This document shows positions 1-64,000 of a stretch of 64,000 bases of DNA, piece by piece. The first letter of the stretch is position 1. Every line of letters starts with the position of its first letter. The notes under the pieces are model-generated. The model did no database searches and had not been told where the DNA came from. It was given only the letters and a program-made list of their open reading frames with translations. The translations under genes were made by a program, and so were the position numbers. Origin of the DNA: Cephaloticoccus sp. (lineage in GTDB: Bacteria > Verrucomicrobiota > Verrucomicrobiia > Opitutales > Opitutaceae); contig JAURHD010000015.1 in NCBI GenBank assembly GCA_030833445.1, positions 1 to 64,000 on the forward strand, in the 5' to 3' direction.

Positions 1-362
1 GCGTCATTCGTCCCGGCGGATTACTACTGCTCTCCGAGGCAACACTGCAGGGCTGGACCAAACTCAACCAGTTTCGCGGTGAATGGGATCTGCCAACCAT
101 TCCCATGCCTCCGTTCAATCTCTATCTGGACGAGGACAAGGTCATCAGTGAGGTTGCGGGCAAACTTCGACTGGTCGAACTGGTCAATTTTGCCAGCAGT
201 TACTATGTGGGCACCAGGGTGATCAAACCATTACTGGCCAAAGCCCTCAATGCGGGGCTCGACGTGACCAATCCACTGGCGGAATGGAACCGCTGGTTTG
301 CCGCGATGCCTGCCGCCGGTGATTATGGCACGCAGAAGCTTTTTGTTTTCCAGAAAATATGA
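1..362 (+). CDS. SAM-dependent methyltransferase, C-terminal part (5' end outside window)
   Basis: The reading frame is open from base 3 to a TGA at 360-362 and has no start inside the window, so this is the 3' end of a gene. The first visible residues (VIRPGGLLLLSE) match the post-catalytic strand of class I SAM methyltransferases, where a Pro-Gly-Gly turn precedes a hydrophobic strand and an acidic residue. The SAM-binding glycine motif would lie upstream and cannot be seen. The stop overlaps the start of the following aminotransferase gene (ATGA), so the two are probably translationally coupled. The substrate is unknown; a sugar or lipid-linked glycan is likely from context. Confidence 0.7.
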   Translation, partial: VIRPGGLLLLSEATLQGWTKLNQFRGEWDLPTIPMPPFNLYLDEDKVISEVAGKLRLVELVNFASSYYVGTRVIKPLLAKALNAGLDVTNPLAEWNRWFAAMPAAGDYGTQKLFVFQKI

Positions 363-1528
363 CGGTTTATCGTGTTCCGTTTAATCATTCCTCGCTCCGT
401 GGCAGCGAGTTGAAATATATTAATCAGGCAATCACCACGGGGCAGATTGCCGGGGACCAGACGTTTTCCAAAAAGTGCCAGGCGCTGCTTGAAAGCGCCC
501 TGGGTGTGCACCGGGCGCTCGTCACTACATCGTGCACCCACGCCCTTGAAATGGCTGCCCTGCTGCTCGATTTGCAGCCCAACGACGAAGTGATTGTCCC
601 ATCCTTCACTTTCGTCTCCACCGCCAACGCCTTCGTGCTTCGCGGCGCCAAGCCCTTGTTTTGCGATATCCGTCCAGACACTATGAATTTGGACGAAACC
701 AAACTGGTCAACCTCATCACTCCCCGCACCAGAGCCATTGTCCCGGTTCATTATGCCGGAGTGGCCTGTGAAATGGACGCCATCAATCGGATTGCCGCAG
801 CCCATGGCATCACCGTGATAGAAGACAACGCGCATGGTCTGTTTGGGAAATACAAGGGCCGCTGGCTCGGCACCCTCGGCGCCATGGCGACACAGAGCTT
901 TCACGAAACCAAAAACATCACCTGCGGGGAAGGCGGGGCCCTACTGATCAACGATCCCCTCTACGCTGCCCGGGCGGAGATCATTCGCGAGAAAGGCACC
1001 AACCGGACGAGTTTCTTTCGTGGTCAAGTGGACAAGTATTCATGGGTGGACATCGGCAGCAGCTACGTGATGAGTGATGTCTTGGCCGCCTTTCTCTATG
1101 CTCAGTTGGAGGCTCGGGACACAATCCAGGAAAGACGGCGGAATATCTGGTGTCGTTACCACGATGAACTCAAGGAGTGGGCCTCGGCCTATGGGGTTCG
1201 CCAGCCGATGGTGCCGGATCACTGCGATCAAGCTTGGCACATGTATTATCTGATCCTACCCACGCTCCCAGCTCGCACCGCATTTATCGAACACTTGAAA
1301 GCTCGCGGGATACTCGCCGTTTTCCATTACCTCCCGCTACATTTGTCGAGTTATGCCAGCCGGTGGGGTGGCCTGCCTGGAGACTGTCCGGTTACGGAGG
1401 ATGTCAGCAATCGCCTAGTGCGCCTACCTTTTTTCAATTCAATGACCGAAGACCAGCAAAATGAGGTGATTTCTGCTGCAAAAGAATATGTGGTTGATGG
1501 AGGCAAGAATCCAGCACAGTCCAGCTAA
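359..1528 (+). CDS. wecE: DegT/DnrJ/EryC1 aminotransferase, WecE-like (dTDP-4-amino-4,6-dideoxygalactose transaminase)
   Basis: This 389-aa protein is a PLP-dependent sugar aminotransferase that would convert a nucleotide-linked 4-keto-6-deoxyhexose to the 4-amino sugar in the cytosol. It closely follows the E. coli WecE/RffA pattern as I remember it. Shared stretches are PSFTFVSTANAFVLRGAK (res 81-98), VPVHYAGVACEMD (128-140) and the PLP-lysine motif SFHETKN with Lys185. The C-terminal motif ILAVFHYLPLH is also conserved. Full family length is present. The ATG at 359 overlaps the upstream methyltransferase stop. No dTDP-glucose synthase or dehydratase (RmlA/RmlB) is in the window, so its substrate must come from genes elsewhere. 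WecE-type assignment is fairly strong; the exact sugar is inferred. Confidence 0.88.
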   Translation: MTVYRVPFNHSSLRGSELKYINQAITTGQIAGDQTFSKKCQALLESALGVHRALVTTSCTHALEMAALLLDLQPNDEVIVPSFTFVSTANAFVLRGAKPLFCDIRPDTMNLDETKLVNLITPRTRAIVPVHYAGVACEMDAINRIAAAHGITVIEDNAHGLFGKYKGRWLGTLGAMATQSFHETKNITCGEGGALLINDPLYAARAEIIREKGTNRTSFFRGQVDKYSWVDIGSSYVMSDVLAAFLYAQLEARDTIQERRRNIWCRYHDELKEWASAYGVRQPMVPDHCDQAWHMYYLILPTLPARTAFIEHLKARGILAVFHYLPLHLSSYASRWGGLPGDCPVTEDVSNRLVRLPFFNSMTEDQQNEVISAAKEYVVDGGKNPAQSS

Positions 1529-1576
1529 TGGGAGACTTTACAACTTGTCTGCGCGAGGCCATGTCTTGCTGTTTTT

Positions 1577-4492
1577 ATGGCGCATAGCACAAGATCCGCT
1601 CCCTACCTCACAGTCGTTGCCGCCTCACGCAACGACGATCATGGCGGGGATCCGTTGATCCGCACCCAGATTTTTATTAAGTGTTTCGCACTGCAGTGTG
1701 AAAAATACCAGCTTACTGCGGAGTTGATTCTGGTGGACTGGAATCCCGTCCCTGGCCGACCCGGTCTGGCCGGGGTGCTGCAACTCCCCCCTGAAGCCAC
1801 CTACTGTCAGGCCAAAGTGATTACTGTTCCTGGCGTTTTGCATGATCAGTTCAAATACGCCGAGAACCTCGGCTTCTTCCAGATGATCGCCAAGAATGTG
1901 GGTATCCGGCGGGCCCGTGGGCGCTTCATTCTGGCGACCAACATCGACATTATCTTCTCAGATGAATTGATGCGGCATATCGCCACCCAACAATTGGAGC
2001 CGAATAAATTGTTGCGGGTGGATCGTTACGACATCCACAAAGATCTCCCCTTCACCTATACCGTGGATCAAACGATGGACTACGCCTGGAAAAATCCGGT
2101 CCGTAGCAACCGCCGCCTTGGTCCGCGGTCTTTGGTTCAACATCTCTACGGTGAGGAAACGTTCAAACGCACGGTCCAACCTGGGCCGGAAGTCAACGAT
2201 CTCGTGCCGGGTATCAGGGTCACCCAACTCGGTGAGTTTTGGGCGGTGCGCCCTTCGCGTGATATCATTATCGACGATCTTCACACCAATGCATGCGGTG
2301 ATTTTACCCTGCTGCCCCGGGAGGGCTGGGAAGCCATCCACGGCTACGCAGAATTCGCGGCTTACTCGTTTAATATCGACAGCCTCGGGATGGCCGCAGC
2401 CCATTACGCCGGCTATGAGGAAGTCGCGCTGTTGCCGCCCTGCGTTTGCTTCCACATCGAACACAACCTCGGGTCAGGTTGGACCCCAGAAGGGGAAAAA
2501 CAGCTCTTCGCCCGGCTGCGGGAAAAGAAAATCCTCAACCCCGACTGGGAGGTCGTGCAACCGTTGATCGAGGCCATGCGCCAGCGCGAGATCTCGCCCG
2601 CGCTAAACGGCCCCGGCTGGGGCCTGGCCGATTTTACTTTGCCGGAGGAATCCCTGCAACGCGGCCAACCCGGCTGCACCGCCATTCAACCCGAGCCTTA
2701 CTCCGCACCGGCCGAGCTATCGGTCAGCTCGCTCAGGGACATCTACGACCTCGACTATCTCACCGTCCTTTACCGCCGGATCACCGAGCGTCTTGATGCG
2801 CGTCTCACTGCCACCAATACGGCCCTCCAAAATGTAATCGAGGACGGCGAGAATCGCTTGAAATCGATCCACATTTATCAAGACAAGCTCAAGCAAGCCT
2901 ATGCCGACCATGATCACAACGTAGCATTCATCGAGAGCCAGGACGCCGCGCTTCAAGTCCATGTGAAACTGGTCCATGAAAAAGAGGCCCAAATTGCCGC
3001 CCACGTCGCAGAAATATCCCGGCTGACACTCGCGTATGGAACACTGCAACAAAAAGGTATCCAAGCCATGCTCGAACCTCATGGGGTTCAACTGGAGCGT
3101 TATGGTCGCCATTTCCGCCGGTTGGTTGTCGCAAAATACCACCCGGATCTGCTCCCGCAGATTCTCTGGCTCGCGGCCCACGGCACGATCATCGATGTAT
3201 TCTCCGCACCTCCGGGTTTGGCCCATAGTCTGCAGGACGCACCTAAAAAACCTCTCGTCCCTCGCGGAATCGTTCACTTCTGGCGGGAATCCTTATGGGA
3301 ATGGCTTGCGCAGATCGACAGCCTGTTCAACGAGAAGGCTTATCTGCTGGCCAACCCGGATGTAGGCGACGCCGTCGCGAAGGGACTTTTGCCGAGCGGC
3401 TGGGATCACTATCAATTATTCGGGGTGCGTGAGCACCGGCTCACCGGCAACCCGGCCTACGATACGGGTTTGGCGGAGGTGGATGCCGTCGCGTTCGACA
3501 GCACGGATGCACCCCAACTTCTCCCCTGTTTAATTGGTCGGCTGCAACCGCATCACAAATTGCTGATCGGCAACTTTAATCCGAACCAAAACTGGCTTCC
3601 GTCCGACCGAAGCCAGACTACCTTCGCAGACAACTTCCTGCTTTGCCGCCGGCCGCCGGATGCGTGGTTGGGGCCGCGTCTGCCTACCAATGAATTGCGC
3701 ATCAAATGGCCGCTCCTCCGCCCGCAGGACGTTTATCCCGCCCTATCTCCCCAAGGAGTGGCTTGGCCAGCCATAACCGTCGTGACCGTCAGCTACAATC
3801 AGGCCGCCTATCTGGAAGAAACGATCCACTCGGTGCTCGATCAGAATTATCCCAATCTGGAATATATCATCGTCGACGGCGGCTCAACTGATGGCTCGGT
3901 CGATATCATCAAAAAATATGCTGATCGCCTCAAATGGTGGGTCAGTGAGAAAGACGAAGGCCAATCCCACGCCTTGAACAAGGGCTTTGCGCGGGCCACG
4001 GGACGCATCCTAACTTGGTTAAACAGTGATGATAGACTAGCTCCCGGCAGTCTGTTCACGGTTGGTCAAGCCTTCCTGCTGCATGACATCGATATGATTG
4101 CCGGCAGATGCGCCCGGGTGATCGATCTGGAACCAAAACCCCACCATATCCATCGCTCCTATCTGCCACTGGGGCTGATCAGCTCACTGTCCCTTGAGGA
4201 TCTGCTCGATTTGGAAAATCGCTGGCAAAAGGGCTGTTTCTTTCACCAACCGGAAGTCTTTTTCACGCGTGATATATACGACCGGGCTGGCGGCCGGTTG
4301 GCTGAGGAACTCTATTTCAGCATGGACTACGATTTGTGGGTGCGCATGGCCAAGGCGAAGGCCCGGATTCTGGCGGTCCCGGAAGTATTGGCCATTTTCC
4401 GTGAGCATGAGAAGCAAAAGACCGGCGGCGCCGATCTACCTTTCCTGCCAGAACTGCGCAAGGTCAACGCGGCCTACCTAACGGCGGTTTAA
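1577..4492 (+). CDS. Two-domain glycosyltransferase with central coiled coil and PDV motif
   Basis: This 971-aa protein has two glycosyltransferase (GT-A, family 2-like) domains. The N-terminal one (about res 8-330) opens with a beta strand [10 protein letters not shown] and has a NID metal-site-like motif near res 122. The C-terminal GT2 domain (about 731-960) is canonical: TVVTVSYNQ, then VDGGSTDGS, then [13 protein letters not shown] near res 814. Between them is a charged, helical stretch (about 405-495) that looks like a coiled coil. It is followed by a motif [13 protein letters not shown]...[11 protein letters not shown] (about 584-621) that recurs in three other proteins of this locus. 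No signal peptide or membrane segment is evident, so it should act in the cytosol or at the inner membrane face. Sugar specificity cannot be read from the sequence. Confidence 0.8.
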
Positions 4493-4515
4493 TCGAACCT
4501 TCTTTTTTTATTCAG

Positions 4516-6453
4516 ATGGCCCCCTTGACTGACAAACGCCGCACCGCCGATCTGCCCAAGCGTGTGCTTTTTCTCAACGACGTAGGTTTTCAATATGGCG
4601 CGGGTATTGCCCAAGCCCGTCAGGTCGAAGCCTTTCTCTCGTTGGGCATTGAGGTGGGCGTGCTCGCATGGGCCACCGGCGAAATAAAATTGGATGCGGT
4701 TGCGACCCGCCCCATCGATCTGGATCTTTGGCTCGGCCTGCGTGAAGTCAATGATCTCGAAGGCGACAAGACGATGACGGAGCACACCTTGGTGGAGGGT
4801 CTGCTCATGGAGGTGACTCGGTTCGATCCCGTGATTGTCATCGTAGGCAATCTACATGCCGCCCGCTGGCCGTTCAGCCTGTTGCCCGCCTTGCGGAGCA
4901 TCGGTTGCCGGGTCATCACTTTCGTCCACGATGCCTACCTCTACACCGGGCGCTGCGCCTACCCCGGAACATGCAACCTTTACCTAACCGGTTGCAATGA
5001 AACCTGCCCCACGGCGGATCAATATCCCAAGCTCGCGCCGCCATTGATCGCGGGTGCCTGGCAGACACGGCGCGACGTTTTTGGCCCGGCCTACGGCATC
5101 GAGGTTGTAGCGAACAGTCATTGGAGCAAACGGATGTTTCTCAAGGCTCTCCCAACTTGTCCGCAGGTCGAACCCATTCATCTAGGAGCCGATGAATTTG
5201 TGTTCACCACCGGGGACAAACTCGCCGCACGGATAAGACTTGGCCTGCCCACGGACAAACCCGTGGTGTTATGCGCCGCGGTAAATTTCCAGGAGTCTCG
5301 CAAAGGCTGTCGAGAATTAAGTGATATCATCGCCGCCCTGAAGGATGAAGTCACCTTTGTCGCTTTTGGACATAATACGCATGAGATCCCCGATCTCACT
5401 GGACTCGGTTATCATCTGCAGGCGGCAAAACTCGCCGAAATTTATCAAGCTGCCGATCTGTTTCTGGGCACGGCCACCGAAGAGGCTTTTGGCCAGACTT
5501 TGATGGAAGCCCAATTATGCGGGGTTCCCGTCGTCGCATTCAAAGCCGGTGGGGTTGAAGAAATCGTGCGTAATGAAATTACCGGCCGATTGGTGCGCAA
5601 TGGAGATGCCACCGAGGCCATAGCAGTCATCCGGTCCGTGTTGGCAGATGAGCGGTTCATGGAAACGGCCCGGACTTGGTCCCGCCAATATGCGGTCAGT
5701 CGCTTTTCCATGTGGGCGCAGGAAGAACGCTGGCATGTCTACCTCAGTGGTCGACTACAGCAGGGCACGGGGATCAATCCGCCAACCAATACCTATCCGT
5801 TCAACGAGCCGGTGGATTATCACGCCATGGATAAACACCGTCCCTCTTGGGCCACGGAGGAAACATTCCTTTCCACGGAGCATCTCCAGATCTACGAGAA
5901 AACTTCTGCACTGCCCGGATGGCAAATGCCCGGCGATTCGTTCAAACTTTATGAAATGGGTTACCATGCCGGTGATGTCATCCTCGAAGTAGGACCATTT
6001 GGCGGGCGGTCTGCCACCGTCGCCTTGCGCGGCGCATTAGCCAACAAGGCGCGCACCATCCGACCGAGCTATTACGGCATCGACATCGATGCGGACTCGA
6101 TTGCCCGCACTCGGGGCAATCTTGCCTTGGGAATGATCGGTGACTACTGCCACTTGTTTCACGGGGTGCTGCAGGAATTCGTGCAGTGCTGGGACATCAC
6201 ACCGACCATGGTTTTTCTCGATGGAGACCACAGCTACGAAGGAGTTGCCACTGATCTGAAAACTTTAAGCCATTATCTCACGTCGGGCACTCCCATACTC
6301 ATCCACGACTTCCTGAACGCGGAGAATAACACCGGGAAAATCGGCGTCAAACAGGCGACTCGGGAATGGGAGAAACAAGGGCATGGTCGCTTCCTCGGCT
6401 GCTTTGGTTGTTCCGCACTCTATGTGACGCAGAAACCCGATCCCAGCACATGA
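4516..6453 (+). CDS. Glycosyltransferase (GT4/GT1-like) fused to a class I methyltransferase-like domain
   Basis: This is a 645-aa fusion. Residues 1 to about 415 form a GT-B glycosyltransferase: an N-terminal Rossmann start VLFLNDVGFQYGAG, a Cys-rich loop CAYPGTCNLYLTGCNETC (about res 151-168), and the EX7E nucleotide-sugar motif in EEAFGQTLMEAQLCGVPVV (near 321-340). Residues about 470-640 resemble Methyltransf_24-type SAM methyltransferases: VILEVGPFGGRSA near 487, YGIDIDADS, and VFLDGDHSYEG. The start is the first ATG after the upstream stop. The stop overlaps the next gene's ATG at 6450. Likely role: adding a sugar and methylating it or the acceptor in surface glycan synthesis. The catalytic activity of the methyltransferase half is inferred. 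Confidence 0.8.
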   Translation: MAPLTDKRRTADLPKRVLFLNDVGFQYGAGIAQARQVEAFLSLGIEVGVLAWATGEIKLDAVATRPIDLDLWLGLREVNDLEGDKTMTEHTLVEGLLMEVTRFDPVIVIVGNLHAARWPFSLLPALRSIGCRVITFVHDAYLYTGRCAYPGTCNLYLTGCNETCPTADQYPKLAPPLIAGAWQTRRDVFGPAYGIEVVANSHWSKRMFLKALPTCPQVEPIHLGADEFVFTTGDKLAARIRLGLPTDKPVVLCAAVNFQESRKGCRELSDIIAALKDEVTFVAFGHNTHEIPDLTGLGYHLQAAKLAEIYQAADLFLGTATEEAFGQTLMEAQLCGVPVVAFKAGGVEEIVRNEITGRLVRNGDATEAIAVIRSVLADERFMETARTWSRQYAVSRFSMWAQEERWHVYLSGRLQQGTGINPPTNTYPFNEPVDYHAMDKHRPSWATEETFLSTEHLQIYEKTSALPGWQMPGDSFKLYEMGYHAGDVILEVGPFGGRSATVALRGALANKARTIRPSYYGIDIDADSIARTRGNLALGMIGDYCHLFHGVLQEFVQCWDITPTMVFLDGDHSYEGVATDLKTLSHYLTSGTPILIHDFLNAENNTGKIGVKQATREWEKQGHGRFLGCFGCSALYVTQKPDPST

Positions 6454-9314
6454 CAATATTTCTGGTCCACTTCGCGTTGTTGCTTTTCGTCTCCAATGTC
6501 ACCGCCCAAAGGCTCACCGGCCACGCCCTGGACCGGATACTGGCCACAGTCCTGCTCTTTTGGGGCAATATTGTTGTGTTGTGCCTGCTGCTTTCCCTGC
6601 TCGGAAGGTTGAATGATCCCAGCTGGTTTTTTCGCACCTCACTGGTATTGGGTTTGGCGACATTTCTGGTTGTTCGGCGATTCGTCTCGCCCGATCCGAT
6701 GGCGGCTGAACCGGACAGAGCCAAACCAAGCCGATGGCTGCTGATTACCGCGGCAGCCACGCTTGTCCCCATTTTAGCGGCAAATCTGGCCATAGCTTTT
6801 ACCTATACGCCCAACAACTACGATTCGCTCACCTACCATCTCCCCCGGGTGATGTATTATCTTGGGCATAATTCGCTGGCACATTTTGAGACCGCCGACT
6901 TCCGCCAGGTTTATTATCCATTCAATTTCAACCTCCTGCAGATATTCTGCGTGGTTTACTGGGCGCCACTCCAGAGCGTAAACATATTTGATGTGGCGGC
7001 TTGGGTTGTTGCGGGACTCGGCGTATACCGAATTTCCCGGCTCTGTGGTTGCAGTGCCAATGCAGCACTCCTCGCCGCGTGGCTTACCTGGACTTCGACT
7101 GAGATTCTTGCCCAAGCCACCAGCACAATTCTTGATTTGCCGGCTGCAGCTGCCCTGGCCTGCGCTCTGGGCTTTGCTCTGCGCTGGCGGCAATCACAAT
7201 GTGGTGCAGATGCCATGTTGGCCGGCCTGAGCCTAAGCATGAGCGCCGGAACCAAGTTGACCGTGGCGTTCTTTGGTCCGGTCATGCTCCTGCTGTTTGG
7301 GCTCATCCTTTACCGGCATTGGCGCAGTGGTGAAACTCGGGCATTCACTGCGGGTATCCGGGCATGGATATTTCCAGCGATTGTAGCCACCGCCCTCTGC
7401 ATTCCTTTTCTTCTATACAATATCAAGGCCACAGGTGAACCGATGACTCACCGGATGGATTTCACCTTGAACAAACCCTTCGATATTTGGTGCGCCCTCC
7501 AGACTGGCTACGGTTATCTGGTGCAACTATTCGTCGAACCCCTGGCACGCTTCTCATTCGACCCTGGGGTCATCAAGCTCATGAACCAGTGGTGCGCGGA
7601 CCACCTCTTCAAATATTGGAATGACGCCCACGCCTTCTCCGACCTCTATACAATTCCCCCGGATCTCAACGAAGATCACGTATTCTATGGGTTTGCCGGC
7701 CCGCTCTTCCTGATTTGCGCCGTATGGTGTTACGTGCGGGACCCAAAACTGCGCCGGCCGCTTTCTTGGATGGGTTTGCTCGGATTGGGTTGGTTTATCA
7801 CCTACTTCGCGCTGAATAAATGGTCACTCTACAACCAAAGATATTTTGTGCCGGCAATTGTCGTCTTGGGACCGTGCGTGGCTGCCGCATGGGATGCTCG
7901 CGGAGCGGGATCACGTTGGGCAAAATTGCTTTGGCAATGGATTTTCGGCTTCGTGCTGGTGAGTGGCATCTGGTTTTCAGGGCATTATCTCCTCTTCAAT
8001 AGTATCCGCCCCACCCCGTTACCGTTTACTGATTTTGTCGCTAACCAAGGGGGGCCCCTGCTTCCTCCCGGAATAGTGGAACGACTGCCTGAACAGGAAA
8101 GAGTCAATGTCTACTCCTATGGGACCAATGAGCGCATCTTTCCCCTCATGCATCTGGGCCCGCGCCAGTATTTCACCTCCGGGCTGTCGGTGGACCCAAC
8201 CAAATACAATCTCTTCTCCTTCTGGGGCAACACTCGCAACCACATCTACAGCAACCTGTCCTACTTTGCTTCCTACACCGTGGTGCCCGTGCCGAGCAAA
8301 CGCACGGCAGGGGTTGAGTTTCTCGGGACGGTGGTGGAATTCGCTGATCCATTCGATTACCTTGGATTGCCACCAGACGCAAATCACACCCCTCCAAGTC
8401 CGGAGAATGCTAACATCGCAGTCCTGATAGACTATAATTCCAACACAAACGATCCGGTCCGAATCGATGGGGCCAGGGTCCGCGCCTTCGGCATCAATCC
8501 ACGTGACAATGCCGATGTTCGCCTTAGCGCTGAAATGCCTGATGGCACCATTGAACAGTTGCTGGCCTCGGCCAATGAACAGTGGAACTATATCTCGGTT
8601 AAGCAACCGATCAAACGCTTGATTATCCAAGTGGTGAGTCGGGAGGATGGTCGTAACCTTGGCAATGGGGAAATCCCCTTCACGGTCAAGGTGGATGGCG
8701 AAGCCCGGCCGTTGACCGGAAAAGCATCGACTCAGTTCGCAATGGAACTCATCACTGGGAAACCATCGCGAAATATCACGGTGCAAGGTCTCAACATTCT
8801 GGAAGGACCGTATCCTCAGTGGAACCTGCCCCGCTTTCGCTGGGCCAAAGATCCCGTGGTGCGTGTTGAGATACCGGCCGATGAACAGCGTAATCGGATC
8901 CGTATTTCCTTCAGCGTGCGGCTGCAAGTGCGGGACCGAGCCGGGCTGGATGTCGTGCATAACGGTAAAGTGGTGCAAAGTTTCGATCTGCAAGGAGCGA
9001 CGGTCTGGCACACCCAAGTGGTGGAATTCGACGCCAGCCCCGGCGTGAATGTCATCGAGTTGAAAGACCATGACGCCACGCTGGATCATGGCCCAGATTG
9101 GCTGACTTATTTGGAAGAATATCCGGATGTAAAAGCCTACGTGCTATCTAAGGGTGAAGACCTGAAGGAAGGGGCAATACGACACTATGAAGCCAGCGGC
9201 AAAGCCGAGCATCGTGTTCTGCCAATGCTGGGTGGAGACATTCCACCACCGCCTCGGGATTCGCTTTACTTCGCCTTTCGTCAACTGCGTGTGGAAGGTT
9301 ATACTTCGCAATGA
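6450..9314 (+). CDS. GT-C-like polytopic membrane glycosyltransferase with C-terminal beta modules and PDV motif
   Basis: This 954-aa protein starts with hydrophobic helices and has many membrane segments through about res 530. The loop after the N-terminal helices carries NNYDSLTYHLPR (about 121-132), placed like the acidic catalytic loop of GT39/GT83-type GT-C enzymes that use polyprenyl-phosphate sugars. The soluble C-terminal third contains a beta-rich module with EGPYPQWNLPRFRW near res 784, followed by YLEEYPDV...HYEASGKAEHR (about 886-925). The ATG at 6450 was chosen over one at 6366 because it gives an ATGA overlap with the upstream stop and because the resulting N-terminus aligns with the two paralogues starting at 9402 and 15160. 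Transferase activity is inferred from topology and motif. Confidence 0.75.
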   Translation: MTIFLVHFALLLFVSNVTAQRLTGHALDRILATVLLFWGNIVVLCLLLSLLGRLNDPSWFFRTSLVLGLATFLVVRRFVSPDPMAAEPDRAKPSRWLLITAAATLVPILAANLAIAFTYTPNNYDSLTYHLPRVMYYLGHNSLAHFETADFRQVYYPFNFNLLQIFCVVYWAPLQSVNIFDVAAWVVAGLGVYRISRLCGCSANAALLAAWLTWTSTEILAQATSTILDLPAAAALACALGFALRWRQSQCGADAMLAGLSLSMSAGTKLTVAFFGPVMLLLFGLILYRHWRSGETRAFTAGIRAWIFPAIVATALCIPFLLYNIKATGEPMTHRMDFTLNKPFDIWCALQTGYGYLVQLFVEPLARFSFDPGVIKLMNQWCADHLFKYWNDAHAFSDLYTIPPDLNEDHVFYGFAGPLFLICAVWCYVRDPKLRRPLSWMGLLGLGWFITYFALNKWSLYNQRYFVPAIVVLGPCVAAAWDARGAGSRWAKLLWQWIFGFVLVSGIWFSGHYLLFNSIRPTPLPFTDFVANQGGPLLPPGIVERLPEQERVNVYSYGTNERIFPLMHLGPRQYFTSGLSVDPTKYNLFSFWGNTRNHIYSNLSYFASYTVVPVPSKRTAGVEFLGTVVEFADPFDYLGLPPDANHTPPSPENANIAVLIDYNSNTNDPVRIDGARVRAFGINPRDNADVRLSAEMPDGTIEQLLASANEQWNYISVKQPIKRLIIQVVSREDGRNLGNGEIPFTVKVDGEARPLTGKASTQFAMELITGKPSRNITVQGLNILEGPYPQWNLPRFRWAKDPVVRVEIPADEQRNRIRISFSVRLQVRDRAGLDVVHNGKVVQSFDLQGATVWHTQVVEFDASPGVNVIELKDHDATLDHGPDWLTYLEEYPDVKAYVLSKGEDLKEGAIRHYEASGKAEHRVLPMLGGDIPPPPRDSLYFAFRQLRVEGYTSQ

Positions 9315-9401
9315 CTTACTTCAACCTAGACCATATGCTCATGTTGATACTTGTCCCATGGTTGACTTGACCTGATTCTCGCGATTCAACGCACGAGTCG
9401 C

Positions 9402-12260
9402 ATGTATTTGTTTCTGTTTCACAGTGTGTTTTTGCTCGGGCTGACTGCCTTTGCCACGCGGCATCTATATGCCCGCTCGTTGGATCGGTTTCTCGCGGTC
9501 GGGGTCATTGCCTGGGGCAATATTGTGGTAACATGCCTACTGCTGGCCAGTTTGCAGCTACTTGGTTCCTCCGCTTGGTTCCTGCGCACCTCGCTCTCCA
9601 TTGCCGCCGCAACTTGGTTTCTGTGCCGACGATTTCAACCTGCCAAACAAAGGGACATTATTACCCCGGTCGTAAACGCATCCCCACTTTCACCCAAGCT
9701 GGTGACTTTGTTGATTCTGACGCTGATTCCGCTCGTCTATGTGAGCATACGAATCGCGGCCACCTATGTGCCGAACAATTACGATTCCCTTACCTACCAC
9801 CTTCCGCGCGCCATGTTATACATGGGGCAAGGCACACTTGGTCACTTCGACACCGGGAACGATCGGCAAATATTTTTCCCGTTCAACTATAACCTCCTCC
9901 AGCTATTCAGCCTGATTTACAGTCCGCCTTTGCAGGTGCTGAATTTCCTCAACCTGGCCACTTGGGGTGTGTCTGGCGTGGCGGTCTTCCGACTGGCCCG
10001 ACAGGCCGGCAGCGCGGTCAATCACGCGCTGATCGCCACTTGGCTGGCTTTGACCTCAACTCAAATTTTAGGGCAAGCCACCGCAACTACCAACGACCTG
10101 CCCACTGCCGCAGGGTTGCTCTGTTGTCTCGTCTTCGTGCTTAGGTGGCGGGAAGGCCGACTCGAGCGCGACGCCTTGCTCGCCGGTTTGGCCGGCGGGC
10201 TAACACTTGGGTCAAAACTTACCGTGGTATTTTTCGGACCAGTGGCCGGACTGATTGTGCTGACATTGGCTTGGCAGCATTGGAGACGGGGTCAGATCCG
10301 GGGCTTCATTTCCGGACTTCGAGCTTGGATCGCCCCTGGGCTGTTGTTCCTGCTCATGGCCTCACCATTTGCTCTCATCAACTTGGCGGAAAAAGGCCAG
10401 TGGATGACCCAGACCTACGATTACACACTTAATCGTCCTTTTTCGACCACCAGCGTAGTGCAAACCAGCGAAGCATATCTAACCCAGCTCGTGGTCGAAC
10501 CGGTGCACCGGTTTACTTTCGATCTCGCCTTCACCCAGAAATTAAACGTCTGGGCTGAACAGAGCCTATTCACTAACTGGAACCCCCAATACGCGTTTTC
10601 ACCTTTTTACCTCTTCCCTCCCGATCTCAACGAGGACCATGTCTGGTTTGGTTTCGTGGGGCCGGTCTTCCTCCTATGCGCGTTGTTTTGCCTCTGGCGT
10701 TGGCGACATATGCCCGCCCCGATGGTTTGGCTGGCCGGATTGGGTGTCGGTTGGATGGCGACCTATTTCACCCTGAACAAATGGTCGCTCTACAACCAGC
10801 GCTACATGGTGCTGGCCATTTTGGTCATGAGTCCGTGCCTGGCCGCTTGCCTGGGTTCAGGATCTAAGCGACCTTGGAGCCGGCGGAGCTGGCTGGTTCT
10901 TCTCACACTACTGATTACATCCTCCCTCTGGCTCGCGGGCATCTACCTGTTCAAGAATACGAGTCGCCCCTATGCTCCGCTTTGGGCCGGCGAACAGGCC
11001 CCAGCCGCACTGCCAAAACTTCCTTCTCTACTGGCCAGGCGCATGCAGGAACAACCTCGCATCAATATTGATTCCACCGATGGGAACGAGCGGACTTTCC
11101 TGTTCATGGCCCAAGGCAAAAATCAGCGGTTCATTGCCTCTAAAAGAATCCAGCCCGACTATTATCACGTTTTTTCGGAATGGGGCTATCCGCGAAAAGT
11201 GGCTTACAGCAACATTGAGCAGAAGTCTTCTTTCACCATTGTCCCGATCGCGACCAAGCGGACCGCCGGGGTTGAGTTTCTGGGCACGATGGGCCGGAGT
11301 GATCTGGCTTTAGACTACTACGGCCTGATGCCGCATCCAGAGTCCGTGACGCCGACCGATGGCAATCGCAATCTGCTCGTCGAATTCCATTACGGACCGC
11401 GCGAGCCCAATCGTTACGCCCACATGCGCATCAGGGTGGCGGGCCTGAACGATGCGGACCAAGCTAAGTTAAGTGTTGGTATTGAATATGAGGATGGAAC
11501 CACGGCAACCCTGGCCACGTTTACCCGCAGCGGAGAGGCCCCGGTCCCGGTCACCAAGCCTTTTCGCCGTTTCTTCATGCGGGCGGTCGATGCAAATACC
11601 GGAGATAAAATCGGTGGGACCGACCTGCCGTATCGCTTTCGTCGGCTCCCCCCCGAAATCGATACCCCGGACGATCCCTCACTCATTTTAGCGGACGAAT
11701 TGATTATCCCGCAGCCGCAGACCCTAATCCCCACCGAGGGTCTGTCCGCGCCGGAAGGTCCTTACCCTCAGTGGGACCTGCCCCTCTTTCGTTGGGCAAA
11801 ATCCCCGGTGGTGCGACTGGAAATCCCCACCACAGCGGATATGGCACGCCTTGAATTCATCTTCAGCGTCCGCTTGGAGGCCCGGGATCACGCTCAATTG
11901 GATGTGATTTTCAATGGGGAACTCGTGCAGGGCTTTACACTCACCGGCAGCAGCAACTGGTTCGACCATACTACCGCTCTCAAACCCCGCCCCGATAAAA
12001 ATATTTTGGAAATCAGAAACGTGGTCGTCGATGACGAGCCTGACTGGCTGGACTACCTTGACCGGTATCCCGACGTGAAGAACTATGTCGTGAATCAGGG
12101 CATCCCTCTAGAGCAAGGTGCCAAGGAACATTATGAATCCTTTGGCAAAAACGAAACCCGGACGCTGCACCACCGACGCCGGACCGTGACCCTCCCGGAC
12201 AAAGAGCAGCTTTATTACCTTTTCCGCTCCCTGCGGATCAACGGTTATCACCACCCATGA
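9402..12260 (+). CDS. GT-C-like polytopic membrane glycosyltransferase, paralogue of the preceding gene
   Basis: This 952-aa protein is collinear with the gene at 6450: an MYLFLFHSVF start, WGNIVVTCLLLASL, the loop NNYDSLTYHLPR (about 124-135), AGGLTLGSKLTVVFFGP, FTLNKWSLYNQRYMVLA, RTAGVEFLGTM, EGPYPQWDLPLFRW (about 784) and YLDRYPDV...HYESFGKNETR (about 884-922). The two genes are therefore a tandem duplication that has diverged. Many membrane helices precede a periplasmic-type C-terminal region. The ATG at 9402 follows an 87-bp spacer with no feature I recognise. The stop overlaps the acyltransferase ATG at 12257. Role as a lipid-linked-sugar-dependent glycosyltransferase is inferred. Confidence 0.75.
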   Translation: MYLFLFHSVFLLGLTAFATRHLYARSLDRFLAVGVIAWGNIVVTCLLLASLQLLGSSAWFLRTSLSIAAATWFLCRRFQPAKQRDIITPVVNASPLSPKLVTLLILTLIPLVYVSIRIAATYVPNNYDSLTYHLPRAMLYMGQGTLGHFDTGNDRQIFFPFNYNLLQLFSLIYSPPLQVLNFLNLATWGVSGVAVFRLARQAGSAVNHALIATWLALTSTQILGQATATTNDLPTAAGLLCCLVFVLRWREGRLERDALLAGLAGGLTLGSKLTVVFFGPVAGLIVLTLAWQHWRRGQIRGFISGLRAWIAPGLLFLLMASPFALINLAEKGQWMTQTYDYTLNRPFSTTSVVQTSEAYLTQLVVEPVHRFTFDLAFTQKLNVWAEQSLFTNWNPQYAFSPFYLFPPDLNEDHVWFGFVGPVFLLCALFCLWRWRHMPAPMVWLAGLGVGWMATYFTLNKWSLYNQRYMVLAILVMSPCLAACLGSGSKRPWSRRSWLVLLTLLITSSLWLAGIYLFKNTSRPYAPLWAGEQAPAALPKLPSLLARRMQEQPRINIDSTDGNERTFLFMAQGKNQRFIASKRIQPDYYHVFSEWGYPRKVAYSNIEQKSSFTIVPIATKRTAGVEFLGTMGRSDLALDYYGLMPHPESVTPTDGNRNLLVEFHYGPREPNRYAHMRIRVAGLNDADQAKLSVGIEYEDGTTATLATFTRSGEAPVPVTKPFRRFFMRAVDANTGDKIGGTDLPYRFRRLPPEIDTPDDPSLILADELIIPQPQTLIPTEGLSAPEGPYPQWDLPLFRWAKSPVVRLEIPTTADMARLEFIFSVRLEARDHAQLDVIFNGELVQGFTLTGSSNWFDHTTALKPRPDKNILEIRNVVVDDEPDWLDYLDRYPDVKNYVVNQGIPLEQGAKEHYESFGKNETRTLHHRRRTVTLPDKEQLYYLFRSLRINGYHHP

Positions 12261-13411
12261 AAAACAGTGCCGCCAAACCCGCCACCCCTGAAACCGGTCG
12301 CAATGCCTACATCGACGCCCTGCGCGGAGTGAGCATTTTCGGGGTGGTTTGTATTCATTTTGCCGGGAGCTTCGTTACGACCGACGATTTTGCCTGGAGC
12401 CCGTCATTCTATCTCGGTCTCTTCCTTAATCAGGTATTCATCTTTGCCGTCCCCTTGTTCATTTTTCTTTCCGGTCTGCTGGCCGGGGCCTCCAAGAAAA
12501 AGCTGACGCTCGCAGAATACTATCGGGCTCGATTTTGGCGCATCGGCTTTCCCTACCTGCTGGCCAGTCTGGCCTCTTTTTTCCTGCTCAACCACTATGT
12601 GGCCTGGCTGGCCCTACCGGGCGCGTGGGCCCGGTTCGTTTGGCTGCTCCAAAAAGTGAGCTATTATGGCGTTGAGCCCACGCTATATTTCATCCCCCTG
12701 ATCCTGCAATTATACATTCTGCAGCCTTTCCTGAAAGCACTTCCCCAAGGGTTGAACCGGTTGGTTCCAGCGGTAAGCCCTGATCGTTTTGCCCTCTTAC
12801 TCACGGCCCTTCTGTTGATCCTGCATATCAGTATGGGCGTGCTATGTTTCCGTAACACCTTGAATTACTACGACTGGGGTCGACCCAATCCCTTGTTCTG
12901 GGTGTTCTACTTCTTTGCCGGCCTGCACTTTCGTAGCCTGCGCGAATTTATCTCTCCCCGCATGGTGCGCATGGGCTGCTGGGTTGCTCTCCTCGTGGCC
13001 ATGGCGGCCATGACTTGGAATTTCAACCATGTCCTCGATCGTGAAGTCGTCGGCGCAAACTTTGAAAGAAATCAACTCGATTTCGCCTATGTGCGCCCGG
13101 AAATGCTGGTGTATGACCTGGCCGTGGTGGCGTTCCTGGCTGCCGGATTGGTTCTCGGTTGGAAGATCAAAACCGGTTTGTTCTCCTATTTGGGGCGATA
13201 CACCCTCGAGGTTTATCTCTGGCACATCCTCGTCCTCTACTACGGCGCGTGGCGTTATGCCGACGCCTTGGCCGCGTGTCGCCAATTGCCGGAACTTATC
13301 GTCGTGATCTGCGCAACCACCGCCCTCCTGATCGCGGCCCTGACCGACGGCTGGTCTCGTGTTAAACACTTTATTGGCCACCACCGCCTGGTGCTGGTCA
13401 AGGCGGAGTAA
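12257..13411 (+). CDS. Acyltransferase family 3 (integral membrane O-acyltransferase)
   Basis: This 384-aa, highly hydrophobic protein has about ten predicted membrane helices. The N-terminal motif DALRGVSIFGVVCIHFAG has the Arg-Gly pair and following His typical of the acyltransferase-3 (OafA/NodX) family. Members transfer acetyl or succinyl groups to sugars of O-antigens and exopolysaccharides across the inner membrane. Its length matches stand-alone members that lack a C-terminal SGNH domain. The start ATG overlaps the upstream TGA (ATGA). A 132-bp non-coding gap follows it, so the next gene may have its own translation start signals. The acyl group and target sugar are unknown. Confidence 0.88.
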   Translation: MKNSAAKPATPETGRNAYIDALRGVSIFGVVCIHFAGSFVTTDDFAWSPSFYLGLFLNQVFIFAVPLFIFLSGLLAGASKKKLTLAEYYRARFWRIGFPYLLASLASFFLLNHYVAWLALPGAWARFVWLLQKVSYYGVEPTLYFIPLILQLYILQPFLKALPQGLNRLVPAVSPDRFALLLTALLLILHISMGVLCFRNTLNYYDWGRPNPLFWVFYFFAGLHFRSLREFISPRMVRMGCWVALLVAMAAMTWNFNHVLDREVVGANFERNQLDFAYVRPEMLVYDLAVVAFLAAGLVLGWKIKTGLFSYLGRYTLEVYLWHILVLYYGAWRYADALAACRQLPELIVVICATTALLIAALTDGWSRVKHFIGHHRLVLVKAE

Positions 13412-13543
13412 TATCCCATCCTTCTGTGGGCACCTAACGGGACGGGGTCGATGCAAAACGCTGTGGACATAGCCTCCTATATCCCGCCTCATTAATCATT
13501 ACGCCGGATACTACCATTCCACTTTCGTCGAATTCGTCCTCCC

Positions 13544-14494
13544 ATGAGCAACCCTGAACCCTCCTCCTCCCCGAGCATTGCGATTACCATCCCCTGCTAT
13601 CAGGAGGAGCACACCATCGCCCAGGTCGTGGCCGACTTCAAAGCCCAGCTGCCATCTGCCGCCATTTACGTTTTCGATAATAATTGCACGGACCGGACCG
13701 CGGAATTCGCCCGGGCCGCAGGTGCCACGGTCATCCGGGAGAAACGACAGGGCAAAGGTCACGTCGTCTCAACCATCTTTGAGGTGATTCGGGAGGATAT
13801 CTTGGTCATGGTGGATGGTGACGGCACCTACGATGCAACCGCCGTCCATCGCTTGCTTGCCCCGATTCTGCAGGGTGATGCGGACATGATGGTTGCGGCC
13901 CGGTTGGAACAGTATGGGGACAAAGCCTTCCGCAAGTTCCACGTCGCCGGTAACCAGCTCGTTTGCTGGATCATCAACCGCATGTTCCATGCCAACATTT
14001 CGGACATCTTTTCCGGCTACCGGGCGTTTACCCGGGACTGTGCCCAGCTGATTCCCATCACTTCCCACGGCTTCGATGTGGAGACCGAGTTGACCATGCA
14101 AAGCCTCTACCGCGGCATGGTCGTCAAGGAAATCGAGGCACCCTATGGAGAACGACCGGCGGGTAGTTTTTCCAAGCTCCGCACCCTGCCTGATGGATTA
14201 CGCGTGCTCCTCCGATTGTTCCTGCTGCTGCGCTCCTACAAGCCGCTGACCCTTTTCGGCTCGGTCGCCATCCTCCTTTTTCTCGGCACGGTCGCCGCGG
14301 GAACCTTGCCCTTGATTGAATTGATTGAGCAACATCGCGTGATCAGCCGGGCCAGCGCCATTCTCGCGATATCCGGCTTCATGCTCACCTGCCTCAGTCT
14401 CGCCCTGGGCCTCGTGTTGAGTTCAGTCAACCTGCGTTTGTTGGAATTGGAGCGCGTGGTGATCAAGCGCATCAACGGCGCCAAAGCTGACTGA
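13544..14494 (+). CDS. GT2 glycosyltransferase, polyprenyl-phosphate sugar synthase-like, with C-terminal membrane helices
   Basis: This 316-aa protein has a GT2 catalytic domain (ITIPCYQEEHTI at about res 11-22, DNNCTDRT, and the metal-binding stretch MVDGDGTYDAT near 89). Two C-terminal hydrophobic helices follow (about 230-310). The arrangement resembles DPM1/GtrB-like enzymes, which transfer a sugar from a nucleotide sugar to polyprenyl phosphate on the cytosolic face. Such products are the donors used by GT-C enzymes, several of which are encoded nearby, so a donor-supply role fits. The motif SGYRAFTRDC is typical of this subfamily. The sugar is not identifiable. Confidence 0.85.
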   Translation: MSNPEPSSSPSIAITIPCYQEEHTIAQVVADFKAQLPSAAIYVFDNNCTDRTAEFARAAGATVIREKRQGKGHVVSTIFEVIREDILVMVDGDGTYDATAVHRLLAPILQGDADMMVAARLEQYGDKAFRKFHVAGNQLVCWIINRMFHANISDIFSGYRAFTRDCAQLIPITSHGFDVETELTMQSLYRGMVVKEIEAPYGERPAGSFSKLRTLPDGLRVLLRLFLLLRSYKPLTLFGSVAILLFLGTVAAGTLPLIELIEQHRVISRASAILAISGFMLTCLSLALGLVLSSVNLRLLELERVVIKRINGAKAD

Positions 14495-14510
14495 CCTACT
14501 GGCATCGCGT

Positions 14511-15092
14511 ATGGGCACGAAAGATTTCAATGCCTTTGATATGTTCATCTGTCGCTGGCGCGCTCGTGTCGTCCGGCAGCATATCCAGCCAGACACCACG
14601 GTGCTAGATTTTGGCTGCGGTCACCAAGCCATGATCCTGCGCGCCATTCAACCGGGAATCAAACGGGGGATCGGTCTTGATTATGACGCGACTCCGGGAC
14701 GTCCCGCAGCCAATCTGGAAATCCGCCAATTCCACTTCAAGGACCGGCTGGATTTCCCTGACGAGAGCTTTGATACCGTCACCATATTGGCCGTGCTGGA
14801 GCATATCCCGGTCGAGCAGGTTGCACTCCTGTTCAGTGAATTTAACCGCATCCTCAAGCCGGGCGGACAGGTATTGATCACCACTCCAACTCCTGCAGCC
14901 AAGCCAGTGCTCGAATTCCTCGCCTTCAAATTGCACTTGATCTCCAAGCCGGAGATTGCTGACCACCAGCACTACTACAGCAGAAATGATCTGCAAACCC
15001 TGGCCGCTGACCACCACTTTCAACTCTGCACCTACCATAAATTTTTGTTGGGGTTTAACTGCTTCGCCGCTTTTACCAAACCACTGGTTTGA
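14511..15092 (+). CDS. Class I SAM-dependent methyltransferase
   Basis: This 193-aa protein has a Methyltransf_11-like core: SAM-binding motif I VLDFGCGHQ (about res 31-39), acidic motif near GLDYD (about 58-62), FDTVTILAVLEHIP (about 88-101) and the LKPGGQVLITTPTP turn (about 120-133). It lies 16 bp after the upstream GT2 gene on the same strand. Small stand-alone methyltransferases of this kind in surface-glycan loci often O-methylate a sugar or cap a chain. The substrate here is inferred only from context. Confidence 0.82.
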   Translation: MGTKDFNAFDMFICRWRARVVRQHIQPDTTVLDFGCGHQAMILRAIQPGIKRGIGLDYDATPGRPAANLEIRQFHFKDRLDFPDESFDTVTILAVLEHIPVEQVALLFSEFNRILKPGGQVLITTPTPAAKPVLEFLAFKLHLISKPEIADHQHYYSRNDLQTLAADHHFQLCTYHKFLLGFNCFAAFTKPLV

Positions 15093-15159
15093 ACCTACAA
15101 AGGTGCTGCATAGTTTACATCCACCACACTCCTGATTTTAAAAAGCCCGTGTCCCGATC

Positions 15160-16455
15160 ATGGACCTTTTTCTTTTCCACAGTCTTATCCTGATCTGGGT
15201 CTCAATTGGGACCGCGCGACATATTACAAGACAGGCGGGAGACCAAGTGTTGATCTCCGCCGTGCTCACATGGAGCAATCTCGTCGCCACGCGGTTGCTA
15301 CTCGTCAGCGTGGATCGGTTGGGAGATCCGGCATGGCTTCTCATTGTCTCGCTTTTGCTGGCCACTGTTTTCTGGTGGTCACAGTCACGGCGGGTTTCGC
15401 TTTCAACGGTGTCTGCCTCCGACTCAGAAGAACCCGGGACCTGGGCAATGCTCGCCTACGCATTAACCCTGATGCCCTTGGCCGTCTGGATGTTATCACG
15501 CGTTTTTCTAGGCCAGCCAGGCGACCCTGATGTGCTCAAGGCTTTTGCTTGGCCACTCACCGGCCTCGGACTTTACCGATTGGGCCGGGTTTATCCACTT
15601 GAAGCCAATCCTTCGCTTGCTCTCTCATGGTTGGGCTTGGTCGCAGCGTTTGTAATCGCGCGATTCGACCCAACCGCGCACGTGATGCTCGCAACCTTTG
15701 GCTTAGTCGCGAGTCTGGTATTCTCCCTCCAATGGAAACAGAGTCGCCGTCCATGCCATGCACTGTTAGGCATGTCGGTCGCTTTTATCGCAGTTGGTGG
15801 CTTGTCTGGTTATCTCCTTCCTGACCTTCGCTGGTCTGGTCCACATGATTCCCTTGCTGCCGCCTCTCCGCCGGCCTCTGATCACCATCTTCTTTACTTC
15901 CATGATCTGATTCTAGCGGCAGAAGCCGGTCCTGTGGCAACGGAGGGACTTCGCCCGGCCGAGGGACCATACCCCCTGCGCAATCTGCCCCGTTTTCGCA
16001 GCGTGCGACAACCAAGCATGCGCCTCATCTTTCCTGCCCAATCCGGGGTAGGCCACCTGCACATCCGATATAGCTTTGGGTTGCTTCAACGCGACAAGAC
16101 GGAAATCGAGGTGCTCTTCAACGGTCGCAAGGTCAAGCAGTCTCGTCTCTCACACCAACTCGGGTGGATCGACGAGACTTTGGATCTGATTGCCCTCCCC
16201 GGGGAGAATGTCTTGGAGTTTGTGGACATCCCGATCCAGCAGGAGCTTGATTGGCGCGGTTACCTCGAACGCTATCCAGATGTGATGCTATACCTCGCAT
16301 CCAACAACATCCCTCTCGAAGAAGGCGCACTCGAGCATTACGAACTCAGCGGGCGGCCGGAGGGCCGAATCATGCTTACCAGAAAGCCCCCCCCCCCAAT
16401 TCGTGGCGCCTACCACTTTGTTTTCCGTCTGCTACAAGTGGAAGGACTCCGATGA
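15160..16455 (+). CDS. Shortened paralogue of the 950-aa GT-C-like proteins, lacking the catalytic loop; contains C11 tract
   Basis: This 431-aa protein matches the start of the proteins at 6450 and 9402 (MDLFLFHSLI, then LTWSNLVATRLLLVSVDRLGD). It also matches their end: EGPYPLRNLPRFRS near res 267, YLERYPDV...HYELSGRPEGR near 367-405, and a final FRLLQVEG. It lacks some 500 residues of the middle, including the NNYDSLTYHLPR loop and most membrane helices. It is therefore unlikely to be an active transferase. It may be a degenerate copy or a protein that kept only the C-terminal modules. A run of 11 cytosines (16387-16397) encodes Pro residues near the end. The reading frame with 11 C agrees with the paralogues. 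The stop overlaps the next ATG. Confidence 0.7.
   Translation: MDLFLFHSLILIWVSIGTARHITRQAGDQVLISAVLTWSNLVATRLLLVSVDRLGDPAWLLIVSLLLATVFWWSQSRRVSLSTVSASDSEEPGTWAMLAYALTLMPLAVWMLSRVFLGQPGDPDVLKAFAWPLTGLGLYRLGRVYPLEANPSLALSWLGLVAAFVIARFDPTAHVMLATFGLVASLVFSLQWKQSRRPCHALLGMSVAFIAVGGLSGYLLPDLRWSGPHDSLAAASPPASDHHLLYFHDLILAAEAGPVATEGLRPAEGPYPLRNLPRFRSVRQPSMRLIFPAQSGVGHLHIRYSFGLLQRDKTEIEVLFNGRKVKQSRLSHQLGWIDETLDLIALPGENVLEFVDIPIQQELDWRGYLERYPDVMLYLASNNIPLEEGALEHYELSGRPEGRIMLTRKPPPPIRGAYHFVFRLLQVEGLR
16387..16397 (+). repeat. Poly-C homopolymer tract (11 C) inside a coding sequence
   Basis: Eleven consecutive C residues encode a short Pro stretch close to the 3' end of the 431-codon gene. One paralogue has four prolines at the equivalent place (IPPPPRDS) but uses mixed codons with no homopolymer. 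Long C tracts are prone to slipped-strand length changes and to sequencing error. One added C would place the upstream frame in phase with the downstream membrane-protein gene. One lost C would shift it into a third frame open to about 16762. Confidence 0.9.
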
Positions 16456-18065
16456 ACACTTTCGCTTCACTCCTGTCCCGAAGGCTCGTCATTACTCTTG
16501 CGTTGCTCGCGTTGCTCGCGACCTGGATCTATATGGCAAACGTCGCCGGCACCTCGCCATGGTATCGCCACGCCGAAGCCAATCTCCCCACGTTGACAGA
16601 CTCACTCGCACTCAACAATGGCGTCGCACCCGCGCGCATCGCAGAGCCTGGCCTGTTGTCTTCCTATCTGCTCGCACTCGACTTGCGCATCCGGCACGGG
16701 CTCCACCGTCTCCCCGTCTGGAACATCTCCACTTTCGGCGCAAGCACCAGTCCATTGCATGAACTCCAGGCATTGGTGCGCCTCGAGCAGATGCACAGCC
16801 GCATTCTGATTATCCTGCTTATCCTGGGTGGCGGCGCCCTCGCCTGCTCGGTGGTTCCGGGACTGGAATCGGGATGTCTCACGGTAGTGCTTCTCTGTGG
16901 CTGCGCTGGTTTGCTTTATCATGGCCTGACAGTGCAACCGGAACTGCTGAGCTGCGGTCTGGGCGTGGTGTTGGCATTGCTTTGCGCGTGGCATGGCACG
17001 AACGCCACGAACTGGAGGGACCACCACGGAGGGCTTTTTCTCGCAGGTTTGTTTGGTGGATTCGCGGCACTGGTGCAAACCTTCGGGGTCATCCACCTTT
17101 TCGCGATCTATGCCTGGTGCTGGCTCGCTGCTTGCTCTGTCCCCGCCCTACGTCCAGGCCGACCCAGCATCCGTGTTGGTCTGTTGCCAGTTGCCAGTGC
17201 GATACTCCTGCTCTGGTTCGCACAACGGGTGTCCGGGACAGGTGCCACCAATGAAGTGATAGCCGAAAGGCTCCGGGCGATGTCGCTTCTCGTGGGTCTG
17301 ATCCCATTGGTCACGCTCTGGAGCGGAGCCAATCGACGGGGGGCATTTCTTCGTGAACGCGCCAGCGAATTTGCCCTGCTGTGCGGCGGCGCCCTGGCTG
17401 CCCTTACACTCGCCTATGCCACTCTGCGCACAATCCTACCTGCAGATGCAGCCCTCGTGTGCTGGGCCGACCAGTTGGAGCATGTATTTTATCCGGGACA
17501 GTTCACGGTAAATATCCTGACAGCTCCTGCAGGTATCGTCCGGGAAATCCTCCGTTTCATCAGAGCGAGCCCTTTCCTCTACGTTAGCGCCATAGCACTC
17601 GCATTTACCATATGCCAGCAGCGAGACATACCCGTGCGAACGAAGGCGTTCATCGTTCTGCTGCTGGCGACTGCGCTGGGACAAACCTGGCAGCTGGCGC
17701 ATAGCAGCTTTACCGAATCAGCCAGTGTAGGGGTGCAAGTCCCCTTGATCCTGGTATGCGCAATCGCCGTGCTCTCAGCTGGACCTTGGCCACACCGCTC
17801 GGGCCGCCGCCCCTGGCTGGCACCGGTCATTTTGGTGGTCGCTGCCGTCTTGCTTGTCACCGCGCCTCTGCGCTTGCACGATAATTCTCCGCCTGAACCA
17901 TCTGGCGACAAATCCATGGTCAGTGGCTACACACTGACCTATTTGTTTGATCAACACGACCATCCGCCGGCTTATCGTCAAATGATGCAGGATCACTACG
18001 GGAACCGAGTCGACTTCGAGCGGGCCGCCCAGGAATACTTGGCGCAACCCGGCCACCGATATTGA
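16452..18065 (+). CDS. Polytopic membrane protein of unknown function, possibly GT-C-related
   Basis: This 537-aa protein is hydrophobic almost throughout, starting with a strong membrane helix (LVITLALLALLATWIYMANV, about res 12-31) and followed by roughly ten more. I see no convincing family motif. The short soluble C-terminus (after about res 480) and its place between other GT-C-like genes suggest a membrane glycosyltransferase relative or an integral membrane partner, but this is inference. The ATG at 16452 was chosen because it forms an ATGA overlap with the upstream stop. A longer in-frame upstream extension (from 16251) lies inside the preceding gene in another frame and is rejected. 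Confidence 0.65.
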   Translation: MNTFASLLSRRLVITLALLALLATWIYMANVAGTSPWYRHAEANLPTLTDSLALNNGVAPARIAEPGLLSSYLLALDLRIRHGLHRLPVWNISTFGASTSPLHELQALVRLEQMHSRILIILLILGGGALACSVVPGLESGCLTVVLLCGCAGLLYHGLTVQPELLSCGLGVVLALLCAWHGTNATNWRDHHGGLFLAGLFGGFAALVQTFGVIHLFAIYAWCWLAACSVPALRPGRPSIRVGLLPVASAILLLWFAQRVSGTGATNEVIAERLRAMSLLVGLIPLVTLWSGANRRGAFLRERASEFALLCGGALAALTLAYATLRTILPADAALVCWADQLEHVFYPGQFTVNILTAPAGIVREILRFIRASPFLYVSAIALAFTICQQRDIPVRTKAFIVLLLATALGQTWQLAHSSFTESASVGVQVPLILVCAIAVLSAGPWPHRSGRRPWLAPVILVVAAVLLVTAPLRLHDNSPPEPSGDKSMVSGYTLTYLFDQHDHPPAYRQMMQDHYGNRVDFERAAQEYLAQPGHRY

Positions 18066-18072
18066 TGCGCGC

Positions 18073-19647
18073 ATGAGCACTGCCTGGAAATCACCCGCCC
18101 GCTGGCAGCTCTGCTGCCTGTTGATCATCGGCGTCTTTGCCTGGATGATCGATCTTAAGGGTATCACCACCGATGAGGGCCTCCGACTCTGGATCATCAA
18201 CGGAGGTCAGCCTGCTTTGCCCGGAGATCTGGCACTCGACGCCACCTGGGCAAGGGTCATTGCCGCCAATGCACCTTATGCCTACCAGCCACTCTACTTT
18301 CTGATCCAGAATGGGCTCATGCGGCTGGCTGACTCGCAAAGCCTTTTGCTCTTCCGTTCCGTGAATCTCGTTTTCCTCTGGATCGCGTTGCAGGGTCTGC
18401 TGGCGCTCTCCCGGGACTGGCGACCGTCTGCCCGTCTGTTCCTGCTTAGCCTGTTTTCCTTCAATGCCTACCTGTTCATGCATGTGCTCCAGATCCGTGA
18501 ATACACCGCGGGTGTGGCCTTCTACATCTGGACCAGCTGGTTGGTCCTCCGACTTGATGCCCGGCGGTTGGAGCGACCTTGGGCGGACACCGCCTGGTTC
18601 ACCGCCTATGGCATGGCGCTGGTGGTCGGCTTTTACCTGCAAAGCTGGACGGTCTTTCCCACCGCAGCCCAGGGTCTCTTCCTCGTCCTGCGCCGACCGG
18701 GCGACCGTCAGCGTTACTACGCCTACCTAGCCCTCACCTATGTGATCGTCGTGACCGCGGTCTGGCCTTATCTGCAAGACAATCAACAAAAGATCAACAT
18801 CGGCCTCTGGGCCCGGGAACAGGAACCCATTCACAAGCACCTGTTCACAGGCTTCCACTTGTTGCTGACCGGCCACCTGCCGGGAGTGTATCGTCTGGCC
18901 GATGGACTTTTCTGGTTTTGGTCGGCCACGCTCGTTGGAGGCTTGCTCTGGTTGCTGACGGATCGCACCGAAATCAACGGTAAGCTACCGCTAAGGGAAA
19001 TCCGCCGCCAAGTGCTGTTGCTGCTTCTCTGCCTCGGTATCTCCGTGGCCTTCCAGATTATCTACGCCTTGAAGGTTGAGAACCTATCTCTCTGGCCGCG
19101 GTATTTCATCATCCATTATTTCTTCCTGATGTGGCTGGGAGCCCTCGTGTTTCACCGCCTGCTCGACCTGCGTGCGGCGGCGGGGGGTCCATCCATTGCG
19201 CGCCGTGTCGCCACGGGAGTGGTCGCGGCCATGGCGGTGGCGCTGACCGTGTCAATGGTCTTCCAGATCCGCAGCTACCGCCGCGATCCCATGCTCGACA
19301 TGGCGGAGACGGTATCTTCCAACTGGCGCATCTGGGCCGCGGAGTTGGAGCGCATTTTGCATCCCAGCGATGTCGTATTGATGCCGGACTTTATCCGGCG
19401 ATCAACCCTGACTTTCACTCGACCCATGACCAATCGAATTCTGCTGCCCGATGAGCTGGAAACCAGCGATCTCCGGAATGTAGGTCGCCTCGTCTACATG
19501 GAAGCGAATGAGTCCCTGAATGAAAGAGATCAACTATTGGTTCGCACGAACGCGTTGGGCTTCTCGACTTGGCAAGCATACCAAATAAAATCGCCCGATG
19601 GAAAAACCATTCTTCCCGAATGGCAGATTATCGTGTTTACCCGCTGA
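18073..19647 (+). CDS. Polytopic membrane protein, GT39/GT-C-like glycosyltransferase
   Basis: This 524-aa protein begins with a membrane helix followed by the loop KGITTDEGLRLW (about res 29-40). An Asp-Glu pair at this position is typical of GT39/PMT_2-like GT-C transferases. APYAYQPLYFLIQNGLMRL follows, matching the usual second loop/helix pattern, as does the motif LQIREYTAG. About ten membrane helices are followed by a short soluble tail of roughly 130 residues. It lies 7 bp after the preceding stop. Likely role: periplasmic transfer of a sugar from polyprenyl phosphate. Activity and sugar are not determinable from sequence. Confidence 0.7.
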   Translation: MSTAWKSPARWQLCCLLIIGVFAWMIDLKGITTDEGLRLWIINGGQPALPGDLALDATWARVIAANAPYAYQPLYFLIQNGLMRLADSQSLLLFRSVNLVFLWIALQGLLALSRDWRPSARLFLLSLFSFNAYLFMHVLQIREYTAGVAFYIWTSWLVLRLDARRLERPWADTAWFTAYGMALVVGFYLQSWTVFPTAAQGLFLVLRRPGDRQRYYAYLALTYVIVVTAVWPYLQDNQQKINIGLWAREQEPIHKHLFTGFHLLLTGHLPGVYRLADGLFWFWSATLVGGLLWLLTDRTEINGKLPLREIRRQVLLLLLCLGISVAFQIIYALKVENLSLWPRYFIIHYFFLMWLGALVFHRLLDLRAAAGGPSIARRVATGVVAAMAVALTVSMVFQIRSYRRDPMLDMAETVSSNWRIWAAELERILHPSDVVLMPDFIRRSTLTFTRPMTNRILLPDELETSDLRNVGRLVYMEANESLNERDQLLVRTNALGFSTWQAYQIKSPDGKTILPEWQIIVFTR

Positions 19648-19735
19648 AACTTGTTTCGTGATGGCTACTTGTTCCATTTGGGGGGAACATTAGCCCATGT
19701 TCCTGTTGGTTTGGCCGGGTTATGGTCTGCGGTCG

Positions 19736-19759
19736 ATGGGTATAATCTCCTCGACCCAT
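19736..19759 (+). promoter_or_regulatory. Possible promoter/hairpin in the gap before the methyltransferase gene
   Basis: The 152-bp gap 19648-19799 contains a perfect TATAAT at 19741-19746, about 54 bp before the next ATG. It sits within a small inverted repeat (ATGGGT at 19736-19741 and ACCCAT at 19754-19759, 12-base loop). No good -35 hexamer is found at the usual 16-18 bp distance, so the promoter call is weak. The sigma-factor consensus of the host is unknown. Confidence 0.25.
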
Positions 19760-19799
19760 ATTTGAAAAGTCTGCTGCCTTCAGGACGAAATCCCACGTT

Positions 19800-20567
19800 A
19801 TGAAAGTCATAAGTGCCCTGCCGCTCGAGCAGCATAATATCGAAATCCAGCACAACCGTGAAGCATGGCAGCGCAAGCCGATGCTGCGGGATGTCTATCG
19901 CGATTTCTATCGCCTGATTGCCTCCAACCTCAATTTCCAAATCCGCGGTTCCATTGTCGAACTCGGGTCGGGTATGGGCCACATCAAGGAGGTCATCCCA
20001 CACTGCATCACCACCGACCTCTTTTCAAACCCCTGGCTCGATCACCAGGAAAATTGCTACAAATTAAGTTTCGCCGATTCCATGGTATCACATCTCATTC
20101 TTTTCGACGTCTGGCATCATCTGCGCTACCCGGGCACGGCTTTGCAAGAGTTTCACCGGGTGTTGGCCCCCGGCGGCCGGTTGATTCTATTCGAGCCAGC
20201 CGCAAGCTGGGTGGGACGGCTGGTTTATCACTACTTTCACCATGAGCCCGTTGCTATCCGCGACGCTATCACGTGGGAAGCCCCGGCAGGTTTCTCCGCT
20301 GCGGACGCCGACTATTTCGCCGCGCAGGGGTCAGCCACCCGCCTGTTCTGGTGGAACGAGGGCCGCGATCGGCTGCAAGGCTGGCGCCTTCACGAAGTGC
20401 GCCCAATCACCTCATTTGATTATTTTTCTTCAGGTGGTTTCTCCGGTCCTCACTTGGGCGGCCGGTTTTTGCACAGCCTGATGCGTGGGCTGGATTACAT
20501 CTGCTCCCCATTCCCCCGCGCGTTCGCCGCACGCTTGCTCGTCGTCTTGGAGAAGGAAACCAACTGA
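19800..20567 (+). CDS. Class I SAM-dependent methyltransferase
   Basis: This 255-aa protein has motif I IVELGSGMGHI (about res 52-62), an acidic strand end at CITTDLFSNPW, a DVWHHLRYP segment in the position of motif post-I/II, and the LAPGGRLILFEPAAS turn (about 122-136). It follows a 152-bp gap, so it may start a new transcription unit. It lies 1 bp before the next gene, a methyltransferase-GT2 fusion. A role in modifying a lipid-linked glycan is likely from context only. The C-terminal half carries aromatic-rich stretches and no extra recognisable domain. Confidence 0.8.
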   Translation: MKVISALPLEQHNIEIQHNREAWQRKPMLRDVYRDFYRLIASNLNFQIRGSIVELGSGMGHIKEVIPHCITTDLFSNPWLDHQENCYKLSFADSMVSHLILFDVWHHLRYPGTALQEFHRVLAPGGRLILFEPAASWVGRLVYHYFHHEPVAIRDAITWEAPAGFSAADADYFAAQGSATRLFWWNEGRDRLQGWRLHEVRPITSFDYFSSGGFSGPHLGGRFLHSLMRGLDYICSPFPRAFAARLLVVLEKETN

Positions 20568-20568
20568 C

Positions 20569-21987
20569 ATGTCCGCTTCATCTGAAATCACCTCCGCCCA
20601 TCTGCAAAAGATCGCCTCGTTCTACGATGCCGCCCCCGTGGAACTCAATTTCGCCGCCCGCAGTTACCGCAGACTGCTGGCACACTATTACAACCTGCTC
20701 ATTCCTGCGGACGCCTCGGTGCTGGAAATCGGCTGCGGCTCAGGTAAGTTGCTCGCCCGGATCCGCGCCCGCCGCAAGGTGGGCATTGACCTCTCAAACC
20801 ACCAGATCGCTGCCGCCCGAATCCGGATTCCCGACGGAGAATTCCACGTGCAGGCTGGCGAACTGCTCGAGCTCGGCGAAACCTTCGACTACATCATCAT
20901 CTCGGATACGCTGAATTTCGCGGCGGATGTGCAACAGATGCTGCAACGACTCCATGCCGTCTCGCATGGGGACACCCGGCTGATCATCAATTTCTTTTCC
21001 TCGTTGTGGCGGCCGGTCATGGGCTTCGCCCGGTGGCTGGGCCTGCGTTCGGACCAGCCACACTCGAGTTGGCTCAGCTCAACCGACGTCAGGAACCTGC
21101 TGCAGCTCGCCGATTGGAATCCGCTGCGCACCGAATCCCGACTGCTACTCCCCATCCGTTGCCTGGGCATCGAAAACCTGTTCAACCGCTGGCTCGCCCC
21201 CTTGCTGCCGTTTTTTTGCCTGACGGTTTTTTCCGTCTCCCGCCCCATTCGCCGCACCACTGCCCCGGCCCGCACAGTCTCCGTCATCATCCCCGCCCGC
21301 AACGAGGCCGGCAACATCGAGGCTGCCGTGCTCCGCACGCCGGACATGGGCGCGGGCACTGAGCTCATCTTTGTCGAGGGTCACTCCCAGGACAACACTT
21401 GGGCGGAAATCCAGCGGGTCGCGCAGGCCTATCCGCAAAGTAAGATCAAGATCATGCAGCAAACCGGCAAGGGCAAGGGTGACGCCGTGCGCATGGGCTA
21501 CGCCGCCGCCACGGGCGACATCCTGATGATCCTTGATGCCGACCTGACCATGCCACCCGAGGAGCTGCCAAAATTCCACGCCGTTCTGGCCGACGGTCAC
21601 GCCGATTTCGCGAACGGTTGTCGCCTCGTCTATCCCATGGACGAGGCCGCCATGCAGTTTCTCAACCTCTGCGCCAACAAGACATTCGGCATCATTTTCA
21701 CCTGGTTGCTCGGCCAACCAGTCAAGGACACCCTCTGCGGCACCAAGGTGCTCAGTCGTGTGCACTATGACCGGATCGCGGCCAATCGAGCCTACTTTGG
21801 TGACTTCGATCCTTTCGGCGACTTTGATCTGCTCTTCGGTGCCGCCAAACTGAATTTAAAAATCGCGGACGTTCCCATCCGTTACAAGGAGCGCACCTAT
21901 GGCAGCACCAATATTCATCGCTGGAGCCACGGTTGGTTGCTTTTGCGCATGGTGCTTTTTGCGGCGAGAAAATTGAAATTTGTGTGA
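20569..21987 (+). CDS. Methyltransferase-GT2 fusion protein
   Basis: This 472-aa protein has an N-terminal SAM methyltransferase domain (VLEIGCGSGKLLARI near res 47-61, then VGIDLS). It is joined to a DPM-like GT2 domain starting at VSVIIPARNEAGN (about 237) with the metal motif LDADLTMPPEEL near 322 and CGTKVLSR later. The GT2 half resembles enzymes that load sugars onto polyprenyl phosphate, though no C-terminal membrane helices follow. The ATG at 20569 lies one base after the upstream stop and precedes the methyltransferase fold. A longer frame from 20485 would overlap the previous gene and add unrelated residues. Fusion suggests coupled methylation and glycosyl-carrier synthesis, which is inferred. 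Confidence 0.82.
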   Translation: MSASSEITSAHLQKIASFYDAAPVELNFAARSYRRLLAHYYNLLIPADASVLEIGCGSGKLLARIRARRKVGIDLSNHQIAAARIRIPDGEFHVQAGELLELGETFDYIIISDTLNFAADVQQMLQRLHAVSHGDTRLIINFFSSLWRPVMGFARWLGLRSDQPHSSWLSSTDVRNLLQLADWNPLRTESRLLLPIRCLGIENLFNRWLAPLLPFFCLTVFSVSRPIRRTTAPARTVSVIIPARNEAGNIEAAVLRTPDMGAGTELIFVEGHSQDNTWAEIQRVAQAYPQSKIKIMQQTGKGKGDAVRMGYAAATGDILMILDADLTMPPEELPKFHAVLADGHADFANGCRLVYPMDEAAMQFLNLCANKTFGIIFTWLLGQPVKDTLCGTKVLSRVHYDRIAANRAYFGDFDPFGDFDLLFGAAKLNLKIADVPIRYKERTYGSTNIHRWSHGWLLLRMVLFAARKLKFV

Positions 21988-23249
21988 TTCTGCCTGCCGT
22001 GTCGCTGAAGTTTCACATAGATCAACCAACCGATTGGAGCCACCCTGCGCGCTGCCTCATCATTCGTGGTTGGTGTTATTCGCAGCAGGAAAGTGCTGTA
22101 ACTGCAATTCGACTCCGCACGGCCGATCGCATGTTGCATGGGGTGGTAGATCTACCCCGACCTGATGTGAAGGCTGCCCTGCCCGCCGCCCCCGACAACA
22201 ACGTTGGCTTTGAAATCCGGGGCACCCTGCCCGCTGGCCAGCAAACCGTGATAATCGAGGCTCAACTTTCGGGCCATGACTGGCACGTGATCATGGAGCG
22301 CCCGGTGCGAATCAAGCGACGCTGGCTGCCCCTCTGGTTGGGCGGCGGAGATTGGACCGAGCTGATGTTCTTCCAAATGCCGGCCCACATGGCCTACCCG
22401 GCGCGACCGATCCGGCAGGAAACTTTCCCTCCGGTCGATCCATCCCGACGCCGACCAAAATTCTGCCTCGTGACCCCGTCCTACCAGCAGGTCCGCTACC
22501 TCGGCCAAACCATGCACAGTGTGCTCGATGACCAACCGGAGGTGGAATGCCAGTATGTCGTGCGAGATGGCGGTTCGACCGACGGCAGTAACGACCTCAT
22601 CCGGCAACAGGCGGATCGGCTCCACGCCTGGACCAGTGCACCCGATAAAGGGCAAGCCGATGCCATTGCGCAGGGATTCGCGCAAACCAATTGCGGACCA
22701 GACGACATAATGGGTTGGATAAACTCCGACGATTATTACCTCCCGGGGGCGCTTGCTTACGTGGCTGACTACTTTGCTCAACATCCCGAGGTGGACGTAG
22801 TGTATGGTCATCGGATCGTGATCGACGAAAACTCACAGGAGATCGCCCGTTGGTTCCTCCCCACACATGAGCCCGAGGTGCTGCGCTTGAACGACTTTGT
22901 GCCGCAGGAAACTCTTTTCTGGCGCAGGCGCGTTTGGGAACGGGTCGGGGGTCTCGACACTTCCTACCATTTCGCGATGGACTGGGACCTGCTCCTCCGT
23001 TTTCAGGCGACAGGCTCGACTATTGTCCGGGTTCCCTACTTTTTGGCCTGCTTTCGCTCCCATGCGGCGCAAAAAACTTCGGCGGTGATGCACAGCACCG
23101 GACAGAATGAAATCACTCGGTTGCGCGAGCGCACCCACGGTCGAGCTTTTCCCGCCAGTGAAATCGAGGGTCACCCTCGACTGATCAGTTACCTGCGGCG
23201 GAGCGCATTCATCCAATTTCTCTGGGGCATGGGTTGGCGGGCACATTGA
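21984..23249 (+). CDS. GT2 glycosyltransferase with N-terminal beta module
   Basis: This 421-aa protein has an N-terminal region (about res 5-110: LKFHIDQPTDW, then IIRGWCYS, a conserved Arg, and VGFEIRG). It resembles the unnamed module found at the start of the giant glycosyltransferases at 34931-54763. A GT2 domain follows from about 158 ([45 protein letters not shown] near 246, MDWDLLLRF). I chose GTG at 21984 because it forms a GTGA overlap with the upstream stop, mirroring the ATGA overlaps elsewhere. An ATG at 21933 would overlap by 55 bases and add residues unlike the module. Acceptor and sugar unknown. Confidence 0.8.
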   Translation: MILPAVSLKFHIDQPTDWSHPARCLIIRGWCYSQQESAVTAIRLRTADRMLHGVVDLPRPDVKAALPAAPDNNVGFEIRGTLPAGQQTVIIEAQLSGHDWHVIMERPVRIKRRWLPLWLGGGDWTELMFFQMPAHMAYPARPIRQETFPPVDPSRRRPKFCLVTPSYQQVRYLGQTMHSVLDDQPEVECQYVVRDGGSTDGSNDLIRQQADRLHAWTSAPDKGQADAIAQGFAQTNCGPDDIMGWINSDDYYLPGALAYVADYFAQHPEVDVVYGHRIVIDENSQEIARWFLPTHEPEVLRLNDFVPQETLFWRRRVWERVGGLDTSYHFAMDWDLLLRFQATGSTIVRVPYFLACFRSHAAQKTSAVMHSTGQNEITRLRERTHGRAFPASEIEGHPRLISYLRRSAFIQFLWGMGWRAH

Positions 23250-23304
23250 TTGTTGAGTGTAACCGGGGTTGATTTTGTCAGCCGGCTGAGAGATAAATGG
23301 GGAG

Positions 23305-24243
23305 ATGCTTCTTTCCATCATCGTCCCTGTTTTCAAGGAGGAGAAAAACGTCCCGGAATTTTTGCGCCGGTTGCAACCGATTTTGTCAGCCATCACCGAG
23401 GACTATGAGATCATTTTTGCCCTCGACCCTTCCCCCGACGCAACCGAGCAGGTGATCCTGAAGCACCGCCAACAGGACGAGCGGATCAAGCTGATCACTT
23501 TTTCCCGTCGCTTCGGCCAACCGATGGCAACCTTAGCCGGCATGGAATATTCGCATGGCGAAGCAGTAATTGTCATGGACGTGGATCTGCAGGATCCCCC
23601 GGACTTGGTCGCGGAGATGGTGGCACGGTTCCGTGAGGGTTACGAAGTGGTGCTCCCCCAGCGTCGCCAACGCACCGGTGAGCCCTGGCTGAAAAAAATC
23701 GTTTCGGCCGTCGGCTACCGCCTGATCAACAAAATCGCCGATGTCCGGATCCCACCCAACACCGGGGACTTCCGACTGATGTCCCGGCGTGTGGTGAACG
23801 AATTACTGCGCCTCAAAGAGACCCATGGATTTCTGCGGGGAATGGTGGCGGTGGTCGGTTTCCGACAGTGTATCATTCCCTTCGACCGGCCGCCCCGTCA
23901 CGCCGGTGACACCCATTACAACCGCTTTCTCGGTTCGTTGCGCATCGGTTTCAACGGCATCTTTTGCTTCAGCACCTACGCCCTGCAACTGAGCACCATG
24001 CTGGGGTTCCTCATCGCCGGTTTTTCGTTTTTACTGATGACCATCTACCTCTTCTACAAGTTCATGGGCTGGGAGATTCTTTGGGGCAACCCGACCCTGG
24101 TCATCCTGATCTCCTTTCTGGGCGGTATCCAACTGATCAGTGTCGGTATTCTCGGCGAATACATCGGTCGCATCTATGAGGAAGTGCGCGGCCGCCCGCG
24201 CTACATCGTGGACCGCCTGACCGGACTCGAACCTCGCTCCTGA
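23305..24243 (+). CDS. GtrB-like GT2, polyprenyl-phosphate glycosyltransferase with two C-terminal membrane helices
   Basis: This 312-aa protein follows the GtrB/DPM pattern: SIIVPVFKEEKNVPEF (res 4-19), SRRFGQPMATLAGMEYS, VMDVDLQDPPDL (about 90-101), PPNTGDFRLMSRR, then two membrane helices (about 225-290) and a GEYIGRIYEEVRGRPRY tail. That tail is characteristic of bactoprenol glucosyl/N-acetylglucosaminyl transferases. It would make a polyprenyl-phosphate-linked sugar on the cytosolic face for use by periplasmic GT-C enzymes. It is preceded by a 55-bp spacer and followed 9 bp later by a methyltransferase gene. Confidence 0.9.
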   Translation: MLLSIIVPVFKEEKNVPEFLRRLQPILSAITEDYEIIFALDPSPDATEQVILKHRQQDERIKLITFSRRFGQPMATLAGMEYSHGEAVIVMDVDLQDPPDLVAEMVARFREGYEVVLPQRRQRTGEPWLKKIVSAVGYRLINKIADVRIPPNTGDFRLMSRRVVNELLRLKETHGFLRGMVAVVGFRQCIIPFDRPPRHAGDTHYNRFLGSLRIGFNGIFCFSTYALQLSTMLGFLIAGFSFLLMTIYLFYKFMGWEILWGNPTLVILISFLGGIQLISVGILGEYIGRIYEEVRGRPRYIVDRLTGLEPRS

Positions 24244-24252
24244 CCTCGCGCC

Positions 24253-24984
24253 ATGCCTGATGGAAAGTGGCCCAAGGTGTTGCCTCAGCTCACCCCCGAA
24301 CAGCAGCAGCGTAATCATGAATTCATGCGGCTTTGGCATGAGGAATTGGCCCGCCGACCACGCTACGGCGTGGTCGAGCGTTTCAATCACCTGTTTCCTG
24401 TTCGTCACAGTCAGCCGGATTTCCGCACCACCATCGAGATCGGGGCCGGTTTGGGCGAGCACCTCGAATACGAGAAACTTTCACCCGAACAGGAGGCGGG
24501 TTACTACTGCAATGAATATCGGCAGAACATGGCCGCCGAAATCCGCCGGCGCTTTCCCCGGGTCCGCACGGTCGTCGGCGACTGTCAGCAACGCATGGAT
24601 TTCCCGGACGGCTTTTTTGACCGTTACATCGCCGTCCACGTCCTGGAGCATTTGCCCGATCTCCCGGCCGCCATCCGGGAAGCCCATCGGTTATTGAACA
24701 AAACAACGGGAAGACTGCTGGTGGTTGTGCCCACCGAGGGTAGCCCGGCCTACTCACTCGCGCGCAAGCTATCAGCCGAGCGGCTCTGGTATCGCCATTA
24801 CACCGCCCCCTACGTCGAATTCTACGGGCGCGAGCACATCAATCTTGTGCCCGAGATCCTGGCCGAACTGGAGCCCTGGTTCACGGTCGAACGCCGGTCC
24901 TGCTTTCCTCTGCCATTTCTGCCTTTCTTCTTCTGCAACCTGTGCATTGGCTACGTGCTGCGGCCCCGCGCCACCGGGCCTTGA
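24253..24984 (+). CDS. Class I SAM-dependent methyltransferase
   Basis: This 243-aa protein carries TIEIGAGLGEHLEY (about res 60-73), GDCQQRMDFPDGFFDRYIAVHVLEHLPD (motifs II to post-II, split around 115-142) and a strand-turn GRLLVVVPTEG. These are typical of Methyltransf_11 proteins. The C-terminus ends with a hydrophobic segment (LPFLPFFFCNLCIGYVL) that could touch the membrane. It sits between GtrB-like and epimerase genes with very short gaps, so is likely part of the same operon. Substrate unknown. Confidence 0.8.
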   Translation: MPDGKWPKVLPQLTPEQQQRNHEFMRLWHEELARRPRYGVVERFNHLFPVRHSQPDFRTTIEIGAGLGEHLEYEKLSPEQEAGYYCNEYRQNMAAEIRRRFPRVRTVVGDCQQRMDFPDGFFDRYIAVHVLEHLPDLPAAIREAHRLLNKTTGRLLVVVPTEGSPAYSLARKLSAERLWYRHYTAPYVEFYGREHINLVPEILAELEPWFTVERRSCFPLPFLPFFFCNLCIGYVLRPRATGP

Positions 24985-24991
24985 CCCTACC

Positions 24992-25999
24992 ATGCAAAAC
25001 ATCTTCGTCACCGGCGCCGCCGGATTCATTGGTTCCAACCTCATCGACCGCCTGCTCGCGAACGGAGCCGCCGTCACCGGTTGGGACAACCTCTCCACCG
25101 GGCAGGAGCGTTTTCTCGCCGGTGCGATTGAAAATCCGCGCTTCAAGCTCATTCGCGGCGACAATCTTGATCTTCCTGCTCTGACCGCCGCGATGGAGGG
25201 ATCGGATTTCGTTTTCCACTTGGCGGCCAATGCCGACATCAGGGACGGCTGGTCGCACCCGCGGCGCGATCTCGAGCAGAATACCATCGCCACGTTCAAT
25301 ATCCTGGAAGCGATGCGCACCAGTGGAGTGAAACGCATAGCCTTCTCGTCCACCGGATCTGTCTATGGCGAAGCTCAGGCCACCCCTGATCAACCGACCC
25401 CCGAGACTGAAGCGTTCCCACTTCAGACCTCACTCTATGCAGCATCCAAGACTGCGGGCGAAGGATTGATTTCGTCCTATGCCGAGGGCGGCAACCTGGA
25501 CGAGGCCTATATCTTTCGTTTCGTCTCCATCCTCGGCGAACGCTATACCCACGGCCACGTGTTCGACTTCTACCAGCAACTGCTCGCCCACCCCGACCGG
25601 CTGCGTGTCCTGGGTGATGGTCGGCAGCGGAAAAGCTACCTCTATGTGCAGGACTGCATCAATGCGATGCTGCACGTCACCACGCTGGCCACGGCGAAGA
25701 CTGCACCGCATCACACGCAGGTGTATAACCTCGGCACCCCGGAATATGTCGAGGTGAACCAGAGCATCGGATATATCTGTGCGGCATTGGGCTTGAAACC
25801 CGCGCTGGAATATACCGGCGGGAGCCGGGGTTGGATCGGCGACAACCCCTTCATCTTTCTCGATACCCAAAAGGTTCAGGCCACGGGCTGGAAGCCCAGA
25901 CTCACGATTGAACAGGGCATAGTGCGCACCTTGCGGTGGCTGGAGGCCAACCGCTGGGTCTACGCGGCCCGTTCCAGTGAGAATCCAAAGCCGGCATGA
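24992..25999 (+). CDS. NAD-dependent sugar epimerase/dehydratase, UDP-glucose 4-epimerase-like (extended SDR)
   Basis: This 335-aa protein starts with the NAD-binding motif TGAAGFIG (res 7-14), has FHLAANADIRDGW, SSTGSVYGEA and the catalytic YxxxK (Tyr149, Lys153 in LYAASKTAGE), then RFVSILGERYTHGHV and a GDGRQRKSYLYVQD segment. This is the GalE/WbpP-type extended SDR pattern; it would epimerise or otherwise modify a nucleotide sugar in the cytosol. The ATG at 24992, 7 bp after the upstream stop, gives the canonical N-terminus. A longer frame from 24725 lies inside the methyltransferase gene. The stop overlaps the next ATG at 25996. Confidence 0.88.
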   Translation: MQNIFVTGAAGFIGSNLIDRLLANGAAVTGWDNLSTGQERFLAGAIENPRFKLIRGDNLDLPALTAAMEGSDFVFHLAANADIRDGWSHPRRDLEQNTIATFNILEAMRTSGVKRIAFSSTGSVYGEAQATPDQPTPETEAFPLQTSLYAASKTAGEGLISSYAEGGNLDEAYIFRFVSILGERYTHGHVFDFYQQLLAHPDRLRVLGDGRQRKSYLYVQDCINAMLHVTTLATAKTAPHHTQVYNLGTPEYVEVNQSIGYICAALGLKPALEYTGGSRGWIGDNPFIFLDTQKVQATGWKPRLTIEQGIVRTLRWLEANRWVYAARSSENPKPA

Positions 26000-27645
26000 T
26001 CTCACCCGCTTCCAAACCGGTCTATTGGACCTGGCTGGCTGCTTCCGTGCTGATGCTGGCCGAGTTCCTCCTGTTCGATGCCATGACGGCGCAACATCAC
26101 GCCCATTATTACCCCCGCTGGAATGACCAGATCCAGTATCTCTCCGAGGCCTACCGGGCCTACGAAATTACCCGCACCGATGGCATGGTCGCCGGGTTGA
26201 AGGCCACCCTCACGAAAACTTCTCTGCAAGGCACCCTTCACGATTTCTCCGCCCAGTTCGTCTTTCAAGTGGTGGGCTCAGCCTCGCGCAGTGCGGCCTT
26301 GAGCTTGAACATGCTGGTTTTCCTCGCCTGGCAGGCGACCCTGCTGGCGTTCATTCCAAAACTTACCGGGTCGCGCACTCTGGGTTGGATGGGATTCGGG
26401 CTCTTGCTTTGCCTCGCTTGGCCTTGGTCGGGCGAAGCAGGTTCAGCCGTGGATTTCCGACTGGATCATGCCGCCATGTGTCTGCTGGGAATCAGTTCCG
26501 TTGTCGCTTTATTGACTAACGGGCTTCGCAATACCCGCTGGTCACTTGCACTCGGCCTGGTCATTGGTATCACCGTGCTGGAACGGTTCCTAACCGGCGC
26601 TTATTTCGCGGTTATTTTCGTCGCCACTGCCCTCTGGATAATCTTCGGGTCCGAACGATGGATGCGATTACGAAACCTCCTGCTGGCCGGGCTGGTTTGT
26701 CTGCTACTCGCCGGGCCGGTATTCTGGACGAATCGTGAAGCCATTTACACCTATTATTGGGTTGGGCATGTTGCCGGAGCGGAAAGCACGGCCCGCTTTC
26801 GGGGCTTCGACCTGTGGGTTTCCGTTCGATTTTTACTGGAAAATCTGGGGGTAATGCATCTCGGACCTTGGTTTGGCAGCGTAGCGGCAGTCATTACTGC
26901 CAGCCTGATTGGACTGACTCGATTGGCCCCACGCGTCAAAAAAACGGCGCCTAAGTATGATTGGCTTTTTTTCAGTCTGATTATCTTTTTCTCCCCGGTC
27001 GCCGTATTGGCCGTTCACCCACAAAAATCCGAATATGTCTTGGGCGTGTTGGTGCCGGGCGTTGTTTTGCTGGTGCTCTGGCTTTGGCATACTTTATGGG
27101 GTCGCATTGATTTTTCCCGTGGCACTGCTTGGCTGCGCCTGCTTCCCACCACTCTGGTCATAGTCCCCATGAGTGCCGGGATCGGATATTTCGTCATCCG
27201 GCAATGCACCGAGCCCCATGACGATGTTTTTATAAGAGATGCCCGGGCCGTGAATGATCTGTCAGATCACATCTACCAGGCCGCCCAACAGCAGAAGCTC
27301 GACCATCCGATGATTGGCGTGGACCAAGTCGTAGATTTCATCGACGCCCAGATCCTCGGGGTTATTTGTTACGAACGAAATCACGTCTGGTTTTCGTTCG
27401 TCACCCAATTGCCGGATAGTATTCTGGCAGAACCGGACGATGTGATCCGTTACAAATTGAATCTTTGTGATTTCATTCTGCTGACCGATCAAATGCCAGG
27501 CGACGGATATTGGCCTTATGACAAGGCAATGCGACGCCTCTATCCTGAGTTGAAAGTCTGGTGCGAGTCTCACCGCCAATTGAGCAAGACAGTCCGCATT
27601 CAAGGCCGGGAGATGTCCCTTTACCAACGCCGTGAGTTCCCCTGA
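25996..27645 (+). CDS. Polytopic membrane protein, GT-C-like
   Basis: This 549-aa protein has an N-terminal membrane helix (about res 10-28), a periplasmic-type loop HYYPRWNDQIQYLSEAYRA (about 35-53) with an acidic residue where GT-C enzymes have a catalytic Asp/Glu, and about nine further helices to res 410. A soluble C-terminal domain follows. The layout fits a GT39-like glycosyltransferase, but I see no diagnostic family motif. Its ATG overlaps the stop of the epimerase (ATGA). It lies immediately upstream of the heptose gene cluster. Confidence 0.65.
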   Translation: MISPASKPVYWTWLAASVLMLAEFLLFDAMTAQHHAHYYPRWNDQIQYLSEAYRAYEITRTDGMVAGLKATLTKTSLQGTLHDFSAQFVFQVVGSASRSAALSLNMLVFLAWQATLLAFIPKLTGSRTLGWMGFGLLLCLAWPWSGEAGSAVDFRLDHAAMCLLGISSVVALLTNGLRNTRWSLALGLVIGITVLERFLTGAYFAVIFVATALWIIFGSERWMRLRNLLLAGLVCLLLAGPVFWTNREAIYTYYWVGHVAGAESTARFRGFDLWVSVRFLLENLGVMHLGPWFGSVAAVITASLIGLTRLAPRVKKTAPKYDWLFFSLIIFFSPVAVLAVHPQKSEYVLGVLVPGVVLLVLWLWHTLWGRIDFSRGTAWLRLLPTTLVIVPMSAGIGYFVIRQCTEPHDDVFIRDARAVNDLSDHIYQAAQQQKLDHPMIGVDQVVDFIDAQILGVICYERNHVWFSFVTQLPDSILAEPDDVIRYKLNLCDFILLTDQMPGDGYWPYDKAMRRLYPELKVWCESHRQLSKTVRIQGREMSLYQRREFP

Positions 27646-27661
27646 AATACGGGCTGCGCAC

Positions 27662-28927
27662 ATGAAAATCACTGTCCTCGGCCTATGGCATCTCGGCTGC
27701 GTCACCGCCGCCTGTATGGCCCGTCATCACCAGGTGACCGCAATTGATTTTGATGCCCATGTCTTGGCGGGTTTACGGGACGGTCACGCCCCCTTGCACG
27801 AACCGGGACTTGACGACCTGATCGCCGAGGGTCTCGCCAGTGGTAAGCTCAAATTTTCTAATGATCCCGGCGTCGCCGCGGCCACAGACCTGCTCTGGGT
27901 CTGTTACGACACGCCCGTTAATGCCGATGACCAGTCGGATTCCGGATGGGTGATAGATCGGCTTCTGCTCGTCCTCCCCCATCTAAAAACCGGCACTGTG
28001 GTCCTGCTTTCATCCCAACTTCCGGTGGGGACCACCTGTGACTTGGCCCGGAAGCATCCCGATCTTCAATTTGCTTGTTCCCCCGAAAATCTACGTCTGG
28101 GATCGGCAATTGCTGCATTCACTCAACCGGCACGGATAGTGGTCGGCGCGGAAGAAGGCCCAGCCCAAACGGTCTTGGAGAACTTATTGAGACCACTGAA
28201 TGCCCCTATGATCTGGATGCGGCCAGCGTCGGCTGAAATGTTAAAGCATGCACTCAATTCGTTTCTCGCACTCTCTGTATCATATATCAATGAAATCGCT
28301 ACGCTTGCCGAGCAGGTCGGAGCCGATGCCTTGGAGGTTTCCGCCGGCTTGAAAAGCGATCCTCGCATAGGACCCAGGGCTTATTTGACTCCCGGAGGAC
28401 CGTTTGCTGGCGGAACGTTGGCGCGCGATGTGGCCACACTTACAAGCCTGAGTCAGAAGCTTGGGACTCCGTTGTCCTTGGTTCCAGCGATCAAGGAAAG
28501 CAACGACCGGCACCGTCGCTGGGCGTTTCAAAAACTCCAATCGGCGCTTGCGGCTATCCCGCAACCAATCGTTGCGGTGCTCGGACTGGCCTACACTCCC
28601 GGCACCAACACACTGCGTCGCAGTGCGGCAGTGGAGCTTTGCCGGCAATTGACTGGTATCGGCTGCTTAGTGCGAGCCTATGATCCATTGATCCGAACGG
28701 TGGATACCGAACATGCCGATCTCGAACTGAGTTCAACCATTGCGGAGGCGATGCGGGATGCTCATGCCGTGGTGGTATGCACTGCTTGGCCGGAACTGCG
28801 TGATTTACCTTGGCCGGATCTCCTGAACACTATGACAGGATCCGTGGTGGTCGATGCCGGCCGGGCGATTGAAAAAGCACTATCAGCCACCTCCGGTCTC
28901 ACTTACCTCACGGTCGGACAACCATGA
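27662..28927 (+). CDS. UDP-glucose/GDP-mannose dehydrogenase homologue lacking the catalytic cysteine
   Basis: This 421-aa protein has the family layout: N-terminal dinucleotide fold (ITVLGLWHLG, res 3-12), the CSPENLRLGSA segment, and the central helix with Lys195 and Asn199 (EMLKHALNSF). A C-terminal nucleotide-sugar-binding Rossmann domain follows (VAVLGLAYTPGTNTLRRSAA). At the place of the GGxC nucleophile the sequence reads PGGPFAGGTLARDV, giving Thr252 instead of Cys. The Lys-to-nucleophile spacing otherwise fits. Normal members oxidise C6 to an acid through a Cys thiohemiacetal, so this one probably cannot complete that reaction. It could do a two-electron oxidation or be non-catalytic. 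ATG 27662 was chosen over GTG 27632, which overlaps the upstream gene. Confidence 0.82.
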   Translation: MKITVLGLWHLGCVTAACMARHHQVTAIDFDAHVLAGLRDGHAPLHEPGLDDLIAEGLASGKLKFSNDPGVAAATDLLWVCYDTPVNADDQSDSGWVIDRLLLVLPHLKTGTVVLLSSQLPVGTTCDLARKHPDLQFACSPENLRLGSAIAAFTQPARIVVGAEEGPAQTVLENLLRPLNAPMIWMRPASAEMLKHALNSFLALSVSYINEIATLAEQVGADALEVSAGLKSDPRIGPRAYLTPGGPFAGGTLARDVATLTSLSQKLGTPLSLVPAIKESNDRHRRWAFQKLQSALAAIPQPIVAVLGLAYTPGTNTLRRSAAVELCRQLTGIGCLVRAYDPLIRTVDTEHADLELSSTIAEAMRDAHAVVVCTAWPELRDLPWPDLLNTMTGSVVVDAGRAIEKALSATSGLTYLTVGQP

Positions 28928-29790
28928 AGCTCAATCAACGCAACACACTCGTTACTGGCGGTAGCCAAGGTCTGGGCCGTTATATTGTCGAGGCCTTCCT
29001 GGCCGAAGGCGCCAACGTTCACTTTTGTGCCCGCACTGCTGCGGATGTTGAAAGCACAAAACAGGAACTTACTTCACGTCTGAAACCGGGCCAGCGATTG
29101 ATCGGCACCGTATGCGACATTGGGGTTCCTGCTGACGTTAGTACTTTGTTTGCCGATGTCGCAAAAACCGGACCGCTACACGTGGTGGTCAACAATGCAG
29201 GCATCTACGGACCAATCGGCCCCACCGAGGAAGTCAGTCTCGAAGATTGGAATCTAACCTGGCAGGTCAATGTCACCGGGACACTGTTGGTCTGCCAACA
29301 CGCTGTGCGCGCCATGAAACCCTTGGGCGGAGGCAAGATCATCAATCTTTCCGGTGGCGGTGCCACCAATCCCATGCCCCGACTCGTCGCCTACGCAGCA
29401 ACCAAGGCTGCCGTTGTCCGATTGACTGAAACGCTCGCCGAGGAATATCGCGACGATCACATTGAGGTAAATGCCGTTGCTCCTGGAGCCTTACGCACTC
29501 GCATGAATCAACAGGTCCTGGATGCCGGACCGGACAAGGCTGGGGTGGACTTTTTCGCCAAAAATCAAAAATGGGCCGACGGGGGCGCTGCGGATCCGAG
29601 TTTGGCTGCCTCGCTCTGCGTCTGGCTCGCGAGCCCGGAAAGCCACGGCATTACGGGCAAATTGATCAGCGCCCAGTGGGATCCGTGGAAGGAGCCGGAG
29701 AAATTTCGAGCACTGGCTGCCGGCGATGTTTACACGCTACGCCGCATTGTGCCAGAGGATCGGATCAAATCCAGTTCATCCGATGGCTGA
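28924..29790 (+). CDS. Short-chain dehydrogenase/reductase (SDR)
   Basis: This 288-aa protein is a classical SDR: NAD(P)-binding TGGSQGLG (res 11-18), VVNNAGIYG (about 89-97), INLSGGG with the catalytic Ser, and YAATK with Tyr157 and Lys161, followed by VNAVAPGALRT. It is slightly longer than the usual 250 residues because of a C-terminal tail. It overlaps the upstream dehydrogenase by ATGA and the downstream oxidoreductase by 8 bp. Its place with two other oxidoreductases and GDP-heptose genes suggests redox modification of a nucleotide sugar, perhaps heptose. The reaction is inferred. Confidence 0.87.
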   Translation: MKLNQRNTLVTGGSQGLGRYIVEAFLAEGANVHFCARTAADVESTKQELTSRLKPGQRLIGTVCDIGVPADVSTLFADVAKTGPLHVVVNNAGIYGPIGPTEEVSLEDWNLTWQVNVTGTLLVCQHAVRAMKPLGGGKIINLSGGGATNPMPRLVAYAATKAAVVRLTETLAEEYRDDHIEVNAVAPGALRTRMNQQVLDAGPDKAGVDFFAKNQKWADGGAADPSLAASLCVWLASPESHGITGKLISAQWDPWKEPEKFRALAAGDVYTLRRIVPEDRIKSSSSDG

Positions 29791-30799
29791 AAGCATCCAG
29801 TTTGCCATCATCGGTTGCGGACTCATAGGTCGTAAGCGAGCCGCTGCACTTGCACCCGGTCAATTGCTCTACGCCTGCGACCTCGATCCCGCCCGCGCAA
29901 ATAGCATTGCAGCAGCCTATACCGGATGCTCCGCCGTGAGTGATTTTCAAATCGTCTTGGCAGACTCAAAAGTTGACGCGGTCATTGTAGCTACGCTCAA
30001 CGGTTCGCTTGCCCCCTTGGCCTTGGCCGCGGTTCGTGCCGGCAAACATGTGTTGATGGAAAAACCGGGTGGTTTGAACGCCGGCCAGTTGCGCGTGCTT
30101 GCTGCGGCGGCAGCGGCAGGGCAAGTCCAGGTTCGGCTAGGTTATAATCATCGCTTCCATCCCTCACTCCAAAAGGCCCGGGCCTTGATCGATTCGGGTG
30201 CACTGGGTCCATTGATGTTCTTGCGAGGACGTTACGGTCACGGCGGACGCATAGGCTACGAGCAGGAATGGCGAGCCGATCCCAAACTTTCCGGCGGCGG
30301 TGAACTCATTGACCAAGGGGTGCATCTGATTGATCTCGCCGGATGGTTTCTGGGCGATTTCCCCGAAGTGAGCGGCCACGCCACGACGAGCTTTTGGGCC
30401 ATGCCGGTGGATGATAATGCCTTCCTTTCTCTTCGCACTGCGACCGGCCAGACCGCTTGGCTGCACGTAAGTTGCACCGAATGGAAAAACCTGTTCTCCT
30501 TCGAAATTTACGGGCGCGATGCGAAAATCGCCCTTGATGGGCTCGGCGGCAGTTACGGTCCTGAACGCTGCACCTTTTATAAAATGCTTCCGCAAATGGG
30601 TCCGCCGGAGACAACGGTCTGGGACTACCCTGCTGGCGACGAATCCTGGCGCTTGGAAGTGGCCGCCTTCGAGGAAGACATTCGCCTGCAACGTGTGCCA
30701 CAGCCCGGATTGCGCGAAGGCATCCGCATTCTTGAAATAGTAGAAACCATCTATCGGTCCAGCGGCTACCCGGTGACCGAAACTCCACTCGTCCCATGA
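29783..30799 (+). CDS. Gfo/Idh/MocA-family oxidoreductase
   Basis: This 338-aa protein has the N-terminal NAD(P) fold (FAIIGCGLIGRKRA, about res 7-20), the family hallmark EKPGGLN (about 93-99) and the DQGVHLIDLAGWFLG segment containing the catalytic Asp and His (about 175-190). Members oxidise or reduce sugars or nucleotide-sugar C3 positions in the cytosol. ATG 29783 overlaps the SDR stop by 8 bp. An alternative start at 29726 would add residues before the Rossmann strand and overlap more. Its stop overlaps the kinase ATG at 30796. Substrate is inferred to be a heptose or its derivative from neighbours. Confidence 0.87.
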   Translation: MAESIQFAIIGCGLIGRKRAAALAPGQLLYACDLDPARANSIAAAYTGCSAVSDFQIVLADSKVDAVIVATLNGSLAPLALAAVRAGKHVLMEKPGGLNAGQLRVLAAAAAAGQVQVRLGYNHRFHPSLQKARALIDSGALGPLMFLRGRYGHGGRIGYEQEWRADPKLSGGGELIDQGVHLIDLAGWFLGDFPEVSGHATTSFWAMPVDDNAFLSLRTATGQTAWLHVSCTEWKNLFSFEIYGRDAKIALDGLGGSYGPERCTFYKMLPQMGPPETTVWDYPAGDESWRLEVAAFEEDIRLQRVPQPGLREGIRILEIVETIYRSSGYPVTETPLVP

Positions 30800-31779
30800 T
30801 CATCACTCGTTCACCCTTGCGCGTTTCCCTTGGCGGCGGAGGCACTGACCTACCCTCATATTATCGTGAACATGGTGGATTTCTCATCGCCGGGGCCATC
30901 GACAAATATGTCTACCTCACCCTGCACCGCACTTTCGTGTCCGACCTGATCGTCAAGTATTCCAAACTAGAACGCGTGCCGTCTGCGGACCAATTGGAAC
31001 ACCCGATCATCCGCGAGGCTTTTGCCTTGCTGGGCCTGGATGGGCGCTCCCTTGAGTTGACTTCAATGGCCGACATTCCCGGCGGCACCGGACTGGGCTC
31101 CTCCGGCAGTTTCACCACCGCCCTGCTCAAGGTTTTGCACGCCGGCAACAAACACCAGATCTCACCAGCTGATCTGGCGGAGCAGGCCTGTCATATTGAG
31201 ATTGAACGCCTCGGAGAACCGATCGGTAAACAGGACCAATACATTGCCTCTGTCGGCGGCATCACCGCATTTACTTTTCATCCTGACGGTCGCGTCGAGT
31301 ATCGTCCTTGCCGTATTTCCGAGGAGACCTTGTTCAACCTCGAGGACAACCTACTGTTGTTTTTTACCGGTTACTCCCGATCGGCATCTGCCATCCTCAA
31401 GGATCAGAACATCAAATCCAAGCAGCAGGACCCGGCCATGCTCGATCAACTCCACTTCGTCAAGGATCTGGGCATGCAGTCGCTCAAGGCACTGGAAAAC
31501 GACAATCTGCCGGAGTTTGCCCGCCTCATGGATGTGCATTGGCAGCGCAAAAAAGTCCGCAGCACAGGCATGAGCAATGACCGGATCAACGAATGGTATG
31601 AATATGCCATGGTCCACGGTGCCCTCGGAGGAAAACTCATCGGTGCCGGCGGCGGCGGTTTTCTGATGTTTTATGCGGATGACAAAATCAGGCTCCGTCA
31701 CGCCATGCGTGAAAAGGGTCTGCAGGAAGTCCGCTTCCGTTTTGACTTTGAAGGCACAAAAGTAGTGACCCAGAATTGA
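30796..31779 (+). CDS. hddA: GHMP kinase, D-glycero-D-manno-heptose 7-phosphate kinase-like (HddA)
   Basis: This 327-aa protein matches the GHMP kinase fold: N-terminal ITRSPLRVSLGGGGTDLPSYY, the ATP-binding loop PGGTGLGSSGSF (about res 95-106), EIERLGEPIGKQDQY (about 135-149) and the C-terminal GGKLIGAGGGGF (about 279-290). This set is typical of HddA-type kinases, which phosphorylate C1 of D-glycero-D-manno-heptose 7-phosphate. The assignment is supported by adjacent guanylyltransferase, phosphoheptose isomerase and HAD phosphatase genes, which together make GDP-D-glycero-alpha-D-manno-heptose. Related kinases acting on fucose or other sugars cannot be fully excluded. Confidence 0.87.
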   Translation: MIITRSPLRVSLGGGGTDLPSYYREHGGFLIAGAIDKYVYLTLHRTFVSDLIVKYSKLERVPSADQLEHPIIREAFALLGLDGRSLELTSMADIPGGTGLGSSGSFTTALLKVLHAGNKHQISPADLAEQACHIEIERLGEPIGKQDQYIASVGGITAFTFHPDGRVEYRPCRISEETLFNLEDNLLLFFTGYSRSASAILKDQNIKSKQQDPAMLDQLHFVKDLGMQSLKALENDNLPEFARLMDVHWQRKKVRSTGMSNDRINEWYEYAMVHGALGGKLIGAGGGGFLMFYADDKIRLRHAMREKGLQEVRFRFDFEGTKVVTQN

Positions 31780-31782
31780 ACC

Positions 31783-32508
31783 ATGTCAGGCGCGAGCACC
31801 GACTTCCCCGTGGCCATCCTCGCCGGTGGTCTGGCCACCCGCCTCCGACCGGTGACCGAGAAAATCCCTAAGCTCTTGGTGGAAGTCGCCGGAGAACCGT
31901 TCTTCTCTCACCAACTCCGCCTGCTCAAGCAAAACGGACTCACGCGCATCGTCTTATGCGTTGGCTATCTCGGCGACATGATTGTCGAGCAATACGGAGA
32001 TGGCACGAAATTTGGAGTGCACATCGAGTATTCATTTGACGGCGATAAATTGCTGGGCACCGGCGGTGCCTTGATTCGCGCCCTCCCTTTGCTAGGTGAA
32101 GCGTTTTATGTCCTCTACGGCGACAGCTATCTTCCCATAAATTACCAGCAGGTCGGTCAGTCGTTCATCGAAGCGGAGAAACTCGGACTGATGACTGTAT
32201 ATGAGAATCGTGGAGCCTACGATACGAGCAACGTATGGTTTGAAGATGGCCGGATCAGGGTCTATTCCAAGAAGGAGCAAATCCCGCAAATGCGACATAT
32301 CGATTATGGGCTGGGTATTTTCCGTTCATCAGCCTTTGCCGGACAGCCATCCGGAGCCGTCGTCGATCTGGCCGCAGTGCAATCAACGTTGTGCGAACGC
32401 AGCGAGTTGGCTGGCTACGTGGTGCCGGATCGATTTTATGAAATCGGCTCTATTGCCGGCTTGCAGGAACTCGACCAGCATCTCCGAGCAAAATCACCTC
32501 TCCATTAG
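31783..32508 (+). CDS. hddC: Sugar-1-phosphate nucleotidyltransferase, HddC-like
   Basis: This 241-aa protein has the nucleotidyltransferase signature ILAGGLATRLRPVTEKIPK (about res 11-29) with the GGxxTRLRP and Pro-Lys features, LLGTGGALIRA, and VLYGDSYLPI for the metal site. Its short length fits HddC-type heptose-1-phosphate guanylyltransferases rather than longer left-handed-helix enzymes. It would form GDP-D-glycero-alpha-D-manno-heptose from the 1-phosphate. Gene context (HddA-, GmhA- and GmhB-like neighbours) supports this. A mannose-1-phosphate or other sugar-nucleotide specificity is the main alternative. Confidence 0.83.
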   Translation: MSGASTDFPVAILAGGLATRLRPVTEKIPKLLVEVAGEPFFSHQLRLLKQNGLTRIVLCVGYLGDMIVEQYGDGTKFGVHIEYSFDGDKLLGTGGALIRALPLLGEAFYVLYGDSYLPINYQQVGQSFIEAEKLGLMTVYENRGAYDTSNVWFEDGRIRVYSKKEQIPQMRHIDYGLGIFRSSAFAGQPSGAVVDLAAVQSTLCERSELAGYVVPDRFYEIGSIAGLQELDQHLRAKSPLH

Positions 32509-32512
32509 TCCC

Positions 32513-33118
32513 ATGTCCTACACTACCCAACATCTTCAGGAAGCATCTGAGATTATCTCCAAACTGAATTCCGCTGATTGTGAAAATTGCGTCGCCGTGC
32601 TGCAGGCCGTGCGTGCACGCGGGGGCCGGCTCTTCATTCTGGGCGTGGGTGGCAGTGCAGCCAATGCCTCGCACGCAGTGAACGATTTTCGTAAGATTGT
32701 TTGTTTTGATGGTTCGGCGCCCACCGACAATGTCTCAGAGTTAACCGCCCGCACCAATGACGAGGGTTGGGCCAGCGTATTTGTCGAGTGGCTGCGAGGT
32801 TCACGGCTGACGGCCAAGGATGGAATCATGGTGCTTTCAGTGGGTGGTGGCAATCTGGAGAAAAATGTCTCTCCCAATCTGGTGACCGCCCTGCAATTCG
32901 CCAAGCAGATCGGCGCCAGTGTGCTGGGTATTGTGGGCAAGGACGGCGGATACACTGCCTCGGTCGCCGATGCCTGCGTAGTCGTTCCCACGGTGAACCC
33001 GGCCAACATCACACCACACGCCGAAGCTTTCCAAGCCGTCATCTGGCATCTGTTCGTCTCCCACCCGGCACTCAAGGTGAACCAAACCAGATGGGAATCG
33101 GTCGAAAAGCGTCCCTGA
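32513..33118 (+). CDS. gmhA: SIS-domain phosphoheptose isomerase-like protein (GmhA)
   Basis: This 201-aa protein is a single SIS domain: LGVGGSAANASHAVNDF (about res 43-59), LSVGGGNLEKNVS (about 105-117) and LGIVGKDGGYTASVADACVVVP (within about 135-156). This pattern matches sedoheptulose 7-phosphate isomerases. The first His of the GmhA metal site is present, while the following acidic position reads Asp. The ATG at 32513, 4 bp after the upstream stop, gives the usual length; a longer frame from 32201 lies within the nucleotidyltransferase gene. It would supply D-glycero-D-manno-heptose 7-phosphate from sedoheptulose 7-phosphate. Confidence 0.85.
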   Translation: MSYTTQHLQEASEIISKLNSADCENCVAVLQAVRARGGRLFILGVGGSAANASHAVNDFRKIVCFDGSAPTDNVSELTARTNDEGWASVFVEWLRGSRLTAKDGIMVLSVGGGNLEKNVSPNLVTALQFAKQIGASVLGIVGKDGGYTASVADACVVVPTVNPANITPHAEAFQAVIWHLFVSHPALKVNQTRWESVEKRP

Positions 33119-33131
33119 CCAGAAGCAAGCC

Positions 33132-33692
33132 GTGCTCAATACTACGCTTCGCCCCGCTGTATTTCTGGATCGGGATGGCACGCTCAACACGTGTCTAGTG
33201 CGGGATGGGCGCCCCTACCCACCGGCTACCGTCGCGGAATTCAATCTACTGCCTGGGGTCGCCGATGCCTGTCGCCAGTTGCACGCAGCCGGTTATGTGT
33301 TGGTTGTCGCCACCAACCAACCCGACGTAGGACGGGGCAGTCAAACGCAGAAAGTCGTCGAAGAAATGCATGCTCGATTGCAGCAACTCATCCCTGAGAT
33401 CGCGCGCATCGAAGTCTGCTATGATCCCGGTCGGGGTGAGGCTTCCTCACGACGCAAGCCGGAACCGGGCATGTTGCACGATGCAGCCACAGCGCTCGCC
33501 CTAGACCTAGCCAACAGCTGGATGATCGGTGATCGTTGGAGAGACATTGATGCAGGTCACGCTGCTGGTTGCCGCACCATACTGTTGGATTGCGGATACA
33601 ACGAGGCGTTGAGACAGCAGCCCGACTTTATCACCGACAACCTGACTGATGCAGCTGGGATTATCCTTGCTCGGGCCAACCCGATTAACTGA
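33132..33692 (+). CDS. gmhB: HAD-superfamily phosphatase, D,D-heptose 1,7-bisphosphate phosphatase-like (GmhB)
   Basis: This 186-aa protein has the HAD-IIIA pattern: AVFLDRDGTLN (about res 9-19, nucleophile Asp in DRD), VVATNQPDVGRG (motif II, about 58-69), and MIGDRWRDIDAGHAAGC (motif IV). A short loop CYDPGRGEASSRRKPEPGM replaces the Cys-rich zinc loop of E. coli GmhB. It shows only one Cys, so the zinc site appears absent or changed. The start is a GTG, 13 bp after the upstream stop. It would remove the 7-phosphate after HddA action. Confidence 0.85.
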   Translation: MLNTTLRPAVFLDRDGTLNTCLVRDGRPYPPATVAEFNLLPGVADACRQLHAAGYVLVVATNQPDVGRGSQTQKVVEEMHARLQQLIPEIARIEVCYDPGRGEASSRRKPEPGMLHDAATALALDLANSWMIGDRWRDIDAGHAAGCRTILLDCGYNEALRQQPDFITDNLTDAAGIILARANPIN

Positions 33693-33700
33693 CTCACTCC

Positions 33701-34420
33701 ATGCTTAATCTTAATGACCTCAAAATCAAAATTTTCGCCGATGGGGCGGATAAGGCAGGGATCCTCGAACTTTACGGCCAGCCCTATATCAAGGGACTTA
33801 CCACCAACCCCACCCTGATGAAGAAGGCCGGCATCAGCGATTATGAAGTTTTTGCCCGGGATATTCTGGAGACCGTCACTACCAAGCCCATCTCTCTCGA
33901 AGTCTTCGCAGATGACTTTCCGGAGATGAAGCGACAGGCCATCAAAATTGCGAGTTGGGGCCCCAATGTATATGTAAAGATTCCCATCACCAATACCCGT
34001 TCTGAGTCATCCGTCCCTTTAATTCGGGAACTCACTGCGGAAGGGGTAAAAATGAATCTGACTGCTTTGCTTACGCTGGATCAAGTTCGGGCCGTCGCCA
34101 GTGTGCTCGACCCTAAATTACCCGTGGTGGTATCAATCTTTGCTGGGCGTATTGCGGACACCGGCACAGATCCGATGCCCATCATGCAGGAAAGCCGGCA
34201 AATTCTGGCCAGTATGCCTCAAGCCGAATTGCTCTGGGCCAGTGTCCGCGAAGTGCTTAACTTGGTTCAGGCGGAGCAGAGCGGATGTCAAATTGTCACC
34301 GTCACCCACGATATCCTGGCCAAGGCCGCCAAAATGCTGGGCATGGATCACGCCGCCCTCTCACTCGATACGGTGAAGATGTTTGCCAATGACGCCGCAG
34401 CGGCTGGCTACCGGCTCTAG
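33701..34420 (+). CDS. Transaldolase-family protein (TalC/FSA-like)
   Basis: This 239-aa protein has the transaldolase barrel hallmarks: IFADGADKAG, IKGLTTNPTLMKKAG (about res 30-44), VYVKIPITN with the Schiff-base Lys93, MNLTALLTLDQV, and VVSIFAGRIADTG. Its length is close to the short TalC/fructose-6-phosphate-aldolase subgroup. In this operon it could supply sedoheptulose 7-phosphate, the substrate of the GmhA-like isomerase. That link is inferred from position, 8 bp after the GmhB-like gene. Aldolase activity on another substrate is possible. Confidence 0.86.
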   Translation: MLNLNDLKIKIFADGADKAGILELYGQPYIKGLTTNPTLMKKAGISDYEVFARDILETVTTKPISLEVFADDFPEMKRQAIKIASWGPNVYVKIPITNTRSESSVPLIRELTAEGVKMNLTALLTLDQVRAVASVLDPKLPVVVSIFAGRIADTGTDPMPIMQESRQILASMPQAELLWASVREVLNLVQAEQSGCQIVTVTHDILAKAAKMLGMDHAALSLDTVKMFANDAAAAGYRL

Positions 34421-34478
34421 TATTCAGGCGCCGACTATTGACTTCACTTCCCCCCACCCCGCGGGTTGAGTCTACCCC

Positions 34479-34934
34479 ATGACTCCCGCGCCCACGGAAT
34501 CAGCCAAACTGATCAATACCCTGCGCCAGCAATTGATTCTGGCCCAAGTGAGGATCATGGAACTGGAAGACGAGCGCGACCAGCTGTCTCCCCGTATCTT
34601 GGAACTGAATTCGCTGCTGTCTGAAGCCCAAAATCTGGCTGACGCCAAGCTGGACGAAACTGCTCACTTACAGAAGGTCCTGGCTGATACGCAAAGTCAT
34701 GTCACTGCTCTACAGCACCAACTGACACAATCCACCGCAGCTATTACCGCGTTGCGCAAGCAACTCGACCAGTCTGAACAAAGTGTATCCGACTTGAACG
34801 GCCGGTTGAACCAAACTGTCACGAGGAACGAGCAACTGCAGCAGGAAATCAAAATCTGTCATTCCTCCCTCAGCTGGCGCTGGACCAGTTGGCTCCGCTT
34901 TCTCGAGGGATTGTTCAAGCGCAACCGGAAATGA
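34479..34934 (+). CDS. Small coiled-coil protein ending in a tryptophan-rich SWRWTSWLR motif
   Basis: This 151-aa protein is almost entirely heptad-like and charged (about res 10-125), with Leu and Gln rich repeats and no membrane helix. It ends with SLSWRWTSWLRFLEGLFKR. Similar SxSWRxTxPLR endings follow coiled coils in many bacterial glycosyltransferase proteins, as I recall. Its stop overlaps the start of a glycosyltransferase gene (ATGA), suggesting the two polypeptides are made together and may associate. It may be a scaffold or length-setting partner; this is inference. Confidence 0.72.
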   Translation: MTPAPTESAKLINTLRQQLILAQVRIMELEDERDQLSPRILELNSLLSEAQNLADAKLDETAHLQKVLADTQSHVTALQHQLTQSTAAITALRKQLDQSEQSVSDLNGRLNQTVTRNEQLQQEIKICHSSLSWRWTSWLRFLEGLFKRNRK

Positions 34935-36856
34935 GCGCGGCGATACTCACCGGTGAAATCGAATCACCCCGTCCGTTGTGTGCGCACAACGGGGAAATCA
35001 AGCTCGTGGGTTGGTGCCTGATCCCTGGCCATTCTTTGCCCCCGCCAATCCGCTTAACGACTGCGGTCGGGACCCTGAACATGACCGCGCGCACGGAACG
35101 CAAGGATGTCGCAGCCCTGCTGCCCGCAGAAAAGGCAGCCGCAACCTGTGGATTTGTCGTTGAAGGCTTTTTACCCACCGGAGTTCACCTCGGATGCTGC
35201 GAAGCCCAACTAACAGACGGAACTTGGCAGGCTTTTCGTAGGTTCTCCATTGCCGTGGAATCAAAGCCATTCGTCGCCGTGCTGGATGAGCCGATCAACG
35301 AGGGAACTTTGCGGGATCGGGTAAAAGTCGGCGGTTGGGCGCTGGACTCTTATCAAGCGGCCACGGAAGTCTCCCTGCGCTACGGCCATCGGGATATCAA
35401 GTGTATTGCCAATCAACCCCGCGACGACGTTCCCCGTGCATACCCCGACATCCCCCATGCGGTGCATGCCGGATTCACCAGCGATGATTTCCTGGTCGCC
35501 GGTCACGGTCCCGTCCGGGTGCGGGCAAGACTGGCTAATGGCACAACGGTGGTGGCCCCAACCAAAGTGAAATTCAGCATCGCGACTGACGAAAACCACG
35601 ACCCGGATCTCGATCTTACCGCAACCCGCATCAGTCTGAATCACACCCTCCCTGTTAGACCCGCCGCTCCACCAATTCCGCCGCCGGGCGATCTTCGTAA
35701 CATCCTATTTATTCTCCCGGGCGGTTTTGCGGCGAATAATTCCCTACATGTGACGGCGCTCGCCAATGAATTGGCTGCCGCTGGTTATGCCTGCATCGTT
35801 GCCGTGGCACGTGATCTTGAGACCCTGGCCCAGCATGAAAACCCGCTCTTTCGCGGCATCACCCACGCGGAAGCCGAGACCGGGATTATGTTCCCCGACG
35901 GCCGGGGTCCGGATCTGATTCATGCCTGGACCACTCGGGAAAACGTTCGCCGGCTGGCGGAGCGAATCCGTGCACAGCAGGGTGGCAAATTAGTGGTGCA
36001 TCTGGAAGACAACGAACAGGAGATTCTGACTCTGACCCTTGGCCGCCCATGGGATGAGCTGCTCAAGCTCGATGATCAGGAATTGGTCCGGCTAATACCG
36101 GCCGATCTTTCCCATCCGCGGCACAGTCATACCTTCCTCACCTCAGCGGATGGCATCACGGTCATCATGGACAGCCTGCTCGAACTACTGCCTGCACAAC
36201 AACCATGCCACACAATTTGGCCGGCCGCGGATAGCCGTTACTTTGGACCACGCAAGCGGCCGGACGATTTCCGCCATATACTGGATGCGGATCCCGGCAC
36301 CACGTTACTGTTTTACCATGGCAATGTGCATGCCGCCAACCAGGCGGAGATGCGCGAATTATATGCCGCGGTGATGCAACTAAATCAAAGCGGCGAATCC
36401 GTGATGCTGATTCGCACGGGTCTAGATACGGTTGATTTCCTCGGCGACTTGGCTCCCATTGTCGCCCCTTATGTCATCGGTCTTGGCCAAATTCCTCACC
36501 ACCGACATCTCGCCCCTTTGATGGCACTGGCTGATATATTTGTGCAGCCGGGAATAGCTGATGCCTTCAACGATTATCGCTTCCCATCCAAACTGCCGGA
36601 ATTTTTTTCCGTGGGCCGACCCGTCGTATTACCTCGCACAAATCTGGGGAAAACTCTGCGTCATCGGGAAGATGCCTATGTGCTTGAGCGGGCCGATGCT
36701 GAGGGCATTGCCGGAGCCATCAAGGAACTACGCCGGGATCCCGAACTCTGTTTGCGGCTGGCACAGGGCGCGCTTGCCTATGCCGAAAAGCATTTCAATT
36801 GGCAAAGCAGCGCGGCAACACTTGCCAACTTCTACAACACGCTGCCACGGTCTTGA
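34931..36856 (+). CDS. GT-B glycosyltransferase with two N-terminal beta modules
   Basis: This 641-aa protein begins with two related modules: about res 5-110 (IKLVGWCLIPG, CGFVVEG) and about 112-218 (VKVGGWALDS, HAGFTSDD). A GT-B fold starts near 256 (NILFILPGGFAANNS) and includes a C-terminal nucleotide-binding half (DIFVQPGIADAFNDYRFPSKLPEFFSVGRPVVLP, split over about 535-570). The modules resemble those of the larger glycosyltransferases at 42365-54763. ATG 34931 forms an ATGA overlap with the coiled-coil gene; a TTG at 34889 would extend into it. No membrane segment is seen, so a cytosolic role at the membrane is likely. Confidence 0.77.
   Translation: MSAAILTGEIESPRPLCAHNGEIKLVGWCLIPGHSLPPPIRLTTAVGTLNMTARTERKDVAALLPAEKAAATCGFVVEGFLPTGVHLGCCEAQLTDGTWQAFRRFSIAVESKPFVAVLDEPINEGTLRDRVKVGGWALDSYQAATEVSLRYGHRDIKCIANQPRDDVPRAYPDIPHAVHAGFTSDDFLVAGHGPVRVRARLANGTTVVAPTKVKFSIATDENHDPDLDLTATRISLNHTLPVRPAAPPIPPPGDLRNILFILPGGFAANNSLHVTALANELAAAGYACIVAVARDLETLAQHENPLFRGITHAEAETGIMFPDGRGPDLIHAWTTRENVRRLAERIRAQQGGKLVVHLEDNEQEILTLTLGRPWDELLKLDDQELVRLIPADLSHPRHSHTFLTSADGITVIMDSLLELLPAQQPCHTIWPAADSRYFGPRKRPDDFRHILDADPGTTLLFYHGNVHAANQAEMRELYAAVMQLNQSGESVMLIRTGLDTVDFLGDLAPIVAPYVIGLGQIPHHRHLAPLMALADIFVQPGIADAFNDYRFPSKLPEFFSVGRPVVLPRTNLGKTLRHREDAYVLERADAEGIAGAIKELRRDPELCLRLAQGALAYAEKHFNWQSSAATLANFYNTLPRS
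34973..34992 (+). other. Perfect 8-bp hairpin just inside a coding sequence
   Basis: CCGTTGTG and CACAACGG are separated by a 4-base loop (TGCG), lying about 14 codons after the ATG at 34931. With the ATGA overlap just upstream it could influence ribosome movement or coupling, but a chance palindrome in coding DNA is also possible. Confidence 0.3.
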
Positions 36857-36859
36857 TCC

Positions 36860-37765
36860 ATGTCGCCCAACCCCACCCAAACCATCTCCATGACCGGAGG
36901 CCGGGGCCGACTCGCTTCATTGGTGTCAGACCACTTCCGGGCGCCTGCCTACAAGGTAAAGCCGTATTCCCGCACCGCAGGACCGGGCTTCATTTCACTT
37001 GATTCATTGCTGCAACCCGCCGTGCTGGCTAATGCCGGCACCATTTTTCATCTCGCTTGGAGTTCTCTGCCGGCCACCTCTGAGCAACACCCTGGCATCG
37101 AGCAAACTCACGATCTGCCGTTTCTTGACCTGCTGTTGACCGCGCTTGCCACCAATGCAGACACCAAGCGAACCAGATTGGTATTTTTTTCCACAGGAGG
37201 GGCTGTCTACGGCAATGCCCCGGGAAGGGCCAATCAAGAGGGCGACACCTGCCAACCAATTGGCGCATATGGACGTTTCAAACTCGCAGCCGAACAACTG
37301 ATCAACGAGCGCGCACAGCGGGATGGTCTGCTCTGCACAGTGCTGCGTATTTCAAACCCCTACGGTTATCCCGTGCCGCCGAGCCGGGCCCAAGGTCTGA
37401 TTCCCCACGCCTTGCGCTGCAGTGTGAACGACCAACCGCTTAATCTCTGGGGCGACGGGTCCACCCGGAAGGATTTCCTCTACTACACCGATTTTTTGTC
37501 TGCTCTGGAACACATGCTGGCCGCCAATCTGTCCGGCACCTACAATCTGTGTGCGGGCCATTCACATCAGATCAGCGAAGTCATCAAACTGGTGGAAACC
37601 GAAGCCGGCCATCCCATCACCTTGGTGCCCACCCCGGCCCCGGCTTGGGATGTGCATGACAGTCGCCTGAGCAACGAGAAATTTTGTCGCGCCACCGGTT
37701 GGCAACCCCAAGTCGATTTGGCGGAGGGCATCCGACGATCGGCCGCGGGATATTTGCAGCACTAA
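36860..37765 (+). CDS. NAD-dependent epimerase/dehydratase-like protein (extended SDR)
   Basis: This 301-aa protein has an N-terminal dinucleotide motif TGGRGRLA (about res 12-19), an FHLAWSS segment, FFSTGGAVYG (catalytic Ser/Thr region), and YGRFK with Tyr137 and Lys141, then RISNPYGYP and a GDGSTRKDFLYYTD segment. These show an active-site-complete extended SDR acting on a nucleotide sugar. The third Gly of the usual GxxGxxG is Ala, which may alter cofactor preference. It starts 3 bp after the upstream stop and is followed by a GT-C gene at 37771. Reaction (4-epimerase, reductase or dehydratase) is uncertain. Confidence 0.83.
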   Translation: MSPNPTQTISMTGGRGRLASLVSDHFRAPAYKVKPYSRTAGPGFISLDSLLQPAVLANAGTIFHLAWSSLPATSEQHPGIEQTHDLPFLDLLLTALATNADTKRTRLVFFSTGGAVYGNAPGRANQEGDTCQPIGAYGRFKLAAEQLINERAQRDGLLCTVLRISNPYGYPVPPSRAQGLIPHALRCSVNDQPLNLWGDGSTRKDFLYYTDFLSALEHMLAANLSGTYNLCAGHSHQISEVIKLVETEAGHPITLVPTPAPAWDVHDSRLSNEKFCRATGWQPQVDLAEGIRRSAAGYLQH

Positions 37766-37770
37766 AAACC

Positions 37771-39882
37771 ATGGGCGAACCTGCGAACCAGCCCGGCTTT
37801 CAATCTCCGGAGCAATATCCAAAGACAGGAGGTTTGGTCTGGGTATTTCTGATCATGACGGTAATCGCCGGTTGGATGATGAGTCGCTCATGGCACGCAT
37901 CCATCCTGGACCGCTATGAGTTTCGCCAACTCCAGACTGCCCTGAGTATATTTTGGACCGTGAAGGACGGCTTCCGCCTGGAATACCTGACCCCTCTTTT
38001 TGGCCCCCCTTGGTCCATTCCCATGGAGTTTCCCACTTACCAATGGTGCGTGGCGGCAATCGTGCGGCTTGGACTCATGGAGGTAGAACCGGCCGGGCGG
38101 ATGGTCAGCATCCTGTTCTACGCCGCCACCTTGCCTGCTAGTTATGGTCTGCTGGGGCTCGTCAAATTGGCGCCCTCACGCCGACTGCTTGTCCTGGCAG
38201 TGATACTGAGCACCCCGGTCTATTTGTTTTACACCCGGGCAGTGATGATTGAGACCACGGCGCTTTGCTTCTCGGTATGGTATCTCTTCGCCTTTAGCCG
38301 CACATTGACGACCGGCAAAAGCAGTTGGCTCATTGGAACCTGCCTGTTTGCCCTCCTCGCGGCATTGACCAAGATCACCACATTCGCCGTTTACGCCGTG
38401 CCTGCGGCGGTGATTGCGGTTTGTGCCCTACGCCATAATCTGAAGGCCACCAAGGAGCGCCTTGATTATCGGAGTGCAGGCCGGTCAGCTTTGATTTCTG
38501 CACTACCGGTGTGCTTGGCCCTTGGCCTCACTTGGTGGTGGATCGGTTTTGGTGATGCCATCAAGCACTCCAACCCCTATACAGGCTTTCTCGCATCCAC
38601 CGAACTGGGGAATTGGAACTATGGGACATGGGCGCTGCGGTTAGATCCGTCCTTCTGGCTGCATCTCTGGCAAAACATCACCCAAAATCTACTGAGCGAA
38701 GGGGCGTTGGTTCTCGGTGTGGTGGCCTTCACCTTTGCCCGGCCAAATGCACGACGGATGTCACTGGTCTGTCTGGCGGGTTTCTTCACCGGCCCATTGG
38801 TATTTGCCAACCTCTATCACGTTCACGATTATTATTTTTCCGCTAATGCACTGTTACTCACGGGTGCGGTTGGTCTGCTGCTCGCCTCTGCGTGGGACAA
38901 CCCGCGATTAACGATCCCCTCACGTTGGACGATGATCGTGCTGGTGCTACTGCTGCAATATCGTGCATTCGACAGTGGCTATCACTACTACTACTGGAAA
39001 GCAGCACCAGCACCACCCGATCTGGCCACCATCATGCGAGAGACCATCCCGCCTGACGGTGTGGTCCTGATTTCCGGGGATGATTGGAATCCGTTGTTGC
39101 CCTACTACTCCCAGCGCCGTGCCGTCATGGTGGTAGGTGGACGGGACCACGAACCAGCAGTGCTGGATGATGTGCTCACCCGATTGCCGCCCCAACGAAT
39201 TACTGCCATGGTGTTGGTCGGAGAAAAGTTGCGCCATCAGACCAGCCTGATCAATGAACGCACCAAGCGCTTTGGACTATCCCCCCAACCTTTTGCTTCC
39301 AGCGCTGAGGCTGATCTATATCTGCCCGCATCGGATATTCTGTCGGCGGCGGCCCATTTTCATTATCGCCAGTTTACGAATGCACGTGTGCTGGTTTCAC
39401 CCGACTCCAAATTGCCGATGTCACCTGTGGTATCACAGGACTGGCAAGAACATGACATCACCGGTTTCTCGCCCGGGCCTCGTATGAGTCGCAGCCAATT
39501 TGGCGTCAACCCAGAGACGGTCGACGACTTGCCAGCCATACTGGCCCATGCTCCTTCTGAACTCTATTTTCAGCCCGCTCGTGATGCGCATACATTTTCC
39601 GCCATCGTGGGCTTGGCTCCAAGTGCCTACGCCAACCCTTTGCCATCGGCCAGTGACGGTGTAATAGTTGAAATTTTCGAACAGCAAACTAGCGGATTGA
39701 GACGTTCACTGCTTAGACGATCACTCACACCCGCCACGGTAGACAGCGATCGCGGTCCGCATAAATTAACCTACGAAAACAACCTGCCGTTCACGGGCAT
39801 GCTCGTGTTCACCATATCTCCCGGTCCGGCCAATAATCTTGCCTACGATCAGGCATATTGGGCTCAAATTGAGATCCGTTAG
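37771..39882 (+). CDS. GT39-like membrane glycosyltransferase with C-terminal beta module
   Basis: This 703-aa protein has an N-terminal membrane helix, then the loop YEFRQLQTALSIFW (about res 50-63) and PLFGPPWSIPMEFPTYQW (about 73-90). The acidic Glu-Phe-Arg-Gln position matches the catalytic loop of GT39/PMT_2-like enzymes. About ten helices follow to res 430. A soluble region and a C-terminal module (about 590-703: DGVIVEIFE, SDRGPH, SPGPANN, QAYWAQIEI) complete it. ATG 37771 was chosen because an earlier in-frame ATG at 37684 lies inside the epimerase gene and because the length then agrees with the inverted paralogue ending at 39887. Likely periplasmic transfer from a polyprenyl-phosphate sugar. 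Confidence 0.8.
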   Translation: MGEPANQPGFQSPEQYPKTGGLVWVFLIMTVIAGWMMSRSWHASILDRYEFRQLQTALSIFWTVKDGFRLEYLTPLFGPPWSIPMEFPTYQWCVAAIVRLGLMEVEPAGRMVSILFYAATLPASYGLLGLVKLAPSRRLLVLAVILSTPVYLFYTRAVMIETTALCFSVWYLFAFSRTLTTGKSSWLIGTCLFALLAALTKITTFAVYAVPAAVIAVCALRHNLKATKERLDYRSAGRSALISALPVCLALGLTWWWIGFGDAIKHSNPYTGFLASTELGNWNYGTWALRLDPSFWLHLWQNITQNLLSEGALVLGVVAFTFARPNARRMSLVCLAGFFTGPLVFANLYHVHDYYFSANALLLTGAVGLLLASAWDNPRLTIPSRWTMIVLVLLLQYRAFDSGYHYYYWKAAPAPPDLATIMRETIPPDGVVLISGDDWNPLLPYYSQRRAVMVVGGRDHEPAVLDDVLTRLPPQRITAMVLVGEKLRHQTSLINERTKRFGLSPQPFASSAEADLYLPASDILSAAAHFHYRQFTNARVLVSPDSKLPMSPVVSQDWQEHDITGFSPGPRMSRSQFGVNPETVDDLPAILAHAPSELYFQPARDAHTFSAIVGLAPSAYANPLPSASDGVIVEIFEQQTSGLRRSLLRRSLTPATVDSDRGPHKLTYENNLPFTGMLVFTISPGPANNLAYDQAYWAQIEIR

Positions 39883-39886
39883 TGGT

Positions 39887-42010
39887 TCAATCGAATACGA
39901 GCGGACCACGCAGCCAGATCCAATCCCGGGTGTCCCGGCCATTGGGACCGGGTCCAAAGTAGAGATCGATATCCGTCGCTTCAGAGAGGGTAAAGGTAAC
40001 CTCAATCAATTGAGCATCCCGGTCATCGGAGTTTTGCACTGGGTCCAATAAACGCTGATACAAAACGCGAGGCTCCAATCCGCCTTCCCTAGCTTGTAGT
40101 TCGATGGCCACGCCGTCGGTGGGCACATCACCCGGGGCAAAATCACCGGCAAAGGCCGCGTTAATTATACCAACCCGCGTATGCAGCGTGTGAATGCCGG
40201 CAGGCAAATGAAAGCGCAGTCGGGTAGTCGGATGAGCATTAAACCAAGTGACTCCATCGTGGCGCTCCAATGTCGGACCAAAACTTGAATAAAAACCGAC
40301 GGGCCGTGGATTCATTCCGGCGAAGATAGCCTGCTCAGCCTCGCTAAGATCCGTCATCAATCGCCATTCACCACCGAGGGCACCCGGCGCGGGAATTACG
40401 GCATCACCGGCCAATTCCACCCCACTGGGCGTATCCTGCCGCAATAGCCGAATGCTAGGTATCCGGGTTTCCACGGGCAGATAAACCACCGCCTCCTGCC
40501 AGGTGAATACGGCCCGCAAATCCATATCAAAGGCCGCCAGTAAACGTTCCCTCAACTGATTGTGTTCGCGCAGAAAACCCTGCAACACAACCGCTCCCAC
40601 CCGCTCCCCGGCCAGTGAGGCAATGGCCTCACGCAGATACTCTGTTTGATCCTGCATACCATTGCGGAGCATCAATGCGCGACGGCGCGCATAATAGGGG
40701 GTGATCGAACTCCAATCATCCCCGGCGATCACCAAAATATCATTGTCATTCGTGACACGTTGCAGCGCGGCCGTCAGTCCACTGCCCCCCGCGCTTTGCC
40801 CTCGTTGATCTTGATAAAATCCCCGATAATAGAGCCCGGCCTGCAGGGCATATACCGCCAGTATGATGCCGACAACCCAGCCCCGGGATAATCGGGTATC
40901 CAACAAGCCTCCGAGCGCGATCCCAAGGGCCACCAATAGAAATACGCCGTTGGCCACGGCGTAATAGTCGTGCAAGGCATAAAGAATCGGAAACAGCACG
41001 AGCACCAAAATATAGCACCCGGCACAAAGGAGTATGGGCCGCCACCAACGAAGACTAACGGTCAGGGCCAGCCCCAACCCAAGCAAGAGCACCGGCGGCC
41101 AGACTAAATTCTCCGCAAGATGGTGCCAGTGCTGACTTAATGTGTCGGCGGAAAACCGATTCTGCATGGTTCCAAAATTGAAACCGGCCAAATTGTCGGA
41201 CTGTAGAAAGCGCGCACTCGGATTCACCCGCTTGATCCCGTCGGCAAATTTTATCCACCACACTGTAGCGACAAAAGGCAGGGTCGTCGCCCCTGCGATT
41301 CTGACCACCACCCGTATAAATTCCGCCCAACCGCCATTTTCACGAGTGGGTCGGGCCCGCCACAACCAGATCAAGGCAATCAATCCGGCGGGAATTAAAA
41401 ACAGCATGAACGTGGTGACCTTGACCAAACCAGCCCCCCATCCGGCGATATTGGCTAACACCAGCCAGCGCCATTTGTGTGTCTCCCCCAGCCTGATGAA
41501 TGCCACGAGAAACCAGGCACTGAACATCAGGGCCATGGTCTCGATCAAAAATGCCCGGGCATAGAAGACGTAAAGCGGGCAGGTTAAGATCATCCCCAAA
41601 ACCACCAACCGTTGCATTCGACCCAGACCGAATTGTGCCACCAATATATAAAAGGCCGGCAACGTGAGATAAAAACAGACCAGACCAACCAGTCGTCCAG
41701 CTCGGGTCAGTTCAAGCCCGGTTGAGGAACTGAGCGCCGCCACAGACCATTGATAGAGCGGAAACTCCATGGGTATTGACCACGGCTTGCCCAAAACAGG
41801 CGTGGGATAGGCTAGTTCATAGCTGTCCGCTTGTTGGATGTAGTAGGTAGAAATCGCCGTTTGGGCTTGTCTGAATTCTCCGCCGGGCAGGTTCAAACTG
41901 TTCCAACCAACCGTTACGCCCCAGAGATTGAAAATCAGGCTCAAGAGAAAGAGCGTGTAGATGTCCAGGCCTGGACGCCGTGCGGTGGGGGGATTCAGAC
42001 CTGCTGACAT
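39887..42010 (-). CDS. GT39-like membrane glycosyltransferase, inverted paralogue of the neighbouring gene
   Basis: This is the only - strand gene. Its 707-aa product is collinear with the gene at 37771: GEFRQAQTAISTYY, PVLGKPWSIPMEFPLYQW, LYVFYARAFLIETMALMFSAW, ALHDYYAVANGVFLL, IAGDDWSSITPYYARRRALM, and a C-terminal module with DGVAIELQ, LLDP, GPGPNGRD and DWIWLRGP. The start ATG at 42010 gives an N-terminus the same distance from the first helix as in the paralogue; ATGs at 42157 and 42145 are also in frame. It converges tail to tail with the + strand gene, with only 4 bp between stop codons. Its own promoter must lie in 42011-42364 or further upstream. Confidence 0.8.
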   Translation of the reverse strand: MSAGLNPPTARRPGLDIYTLFLLSLIFNLWGVTVGWNSLNLPGGEFRQAQTAISTYYIQQADSYELAYPTPVLGKPWSIPMEFPLYQWSVAALSSSTGLELTRAGRLVGLVCFYLTLPAFYILVAQFGLGRMQRLVVLGMILTCPLYVFYARAFLIETMALMFSAWFLVAFIRLGETHKWRWLVLANIAGWGAGLVKVTTFMLFLIPAGLIALIWLWRARPTRENGGWAEFIRVVVRIAGATTLPFVATVWWIKFADGIKRVNPSARFLQSDNLAGFNFGTMQNRFSADTLSQHWHHLAENLVWPPVLLLGLGLALTVSLRWWRPILLCAGCYILVLVLFPILYALHDYYAVANGVFLLVALGIALGGLLDTRLSRGWVVGIILAVYALQAGLYYRGFYQDQRGQSAGGSGLTAALQRVTNDNDILVIAGDDWSSITPYYARRRALMLRNGMQDQTEYLREAIASLAGERVGAVVLQGFLREHNQLRERLLAAFDMDLRAVFTWQEAVVYLPVETRIPSIRLLRQDTPSGVELAGDAVIPAPGALGGEWRLMTDLSEAEQAIFAGMNPRPVGFYSSFGPTLERHDGVTWFNAHPTTRLRFHLPAGIHTLHTRVGIINAAFAGDFAPGDVPTDGVAIELQAREGGLEPRVLYQRLLDPVQNSDDRDAQLIEVTFTLSEATDIDLYFGPGPNGRDTRDWIWLRGPLVFD

Positions 42011-42364
42011 ATCGTCAGCGCAGGAACAAATACGAGGACTGGCAATACACTTATCTAATAAGAATGCTCGGTCCACGGTTTCCAGCGGCGTTGTTTTTGC
42101 ATTCACTCCGGCGGATCCGACCCACTCGGGGCGTAAGAAATGCATGCCCCGTGGCACTGCCCAGGGCGGCGTCCCCTAGGCAAAGCGCATAGCCCGGATA
42201 CGAGGTTTATCAGTATTGGTCAGGATGGACGCATTCCGGCGATACACTGTCATCATAATGTCCTGATCCGAGGTTAATACCGTAATTCCAAATGAACCGA
42301 ATGAAGCACTCGGAAGAGGCTTTACTCCCGTGCCCTTGGCCACGCTTAATTTCCAACCATTCCT
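42011..42364. other. Divergent intergenic region (354 bp)
   Basis: This gap separates the - strand GT39-like gene from the + strand giant glycosyltransferase gene, so it should hold promoters for one or both. I see no convincing -35/-10 pair. If the - strand gene starts at 42157 instead of 42010, the gap shrinks. The part 42176-42358 contains, on the - strand, a frame whose residues look like a real protein C-terminus (annotated separately). Confidence 0.4.
42176..42358 (-). pseudogene. Possible C-terminal remnant of a broken gene
   Basis: On the - strand, about 60 codons end in a TAG stop at 42176-42178 with residues such as FGITVLTSDQDIMMTVYRR and IRAMRFA. These have the alternating hydrophobic pattern of a beta-strand-rich C-terminus. 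The same frame continues beyond 42365 but there lies antisense to the glycosyltransferase gene and looks like a shadow. No family is recognised. It may be a leftover of a gene disrupted by the rearrangement that placed the inverted gene here, or chance. Confidence 0.25.
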
Positions 42365-45300
42365 ATGTCCGAACCGGCTTCTCCTCGTTTCCATATCGAC
42401 AGTCCCACCAGCTGGCGTCCTGTTGGTGCCGGCATCGAGGTTGTCGGTTGGCTTTATCCCGGTGAAATCGACATCTGCGTGGATATCAGAGCCAGAGTGG
42501 ACAAACGGGTCACTTTGGGGATTTACGGACTGGAACGACCCGATACCCAGGCGGCATTCGGGGGCACCCTCGCCGCTCGACGCACCGGATTCATCCAACG
42601 GGCGCAGGTTTGGAGCGGGGCCAAAGAATTGGCCCTTGATTGGCATGATGGCGTCCAATGGCGGGAATTTTTTCGCACCGCCCTCGATTGCTCGGGCTTA
42701 CCCGCCAACGCAACCAAACCTCCACGCATTCTACGGGCAGCGGTGACCTTTCAAACCCTGCAGTATCTTTACCGCCATTTCCACCGGGCATCCTGGCGGG
42801 AACTTTGCCGTGAAACTGACAGCGTCCTCCGTGATGTCCTTACTGCGACCAGCGATGTGGTGATTGGCGATCGTTTTCTGGGCCACATCGAGAACCCGGG
42901 TTACTGGATCAATTCCGGCTATGGCAAGTTTCGCATCACCGGTTGGATATTCGGAGTCGGTCGCACGATTTCGCAGCTCAGTGCCACTACGGGAGTCCTC
43001 ACGGAAAACCGGCTCGTTTTCCCCAAGGACAGGCCGGACGTCGCGTCCCATCGATCCGATCATGCCAACGCCCTCAAGTCCGGTTACTATGGTCTGGTGG
43101 ACATTCGTCAGGATACGCCCAATCCGGTCAACTTGAAGATTTTTGCAGAAACTGGCGATGGCACCCGTCCCCTCGCCTTTGCCCGTCGCGTGTATCTAGA
43201 CCGACGCGATGAGCATGCCGGACCGATCCCGATTTTTCGTGGCGTGCTGTTTTTCAAAGTGCTCGCCGCCCTCTTGCGTGGTCGTCTATTGGGGCGTTAC
43301 AAATTTGACAGTTGGCCGCAAGCCAGGGCGGAAATATCCCGACTGCGAAAAGAGTTGGCGGCCTCCTTGAACCATGGGGAGCAACGGAAAATTCCCGAGG
43401 TTATCACCAAGCGGAAGGATCTGGATACCTACAGTCGATGGCGCTGGCACAATCAATTGACCCCGCGTTTGCGTGCGGTCCTGCAGGACGATGCCACTGC
43501 CTTGGTTCAAACGGGCGGGCCGTTGATCAGTGTGGTGGTGCCGGCCTACAATACCCCCGAGAAATACCTGCGGGAACTTTTGGACAGCCTGCATCAGCAA
43601 CTTTATCCCCGCTGGGAACTTTGCATTGCCGACGATGCTTCACCCCAACCGCATGTCCGGCGTATTTTGGACGCAGCGGCCAAGGCAGACCCACGGATAA
43701 AACCCGTTTACCGCAGTGAGAACGGACACATTGCAAATGCCACGAATTCGGCCCTGGAGGTTAGCAAAGGAGACTACATCGCCTTGGTCGATCACGACGA
43801 CCTGCTGCCGCACGATGCACTGCTGCACGTGGCCCAGGCCATTGCCCAACATCCAACAGCGGGTTATCTCTACACCGATGAGGACAAAATTGACGATGCC
43901 GGCCGGCACTTCGATCCGCAATTCAAGGGCGCATGGAATCCGGAGATGGCGCTCACCCATAACTATACTCACCACCTCTCGGTCATCCGACGGGATATTG
44001 TGGAGAAGGCCGGACGGCTCAGGCCAGAATGCAATGGCGCGCAGGACATAGATCTTTTCCTGCGTTGCTGGGAATTACTGGACGCAAAGGATATCATTCA
44101 CGTGCCCTATGTCGCCTACCATTGGCGGGCGCATGCCGAAAGCACCGCAACCCGGGGCGATCAGAAAGGCTATCTTTTCGAAGCGGCCCGCAAGGCAATC
44201 GCCGATGCCATGGGCCGACGCCAGCTCGACGCCGAACCTTTTCTGCCGCAAATCGCCAAGGACTATTCCCTGTGTTTGCATCAGCTAAGGTGGGCCGATC
44301 ATCTGATAAGTAAACAGCCGGTCACGATTGTCATCCCGACAAAGAATCGGGTCGATCTGCTGCGCACCTGTCTCGATTCGCTGGCCCGAACTACCGACAA
44401 AGTTCATGTGAACGTCATTGTGGTGGATGACAATTCCACCGAAACAGAGTCCGTGCAGTATCTGGCATCGTTGGCCGGCCGCACTGACCTGCGCTGCCAG
44501 GTGATTCACGCGCCCAATTCGCCGACCGGTTTCAACTACTCGCGTCTGGTCAATCTGGGCACGGCGCGCGTGGAAACACCGCTGGTGCTGCACCTGAATA
44601 ACGATGTGGAGGCTCTGACTCCAGGTTGGCTCGAAGATATGGTCGGATGGTTAAGTGTGCCCGGAGTCGGTGTGGTCGGGGCCAAGTTGCTCTACCCTGA
44701 TGGCACTTTGAATCATGCCGGCATCGCACTCAGTCGTGATGATGGTCTCCCCCATGTGTTGTTTGAACGTGAACCGGCGGATGATCTCGGCCATTTGTTC
44801 TTGCCGCATACCGCCCGTAATGTCGCGGCCGTAACCGGGGCATGTCTGCTGACACGCACCGACCTATATCGCGAATTAAACGGATTCGATGAGGTTCAAT
44901 TACCTGTGGCCTACAACGACGTGGATTACTGCTTACGGGCTGGTCATGCTGGCTATCGCTCGGTGATCACCCCACAGGCCGTGCTCCGTCATATCGGCAG
45001 TGCCACACGGGGTAACCGCTATGAGGAACGTGAACACCTCGATTTTATCGCCCGTCACGGCGACACCGCCGATCCCCATCTCAACGAGGCACTACATTTT
45101 CCTCCCCGCAATCTGCCACTCAATCCTTACCACCAGCGTTACGCCGAAAAGGCCCGACCATTCAAGGCATTGGTGTTTACCCATAATCTCAATTTCGAAG
45201 GGGCACCCATCTTCATTTTTGAACTTGCCCGTTACCTCGCCGAGCAACCGGGAGTATCGGTCACCGTTGTTTCACCCACAGATGGTCCATTACGCCCGAA

Positions 45301-46330
45301 ATTTGTCCAAGCGGGCTTAAAGGTAGATATCTGGGATGTCTCCAACTTGACCGGCGCACAAACTCCAGTGGCCTTTGACACCGCCCTGAAGACTTTTGCG
45401 AGTTCCCGTTCCTGGGCAGACTCGGATGTATTCATCTGCAGCACGATGCTCACTTGGTGGGCGGTGCATTTGGCTGAAATCGCAGGCAAACCGGCTGCGC
45501 TGTATTGCCATGAAAGCAACGCCATCCGACGTTTTTTCCAACCCATACTACCCAGCCCGATGCACGCTTTGGTCGAGTCGGCGTTCCGCAAAGCCAAGCG
45601 AGTCGTATTTACCGCACGTTCCACGCATGACATCCATGAGGAACTGAATGACGGCGATAATTTCCGGACCCTTGCCAGCTGGGTGGATTTTGCCCGGATT
45701 GAAGCCTTCTCCGCGGCCCATTCACCAATGGAACTACGGCGCAAACACGGCCTGGATCCGGATGCGGTCGTGGTCGTCAACATCGGCTCCGTTTGCGAGC
45801 GCAAGGGTCAGCATATCTACATCCGCGGCATCGATCTTCTGCGCAAGGATCTCCCGGCACTATTCCCTGGTCGCAAAGTGCAATGGGTCATGGTCGGTGC
45901 CCGCGACGGACTTTATATGGAGACTTTGCGGGAGGACATTCAACTCATGGGGCTGCAGGATGAAGTAAAAATATTCCCTGAGACTCCGGACATCTATGAT
46001 TTCTATCGTTTGTCCGATTTGCTGGTTTGCACCAGCTTCGAAGAATCTTTTCCCCGCGTGATTTTAGAGGCGATGGTTTTTGGTAACCGCATCGTCAGCA
46101 CCGATGTGAATGGCATTTCCGAAATGTTAACCAACACAGACGAGGCCCACCTCGTGCCAGCGGGAGATCCATTCAAGCTCGCTCATGCACTCAAGCTCGC
46201 GTTCAAGGATCACTTTGCTGATGACGTGAAAATGATTTCGATGGCACGCGCACGCGCCGCCCGGCACTATCATCATGCCCGGGCATTGCCTCGCCATCTT
46301 GAAGTGGTTCGCGAGGCCTGGCTGGGTTGA
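42365..46330 (+). CDS. Giant three-glycosyltransferase protein (GT2-GT2-GT4) with two N-terminal beta modules
   Basis: This 1321-aa protein has module A (about res 8-125: FHIDSPTSW, VVGWLYPG, DIRARVD, GLERPD) and module B (about 170-280: GHIENPGYW, RITGWIFG, GYYGLVDI, LKIFAETGDG). Next is a first GT2 domain (about 386-600: ISVVVPAYNTP, ADDASP, ALVDHDDLLPHDAL near 475, YTDEDKID) and a second GT2 domain (about 653-900: VTIVIPTKNR, VVDDNSTE, LHLNNDVEALTPGWL near 742). A GT4 domain follows (about 934-1321: FTHNLNFEGAP, GSVCERKGQH, EESFPRVILEAM). All three active sites look intact. It probably builds a multi-sugar stretch on the cytosolic face. Specificities are unknown. Confidence 0.85.
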   Translation: MSEPASPRFHIDSPTSWRPVGAGIEVVGWLYPGEIDICVDIRARVDKRVTLGIYGLERPDTQAAFGGTLAARRTGFIQRAQVWSGAKELALDWHDGVQWREFFRTALDCSGLPANATKPPRILRAAVTFQTLQYLYRHFHRASWRELCRETDSVLRDVLTATSDVVIGDRFLGHIENPGYWINSGYGKFRITGWIFGVGRTISQLSATTGVLTENRLVFPKDRPDVASHRSDHANALKSGYYGLVDIRQDTPNPVNLKIFAETGDGTRPLAFARRVYLDRRDEHAGPIPIFRGVLFFKVLAALLRGRLLGRYKFDSWPQARAEISRLRKELAASLNHGEQRKIPEVITKRKDLDTYSRWRWHNQLTPRLRAVLQDDATALVQTGGPLISVVVPAYNTPEKYLRELLDSLHQQLYPRWELCIADDASPQPHVRRILDAAAKADPRIKPVYRSENGHIANATNSALEVSKGDYIALVDHDDLLPHDALLHVAQAIAQHPTAGYLYTDEDKIDDAGRHFDPQFKGAWNPEMALTHNYTHHLSVIRRDIVEKAGRLRPECNGAQDIDLFLRCWELLDAKDIIHVPYVAYHWRAHAESTATRGDQKGYLFEAARKAIADAMGRRQLDAEPFLPQIAKDYSLCLHQLRWADHLISKQPVTIVIPTKNRVDLLRTCLDSLARTTDKVHVNVIVVDDNSTETESVQYLASLAGRTDLRCQVIHAPNSPTGFNYSRLVNLGTARVETPLVLHLNNDVEALTPGWLEDMVGWLSVPGVGVVGAKLLYPDGTLNHAGIALSRDDGLPHVLFEREPADDLGHLFLPHTARNVAAVTGACLLTRTDLYRELNGFDEVQLPVAYNDVDYCLRAGHAGYRSVITPQAVLRHIGSATRGNRYEEREHLDFIARHGDTADPHLNEALHFPPRNLPLNPYHQRYAEKARPFKALVFTHNLNFEGAPIFIFELARYLAEQPGVSVTVVSPTDGPLRPKFVQAGLKVDIWDVSNLTGAQTPVAFDTALKTFASSRSWADSDVFICSTMLTWWAVHLAEIAGKPAALYCHESNAIRRFFQPILPSPMHALVESAFRKAKRVVFTARSTHDIHEELNDGDNFRTLASWVDFARIEAFSAAHSPMELRRKHGLDPDAVVVVNIGSVCERKGQHIYIRGIDLLRKDLPALFPGRKVQWVMVGARDGLYMETLREDIQLMGLQDEVKIFPETPDIYDFYRLSDLLVCTSFEESFPRVILEAMVFGNRIVSTDVNGISEMLTNTDEAHLVPAGDPFKLAHALKLAFKDHFADDVKMISMARARAARHYHHARALPRHLEVVREAWLG

Positions 46331-46340
46331 CGCCATCTCG

Positions 46341-48590
46341 ATGCACGACACCCCCTTTAGTTCTTCACAAGTAGAAGCCCCGCAACCCGGTGCCACCATC
46401 GCCCCAGGGTGGCAAATTATCCGCGGTTGGGTCTGGCCCAAGAAAGGTGGTCATTTCGTGGATGTGCGCGCGCGTGTGGAAGGTCGACTATTTCCCGGTA
46501 TCTACGGCCGTTCCCGACCGGACCTCGCCGCGCACTTTGGCACCGGACCTCGTTTGGCACTGGCCGAATTCAGTATCTGCCTTGAACTTCACCCCGGTTC
46601 TAAAGAGGTGACGCTTGAGGTGCTTGAACTCGAAGGACGTTGGACGCCTTTTCAGTCGGTTACCTATCAGGTCGAAGGAAAGGTGACCCATACAGCTACG
46701 CCCTCCAGTCCGCGCCCCCTGCGGTGGCATGACTTTGGCCGCGGACTGGATTACCTGTTGCGTTGTCGACGCACCCGGCCTGAAACTCCTTGGGTTCAAC
46801 TCGCGGTGGAACTGGCAGCTCAACTGCCCACGGTGCAGGATTTGCTGCATCCTCCTGAACCATTCATCGGGCATGCCGATGAGCCTGCGGTAATTAATAG
46901 CAGTCGATTAGGTCGCATTCCCTTAGTAGGTTATTTGTTTCATACCACCGGCATCATTCAACGCCTTTGGGCAACCGCCGATCTGCAAGCCCTGCAACCC
47001 ATCACGCTCGGTCGCAACACCGACAATTTGGCGCCTCATTTCCCCCAGTATCCCCAAGCAACCTCCTCGGGTTACGAGGGGTATGTGGACGTGCCGACTC
47101 AACTTCCCAATCCCGTCACCGTGCGACTCTACGCGGAGACGCCTGACGGGGCACTACATCTCGTGCACGTGCGTCGGACTCGTCGCCATGACGCCGAAAT
47201 GGAAAAATATCCTTCAGTCGACGCGACCCCGGAAAATTTTGCGGCCGCACTCTCAGCTTGGGAGAGCGCACTGCAAGTGCGAGGCGTAGCCGTAATTCGC
47301 GATGCCGAACTCACGCGGACAGTGATGGAGCTGCGCGCAGATTATCTCAAGGCTCCGCGTGCGATCACCACCGCACCACGCAGGACAATGGCAATCAAAC
47401 TGGACCCAACCCTACGTCCTCCAACTCGAATTATTCTCGCGACCCACAATCTGAATCTTGAAGGGGCGCCTTTGTTTCTACTCGATTTGGCCCGGCATCT
47501 GGCTGCGGGTGGCGCGCAACTCACCGTGGTCAGTGCCGATGATGGCGTGTTGCGGGAGCGTTTTGCTGCCCTCTGCGCCACTATTAAAATCGTCAACGTG
47601 ACGCCGGTGTTCAGGGCCTCCAGCGCCGATGCCGCGCAGACAGCACTGGCAGAACTAGGTCGGGACTTTGACTTCGGAACAGCAGATCTGGTAATCACCA
47701 ACACATTTACCACCTTCTGGGCCGTTCATGCGGCCAAGCTCGCGCGGCGGCACGTGCTCAGCTATGTGCACGAAAGCACCAGCCCGATGGCGTTCTATGG
47801 TCGCACCCTCCATCCATCGGTGCTGGCGTTGGTTGATGACGCTTTGGAACTGGCCGACGCGGTATCGTTCACCAGTGAGGCCACCCGCAGATATCACGCG
47901 CGAGCCGATCGACCACTCAATGCCATGATTACCCCCGGGTGGGTGGATCTTCAAGCGATTGACCAATGGCAGAAGGAACATGCTCGCGCCGGGATCAGAG
48001 AAAATTTCGGCGTCAAACCCGATGAATTTCTCGTCACCAATATCGGCACGATTTGCGATCGCAAAGGACAACTGGGTTTCGCCCGGGCTGTGGACTTGTT
48101 CAACCGCAGACATCCGGAGTTGGCGGCTCAAACCCGTTTCATACTGTTGGGTGGCAGAAAATCTACTTTTGACGATATCCTGCGGGAGACTCTCAAAGGA
48201 TTGAATGTTCCCAATCTTGAAGTGCACCCCGAGCATTCCGACTATCTCGGCTACTATGTCGCGGCGGATCTGACCGCGTGTTCAAGTTTTGAGGAATCGT
48301 CCCCGCGGGTGGTTTTCGAAGCCATGGCTTGTGGGGTGCCCTTGCTCGCATCGGCAATTCCCGGCATCAATGAAATCGTGCAAGACGGAGTCGAGGCCTT
48401 GCTCGTGCCGCCCGGTGATACGACGGCTTGGGCCAATGCTCTGGCCGATATGTTAAACTCCCGGGACCTGCGGGCAAAACTATCCACCCGGGCTCGTGAC
48501 CGCGTCGCAGTCCACTACGCCGCGGGAAAAGTGCTCCCCCTGCACACCGCGCTCGCGTGCTCCGTGGCTGACGGCCAATTTACATCATGA
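46341..48590 (+). CDS. GT4 glycosyltransferase with two N-terminal beta modules
   Basis: This 749-aa protein has module A (about res 10-115: IIRGWVWPKKG, DVRARVEG, GIYGRSRPD) and module B (about 175-285: GHADEPAVI, LVGYLFH, YEGYVDV, RLYAETPDG). A GT-B domain from about 362 follows (ATHNLNLEGAPLFLLDLA, IGTICDRKGQ, FEESSPRVVFEAMACGVP). It matches the C-terminal GT4 and N-terminal modules of the giant protein upstream but lacks the two GT2 domains between them. ATG 46341 lies 10 bp after the upstream stop; an earlier ATG at 46275 overlaps it. The stop overlaps the next ATG. Confidence 0.83.
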   Translation: MHDTPFSSSQVEAPQPGATIAPGWQIIRGWVWPKKGGHFVDVRARVEGRLFPGIYGRSRPDLAAHFGTGPRLALAEFSICLELHPGSKEVTLEVLELEGRWTPFQSVTYQVEGKVTHTATPSSPRPLRWHDFGRGLDYLLRCRRTRPETPWVQLAVELAAQLPTVQDLLHPPEPFIGHADEPAVINSSRLGRIPLVGYLFHTTGIIQRLWATADLQALQPITLGRNTDNLAPHFPQYPQATSSGYEGYVDVPTQLPNPVTVRLYAETPDGALHLVHVRRTRRHDAEMEKYPSVDATPENFAAALSAWESALQVRGVAVIRDAELTRTVMELRADYLKAPRAITTAPRRTMAIKLDPTLRPPTRIILATHNLNLEGAPLFLLDLARHLAAGGAQLTVVSADDGVLRERFAALCATIKIVNVTPVFRASSADAAQTALAELGRDFDFGTADLVITNTFTTFWAVHAAKLARRHVLSYVHESTSPMAFYGRTLHPSVLALVDDALELADAVSFTSEATRRYHARADRPLNAMITPGWVDLQAIDQWQKEHARAGIRENFGVKPDEFLVTNIGTICDRKGQLGFARAVDLFNRRHPELAAQTRFILLGGRKSTFDDILRETLKGLNVPNLEVHPEHSDYLGYYVAADLTACSSFEESSPRVVFEAMACGVPLLASAIPGINEIVQDGVEALLVPPGDTTAWANALADMLNSRDLRAKLSTRARDRVAVHYAAGKVLPLHTALACSVADGQFTS

Positions 48591-50830
48591 CCGAAAAATT
48601 CGGCTGGCAGTTCGATCTCGAAGTTCATCCCCCGGGCTGGAATTTTCCGGCAGGCAAGTCATGGGTGGCGGGATGGCTTTGGTCCAGTGAAGGGCGTCTG
48701 ATTTCCGATCTGCGGGCCTGGATTGATGGCCGGTCCTTTTTGGCCATTCATGGCCTGCCCAAGCCCGGACTGGACGAGCGTTTCCTGCAACACCCCGGAC
48801 CGCCTTATCTTGGTTTCACCATCCAAATCAATCCTCATGCCGGAGCCAAATTGTTCCGATTCGAAGTCCGCGATGAACATGGAAACTGGCGTGAACTTTT
48901 CCGCACCCAAATCAGTGTAGATCCAAAAGCCGGACCCTGCCCCCAGGCCAAAACTCTGGCTGAAATCCTCCCGACACAGATGGACCGTCTGCTACGCCAC
49001 CATACCGCCCATCCGGAAAATCCTTGGGCAAAGCTGGCAGATGAAACGGTTTCGACCGCACTCGGTGAACCTTTGGACTCTCTGCCCAATCCGCCTTTTC
49101 ATGGAGCACTCGAAGAACCACGTGAAGTTGGCTGGGTCCGCTATGGACGCATTTCGGTGACCGGTTGGCTGGCCCACCGCACAGCCAAAATCATCCGGGT
49201 CACCGCAATGATTGACCCGGTCCTCGAGGTATCGCTACTGCATGGCCTGCACCGCACAGATATCGATGGCGTTTTCGCGGACCTGCCCGGACGGGAGACC
49301 TCGGCCTTTCTCGGACTGGTTGACCTACCGACAGGCTCAAGCACTCCTGCGCTCTTGAAGATTTTTGCGGAACTTGAAAATGGGGAAAAGCACTTGGTTT
49401 TTGCCCAACGTTTCACCCCACGAATTCTTGCCGGCGCCGAGTCGCCCCTGCCTCCTTTATCGAGGGCATCTTACCTCAAGGCAAGTTGGGCCCTTTACCG
49501 GTCAGCGAAACGTCATCACCTGCCAAAATCGACCTGGTCCGACTTGCACACCGCCCTCCGCACCGCTTGGGATAGTTTCGCGGTCGAGGCCCCGGCCAGC
49601 CGCAGCCCCAAGGCGCTCAAGGCACCCGAGCTGCCTGATGACTCTACCAACACTCCCCTCCGGGTGATGGTGGTGACACACAACCTCAATTTCGAAGGTG
49701 CGCCGTGGTTCATTTATGAGCTGGCTTGTTTTCTGGCCTCTACCCCCGGAAACAAGGTGCATATCGTTTCTCCACAGGAAGGTCCTTTGCGGGCAGTCTT
49801 CGAACAAGTAGGACTGCCGGTGCAAGTAATCAATGTCGATGCGTTGCTGGCCACTCAAACATCCGCGGAGTTTCACGCAGCCCTCGCCGAATCTACAGCT
49901 AGCCTGCCTTGGGCAACAACCGATATCGTGATCGGCAACACCATGGTTACCTTTTGGGCTATGCATGCCGCCCGATTGGCGGGCAAGGCTGCACTGCTTT
50001 ACGTTCATGAGAGCTCTCCGGTTCGGCGCTTTTTTGCCCGACATCTGGCACCCGAAATTTTGGCCGTTGCCGAGGACGCATTCCATGTGGCTGATCACGT
50101 GGTTTACACGGCCGCTTCCACCCAGACGGTGCATGCCCGCATCAATTGCGACGGCAAAGCGGTGTTGATGCCCAGTTGGGTAGACGTAGCCCGGGTTGAT
50201 ACCTTCGTTGCCTCCCATGACGCCGCATCCCTCCGGCGCAAACATGGGCTCGATCCAGATGCTGTGCTCCTGGTCAATATCGGCTCACTTTGTGAACGTA
50301 AGGGTCAGCATATTTTCATTCAGGCAGCAGACCTCCTGCAGGACGAACTCAGCTTCACCTACCCGGATCGTAAAATTGTATTCGTAATGGTGGGAACCCG
50401 TCCGGGTCTCTATCTGGAAATGCTGGAAAAGGAAGTGGCCCGACGCGGTCTGGCCGATCGCGTAAGCTTCCTGCCCGAAACTGGAGAAATTTTCGATTTC
50501 TACCGCTTGGCCGATATTTTCGTCTGCACCAGCTTTGAAGAATCATTCCCCCGCGTATTGCTGGAATCGGCTGCATTCGGCCTGCCCATCGTTACAACCA
50601 ATGTGAATGGCATCCCGGAAATGCTGGCCGCGGACGAAGCGTGGCTGACTCCACCCGGCGACCGCTATCGGTTGGCTACGGCAATCAAATCAGCCTTGGA
50701 TGCGCATTTTTCCGGCGATCGGTCCCGATCCATCAAGGCTAGGGCCAAGGTGCTGCAAAAATACCATCAATCAAAGTCACTTCCGCTCCATACCGCACTG
50801 GCTCAGTCCGCGGCACGCCGGCACGCTTGA
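48587..50830 (+). CDS. GT4 glycosyltransferase with two N-terminal beta modules, paralogue of the preceding gene
   Basis: This 747-aa protein repeats the layout of the gene at 46341: module A (about res 3-110: VAGWLWSSEG, DLRAWIDG, HGLPKPG, LGFTIQI), module B (about 168-290: GALEEPREV, SVTGWLAHR, FLGLVDLP, LKIFAELENG) and a GT4 domain from about 358. The GT4 domain carries VTHNLNFEGAPWFIYELA, IGSLCERKGQHIF and EESFPRVLLESAAFG (EX7E motif). The ATG overlaps the upstream TGA (ATGA). These tandem copies probably add related sugars at successive positions. The donor is unknown. Confidence 0.83.
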   Translation: MTEKFGWQFDLEVHPPGWNFPAGKSWVAGWLWSSEGRLISDLRAWIDGRSFLAIHGLPKPGLDERFLQHPGPPYLGFTIQINPHAGAKLFRFEVRDEHGNWRELFRTQISVDPKAGPCPQAKTLAEILPTQMDRLLRHHTAHPENPWAKLADETVSTALGEPLDSLPNPPFHGALEEPREVGWVRYGRISVTGWLAHRTAKIIRVTAMIDPVLEVSLLHGLHRTDIDGVFADLPGRETSAFLGLVDLPTGSSTPALLKIFAELENGEKHLVFAQRFTPRILAGAESPLPPLSRASYLKASWALYRSAKRHHLPKSTWSDLHTALRTAWDSFAVEAPASRSPKALKAPELPDDSTNTPLRVMVVTHNLNFEGAPWFIYELACFLASTPGNKVHIVSPQEGPLRAVFEQVGLPVQVINVDALLATQTSAEFHAALAESTASLPWATTDIVIGNTMVTFWAMHAARLAGKAALLYVHESSPVRRFFARHLAPEILAVAEDAFHVADHVVYTAASTQTVHARINCDGKAVLMPSWVDVARVDTFVASHDAASLRRKHGLDPDAVLLVNIGSLCERKGQHIFIQAADLLQDELSFTYPDRKIVFVMVGTRPGLYLEMLEKEVARRGLADRVSFLPETGEIFDFYRLADIFVCTSFEESFPRVLLESAAFGLPIVTTNVNGIPEMLAADEAWLTPPGDRYRLATAIKSALDAHFSGDRSRSIKARAKVLQKYHQSKSLPLHTALAQSAARRHA

Positions 50831-50887
50831 CGGAGATAACCGGGCTTGTCCTTGATCTACTGTCCGACCTATTGCTAACCCCGCACT

Positions 50888-53800
50888 GTGAACGAAAACG
50901 ACGCCTATATCTTTGATGTGGAAAACCCCGGTTCGTGGGTTTTTACGGGTGAACCAGTGTGGATAAGTGGATGGTTTCTAACCAAAACCGGGGCGATATT
51001 CTCCGATATCCGGGCGATCATCGCCGGGGTGCCGCATATGGGCATTCTGGGGATGCCACGGCCAGAGATTGAAAAGCAATACCGTGGAACCACCGGACTG
51101 CCCCATGCCGGTTTTCTCCTCCACGTGCAACCACCGCTTGGCGCTACCGATCTACGCATCGAACTCCTCGATGCCGGGCACCATTGGGTGGAGATCTGGC
51201 GGCGACCCATCAAAGTGCGCAAAGGACCTGGCCGACCGGCTCACTACAACCCGGCCCTCTTGCCAGATCACCTGCATCGCCTGCTTCAAGCCCGCCGGGC
51301 TGATCCGACCACCAGTTTGAATCAAGTCGCCACCAAGCTCATGCTTGAAGGCGCGGCCGTGCCACTCGATACGCTGCCCAATCCGCCCTTTTATGGTGCG
51401 TTGGAAAAGCCCGAGCTGGTCGGCGGTTCACAATACGGCAAGGTGCGCGTCGAAGGATGGATCATTCATCGGGAGCAACGTATTCGTCGATTGGTGGCGA
51501 GCACCCATCCTTTGGTGGAGAACGAACTTGATTACGGAGATCGCGAGCGAGCCGAGGCCGCCCTGCTTTTTCCGGATCATCCCTATGCCGGTCGCTCGCA
51601 ATATTTTGGCATGCTCGATCTGGACGAATTCGCTCCGAGCCCGGCCGTCATCAAGCTGTTTGCCGAACTTGAAGACGGCACCAATCATTTGGTTTTCACC
51701 CGACGCTTTCATGTCCGGGCCTGTCCGGTTTGGGAACGCCCTCTCCCCGTCTTTCAGCGCCGCGAGTTTTTCGACAGTTTCTTAGCCCTGCGCACGGCCG
51801 CACGAAAACTGGATATCGGCATGGGGGGAATTGTTGCCCAATGGCGTGCGCTCAAATCTGCCCATAATCTGTGCCGGCGCGACGCCCCGTTGGTTATACC
51901 GACTCACTTATCCCAGCGGGATCCGTATCTGCTCTGGCAACAAAACAATCAGCTGACTCCGCGACTGGTCGAGGTGCTCAAGGACGCGGCGCACAAACTA
52001 GGCGACGCTCCTGTTTTCACTGTGTTGGTTGATACCAGTAATTGCACACAGGCCCACATCGACTCCCTGTCACTTTCCTTGCTCGCCCAAATATATCCGC
52101 ACTGGGAGGCACATTTTGTTGGATCTGTGGACCCCACCGGCTCGGACGCTCGTTACCGCAAACATTCCGTCAAGCGTCCCGCCACCATAACGAGTGGACT
52201 CAACTCGGTCATAGAAACTTCCCGCGGCACTCATCTGATTTTCCTCCCCGGACATTCGCAACTCAGTCCCGATGCGCTGCTGGTGATCGCCGAACGGATC
52301 GCAGCACAATCTGATTTGGATCTGATTTACACGGATGAGGATCGCATGAATGCCGATGGACGGCGCAGCGATCCTGATTTCAAGCCAGATTGGAGCCCGG
52401 CGTTCGCGCTTTCTGGCCTATTTCCGGGCCAGCTCAGCGTTATCCGTCGTGAACTTGCGCAAGCACTAGGTGGTTTACGCGAATCATTTGCCTACGTGGG
52501 CTGGCACGATCTGCTGTTGCGTATTAGTGATGGTCTGGAATCTGACAAGGTCGCGCATGTGCCACTGGTTTGTCACCATGCCTGCGCGGAAATTCCGCGT
52601 GAATTGGATCTCAACCATCCGGCCTATGAACAGGCTCGCCAAGCCTTGGCCGAAGCCGTCAAGCGCCGCGGGTGGCCTGCTTCCCCATTCCTCCCCGAGG
52701 CGGGTAATAGCCGCCGGCAATGTTTCCATCAACTACGCTGGGACCGCGACCTCTTGGCCCGGTTACCCGTGACGATTGTGATTCCGACTCGCGACCGGTT
52801 GCATCTGTTGCAGGAGTGTGTTGAGCGGCTTGAGGAAACTGTTGTGTGGGACCATGTCTGTTTGGTGATCGTGGATGACCATTCACGTGATCCCGATGCC
52901 CTGCGTTATCTTGAACAAATCCAACTGCGGACAGATTTGCATTGCACCGTGGTCCGGTCGGCAGACCCCCACGCTCCATTTAATTATTCCCAACTCGTCA
53001 ACGCTGCCTTGCCCCAGCTGAAGACACCTCTGGTGCTCCATCTGAACAACGATGTAAATGCCTTGGAACCCGGTTGGCTCGAGGAAATGGTCGCCTGGTT
53101 TACCCAGGCAGATATCGGGGTCGTCGGTGCAAAACTCATTTTTCCAGATCGCTCCCTGAACCACACCGGCATCGTCATTGGACCGCATGGCGGTCTGGCC
53201 GATACACCTTGGGCGCGACTGCCCGAGAAAGAGATCCCCCCGAGTTGGCATGCCGTCACACGTGAAGTCTCCGCAGTAACTGGAGCCTGCCTGATGACCC
53301 GCACTGATCTTTACCGGCAACTCGGAGGATTTGATGAGGGTGATTTTGGCGTCGCTTACAACGACGTGGACTACTGCCTGCGCGTGCGCGGTGCTGGTCA
53401 GCGCGTCATCTACACTCCACAAGCCCGGCTCATGCACTGGGGCAGCGCGACCCGAGGAGTCACTTTTGATGACAAGGAGCACATTGCGTGGCTGCGGCGC
53501 TATGCCGGCTATGCGGATCCCTATTTCAAATCAAACCTGCTACTCAAAGGTAACCGGGTGCAGTGCCGGCCGGAAGGGGGCGCGCGGCCAGAACGGGTTG
53601 GTCGTATGCGAGTGCTCCTGATCACGCACAACCTCAACTTGGAAGGAGCGCCTTTATTCCTTTTGGAATACGCCACCCATCTGGCGCGGGTTGAAGGTTT
53701 CAAACTAGATGTGCTGGCCGGTCAAGAAGGTCCGTTGCGCTCGGCCTATGAAGCACTCGGAGCACAGCTGACTCTCATCAATCCTGGGTTGCTCATGCGT

Positions 53801-54763
53801 GCGCCTGATCGTGACACCTATTACCATGAACTCGGCGAAATTTCCACCTTGGTGGATTGGGAGCAGACAGATCTCGTCGTGGCCAATACCTTGCTGAGCT
53901 TCTGGGGCGTGCTTCTAGCCAAGAGCGTCGGGTGTCCGTCGCTGTTTTACATCCATGAAAGTTCGTCGGTGTTCCGTGCATTCGAAAACTCCCTCGCACT
54001 GGAACTGCATGTTCTGGTGCATGAGGCGTTGCAGAGTGCCACTCGCACGCACTTCCTTTGCACCGCGACCCAAGATTACTATGCGGACGACGACCGGGGC
54101 AATTTCCGCATCGTGCCCAGTTGGATCGGCATCAGCGAAATTGAGGCTTTTCGCTCAGAACACACACGCGCGGCCATGCGAATCAAGCACGGCTTGGTCC
54201 AGGACGAGGTCGTGATCGCCAACATCGGCACCGTTTGCGAACGCAAGGGGTTGCATATCTACATTCGAGCGATCCAGCAATTCAACCGACGTTACCGCGG
54301 CGAAAAGCCGGTCCGCTTTTTAATGGTGGGTGCACGGGAGGGTATCTACCTCGATTTGCTCAAACGGGATATTAAGCGCTTAGGTTTGGAAAACGTAACT
54401 CTCGTGCCGGAGACCCGGGAGGTTTTTGATTTTTTTGTGGCGAGTGATATGTTCGTCTGCACCAGCTACGAAGAATCGTTCCCCCGCGTAGTGATGGAGG
54501 CGATGGCCTTCGGCACTCCCATCGTTTCGACTGATGTGCATGGCATTCCGGAGTTGATCGGCCAACGCCAGGATGGATATTTGGTCAAACCGGGAGACGT
54601 CGAGGGATTGGCCACCATGATGCTGACCTGTCTGGCCAAGGAACGCAGCGGAAAATCGCTCGCGCCCACCGCAAATTCGAAGGTGCGCCGTTACCACGAT
54701 GCGGCTCTCATACTCCCGCAGCACGCCAATCTCGCACGGGCGGCCATGCTGGTCGGCGCGTAG
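50888..54763 (+). CDS. Giant glycosyltransferase with modules A/B, a degenerate GT2, an intact GT2 and a GT4 domain
   Basis: This 1291-aa protein parallels the gene at 42365: module A (about res 5-115: WISGWFLTK, GMPRPE), module B (about 167-285: GALEKPELV, RVEGWIIHR, YFGMLDLD, LFAELEDG), a first GT2-like region (about 375-600), a second GT2 (about 628-880: VTIVIPTRDR, VDDHSRD, LHLNNDVNALEPGWL) and a GT4 (about 905-1285: ITHNLNLEGAPLFLLEYA, GTVCERKGLH, EESFPRVVMEAM). In the first region the motifs VVVPAYN, ADDAS and ALVDHDD of its paralogue read VLVDTSN, VGSVD and IFLPGHS, so its metal and nucleotide site is lost while YTDEDRMN remains. The start is GTG at 50888. Confidence 0.83.
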   Translation: MNENDAYIFDVENPGSWVFTGEPVWISGWFLTKTGAIFSDIRAIIAGVPHMGILGMPRPEIEKQYRGTTGLPHAGFLLHVQPPLGATDLRIELLDAGHHWVEIWRRPIKVRKGPGRPAHYNPALLPDHLHRLLQARRADPTTSLNQVATKLMLEGAAVPLDTLPNPPFYGALEKPELVGGSQYGKVRVEGWIIHREQRIRRLVASTHPLVENELDYGDRERAEAALLFPDHPYAGRSQYFGMLDLDEFAPSPAVIKLFAELEDGTNHLVFTRRFHVRACPVWERPLPVFQRREFFDSFLALRTAARKLDIGMGGIVAQWRALKSAHNLCRRDAPLVIPTHLSQRDPYLLWQQNNQLTPRLVEVLKDAAHKLGDAPVFTVLVDTSNCTQAHIDSLSLSLLAQIYPHWEAHFVGSVDPTGSDARYRKHSVKRPATITSGLNSVIETSRGTHLIFLPGHSQLSPDALLVIAERIAAQSDLDLIYTDEDRMNADGRRSDPDFKPDWSPAFALSGLFPGQLSVIRRELAQALGGLRESFAYVGWHDLLLRISDGLESDKVAHVPLVCHHACAEIPRELDLNHPAYEQARQALAEAVKRRGWPASPFLPEAGNSRRQCFHQLRWDRDLLARLPVTIVIPTRDRLHLLQECVERLEETVVWDHVCLVIVDDHSRDPDALRYLEQIQLRTDLHCTVVRSADPHAPFNYSQLVNAALPQLKTPLVLHLNNDVNALEPGWLEEMVAWFTQADIGVVGAKLIFPDRSLNHTGIVIGPHGGLADTPWARLPEKEIPPSWHAVTREVSAVTGACLMTRTDLYRQLGGFDEGDFGVAYNDVDYCLRVRGAGQRVIYTPQARLMHWGSATRGVTFDDKEHIAWLRRYAGYADPYFKSNLLLKGNRVQCRPEGGARPERVGRMRVLLITHNLNLEGAPLFLLEYATHLARVEGFKLDVLAGQEGPLRSAYEALGAQLTLINPGLLMRAPDRDTYYHELGEISTLVDWEQTDLVVANTLLSFWGVLLAKSVGCPSLFYIHESSSVFRAFENSLALELHVLVHEALQSATRTHFLCTATQDYYADDDRGNFRIVPSWIGISEIEAFRSEHTRAAMRIKHGLVQDEVVIANIGTVCERKGLHIYIRAIQQFNRRYRGEKPVRFLMVGAREGIYLDLLKRDIKRLGLENVTLVPETREVFDFFVASDMFVCTSYEESFPRVVMEAMAFGTPIVSTDVHGIPELIGQRQDGYLVKPGDVEGLATMMLTCLAKERSGKSLAPTANSKVRRYHDAALILPQHANLARAAMLVGA

Positions 54764-54769
54764 CAAGTC

Positions 54770-57700
54770 ATGCGGACCTTTGCTGGCTTTCTCTTTGCCC
54801 TTTTTCTGATTGTCGCGACCGGGGCCATGCGCTGGCCGGGCATGGAAAAGGAGATTTGGAATGTGGATGAAGCCGTGACCTTCACCATGGCACGGCAGAT
54901 CCTGGCCCAAGACATTCCTTATCGCGACGCCGTCGATCAGCGCAATCCGCTGGCGCCTTATTTCCAGGCTGCGGTTTTTGGCCTGACCGGGCAGGCCAAT
55001 ATCAAAGCCCAACACCTATCATTGGTTTTCCTGATTGGATTTACCGCTATTCTGCTTTGGCGGATTGCACGTCGTCTGGATGGGAATGGCATCGGGATTG
55101 CCGCCGCCCTCTGGTTCACACTCTTATGCATGGTATTGCCCTCGGTGCGTGACACCATGCCGGCTCACACTGCCTGGTATCTGATATTTTTTACTACACT
55201 GGGATTTTATGCCCTGATTCGGGCTTGAACTTCATCCCGTCCTTGGTGGGCGTTGGTCAGCGAGGTGGCCTTCGGTTTTTCAGTCTTAGCCAAGCAACCC
55301 GGATTGCTGGATTTCGGGGTGGCCCTTGTCCTCCTTGTCCTCAGCTGGTTGATCGTGCCAGAGAGTCGCCGGAAACTATCCCGACTCATGGCATGGTTAA
55401 TAGTGGGTTTCGCTCACCCGATCGGCCTGACCTGCCTCTATTTCGCTTTCCATGGAGCATGGCGAGATCTGATCTATTACACTTGGACTTACAACAACAC
55501 CCTGTATGTCCCGGAAGTGCCGCGTTGGGAGCGCTGGCAAACGATCAGTGTGCCATTTGAACTAGCTTGGGAATACCATCCGCTCGTGCCCGTGCTTGGC
55601 GTGTTAGCTGCAGTATTTTTATTGCATCGCGTCATCCGTCATACTTTCCGCCGTCCCCGGCTATTTGATATATTTGCCTGGTTGATACTCGGCTGGTGCG
55701 CCTCAGGTCTTGTCGCCACGACCCTCGGTGGCCGCGGATTTACCCATTACTCGATCCAACTCATCCCCGGGCTCAGTTTGGCCTGCGGGTGGCTGACGGT
55801 CCGCGTAATTTCATTTATTCGACAGTGGATCGGTAGCAGTAAATTCCGCCTTCTGACCGGATTGGTCATCACAACCTCTGTGACGATCTGGTTGCTCCTG
55901 CCTTTGCTCAGCCGGTTACAGGCGCTCCGCCTCCCTGAGCCAGGCAGTGAAGTCATGAATGAATTAGTGCATCAGCAATCCAGTTCCACCGACCGAATCT
56001 TCGTCTGGGGCTACAATCCTGAAATCTACGCCATGAGTGGGAGGTTGCCTGCCACGCGTTTTCTTTACTGCACATTCCTCACCGGGATCATTCCGTGGAC
56101 CAACCTGGATCCCTTGCGGAATACCGATTACGCAGTGGTGCCGGGGGCATGGGATGATTTCCTGGCCGATTGGAATCGCCACCCCCCACGCCTGATTGCC
56201 GACGGTCGATCCCAGCGCGGGTTCTTGAAATTCCCGATTGATAAGCAACGAGTGCTCTGGCCGCTCATTGAGCGCGACTACGCGCAAATTGAGATCGATA
56301 AAACGAATTTGATCGGATTCTGGCTTTTCCGCCGCCTCGAATCTAACACGCCGACAGCCGTGCCTGATTTGCCAGCTAGCGATGAGATCCAACTGCAAAT
56401 GGAACCGACGAATATCGGTCACATGGCCCGAGTTGAAGTCCGCGCACCGGTAGGCACTGTGTTGGTCGAGCTATTCATTGACGGCAACCTCTACCGCCGG
56501 TTGCAGTGTGCCCCGGCAGCTTCGGTTTCGGTTTGTTTCTTTGTCCTGCCCCAAGATAGATCCTCAAGTGGCAATAAAATACAGGTTCTAGCCAATGGTG
56601 AGTATGGCAGCCTGCTCAGTGCCGAGCAGAAACTGGAAGTAATCAAACCCGTCACAGCTATCGGCGGCCCACCGCTGCGATTCTTGGACCAAAATATCGG
56701 GGCAGTGGAATCGAGCACGATTACGGGCGGTCCTATATTACCCAAGCCGGATGATCCGTCACACTGGGACGCGCACCCGCCTTCCCGGCTCGTCTATCCC
56801 TGGTTGGAAGGAATGAATTAGCTGGCATTTGCCTTTGGCATTGAGGAGCCGGCGTTGGACAAAGAACCACCCAACGGGACTGATGGTATCGAAGTGGTTG
56901 TCCAGACTGAGGATGCTTCAGGAAAAATAACCACCGTTTATCGCAACTATGTCGCCCGTGAGAACGCCCGTCGCACCAGGGGCCGGGTGATGGGGTTCAC
57001 AACCCTCCCTTCACATATCGGGATTGGTCGGATTATTTTGCAAATGACTCCCGGGCCACGTTTCGATGTGGCCTTTGATTGGGGCTATTGGCTTTGGATC
57101 CGCACCGATCCATCGCCTATCGAATTATCGGCGGGTGGCAAAGCACTACACCCCGTTCAGGTCGATGCACCCAATCCTCTTCGGCAGACTGAGTTCAACG
57201 GACATTTTATCACCGAAGCAGATGCACCCGCCGTCATAGATTTTGCCACTGCGCCAAATTTCATAGAGTTACAAGGTGGGTTCGGCATGTTGGACAGTGC
57301 CTGGCTTGGTTCCACCAAGTCCGGACCAGTCGAATTTTCCATCTCTTTAATTAGACCGGATGGCCAAAGATCGGTGTTGCTGGAGCGCATGCTCGATCCA
57401 AAAAACGAACCCAATGACCGCGGTATGCGGCCCTTCAAGGTTGCCCTGCCGCAACCGTTAAGCGGACGCCTGCGTCTGATGATCAGGGCCGGAAATGAAA
57501 CTATTCCTGTTCAAGGATTTTGGACCGGACTAACGGCTACCACAATCGACATGTCCCTCCGGACCAGCACGGGAGCCATCCCTCCAGACCAACGCAGCCG
57601 CTCTGATTTTGGATTCAACCAAACTGTGGAGGATGGCAAAGCGTGCCTGTTTGCACATGCCAACACCACTCTGGTCTACCCTTGGCAAGAAGGCATGCAG

Positions 57701-57988
57701 CGCCTCTCGGGTGAATATGGTATCATTCATGGCGCCTATGCGGCTGGTAACACCACCGAAGGCGTGATTTTCAGTGTCGAGATTGAGGATGCACAAGGTA
57801 ATCGCCATGAACTATTCAGGCGGCATTTGGCTCCGGTTACACAACGCAATGACCGAGGGGCTCAATCATTATCAGTTGAACTACCACCGATGCCGGGTGG
57901 AAAAATCATCCTGCATACATCCGCACCTCCGTCCGGCCATTTGAATAATGCTTGGAGCTATTGGCGCGATCTGCAAGCCGGTCCTTAG
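54770..57988 (+). pseudogene. GT39-like membrane glycosyltransferase gene interrupted by two in-frame stop codons
   Basis: One frame runs from ATG 54770 to TAG 57986-57988 and is broken only by TGA at 55226-55228 and TAG at 56819-56821. The 5' piece has a membrane helix and the catalytic-type loop IWNVDEAVTFTMARQIL. The middle has further helices beginning just after the TGA (FGFSVLAKQPGLLDF). The 3' piece carries three copies of a C-terminal beta module. The gene at 62786 aligns without gaps across the TGA, from FFTT to LAKQP against FFSS to LSKQP. A later module (WQEGMQRLSGEYGI) aligns across the TAG (WLEGMN, stop, LAFAFGI). The frame is otherwise intact, so the gene looks recently inactivated or is expressed as fragments. 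Confidence 0.78.
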
Positions 57989-58075
57989 GGTTCACCACAA
58001 TTTACCACGACTTGCCTGGTCCCGTAGGGGCTTGCCCGCGCAATCCATTCCATGCTTAGTCGCAAGTTCGCAATC

Positions 58076-60577
58076 ATGACACTGACCAAAAACCGATTCC
58101 CCCCGCTCTGGCTGATTATTGTTTTGGCGGCTACCGTGGCTTTGGTTTTCGCCTGGTATACCAACCATGTTTGGGAGGACTACTACATCACCTATCGTTC
58201 CAGCAAGAATCTGGCGACAGGGCATGGTCTGGTCTATAATCTTGGGGACAAGCTACACACGTTTACATCACCGCTGGGTGTGTTGCTGCCAGCGGTGGCC
58301 AGCCTATTGACCGGTAATTCATCCGACGATGCTGCGTTGTGGATTTTCCGTGTGATGTGTGCGGCGGCCTTGGGCGGAGGTGTGGGGTTGCTGTTCGTCA
58401 TTGCCCGACGTCACGGATTGAAGGGTCTCGCCTTACTGCTGCTGGTCGCCGGTTTGTTGTCTGATCCCAAGACCATCGATTTCACCATCAACGGGATGGA
58501 GACGGCATTTCTGCTGCTGTTTCTGGCTTATGCTTTTTGGAGTCACCTGACACCCGGACGCCGACAATGGCTCCATCTGGGTGGGGCTTGGGCGGGTCTG
58601 ATGTGGACCAGGCCCGATAGCTTTATCTATATCGGCCTGATCGCGGTAGGCTTTTGGCTCTTCAATGACGAAGCTCAATCCGGGAAAAGTCGCAGCAGTC
58701 TGACCCGGCTATATTTTCAAGCCGGACTGGTCACCACCGCACTCTATTTGCCGTGGCTTTTATGGGCGACTTCCTACTACGGCACCCCCATTCCTCACAC
58801 CATAACAGCAAAAGGAGGTATCAGTGAAGCTCGCACCCTGGGTGGCGTGCTGCTGACGGCAGTGCAATTGCCATATCTGGCCTGGTTCAAGTCCTCTTCG
58901 CTCGAACTCACGTTTCTGCCACCCTATTACATGATCGGCGGCTGGCCCCAAGGCTTGATCTACGGTTCCAGGCTTCTGGCCAGCATCAGCTGCTTGCTTT
59001 GGCTACTTCCGTTTTTACGGCCATGGGCCAGGACGGCGTCCTTTGCGTATTTCGGTGCGCACGTTTATCTCACCTATTTTCCTTACTTTCCTTTCCCGTG
59101 GTATATTCCGAGCACCACCCTCCTCGCCTTGATTGCTCTCAGCGGCTTGGTGGACTGGCTGGGATCGGTCACCAAGAAGCAGGTTCTGATTCGTAGAACA
59201 ACCACCGTCGTGGTCGCCGTGTTACTCGCAGGTAATGCGTGGATGTTGGTCCAAGTATCCCGCCAAGTTGCCGTGGGGCAACGTTTGGTCGAGGATGGCA
59301 CGCGTCGAAAAATCGGCGAATGGTTGCATCATAATGCTGCACCGGGCGACACGGTATTTATGGAACCCCTCGGTTACATCGGCTTTTTCTCCAATCTAAA
59401 AACCTATGATTGGCCAGGTATGTCCTCCCGTGAAATGGTCGATGCTCGCCAGCATGTGGGCAGCAATTGGGCCACCCTCATGCAATATCTCGAGCCGGAC
59501 TGGGTGGTTTTGCGGCCATTTGAAGTAGAGCGGATCAACCGGCTTTCCTACCGGCTGCTGTCCGACGACTACAAAGTAGCCCAGGTCTTCGACAACTCCG
59601 CCAAAGTTGCCGCCCTCAACGTCAACGGTCTGCCCTACCTTGAACACGATGCACACTTTATCGTTTACCATCTGCGCCGAATCCCGATTGCGGACCGATC
59701 ACCGGTGACTTTAGCCCGAGACGAGCAGATTTTAACCCCTTCGCAAATCATGGTGACGGGTAAGGCCTATCACACGGATTTTAATGAACACAGGATTGCG
59801 ATCACGGGTGTGCCCGCCTTGATCGAGTTTCCGCTCACCCCGGATCTTTCTGAAGTCACGGGGGGCTACGGATTACTTGACGATGAATGGTTGCAACCCG
59901 AACCCGTCAAGCCGGTTGAATTTCGGGTGAGTGTGCTCGCCCCCGACGGGACCGAACAGGAACTCCTCCGCAAGGTTCTCGATCCATTCAATCAGCCGGA
60001 TGACCGTGGCTTCCGTCCATTCCGTCTGAGTCTGCCCCAACCGCTTGCCGGAAAATTGCGTTTTAGCACGAACTCAACGACACCGACCTCCAAGCAAATC
60101 CGCGCGTTCTGGGGCGAATTGAGAGCTATCCCTATTCGAACCAGTCTGCAGCTGAATGGCCGGTTGATCCCGGCATCTCCGGCCACCACCGCCCGCTTCG
60201 GATTCTTCAACACCGAAGAGGCTGGCCAGCCCTGTGTGCTCGCGCACGCACCGGCCAAGTTGGTCTACGACTGGCAGGAGGGAATTGATCATTTCATAAC
60301 CGAATTCGGCATCATGAAGGGAGCTTATACCGAGGGCAATACCACTGATGGGGTGATCTTTATATTGGAATTGGAAACAGCGGAGGGCAGCTCCACTGAA
60401 CTCTTTCGTCGCTACCTCGACCCTCTGAATGTCGAGGCTGACCGCGGGGACCAACTGCTCCGGGTAGCCGTTCCACCGACGCCCGGAGGACGGCTGATAT
60501 TACGCACCGCCCCACCACCCTCGGGACATCTCAACCATGCCTGGAGTTATTGGCGGGCGATTCGCACTTCGCCCTAA
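58076..60577 (+). CDS. GT-C membrane glycosyltransferase (AftB-like loop) with two C-terminal beta modules
   Basis: This 833-aa protein has an N-terminal helix, then VWEDYYITYRSSKNLATGHG (about res 32-51) and HTFTSPLGVLLP. This resembles the DD/ED-containing first loop of AftB-like arabinofuranosyl/mannosyl transferases that use polyprenyl-phosphate donors. About ten helices follow, with TINGMETAF and WTRPDSFIYIG conserved in its paralogue. Two copies of a module with a LDPxNxPDDRG signature lie at about 571-685 and 716-832, ending HLNHAWSYW. I placed the start at 58076 because it aligns with the paralogue's start at 60763; an ATG at 58052 would add 8 residues. Confidence 0.8.
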   Translation: MTLTKNRFPPLWLIIVLAATVALVFAWYTNHVWEDYYITYRSSKNLATGHGLVYNLGDKLHTFTSPLGVLLPAVASLLTGNSSDDAALWIFRVMCAAALGGGVGLLFVIARRHGLKGLALLLLVAGLLSDPKTIDFTINGMETAFLLLFLAYAFWSHLTPGRRQWLHLGGAWAGLMWTRPDSFIYIGLIAVGFWLFNDEAQSGKSRSSLTRLYFQAGLVTTALYLPWLLWATSYYGTPIPHTITAKGGISEARTLGGVLLTAVQLPYLAWFKSSSLELTFLPPYYMIGGWPQGLIYGSRLLASISCLLWLLPFLRPWARTASFAYFGAHVYLTYFPYFPFPWYIPSTTLLALIALSGLVDWLGSVTKKQVLIRRTTTVVVAVLLAGNAWMLVQVSRQVAVGQRLVEDGTRRKIGEWLHHNAAPGDTVFMEPLGYIGFFSNLKTYDWPGMSSREMVDARQHVGSNWATLMQYLEPDWVVLRPFEVERINRLSYRLLSDDYKVAQVFDNSAKVAALNVNGLPYLEHDAHFIVYHLRRIPIADRSPVTLARDEQILTPSQIMVTGKAYHTDFNEHRIAITGVPALIEFPLTPDLSEVTGGYGLLDDEWLQPEPVKPVEFRVSVLAPDGTEQELLRKVLDPFNQPDDRGFRPFRLSLPQPLAGKLRFSTNSTTPTSKQIRAFWGELRAIPIRTSLQLNGRLIPASPATTARFGFFNTEEAGQPCVLAHAPAKLVYDWQEGIDHFITEFGIMKGAYTEGNTTDGVIFILELETAEGSSTELFRRYLDPLNVEADRGDQLLRVAVPPTPGGRLILRTAPPPSGHLNHAWSYWRAIRTSP

Positions 60578-60762
60578 AAGTCTGAACTATTCTTTCGGGA
60601 CAATTTCTGCCTGCACGGATGGTGGTTTTAGCCCGTTGGGTTGTCGTTGAGATGATATACTGAAAAAACCACTCTATCTTGATTTCCTTATGACAGTGCA
60701 GTCTTGCCTCCCATTTGTGCAATATTAGGAAAACGGGGACTTATGCACCGACTTGATCAGCT
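60578..60762 (+). other. Intergenic region (185 bp) between paralogous GT-C genes
   Basis: This is among the longer non-coding gaps in the + strand series. A TATACT at 60656-60661 could be a -10 element, but no -35 hexamer is at a standard distance. No terminator-like stem followed by a T run was found. It may hold a promoter for the gene at 60763. Confidence 0.2.
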
Positions 60763-62775
60763 ATGAAACGTGTATCGCCACTACAAGCCACCGCCTTAGC
60801 TTTTATTGCCACCGTTGTGCTTGCTTTGGGCTTTGCACTCTACACTGGACATGTTTGGGAAGACTACTATATCACGTTCCGGTCCAGTCGGAATCTAGCC
60901 ACCGGTCACGGCCTGGTTTATAATCAAGGTGATCGGCTCCACACATTCACATCTCCGCTGGGAGTTCTTCTGCCTGCCCTCGCCAGTTTTCTGAGCGGGA
61001 ATACATCCGACACCACGGCACTCTGGCTGTTTCGCCTAATGTGCAGTGCTGCTTTGGGGGGCGCAGTGATGATGATGCTTGGATTGGCGCGGCAGTTACG
61101 GTATCCGTTGATCGCGGCGGGATTTTTGGCGGTTTACATTGCCACCGATGCCAAGTCACTGGACTTCACCATCAACGGCATGGAAACCGCGTTCATGCTG
61201 TTGTTTTTAGCCTATACCTGGTGGGCGCACTACACACCAAGACCAAGGCAGTGGCTGCATCTGGGTGGGGCCTGGGCCGGCCTCATGTGGACCCGACCCG
61301 ATAGTTTCATCTACATCGGACTCATAGCCGCAGGCGTATGGTTGTTTAATGATCCCATTAAAAGTGGTGTCAATCGACGTCAAATCCTGGGGTTGTATGT
61401 TCGAGCCGGTTTGATCGCCACGCTACTTTATGGTCCGTGGTTGCTTTTGGCGGGATGGTATTATGGTAGCCCGGTGCCCAATACGATCGTGGCCAAGGGC
61501 GCCCAAAGCGCAGGTGGTGGCGAACGATTGTTGGACGGATTTTGGCGTCTGCCATGGTTGATCTGGGAGGGACGATCCATGGCCGAAGGGGCGTTTCTTC
61601 CCTCCTATTATAGTTTACCTGCCTGGCCTGCCTGGATGCTGCCACTTGGGCGAATCCTCGCAACCTTGTGTGCTGTGCTTTGGTTGATTCCACGTCTGAA
61701 GCCGGAAGTTCGGGCCGCGTCATTCGCTTTTTTCGGTGGATCGGCCTACCTGTCTTTTGTCCCCTACTATCCCTTCCCTTGGTATTTCCCCAGCGTTTTC
61801 CTGCTCGCAGCCTTGGTCTTGGCCGGAACCATCGCGCAAGTCTGGCCGGTTATAGGAGCCTGGCCTCGCCGAACGCTTGGTTTGGGTGTCGGAGTAATCC
61901 TGATGGCGGCAATGGTTCTCACCTTGGAGTCTGCCCAGCAAGCGCGAGCTCAACAAAACTATATCGAAACCGGCAATAGAAGGGTGATCGGCGAATGGCT
62001 CAAGGAACATGCCCAACCGGGAGATTCCGTCTTTATGGAGCCACTTGGTTATATTGGCTATTTTTCCGGATTAAAAACCTACGATTGGCCTGGAATGTCT
62101 TCCCGTGAAATGGTCGATGCTAAGTTAATTGTAGGAACGAATTGGGGTGCACTCATTCGCTACCTGCAGCCCAATTGGCTCGTGTTGAGACCGGACGGTG
62201 AAGGCGACCTGCCCCAAATAAGTGCCGACCTCGCCGCGGCCAATTACCGCCCGATTCGGGAGTTCAATCGCTTGGACGATGTGCGGCAGCTCGATATTCC
62301 GGGTCGTAAGCTACTGGAATTTGACGCCCGTTTCCGGGTTTACCAGTTGATCAACCCCACCCGACACGATGTTGATGGAGTGGAAATTGCTTCACCTTAC
62401 GGGACCAGTATCCGTCAAATCGATGCTCAGCAAGTCCGCCTTGTGCATGCCCCTGGAGAGATGATCATTCGCGTGCCGGCCGATCGACAGGAAGTATCCG
62501 GCTCTTTCGGTTTCCCACCTGATGCCTACCTGGGTGAGCAACATACCAATGGAGCTAAGTTTCGCATATTTTGGAGCGATGGCCATGATCGCTGGGAACT
62601 ATTCAGCCGGTTGCTGAATCCTGCCGACCAAAGCACGGACCACCCCCTACAGAACTACGCCGTGCAGCTGCCAAGACTCAAAACAGGACGACATGCTCTC
62701 CTGACATTTGTGACAGAACCTGAAGGTAATTCCACCAAGGACTGGACCTGTTGGAGCACACCTGAATTCCGCTAG
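60763..62775 (+). CDS. GT-C membrane glycosyltransferase (AftB-like loop), paralogue of the preceding gene, one C-terminal module
   Basis: This 670-aa protein is collinear with the gene at 58076: HVWEDYYITFRSSRNLATGHG (split, about res 30-50), HTFTSPLGVLLPALASFLSG, DFTINGMETAF, WTRPDSFIYIGLI, PLGYIGYFSGLKTYDWPGM. It has a single C-terminal module (about 559-667: GSFGFPPDAY, LLNPADQSTDHP, DWTCWSTPEF) where the paralogue has two, which accounts for the shorter length. It is the second of a tandem duplication. A periplasmic glycosyl transfer role is inferred from fold and loop. Confidence 0.8.
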   Translation: MKRVSPLQATALAFIATVVLALGFALYTGHVWEDYYITFRSSRNLATGHGLVYNQGDRLHTFTSPLGVLLPALASFLSGNTSDTTALWLFRLMCSAALGGAVMMMLGLARQLRYPLIAAGFLAVYIATDAKSLDFTINGMETAFMLLFLAYTWWAHYTPRPRQWLHLGGAWAGLMWTRPDSFIYIGLIAAGVWLFNDPIKSGVNRRQILGLYVRAGLIATLLYGPWLLLAGWYYGSPVPNTIVAKGAQSAGGGERLLDGFWRLPWLIWEGRSMAEGAFLPSYYSLPAWPAWMLPLGRILATLCAVLWLIPRLKPEVRAASFAFFGGSAYLSFVPYYPFPWYFPSVFLLAALVLAGTIAQVWPVIGAWPRRTLGLGVGVILMAAMVLTLESAQQARAQQNYIETGNRRVIGEWLKEHAQPGDSVFMEPLGYIGYFSGLKTYDWPGMSSREMVDAKLIVGTNWGALIRYLQPNWLVLRPDGEGDLPQISADLAAANYRPIREFNRLDDVRQLDIPGRKLLEFDARFRVYQLINPTRHDVDGVEIASPYGTSIRQIDAQQVRLVHAPGEMIIRVPADRQEVSGSFGFPPDAYLGEQHTNGAKFRIFWSDGHDRWELFSRLLNPADQSTDHPLQNYAVQLPRLKTGRHALLTFVTEPEGNSTKDWTCWSTPEFR

Positions 62776-62785
62776 ACTTTAGGGA

Positions 62786-64000
62786 ATGAAAATTAAACCA
62801 AAGTTCCGGACCTTGATAACCGGCAGTCTGGTCTTGGTGGTCCTGACCATTGGAGTGATCTGGCTGCGTTGGCCGACTTTCGGTTTCAATGTTTGGAATG
62901 TCGATGAAGCTATCCATGCGGCGATCGCCCGGATACTCATGGACGGAGGCGTTCTCTACCAAGATGCGATCGATATCCGACATCCTCTGACTTACTATGT
63001 AGTCGCAGGAATATTCTCTGTTTTTGGTGAGAACAACCTTTGGGCGGTAAGATTTTTGGTGGCCGGCATGATTGCGGCTACCGCTTGGTTTCTATATTTG
63101 TCCGGCCGTTCCATACGTAATTCCGCGACGGGATACGGTGCGGCCGCCCTTTACGCCGTGTTGTCTACGACGGCATTTTATCAAGGTGATGCCTTTGCGG
63201 CCAACACGGAGTGGTTTGTCGCATTTTTCTCCAGCGCAGCGGCCGCCACTTTTCTGTGCGGGGGCAGCGTCCCCGGCACCGCAAGACTGTTGGCCACGGG
63301 GGCTTTATTCAGCGGCGCATTCCTATCCAAGCAACCCGCGCTTTTGGAATTGGCCGCGCCCATCGGCGCGATGATATACAGTGGCTGGCGGCAACGCACG
63401 CCATTGCAAGTTCTGCTGTTACAGTTGGCGACAATTATCGGGGGTTGGCTTATCCCGGTTGCAATGGTCATTTGCTATTTTGCGCTGCACCACGCGTTGA
63501 GTGACGCCTTCTTTTATAGCTGGGTATATAATCTAAATTATTATGGACCGGAGATAACCACCCCCGATCGGGTGAGTTCTTTGGCGGTGCCGTTTCGTTT
63601 AATAGGTATCGCGTCACCGTTATTGATACTCCTGTGGTTAACTGGCGTATTGCACACCACCCGGCAGTTACTCCAGCGCACGCCCAATGCTGCCGAGGAA
63701 GTTGCAAACCCCAGCTTGATCTTCATAACGTTCTGGACAGCGGCAGGGCTGATTGCCGCCGCTTCCAGTGGACGCGGCTTCGACCACTATAGCATCGAAT
63801 TTCTAGCTCCATTCTGCCTCGGCGGTGGAGTGGTGATAGGTCGTATTTACATGACTATGCGCATGACCATCACGCGTGTGCCGGTCCGCCTTATCGCCGC
63901 GCTCTTACTTGCCATCGTGGCCGCGCAAACGTTTGACCCCCTTACAACCGCGCGTCGCCGCACCTTGCCGTTTGATCCATCCGTGCGTGTTTCGGAATAT
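62786..64000 (+). CDS. GT39-like membrane glycosyltransferase, 3' end outside window
   Basis: The frame is open from ATG 62786 to the end of the window (405 codons, no stop). The product has an N-terminal membrane helix and the loop FNVWNVDEAIHAAIARIL (about res 36-53), with the Asp-Glu pair typical of GT39 enzymes, then QDAIDIRHPLTYYVV. The segment GAFLSKQPALLELAAPIG and several more helices follow. It is the intact relative of the broken gene at 54770, matching it through the region of that gene's TGA stop. AGGGA lies just upstream of the ATG, closer than an ideal ribosome site. The C-terminal modules expected by comparison would be beyond the window. Confidence 0.8.
   Translation, partial: MKIKPKFRTLITGSLVLVVLTIGVIWLRWPTFGFNVWNVDEAIHAAIARILMDGGVLYQDAIDIRHPLTYYVVAGIFSVFGENNLWAVRFLVAGMIAATAWFLYLSGRSIRNSATGYGAAALYAVLSTTAFYQGDAFAANTEWFVAFFSSAAAATFLCGGSVPGTARLLATGALFSGAFLSKQPALLELAAPIGAMIYSGWRQRTPLQVLLLQLATIIGGWLIPVAMVICYFALHHALSDAFFYSWVYNLNYYGPEITTPDRVSSLAVPFRLIGIASPLLILLWLTGVLHTTRQLLQRTPNAAEEVANPSLIFITFWTAAGLIAAASSGRGFDHYSIEFLAPFCLGGGVVIGRIYMTMRMTITRVPVRLIAALLLAIVAAQTFDPLTTARRRTLPFDPSVRVSEY

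Follow-up and report, generated by a model that had tools for sequence, protein, structure and literature searches.

The closest described counterparts of the locus reported here are the young nonsense pseudogenes of bacteria, with which it shares intact orthologs, two premature stops, intact neighbors, and no sign of drift yet. It differs from them in that independent breakage of the same gene appears to have occurred in three lineages or more, with differing lesion types. Belinky et al. 2021 (PMC7918605) argue that dN/dS stays below 1 for many in-frame stops of bacteria and that these are mostly short-lived; the present locus resembles those short-lived stops in its low dN/dS and in that its stops are not common to relatives, but here two stops occur in one gene, whereas the stops of that study were shared by at least two species. 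Fakih et al. 2026 (PMC13092985) describe UGA readthrough by a tRNA-Trp with a four-pair stem, whereas the tRNA-Trp of the genome analyzed here has five pairs with a weak top pair. At the level of the protein, the nearest described group is that of the GT-C membrane glycosyltransferases (Pfam PMT_2, PF13231), in which an intact ortholog is placed by its match over the cut-off; unlike these, the intact gene is extended at the C-terminus by about 500 residues in beta-rich modules, for which no Pfam match over the cut-off was found.

We analyzed a stretch of 64,000 nucleotides (the window) that is contig 6 of a 72-contig draft genome of Cephaloticoccus sp. (2.92 Mb, 97.75% complete). The locus most probably represents a very young pseudogene, hit twice, of a PMT_2-like GT-C glycosyltransferase that its family loses repeatedly. 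An earlier note had offered recent inactivation, reversible phase-like loss, readthrough, and sequence or assembly error as possible causes, and recent inactivation emerged as the likeliest in view of (i) the relatives with one uninterrupted frame, (ii) the intact neighboring genes, and (iii) the independent breakage of the gene in two other genomes, G001 and G164.

A single reading frame with two premature stops

The plus-strand region from 54770 to 57988 comprises 1,073 codons including the natural stop, and its translation contains exactly two internal stops. Since approximately 50 stops are expected in a random frame of 1,073 codons (3/64 per codon), the open frame cannot be attributed to chance. 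The list of open reading frames (ORFs) of the window contains three that lie in the same frame (54770-55228, 55253-56821, and 56855-57988), and translation bore out the earlier claim that they are in one phase and parted only by the TGA at 55226 and the TAG at 56819. The elements of the broken gene are as follows.

54770..55228, plus strand: segment 1, 152 codons up to the premature TGA, the N-terminal portion of a membrane glycosyltransferase of GT-C type (PMT_2-like)
54866..54871, plus strand: conserved Asp-Glu, codons 33-34, first loop, intact in the window and removed by a 4-base deletion in G164
55226..55228, plus strand: premature stop TGA, codon 153, TGG (Trp) in 8/8 other aligned copies
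55229..56821, plus strand: segment 2, the remaining helical membrane part and the start of the beta-rich C-terminal part (a division taken partly from a low-confidence structure model), ending at the premature TAG
56819..56821, plus strand: premature stop TAG, codon 684, Ser (TCG/TCC) in 8/8 other aligned copies, with TCG in G001
56822..57988, plus strand: segment 3, the rest of the C-terminal beta-rich modules, common to the end of gene 58052, with a natural TAG end

The ATG of segment 1 lies 6 nt past the stop of the upstream gene. We take the Asp-Glu pair at codons 33-34 to be the acidic motif of GT-C enzymes.

When the read-through frame was aligned with the intact protein of L022, residues 1-1070 were covered in 1,072 columns that contained only those two stops, which confirms that no frameshift has occurred in 3.2 kb. 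In the protein alignment the three segments abut, and exactly one residue is absent per join (Trp and Ser, respectively). A gap-free alignment with the gene at 62786 across the TGA had also been claimed and was reproduced; the corresponding alignment with the sibling module of gene 58052 proved gap-free around the TAG and showed 3 gap positions further on. The third-position GC content of the broken gene is 0.583, within the range of 0.566-0.632 of eight other genes of the stretch, and AT drift was therefore dropped as a sign of its age.

Orthologs and ancestral codons

The scan of named genomes yielded two orthologs. L022 (JAQSDJ010000188.1, a Lacunisphaera metagenome-assembled genome [MAG]; G174) has one open frame from 4107 to 7322, and L021 (JAUXOH010000105.1, a Candidatus Didemnitutus MAG; G090, partial) has a frame that is open to the contig end. 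With the L022 protein as the query, 252 genomes of the family were then searched, and 81 gave matches. Nine copies that are close or lie in the same place were retained (G174, G176, G165, G173, G164, G000 [the window], G090, G086, and G001); G171 (43-44%) and G082 (40%), which are both open in one frame, were left out as too distant. Six of the nine run as one frame across both stop sites, namely, G174, G176 (a one-contig genome), G165, G173, G086, and G090, which supports the earlier view of a single gene hit by two nonsense changes in frame. Both disruptions are thus missing from intact orthologs at the same place, a hallmark of a pseudogene. Seven genomes of the window's genus besides G001 were compared as well: G008 has a more distant homolog (39-46%), G006 a match at 34-35%, and G002 only a C-terminal stretch, and four are without a match.

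Codon 153 is TGG in all 8 other aligned copies, and codon 684 is TCG or TCC in the same 8, with TCG in the sister G001. Read from these alignments, the changes would most simply have been TGG>TGA (G>A) and TCG>TAG (C>A). The earlier suggestion that C-to-T deamination produced both stops (CGA to TGA, CAG to TAG) is refuted by these inferred ancestral codons.

The orthologs also bear on the idea that the gene has been split into three separate genes, each with its own start. Positioned 6 nt upstream of the TTG at 56855, a GAGGAG sequence that resembles a Shine-Dalgarno motif (window 56840-56857) would suit such a start. That TTG, however, corresponds to CTC in 6 copies and ATC in 1, and is TTG only in G001, which is itself broken; the TTG at 55253 corresponds to a start codon in none of the 8 other copies of the alignment. 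Furthermore, the segments fit together to the exact residue in the intact orthologs, and segment 1 ends inside a region that is helical in the low-confidence model. Orthologs organized as three genes with conserved starts, which would have spoken against a single broken gene, were sought among these copies; the frame is uninterrupted instead. Splitting was consequently rejected and is, as a very improbable reading, the last of the explanations considered.

Protein family and genomic neighborhood

The intact ortholog matches PMT_2 (PF13231) with 38.8 bits, above the cut-off of 26.1, whereas segment 1 of the window alone reaches 21.3 bits and remains below it. There is a weak match of the intact ortholog to Agl23-type proteins (TIGR03663), far below the cut-off, and a PDB sequence search with it returned no match at E values up to 0.1. 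The structure predicted for the intact ortholog has a mean pLDDT of 49 and can serve only as a rough guide; its first half is helical and its second half beta-rich. A beta-rich module of ~110 residues is repeated in the broken gene (56822-57988) and in gene 58052 (59690-60571), and it recurs in many genomes of the family, with matches confined to approximately residues 940-1068. No Pfam family exceeds the cut-off for this module, for which there is a sub-threshold hint of NPCBM (12.6 bits). A literature search did not retrieve the gene by name, an outcome that does not show it to be unpublished.

The broken gene lies in a densely packed series of genes, with glycosyltransferases to either side of it. 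Its neighbors are as follows.

48587-50830: GT4 gene upstream of the broken gene
50888..54763, plus strand: upstream neighbor, GT2 + GT4 glycosyltransferase, 1291 aa, intact, used as a control
58052..60577, plus strand: downstream neighbor, intact, 841 aa, sharing the C-terminal modules, used as a control
60763..62775, plus strand: further neighbor, 670 aa, without a Pfam match, intact, used as a control
62786 onward: downstream PMT_2 gene

Genes 58052-60577 and 60763-62775, both without a Pfam match, have a weak N-terminal similarity (28-39 bits; cut-off, 1050) to NF041481, a model of terminal beta-arabinofuranosyltransferases. Pfam matches elsewhere in the window comprise a GHMP kinase, a nucleotidyltransferase, a SIS protein just under the cut-off, and two epimerases, a set that would fit a supply of nucleotide sugars for a surface glycan. 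Three of these genes, for the GHMP kinase, the nucleotidyltransferase, and the SIS-domain protein, stand in a row at 30796-33118 and resemble a set for the supply of heptose nucleotide sugars to such a glycan. The window gave 0 matches in Rfam and tRNA scans. From family and neighborhood, the natural reading is that the predicted product was a membrane glycosyltransferase that acts on a surface glycan.

The same gene is broken in other genomes

The copy of G001, which belongs to the same genus as the window, is syntenic, with 78% DNA identity over about 23 kb. Compared to the window it contains seven indels (1, 1, 1, 1, 4, 19, and 1 bases), none of which is a multiple of three, and those codons of the homologous frame that can be compared contain no stop. 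In G164, which is of a different genus, the Asp-Glu codons are lost and the frame is shifted through a deletion of 4 bases (by hand count); this copy also has a TAG at a different codon, where 7/8 others encode Lys or Arg. The lesion types thus differ, with two nonsense changes and no indel in the window as opposed to seven indels and no nonsense change in G001, a difference that counts against the favored reading. Since no lesion is common to any of the three broken copies, the three losses look independent. The different lesions also give no support to the phase-like reversible loss proposed earlier. In both G001 and G164 the first lesion adjoins the conserved Asp-Glu (a 1-base deletion at G001:C181 ~9975, L014, and the 4-base deletion in G164:C30, L027 ~1498), a shared position that may be due to chance.

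Broken copies amount to 3/9 for the target and 0/34 for neighboring genes in the same genomes (Fisher p 0.007), in counts that were made by hand on phylogenetically non-independent copies and in which the own stop of the 62786 query and one stop past the end of a G086 gene, which the search with 60763 lists as free of stops, were taken as natural ends. Removal of the window, which had been ascertained as broken, left 2/8 versus 0/29 (p 0.042). The query 50888 retrieved 104 matches in 55 genomes, paralogs included and the best two candidates per genome scored, and none had an internal stop; the comparison of 3/9 with 0/104 for this upstream gene family gave a p of 0.0004. The query 60763 retrieved 75 matches in 50 genomes, 8 of which contained stops (seven with one TGA and G062 with two TAGs), all 8 at no more than 44% identity. 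The G062 sequence (G062:C74:16956-18992) is a more distant relative of these cluster genes with two TAG inside. Another distant relative, G058:C1:315508-316857 (L044), was listed with one TGA and one TAG, one of which is shown in the alignment; the G058 stops may be errors, as that genome is only 69% complete in 10 contigs.

These controls also concern the possibility that one or both codons are sequence or assembly errors, or minority-strain alleles in the consensus, so that the gene would be intact in most cells. The draft status of the 72-contig genome is compatible with this, as are the dN/dS of the window branch, which lies at background (see below), and the fact that each change is possible by a single substitution. 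In addition, Cooley and Wright 2024 (PMC11017572) attribute many putative pseudogenes to assembly errors, in an assessment that did not extend to MAGs. Against it, all 18 GT2 matches in the window's genome are without a stop, and the probability that two random hits share one window gene is 0.034; moreover, the gene hit is the very one that is broken in two other genomes. We also scanned ten ORFs from other same-frame or overlapping ORF pairs of the window, of which eight match Pfam. Pairs in which both partners match carry different families, so that, among the pairs scanned, these are not split genes; the pair 15160/16251 is without a match. In that pair (15160-16455 and 16251-18065), the ORFs overlap by 205 nt, and a frameshifted gene or an over-long start would both fit. 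Random error is thus a poor explanation, and we regard an artifact or minority allele as improbable, with a modest share of the probability left to it.

Selection on the broken gene and age of the loss

To estimate dN/dS, we used a GY94-type codon model (F3x4) on 8 copies with a fixed tree, in which stops and gapped codons were masked; G086, which was placed differently in two trees, was left out. For the broken gene, dN/dS was 0.109 in the background, 0.112 on the window branch, 0.161 in G001, and 0.153 in G164, and the corresponding values for the upstream gene were 0.084, 0.093, 0.094, and 0.110. Profile intervals, read between grid points, were ~0.08-0.155 for the window, ~0.11-0.25 for G001, and ~0.115-0.21 for G164. 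By segment (N, middle, and C), the window branch gave 0.089, 0.139, and 0.084 and the background 0.096, 0.108, and 0.107; the C part of G001 reached 0.278. G001 and G164 show only a small rise, and a four-rate model was not significantly better (2dlnL of 6.6 overall and 7.0 in the C part, for 3 extra parameters). The synonymous branch of the window lineage was 2.7 for the broken gene and 1.5 for the upstream gene, values near saturation from which nothing was drawn.

For nearly the whole branch, normal constraint acted on the window copy, also downstream of both stops, and the shift of dN/dS toward 1 that accompanies relaxed selection in pseudogenes is absent from this branch. If the gene has been neutral since its death, the interval leaves at most about 5% of the window branch for neutral time. 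Since dN/dS equals the background even downstream of both stops, the loss would be very recent; an unrelaxed dN/dS is expected in that case but is no evidence for it. The background-level value fits a very recent loss and equally fits low-level readthrough or stops that are unreal in most cells.

Decoding of the two stops

Leaky readthrough would involve a near-cognate tRNA-Trp at the UGA and another tRNA at the UAG, so that a low dose of full-length enzyme is made and still selected. The low dN/dS downstream of both stops and the position of the UGA where Trp was are consistent with this, and the argument of Belinky et al. 2021 (PMC7918605) about in-frame stops with dN/dS below 1 points the same way. 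However, several observations contradict it. (i) Two stops multiply the loss. (ii) No suppressor for TGA or TAG was found among the 42 tRNAs that RF00005 detected in the genome, to all of which ARAGORN assigned a sense anticodon, so that the suppressor tRNA envisaged earlier is not supported; this tRNA set of the draft is incomplete, since no tRNA-Ile is among the 42. (iii) The tRNA-Trp (G000:C71:61469-61541, L086) has the anticodon CCA; its anticodon stem, indexed by hand, comprises five pairs with G-U as the top pair. (iv) Neither stop is common to any of the 8 other copies (0/8), as opposed to what is expected of a conserved programmed readthrough. (v) G001 and G164 are broken by indels, which are beyond rescue by readthrough of stops. 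Readthrough of both stops that gives much product is unlikely, and we consider even the leaky, low-dose form very improbable. As a separate observation, the G-U top pair of the tRNA-Trp stem may represent a mild weakening of relevance to UGA readthrough.

Code reassignment, selenocysteine, and a suppressor tRNA were likewise rejected. The terminators of the 33 plus-strand genes of the window that were counted are TGA in 23, TAA in 5, and TAG in 5, so that TGA is the usual terminator, and only sense anticodons were detected. The best match to tRNA-Sec scored 43.8 bits (cut-off, 47) and is a serine tRNA according to ARAGORN.

Proposed history of the locus and its implications

We propose that the ancestor was a single gene of about 1,072 codons for a PMT_2-like membrane glycosyltransferase of the GT-C type, with beta-rich modules at its C-terminus, and that this gene would have resided in a large cluster of glycosyltransferase genes in Opitutaceae. 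In the lineage of the window, TGG>TGA at codon 153 and TCG>TAG at codon 684 would have silenced it. Translation should end after 152 residues, within the membrane domain, so that no active enzyme would be made and the gene would have no functional product. The cell would then probably lack one sugar or decoration of its surface glycan. The repeated loss may reflect a lessened need for the gene or a selective advantage such as escape from phages, and the most likely story is that the loss in the window is fixed or segregating. The locus looks like a case of ordinary repeated gene loss and not like a new decoding trick. A bolder version, in which the gene is a hot spot of recurrent loss that was long kept by selection and is repeatedly and independently knocked out by point lesions in separate lineages of Opitutaceae, probably under episodic selection on the cell surface (phage attack, for example), so that recent knock-outs appear beside intact neighbors, is possible but doubtful.

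The two stops can thus be explained without new biology, as one gene of a conserved cluster that is lost repeatedly while the neighbors examined are kept. For weighing a real lesion against an assembly error, comparison with sister genomes is of more help than the stops by themselves. Should the recurrence be borne out in more genomes, this transferase would be a target of episodic selection in Verrucomicrobiota.
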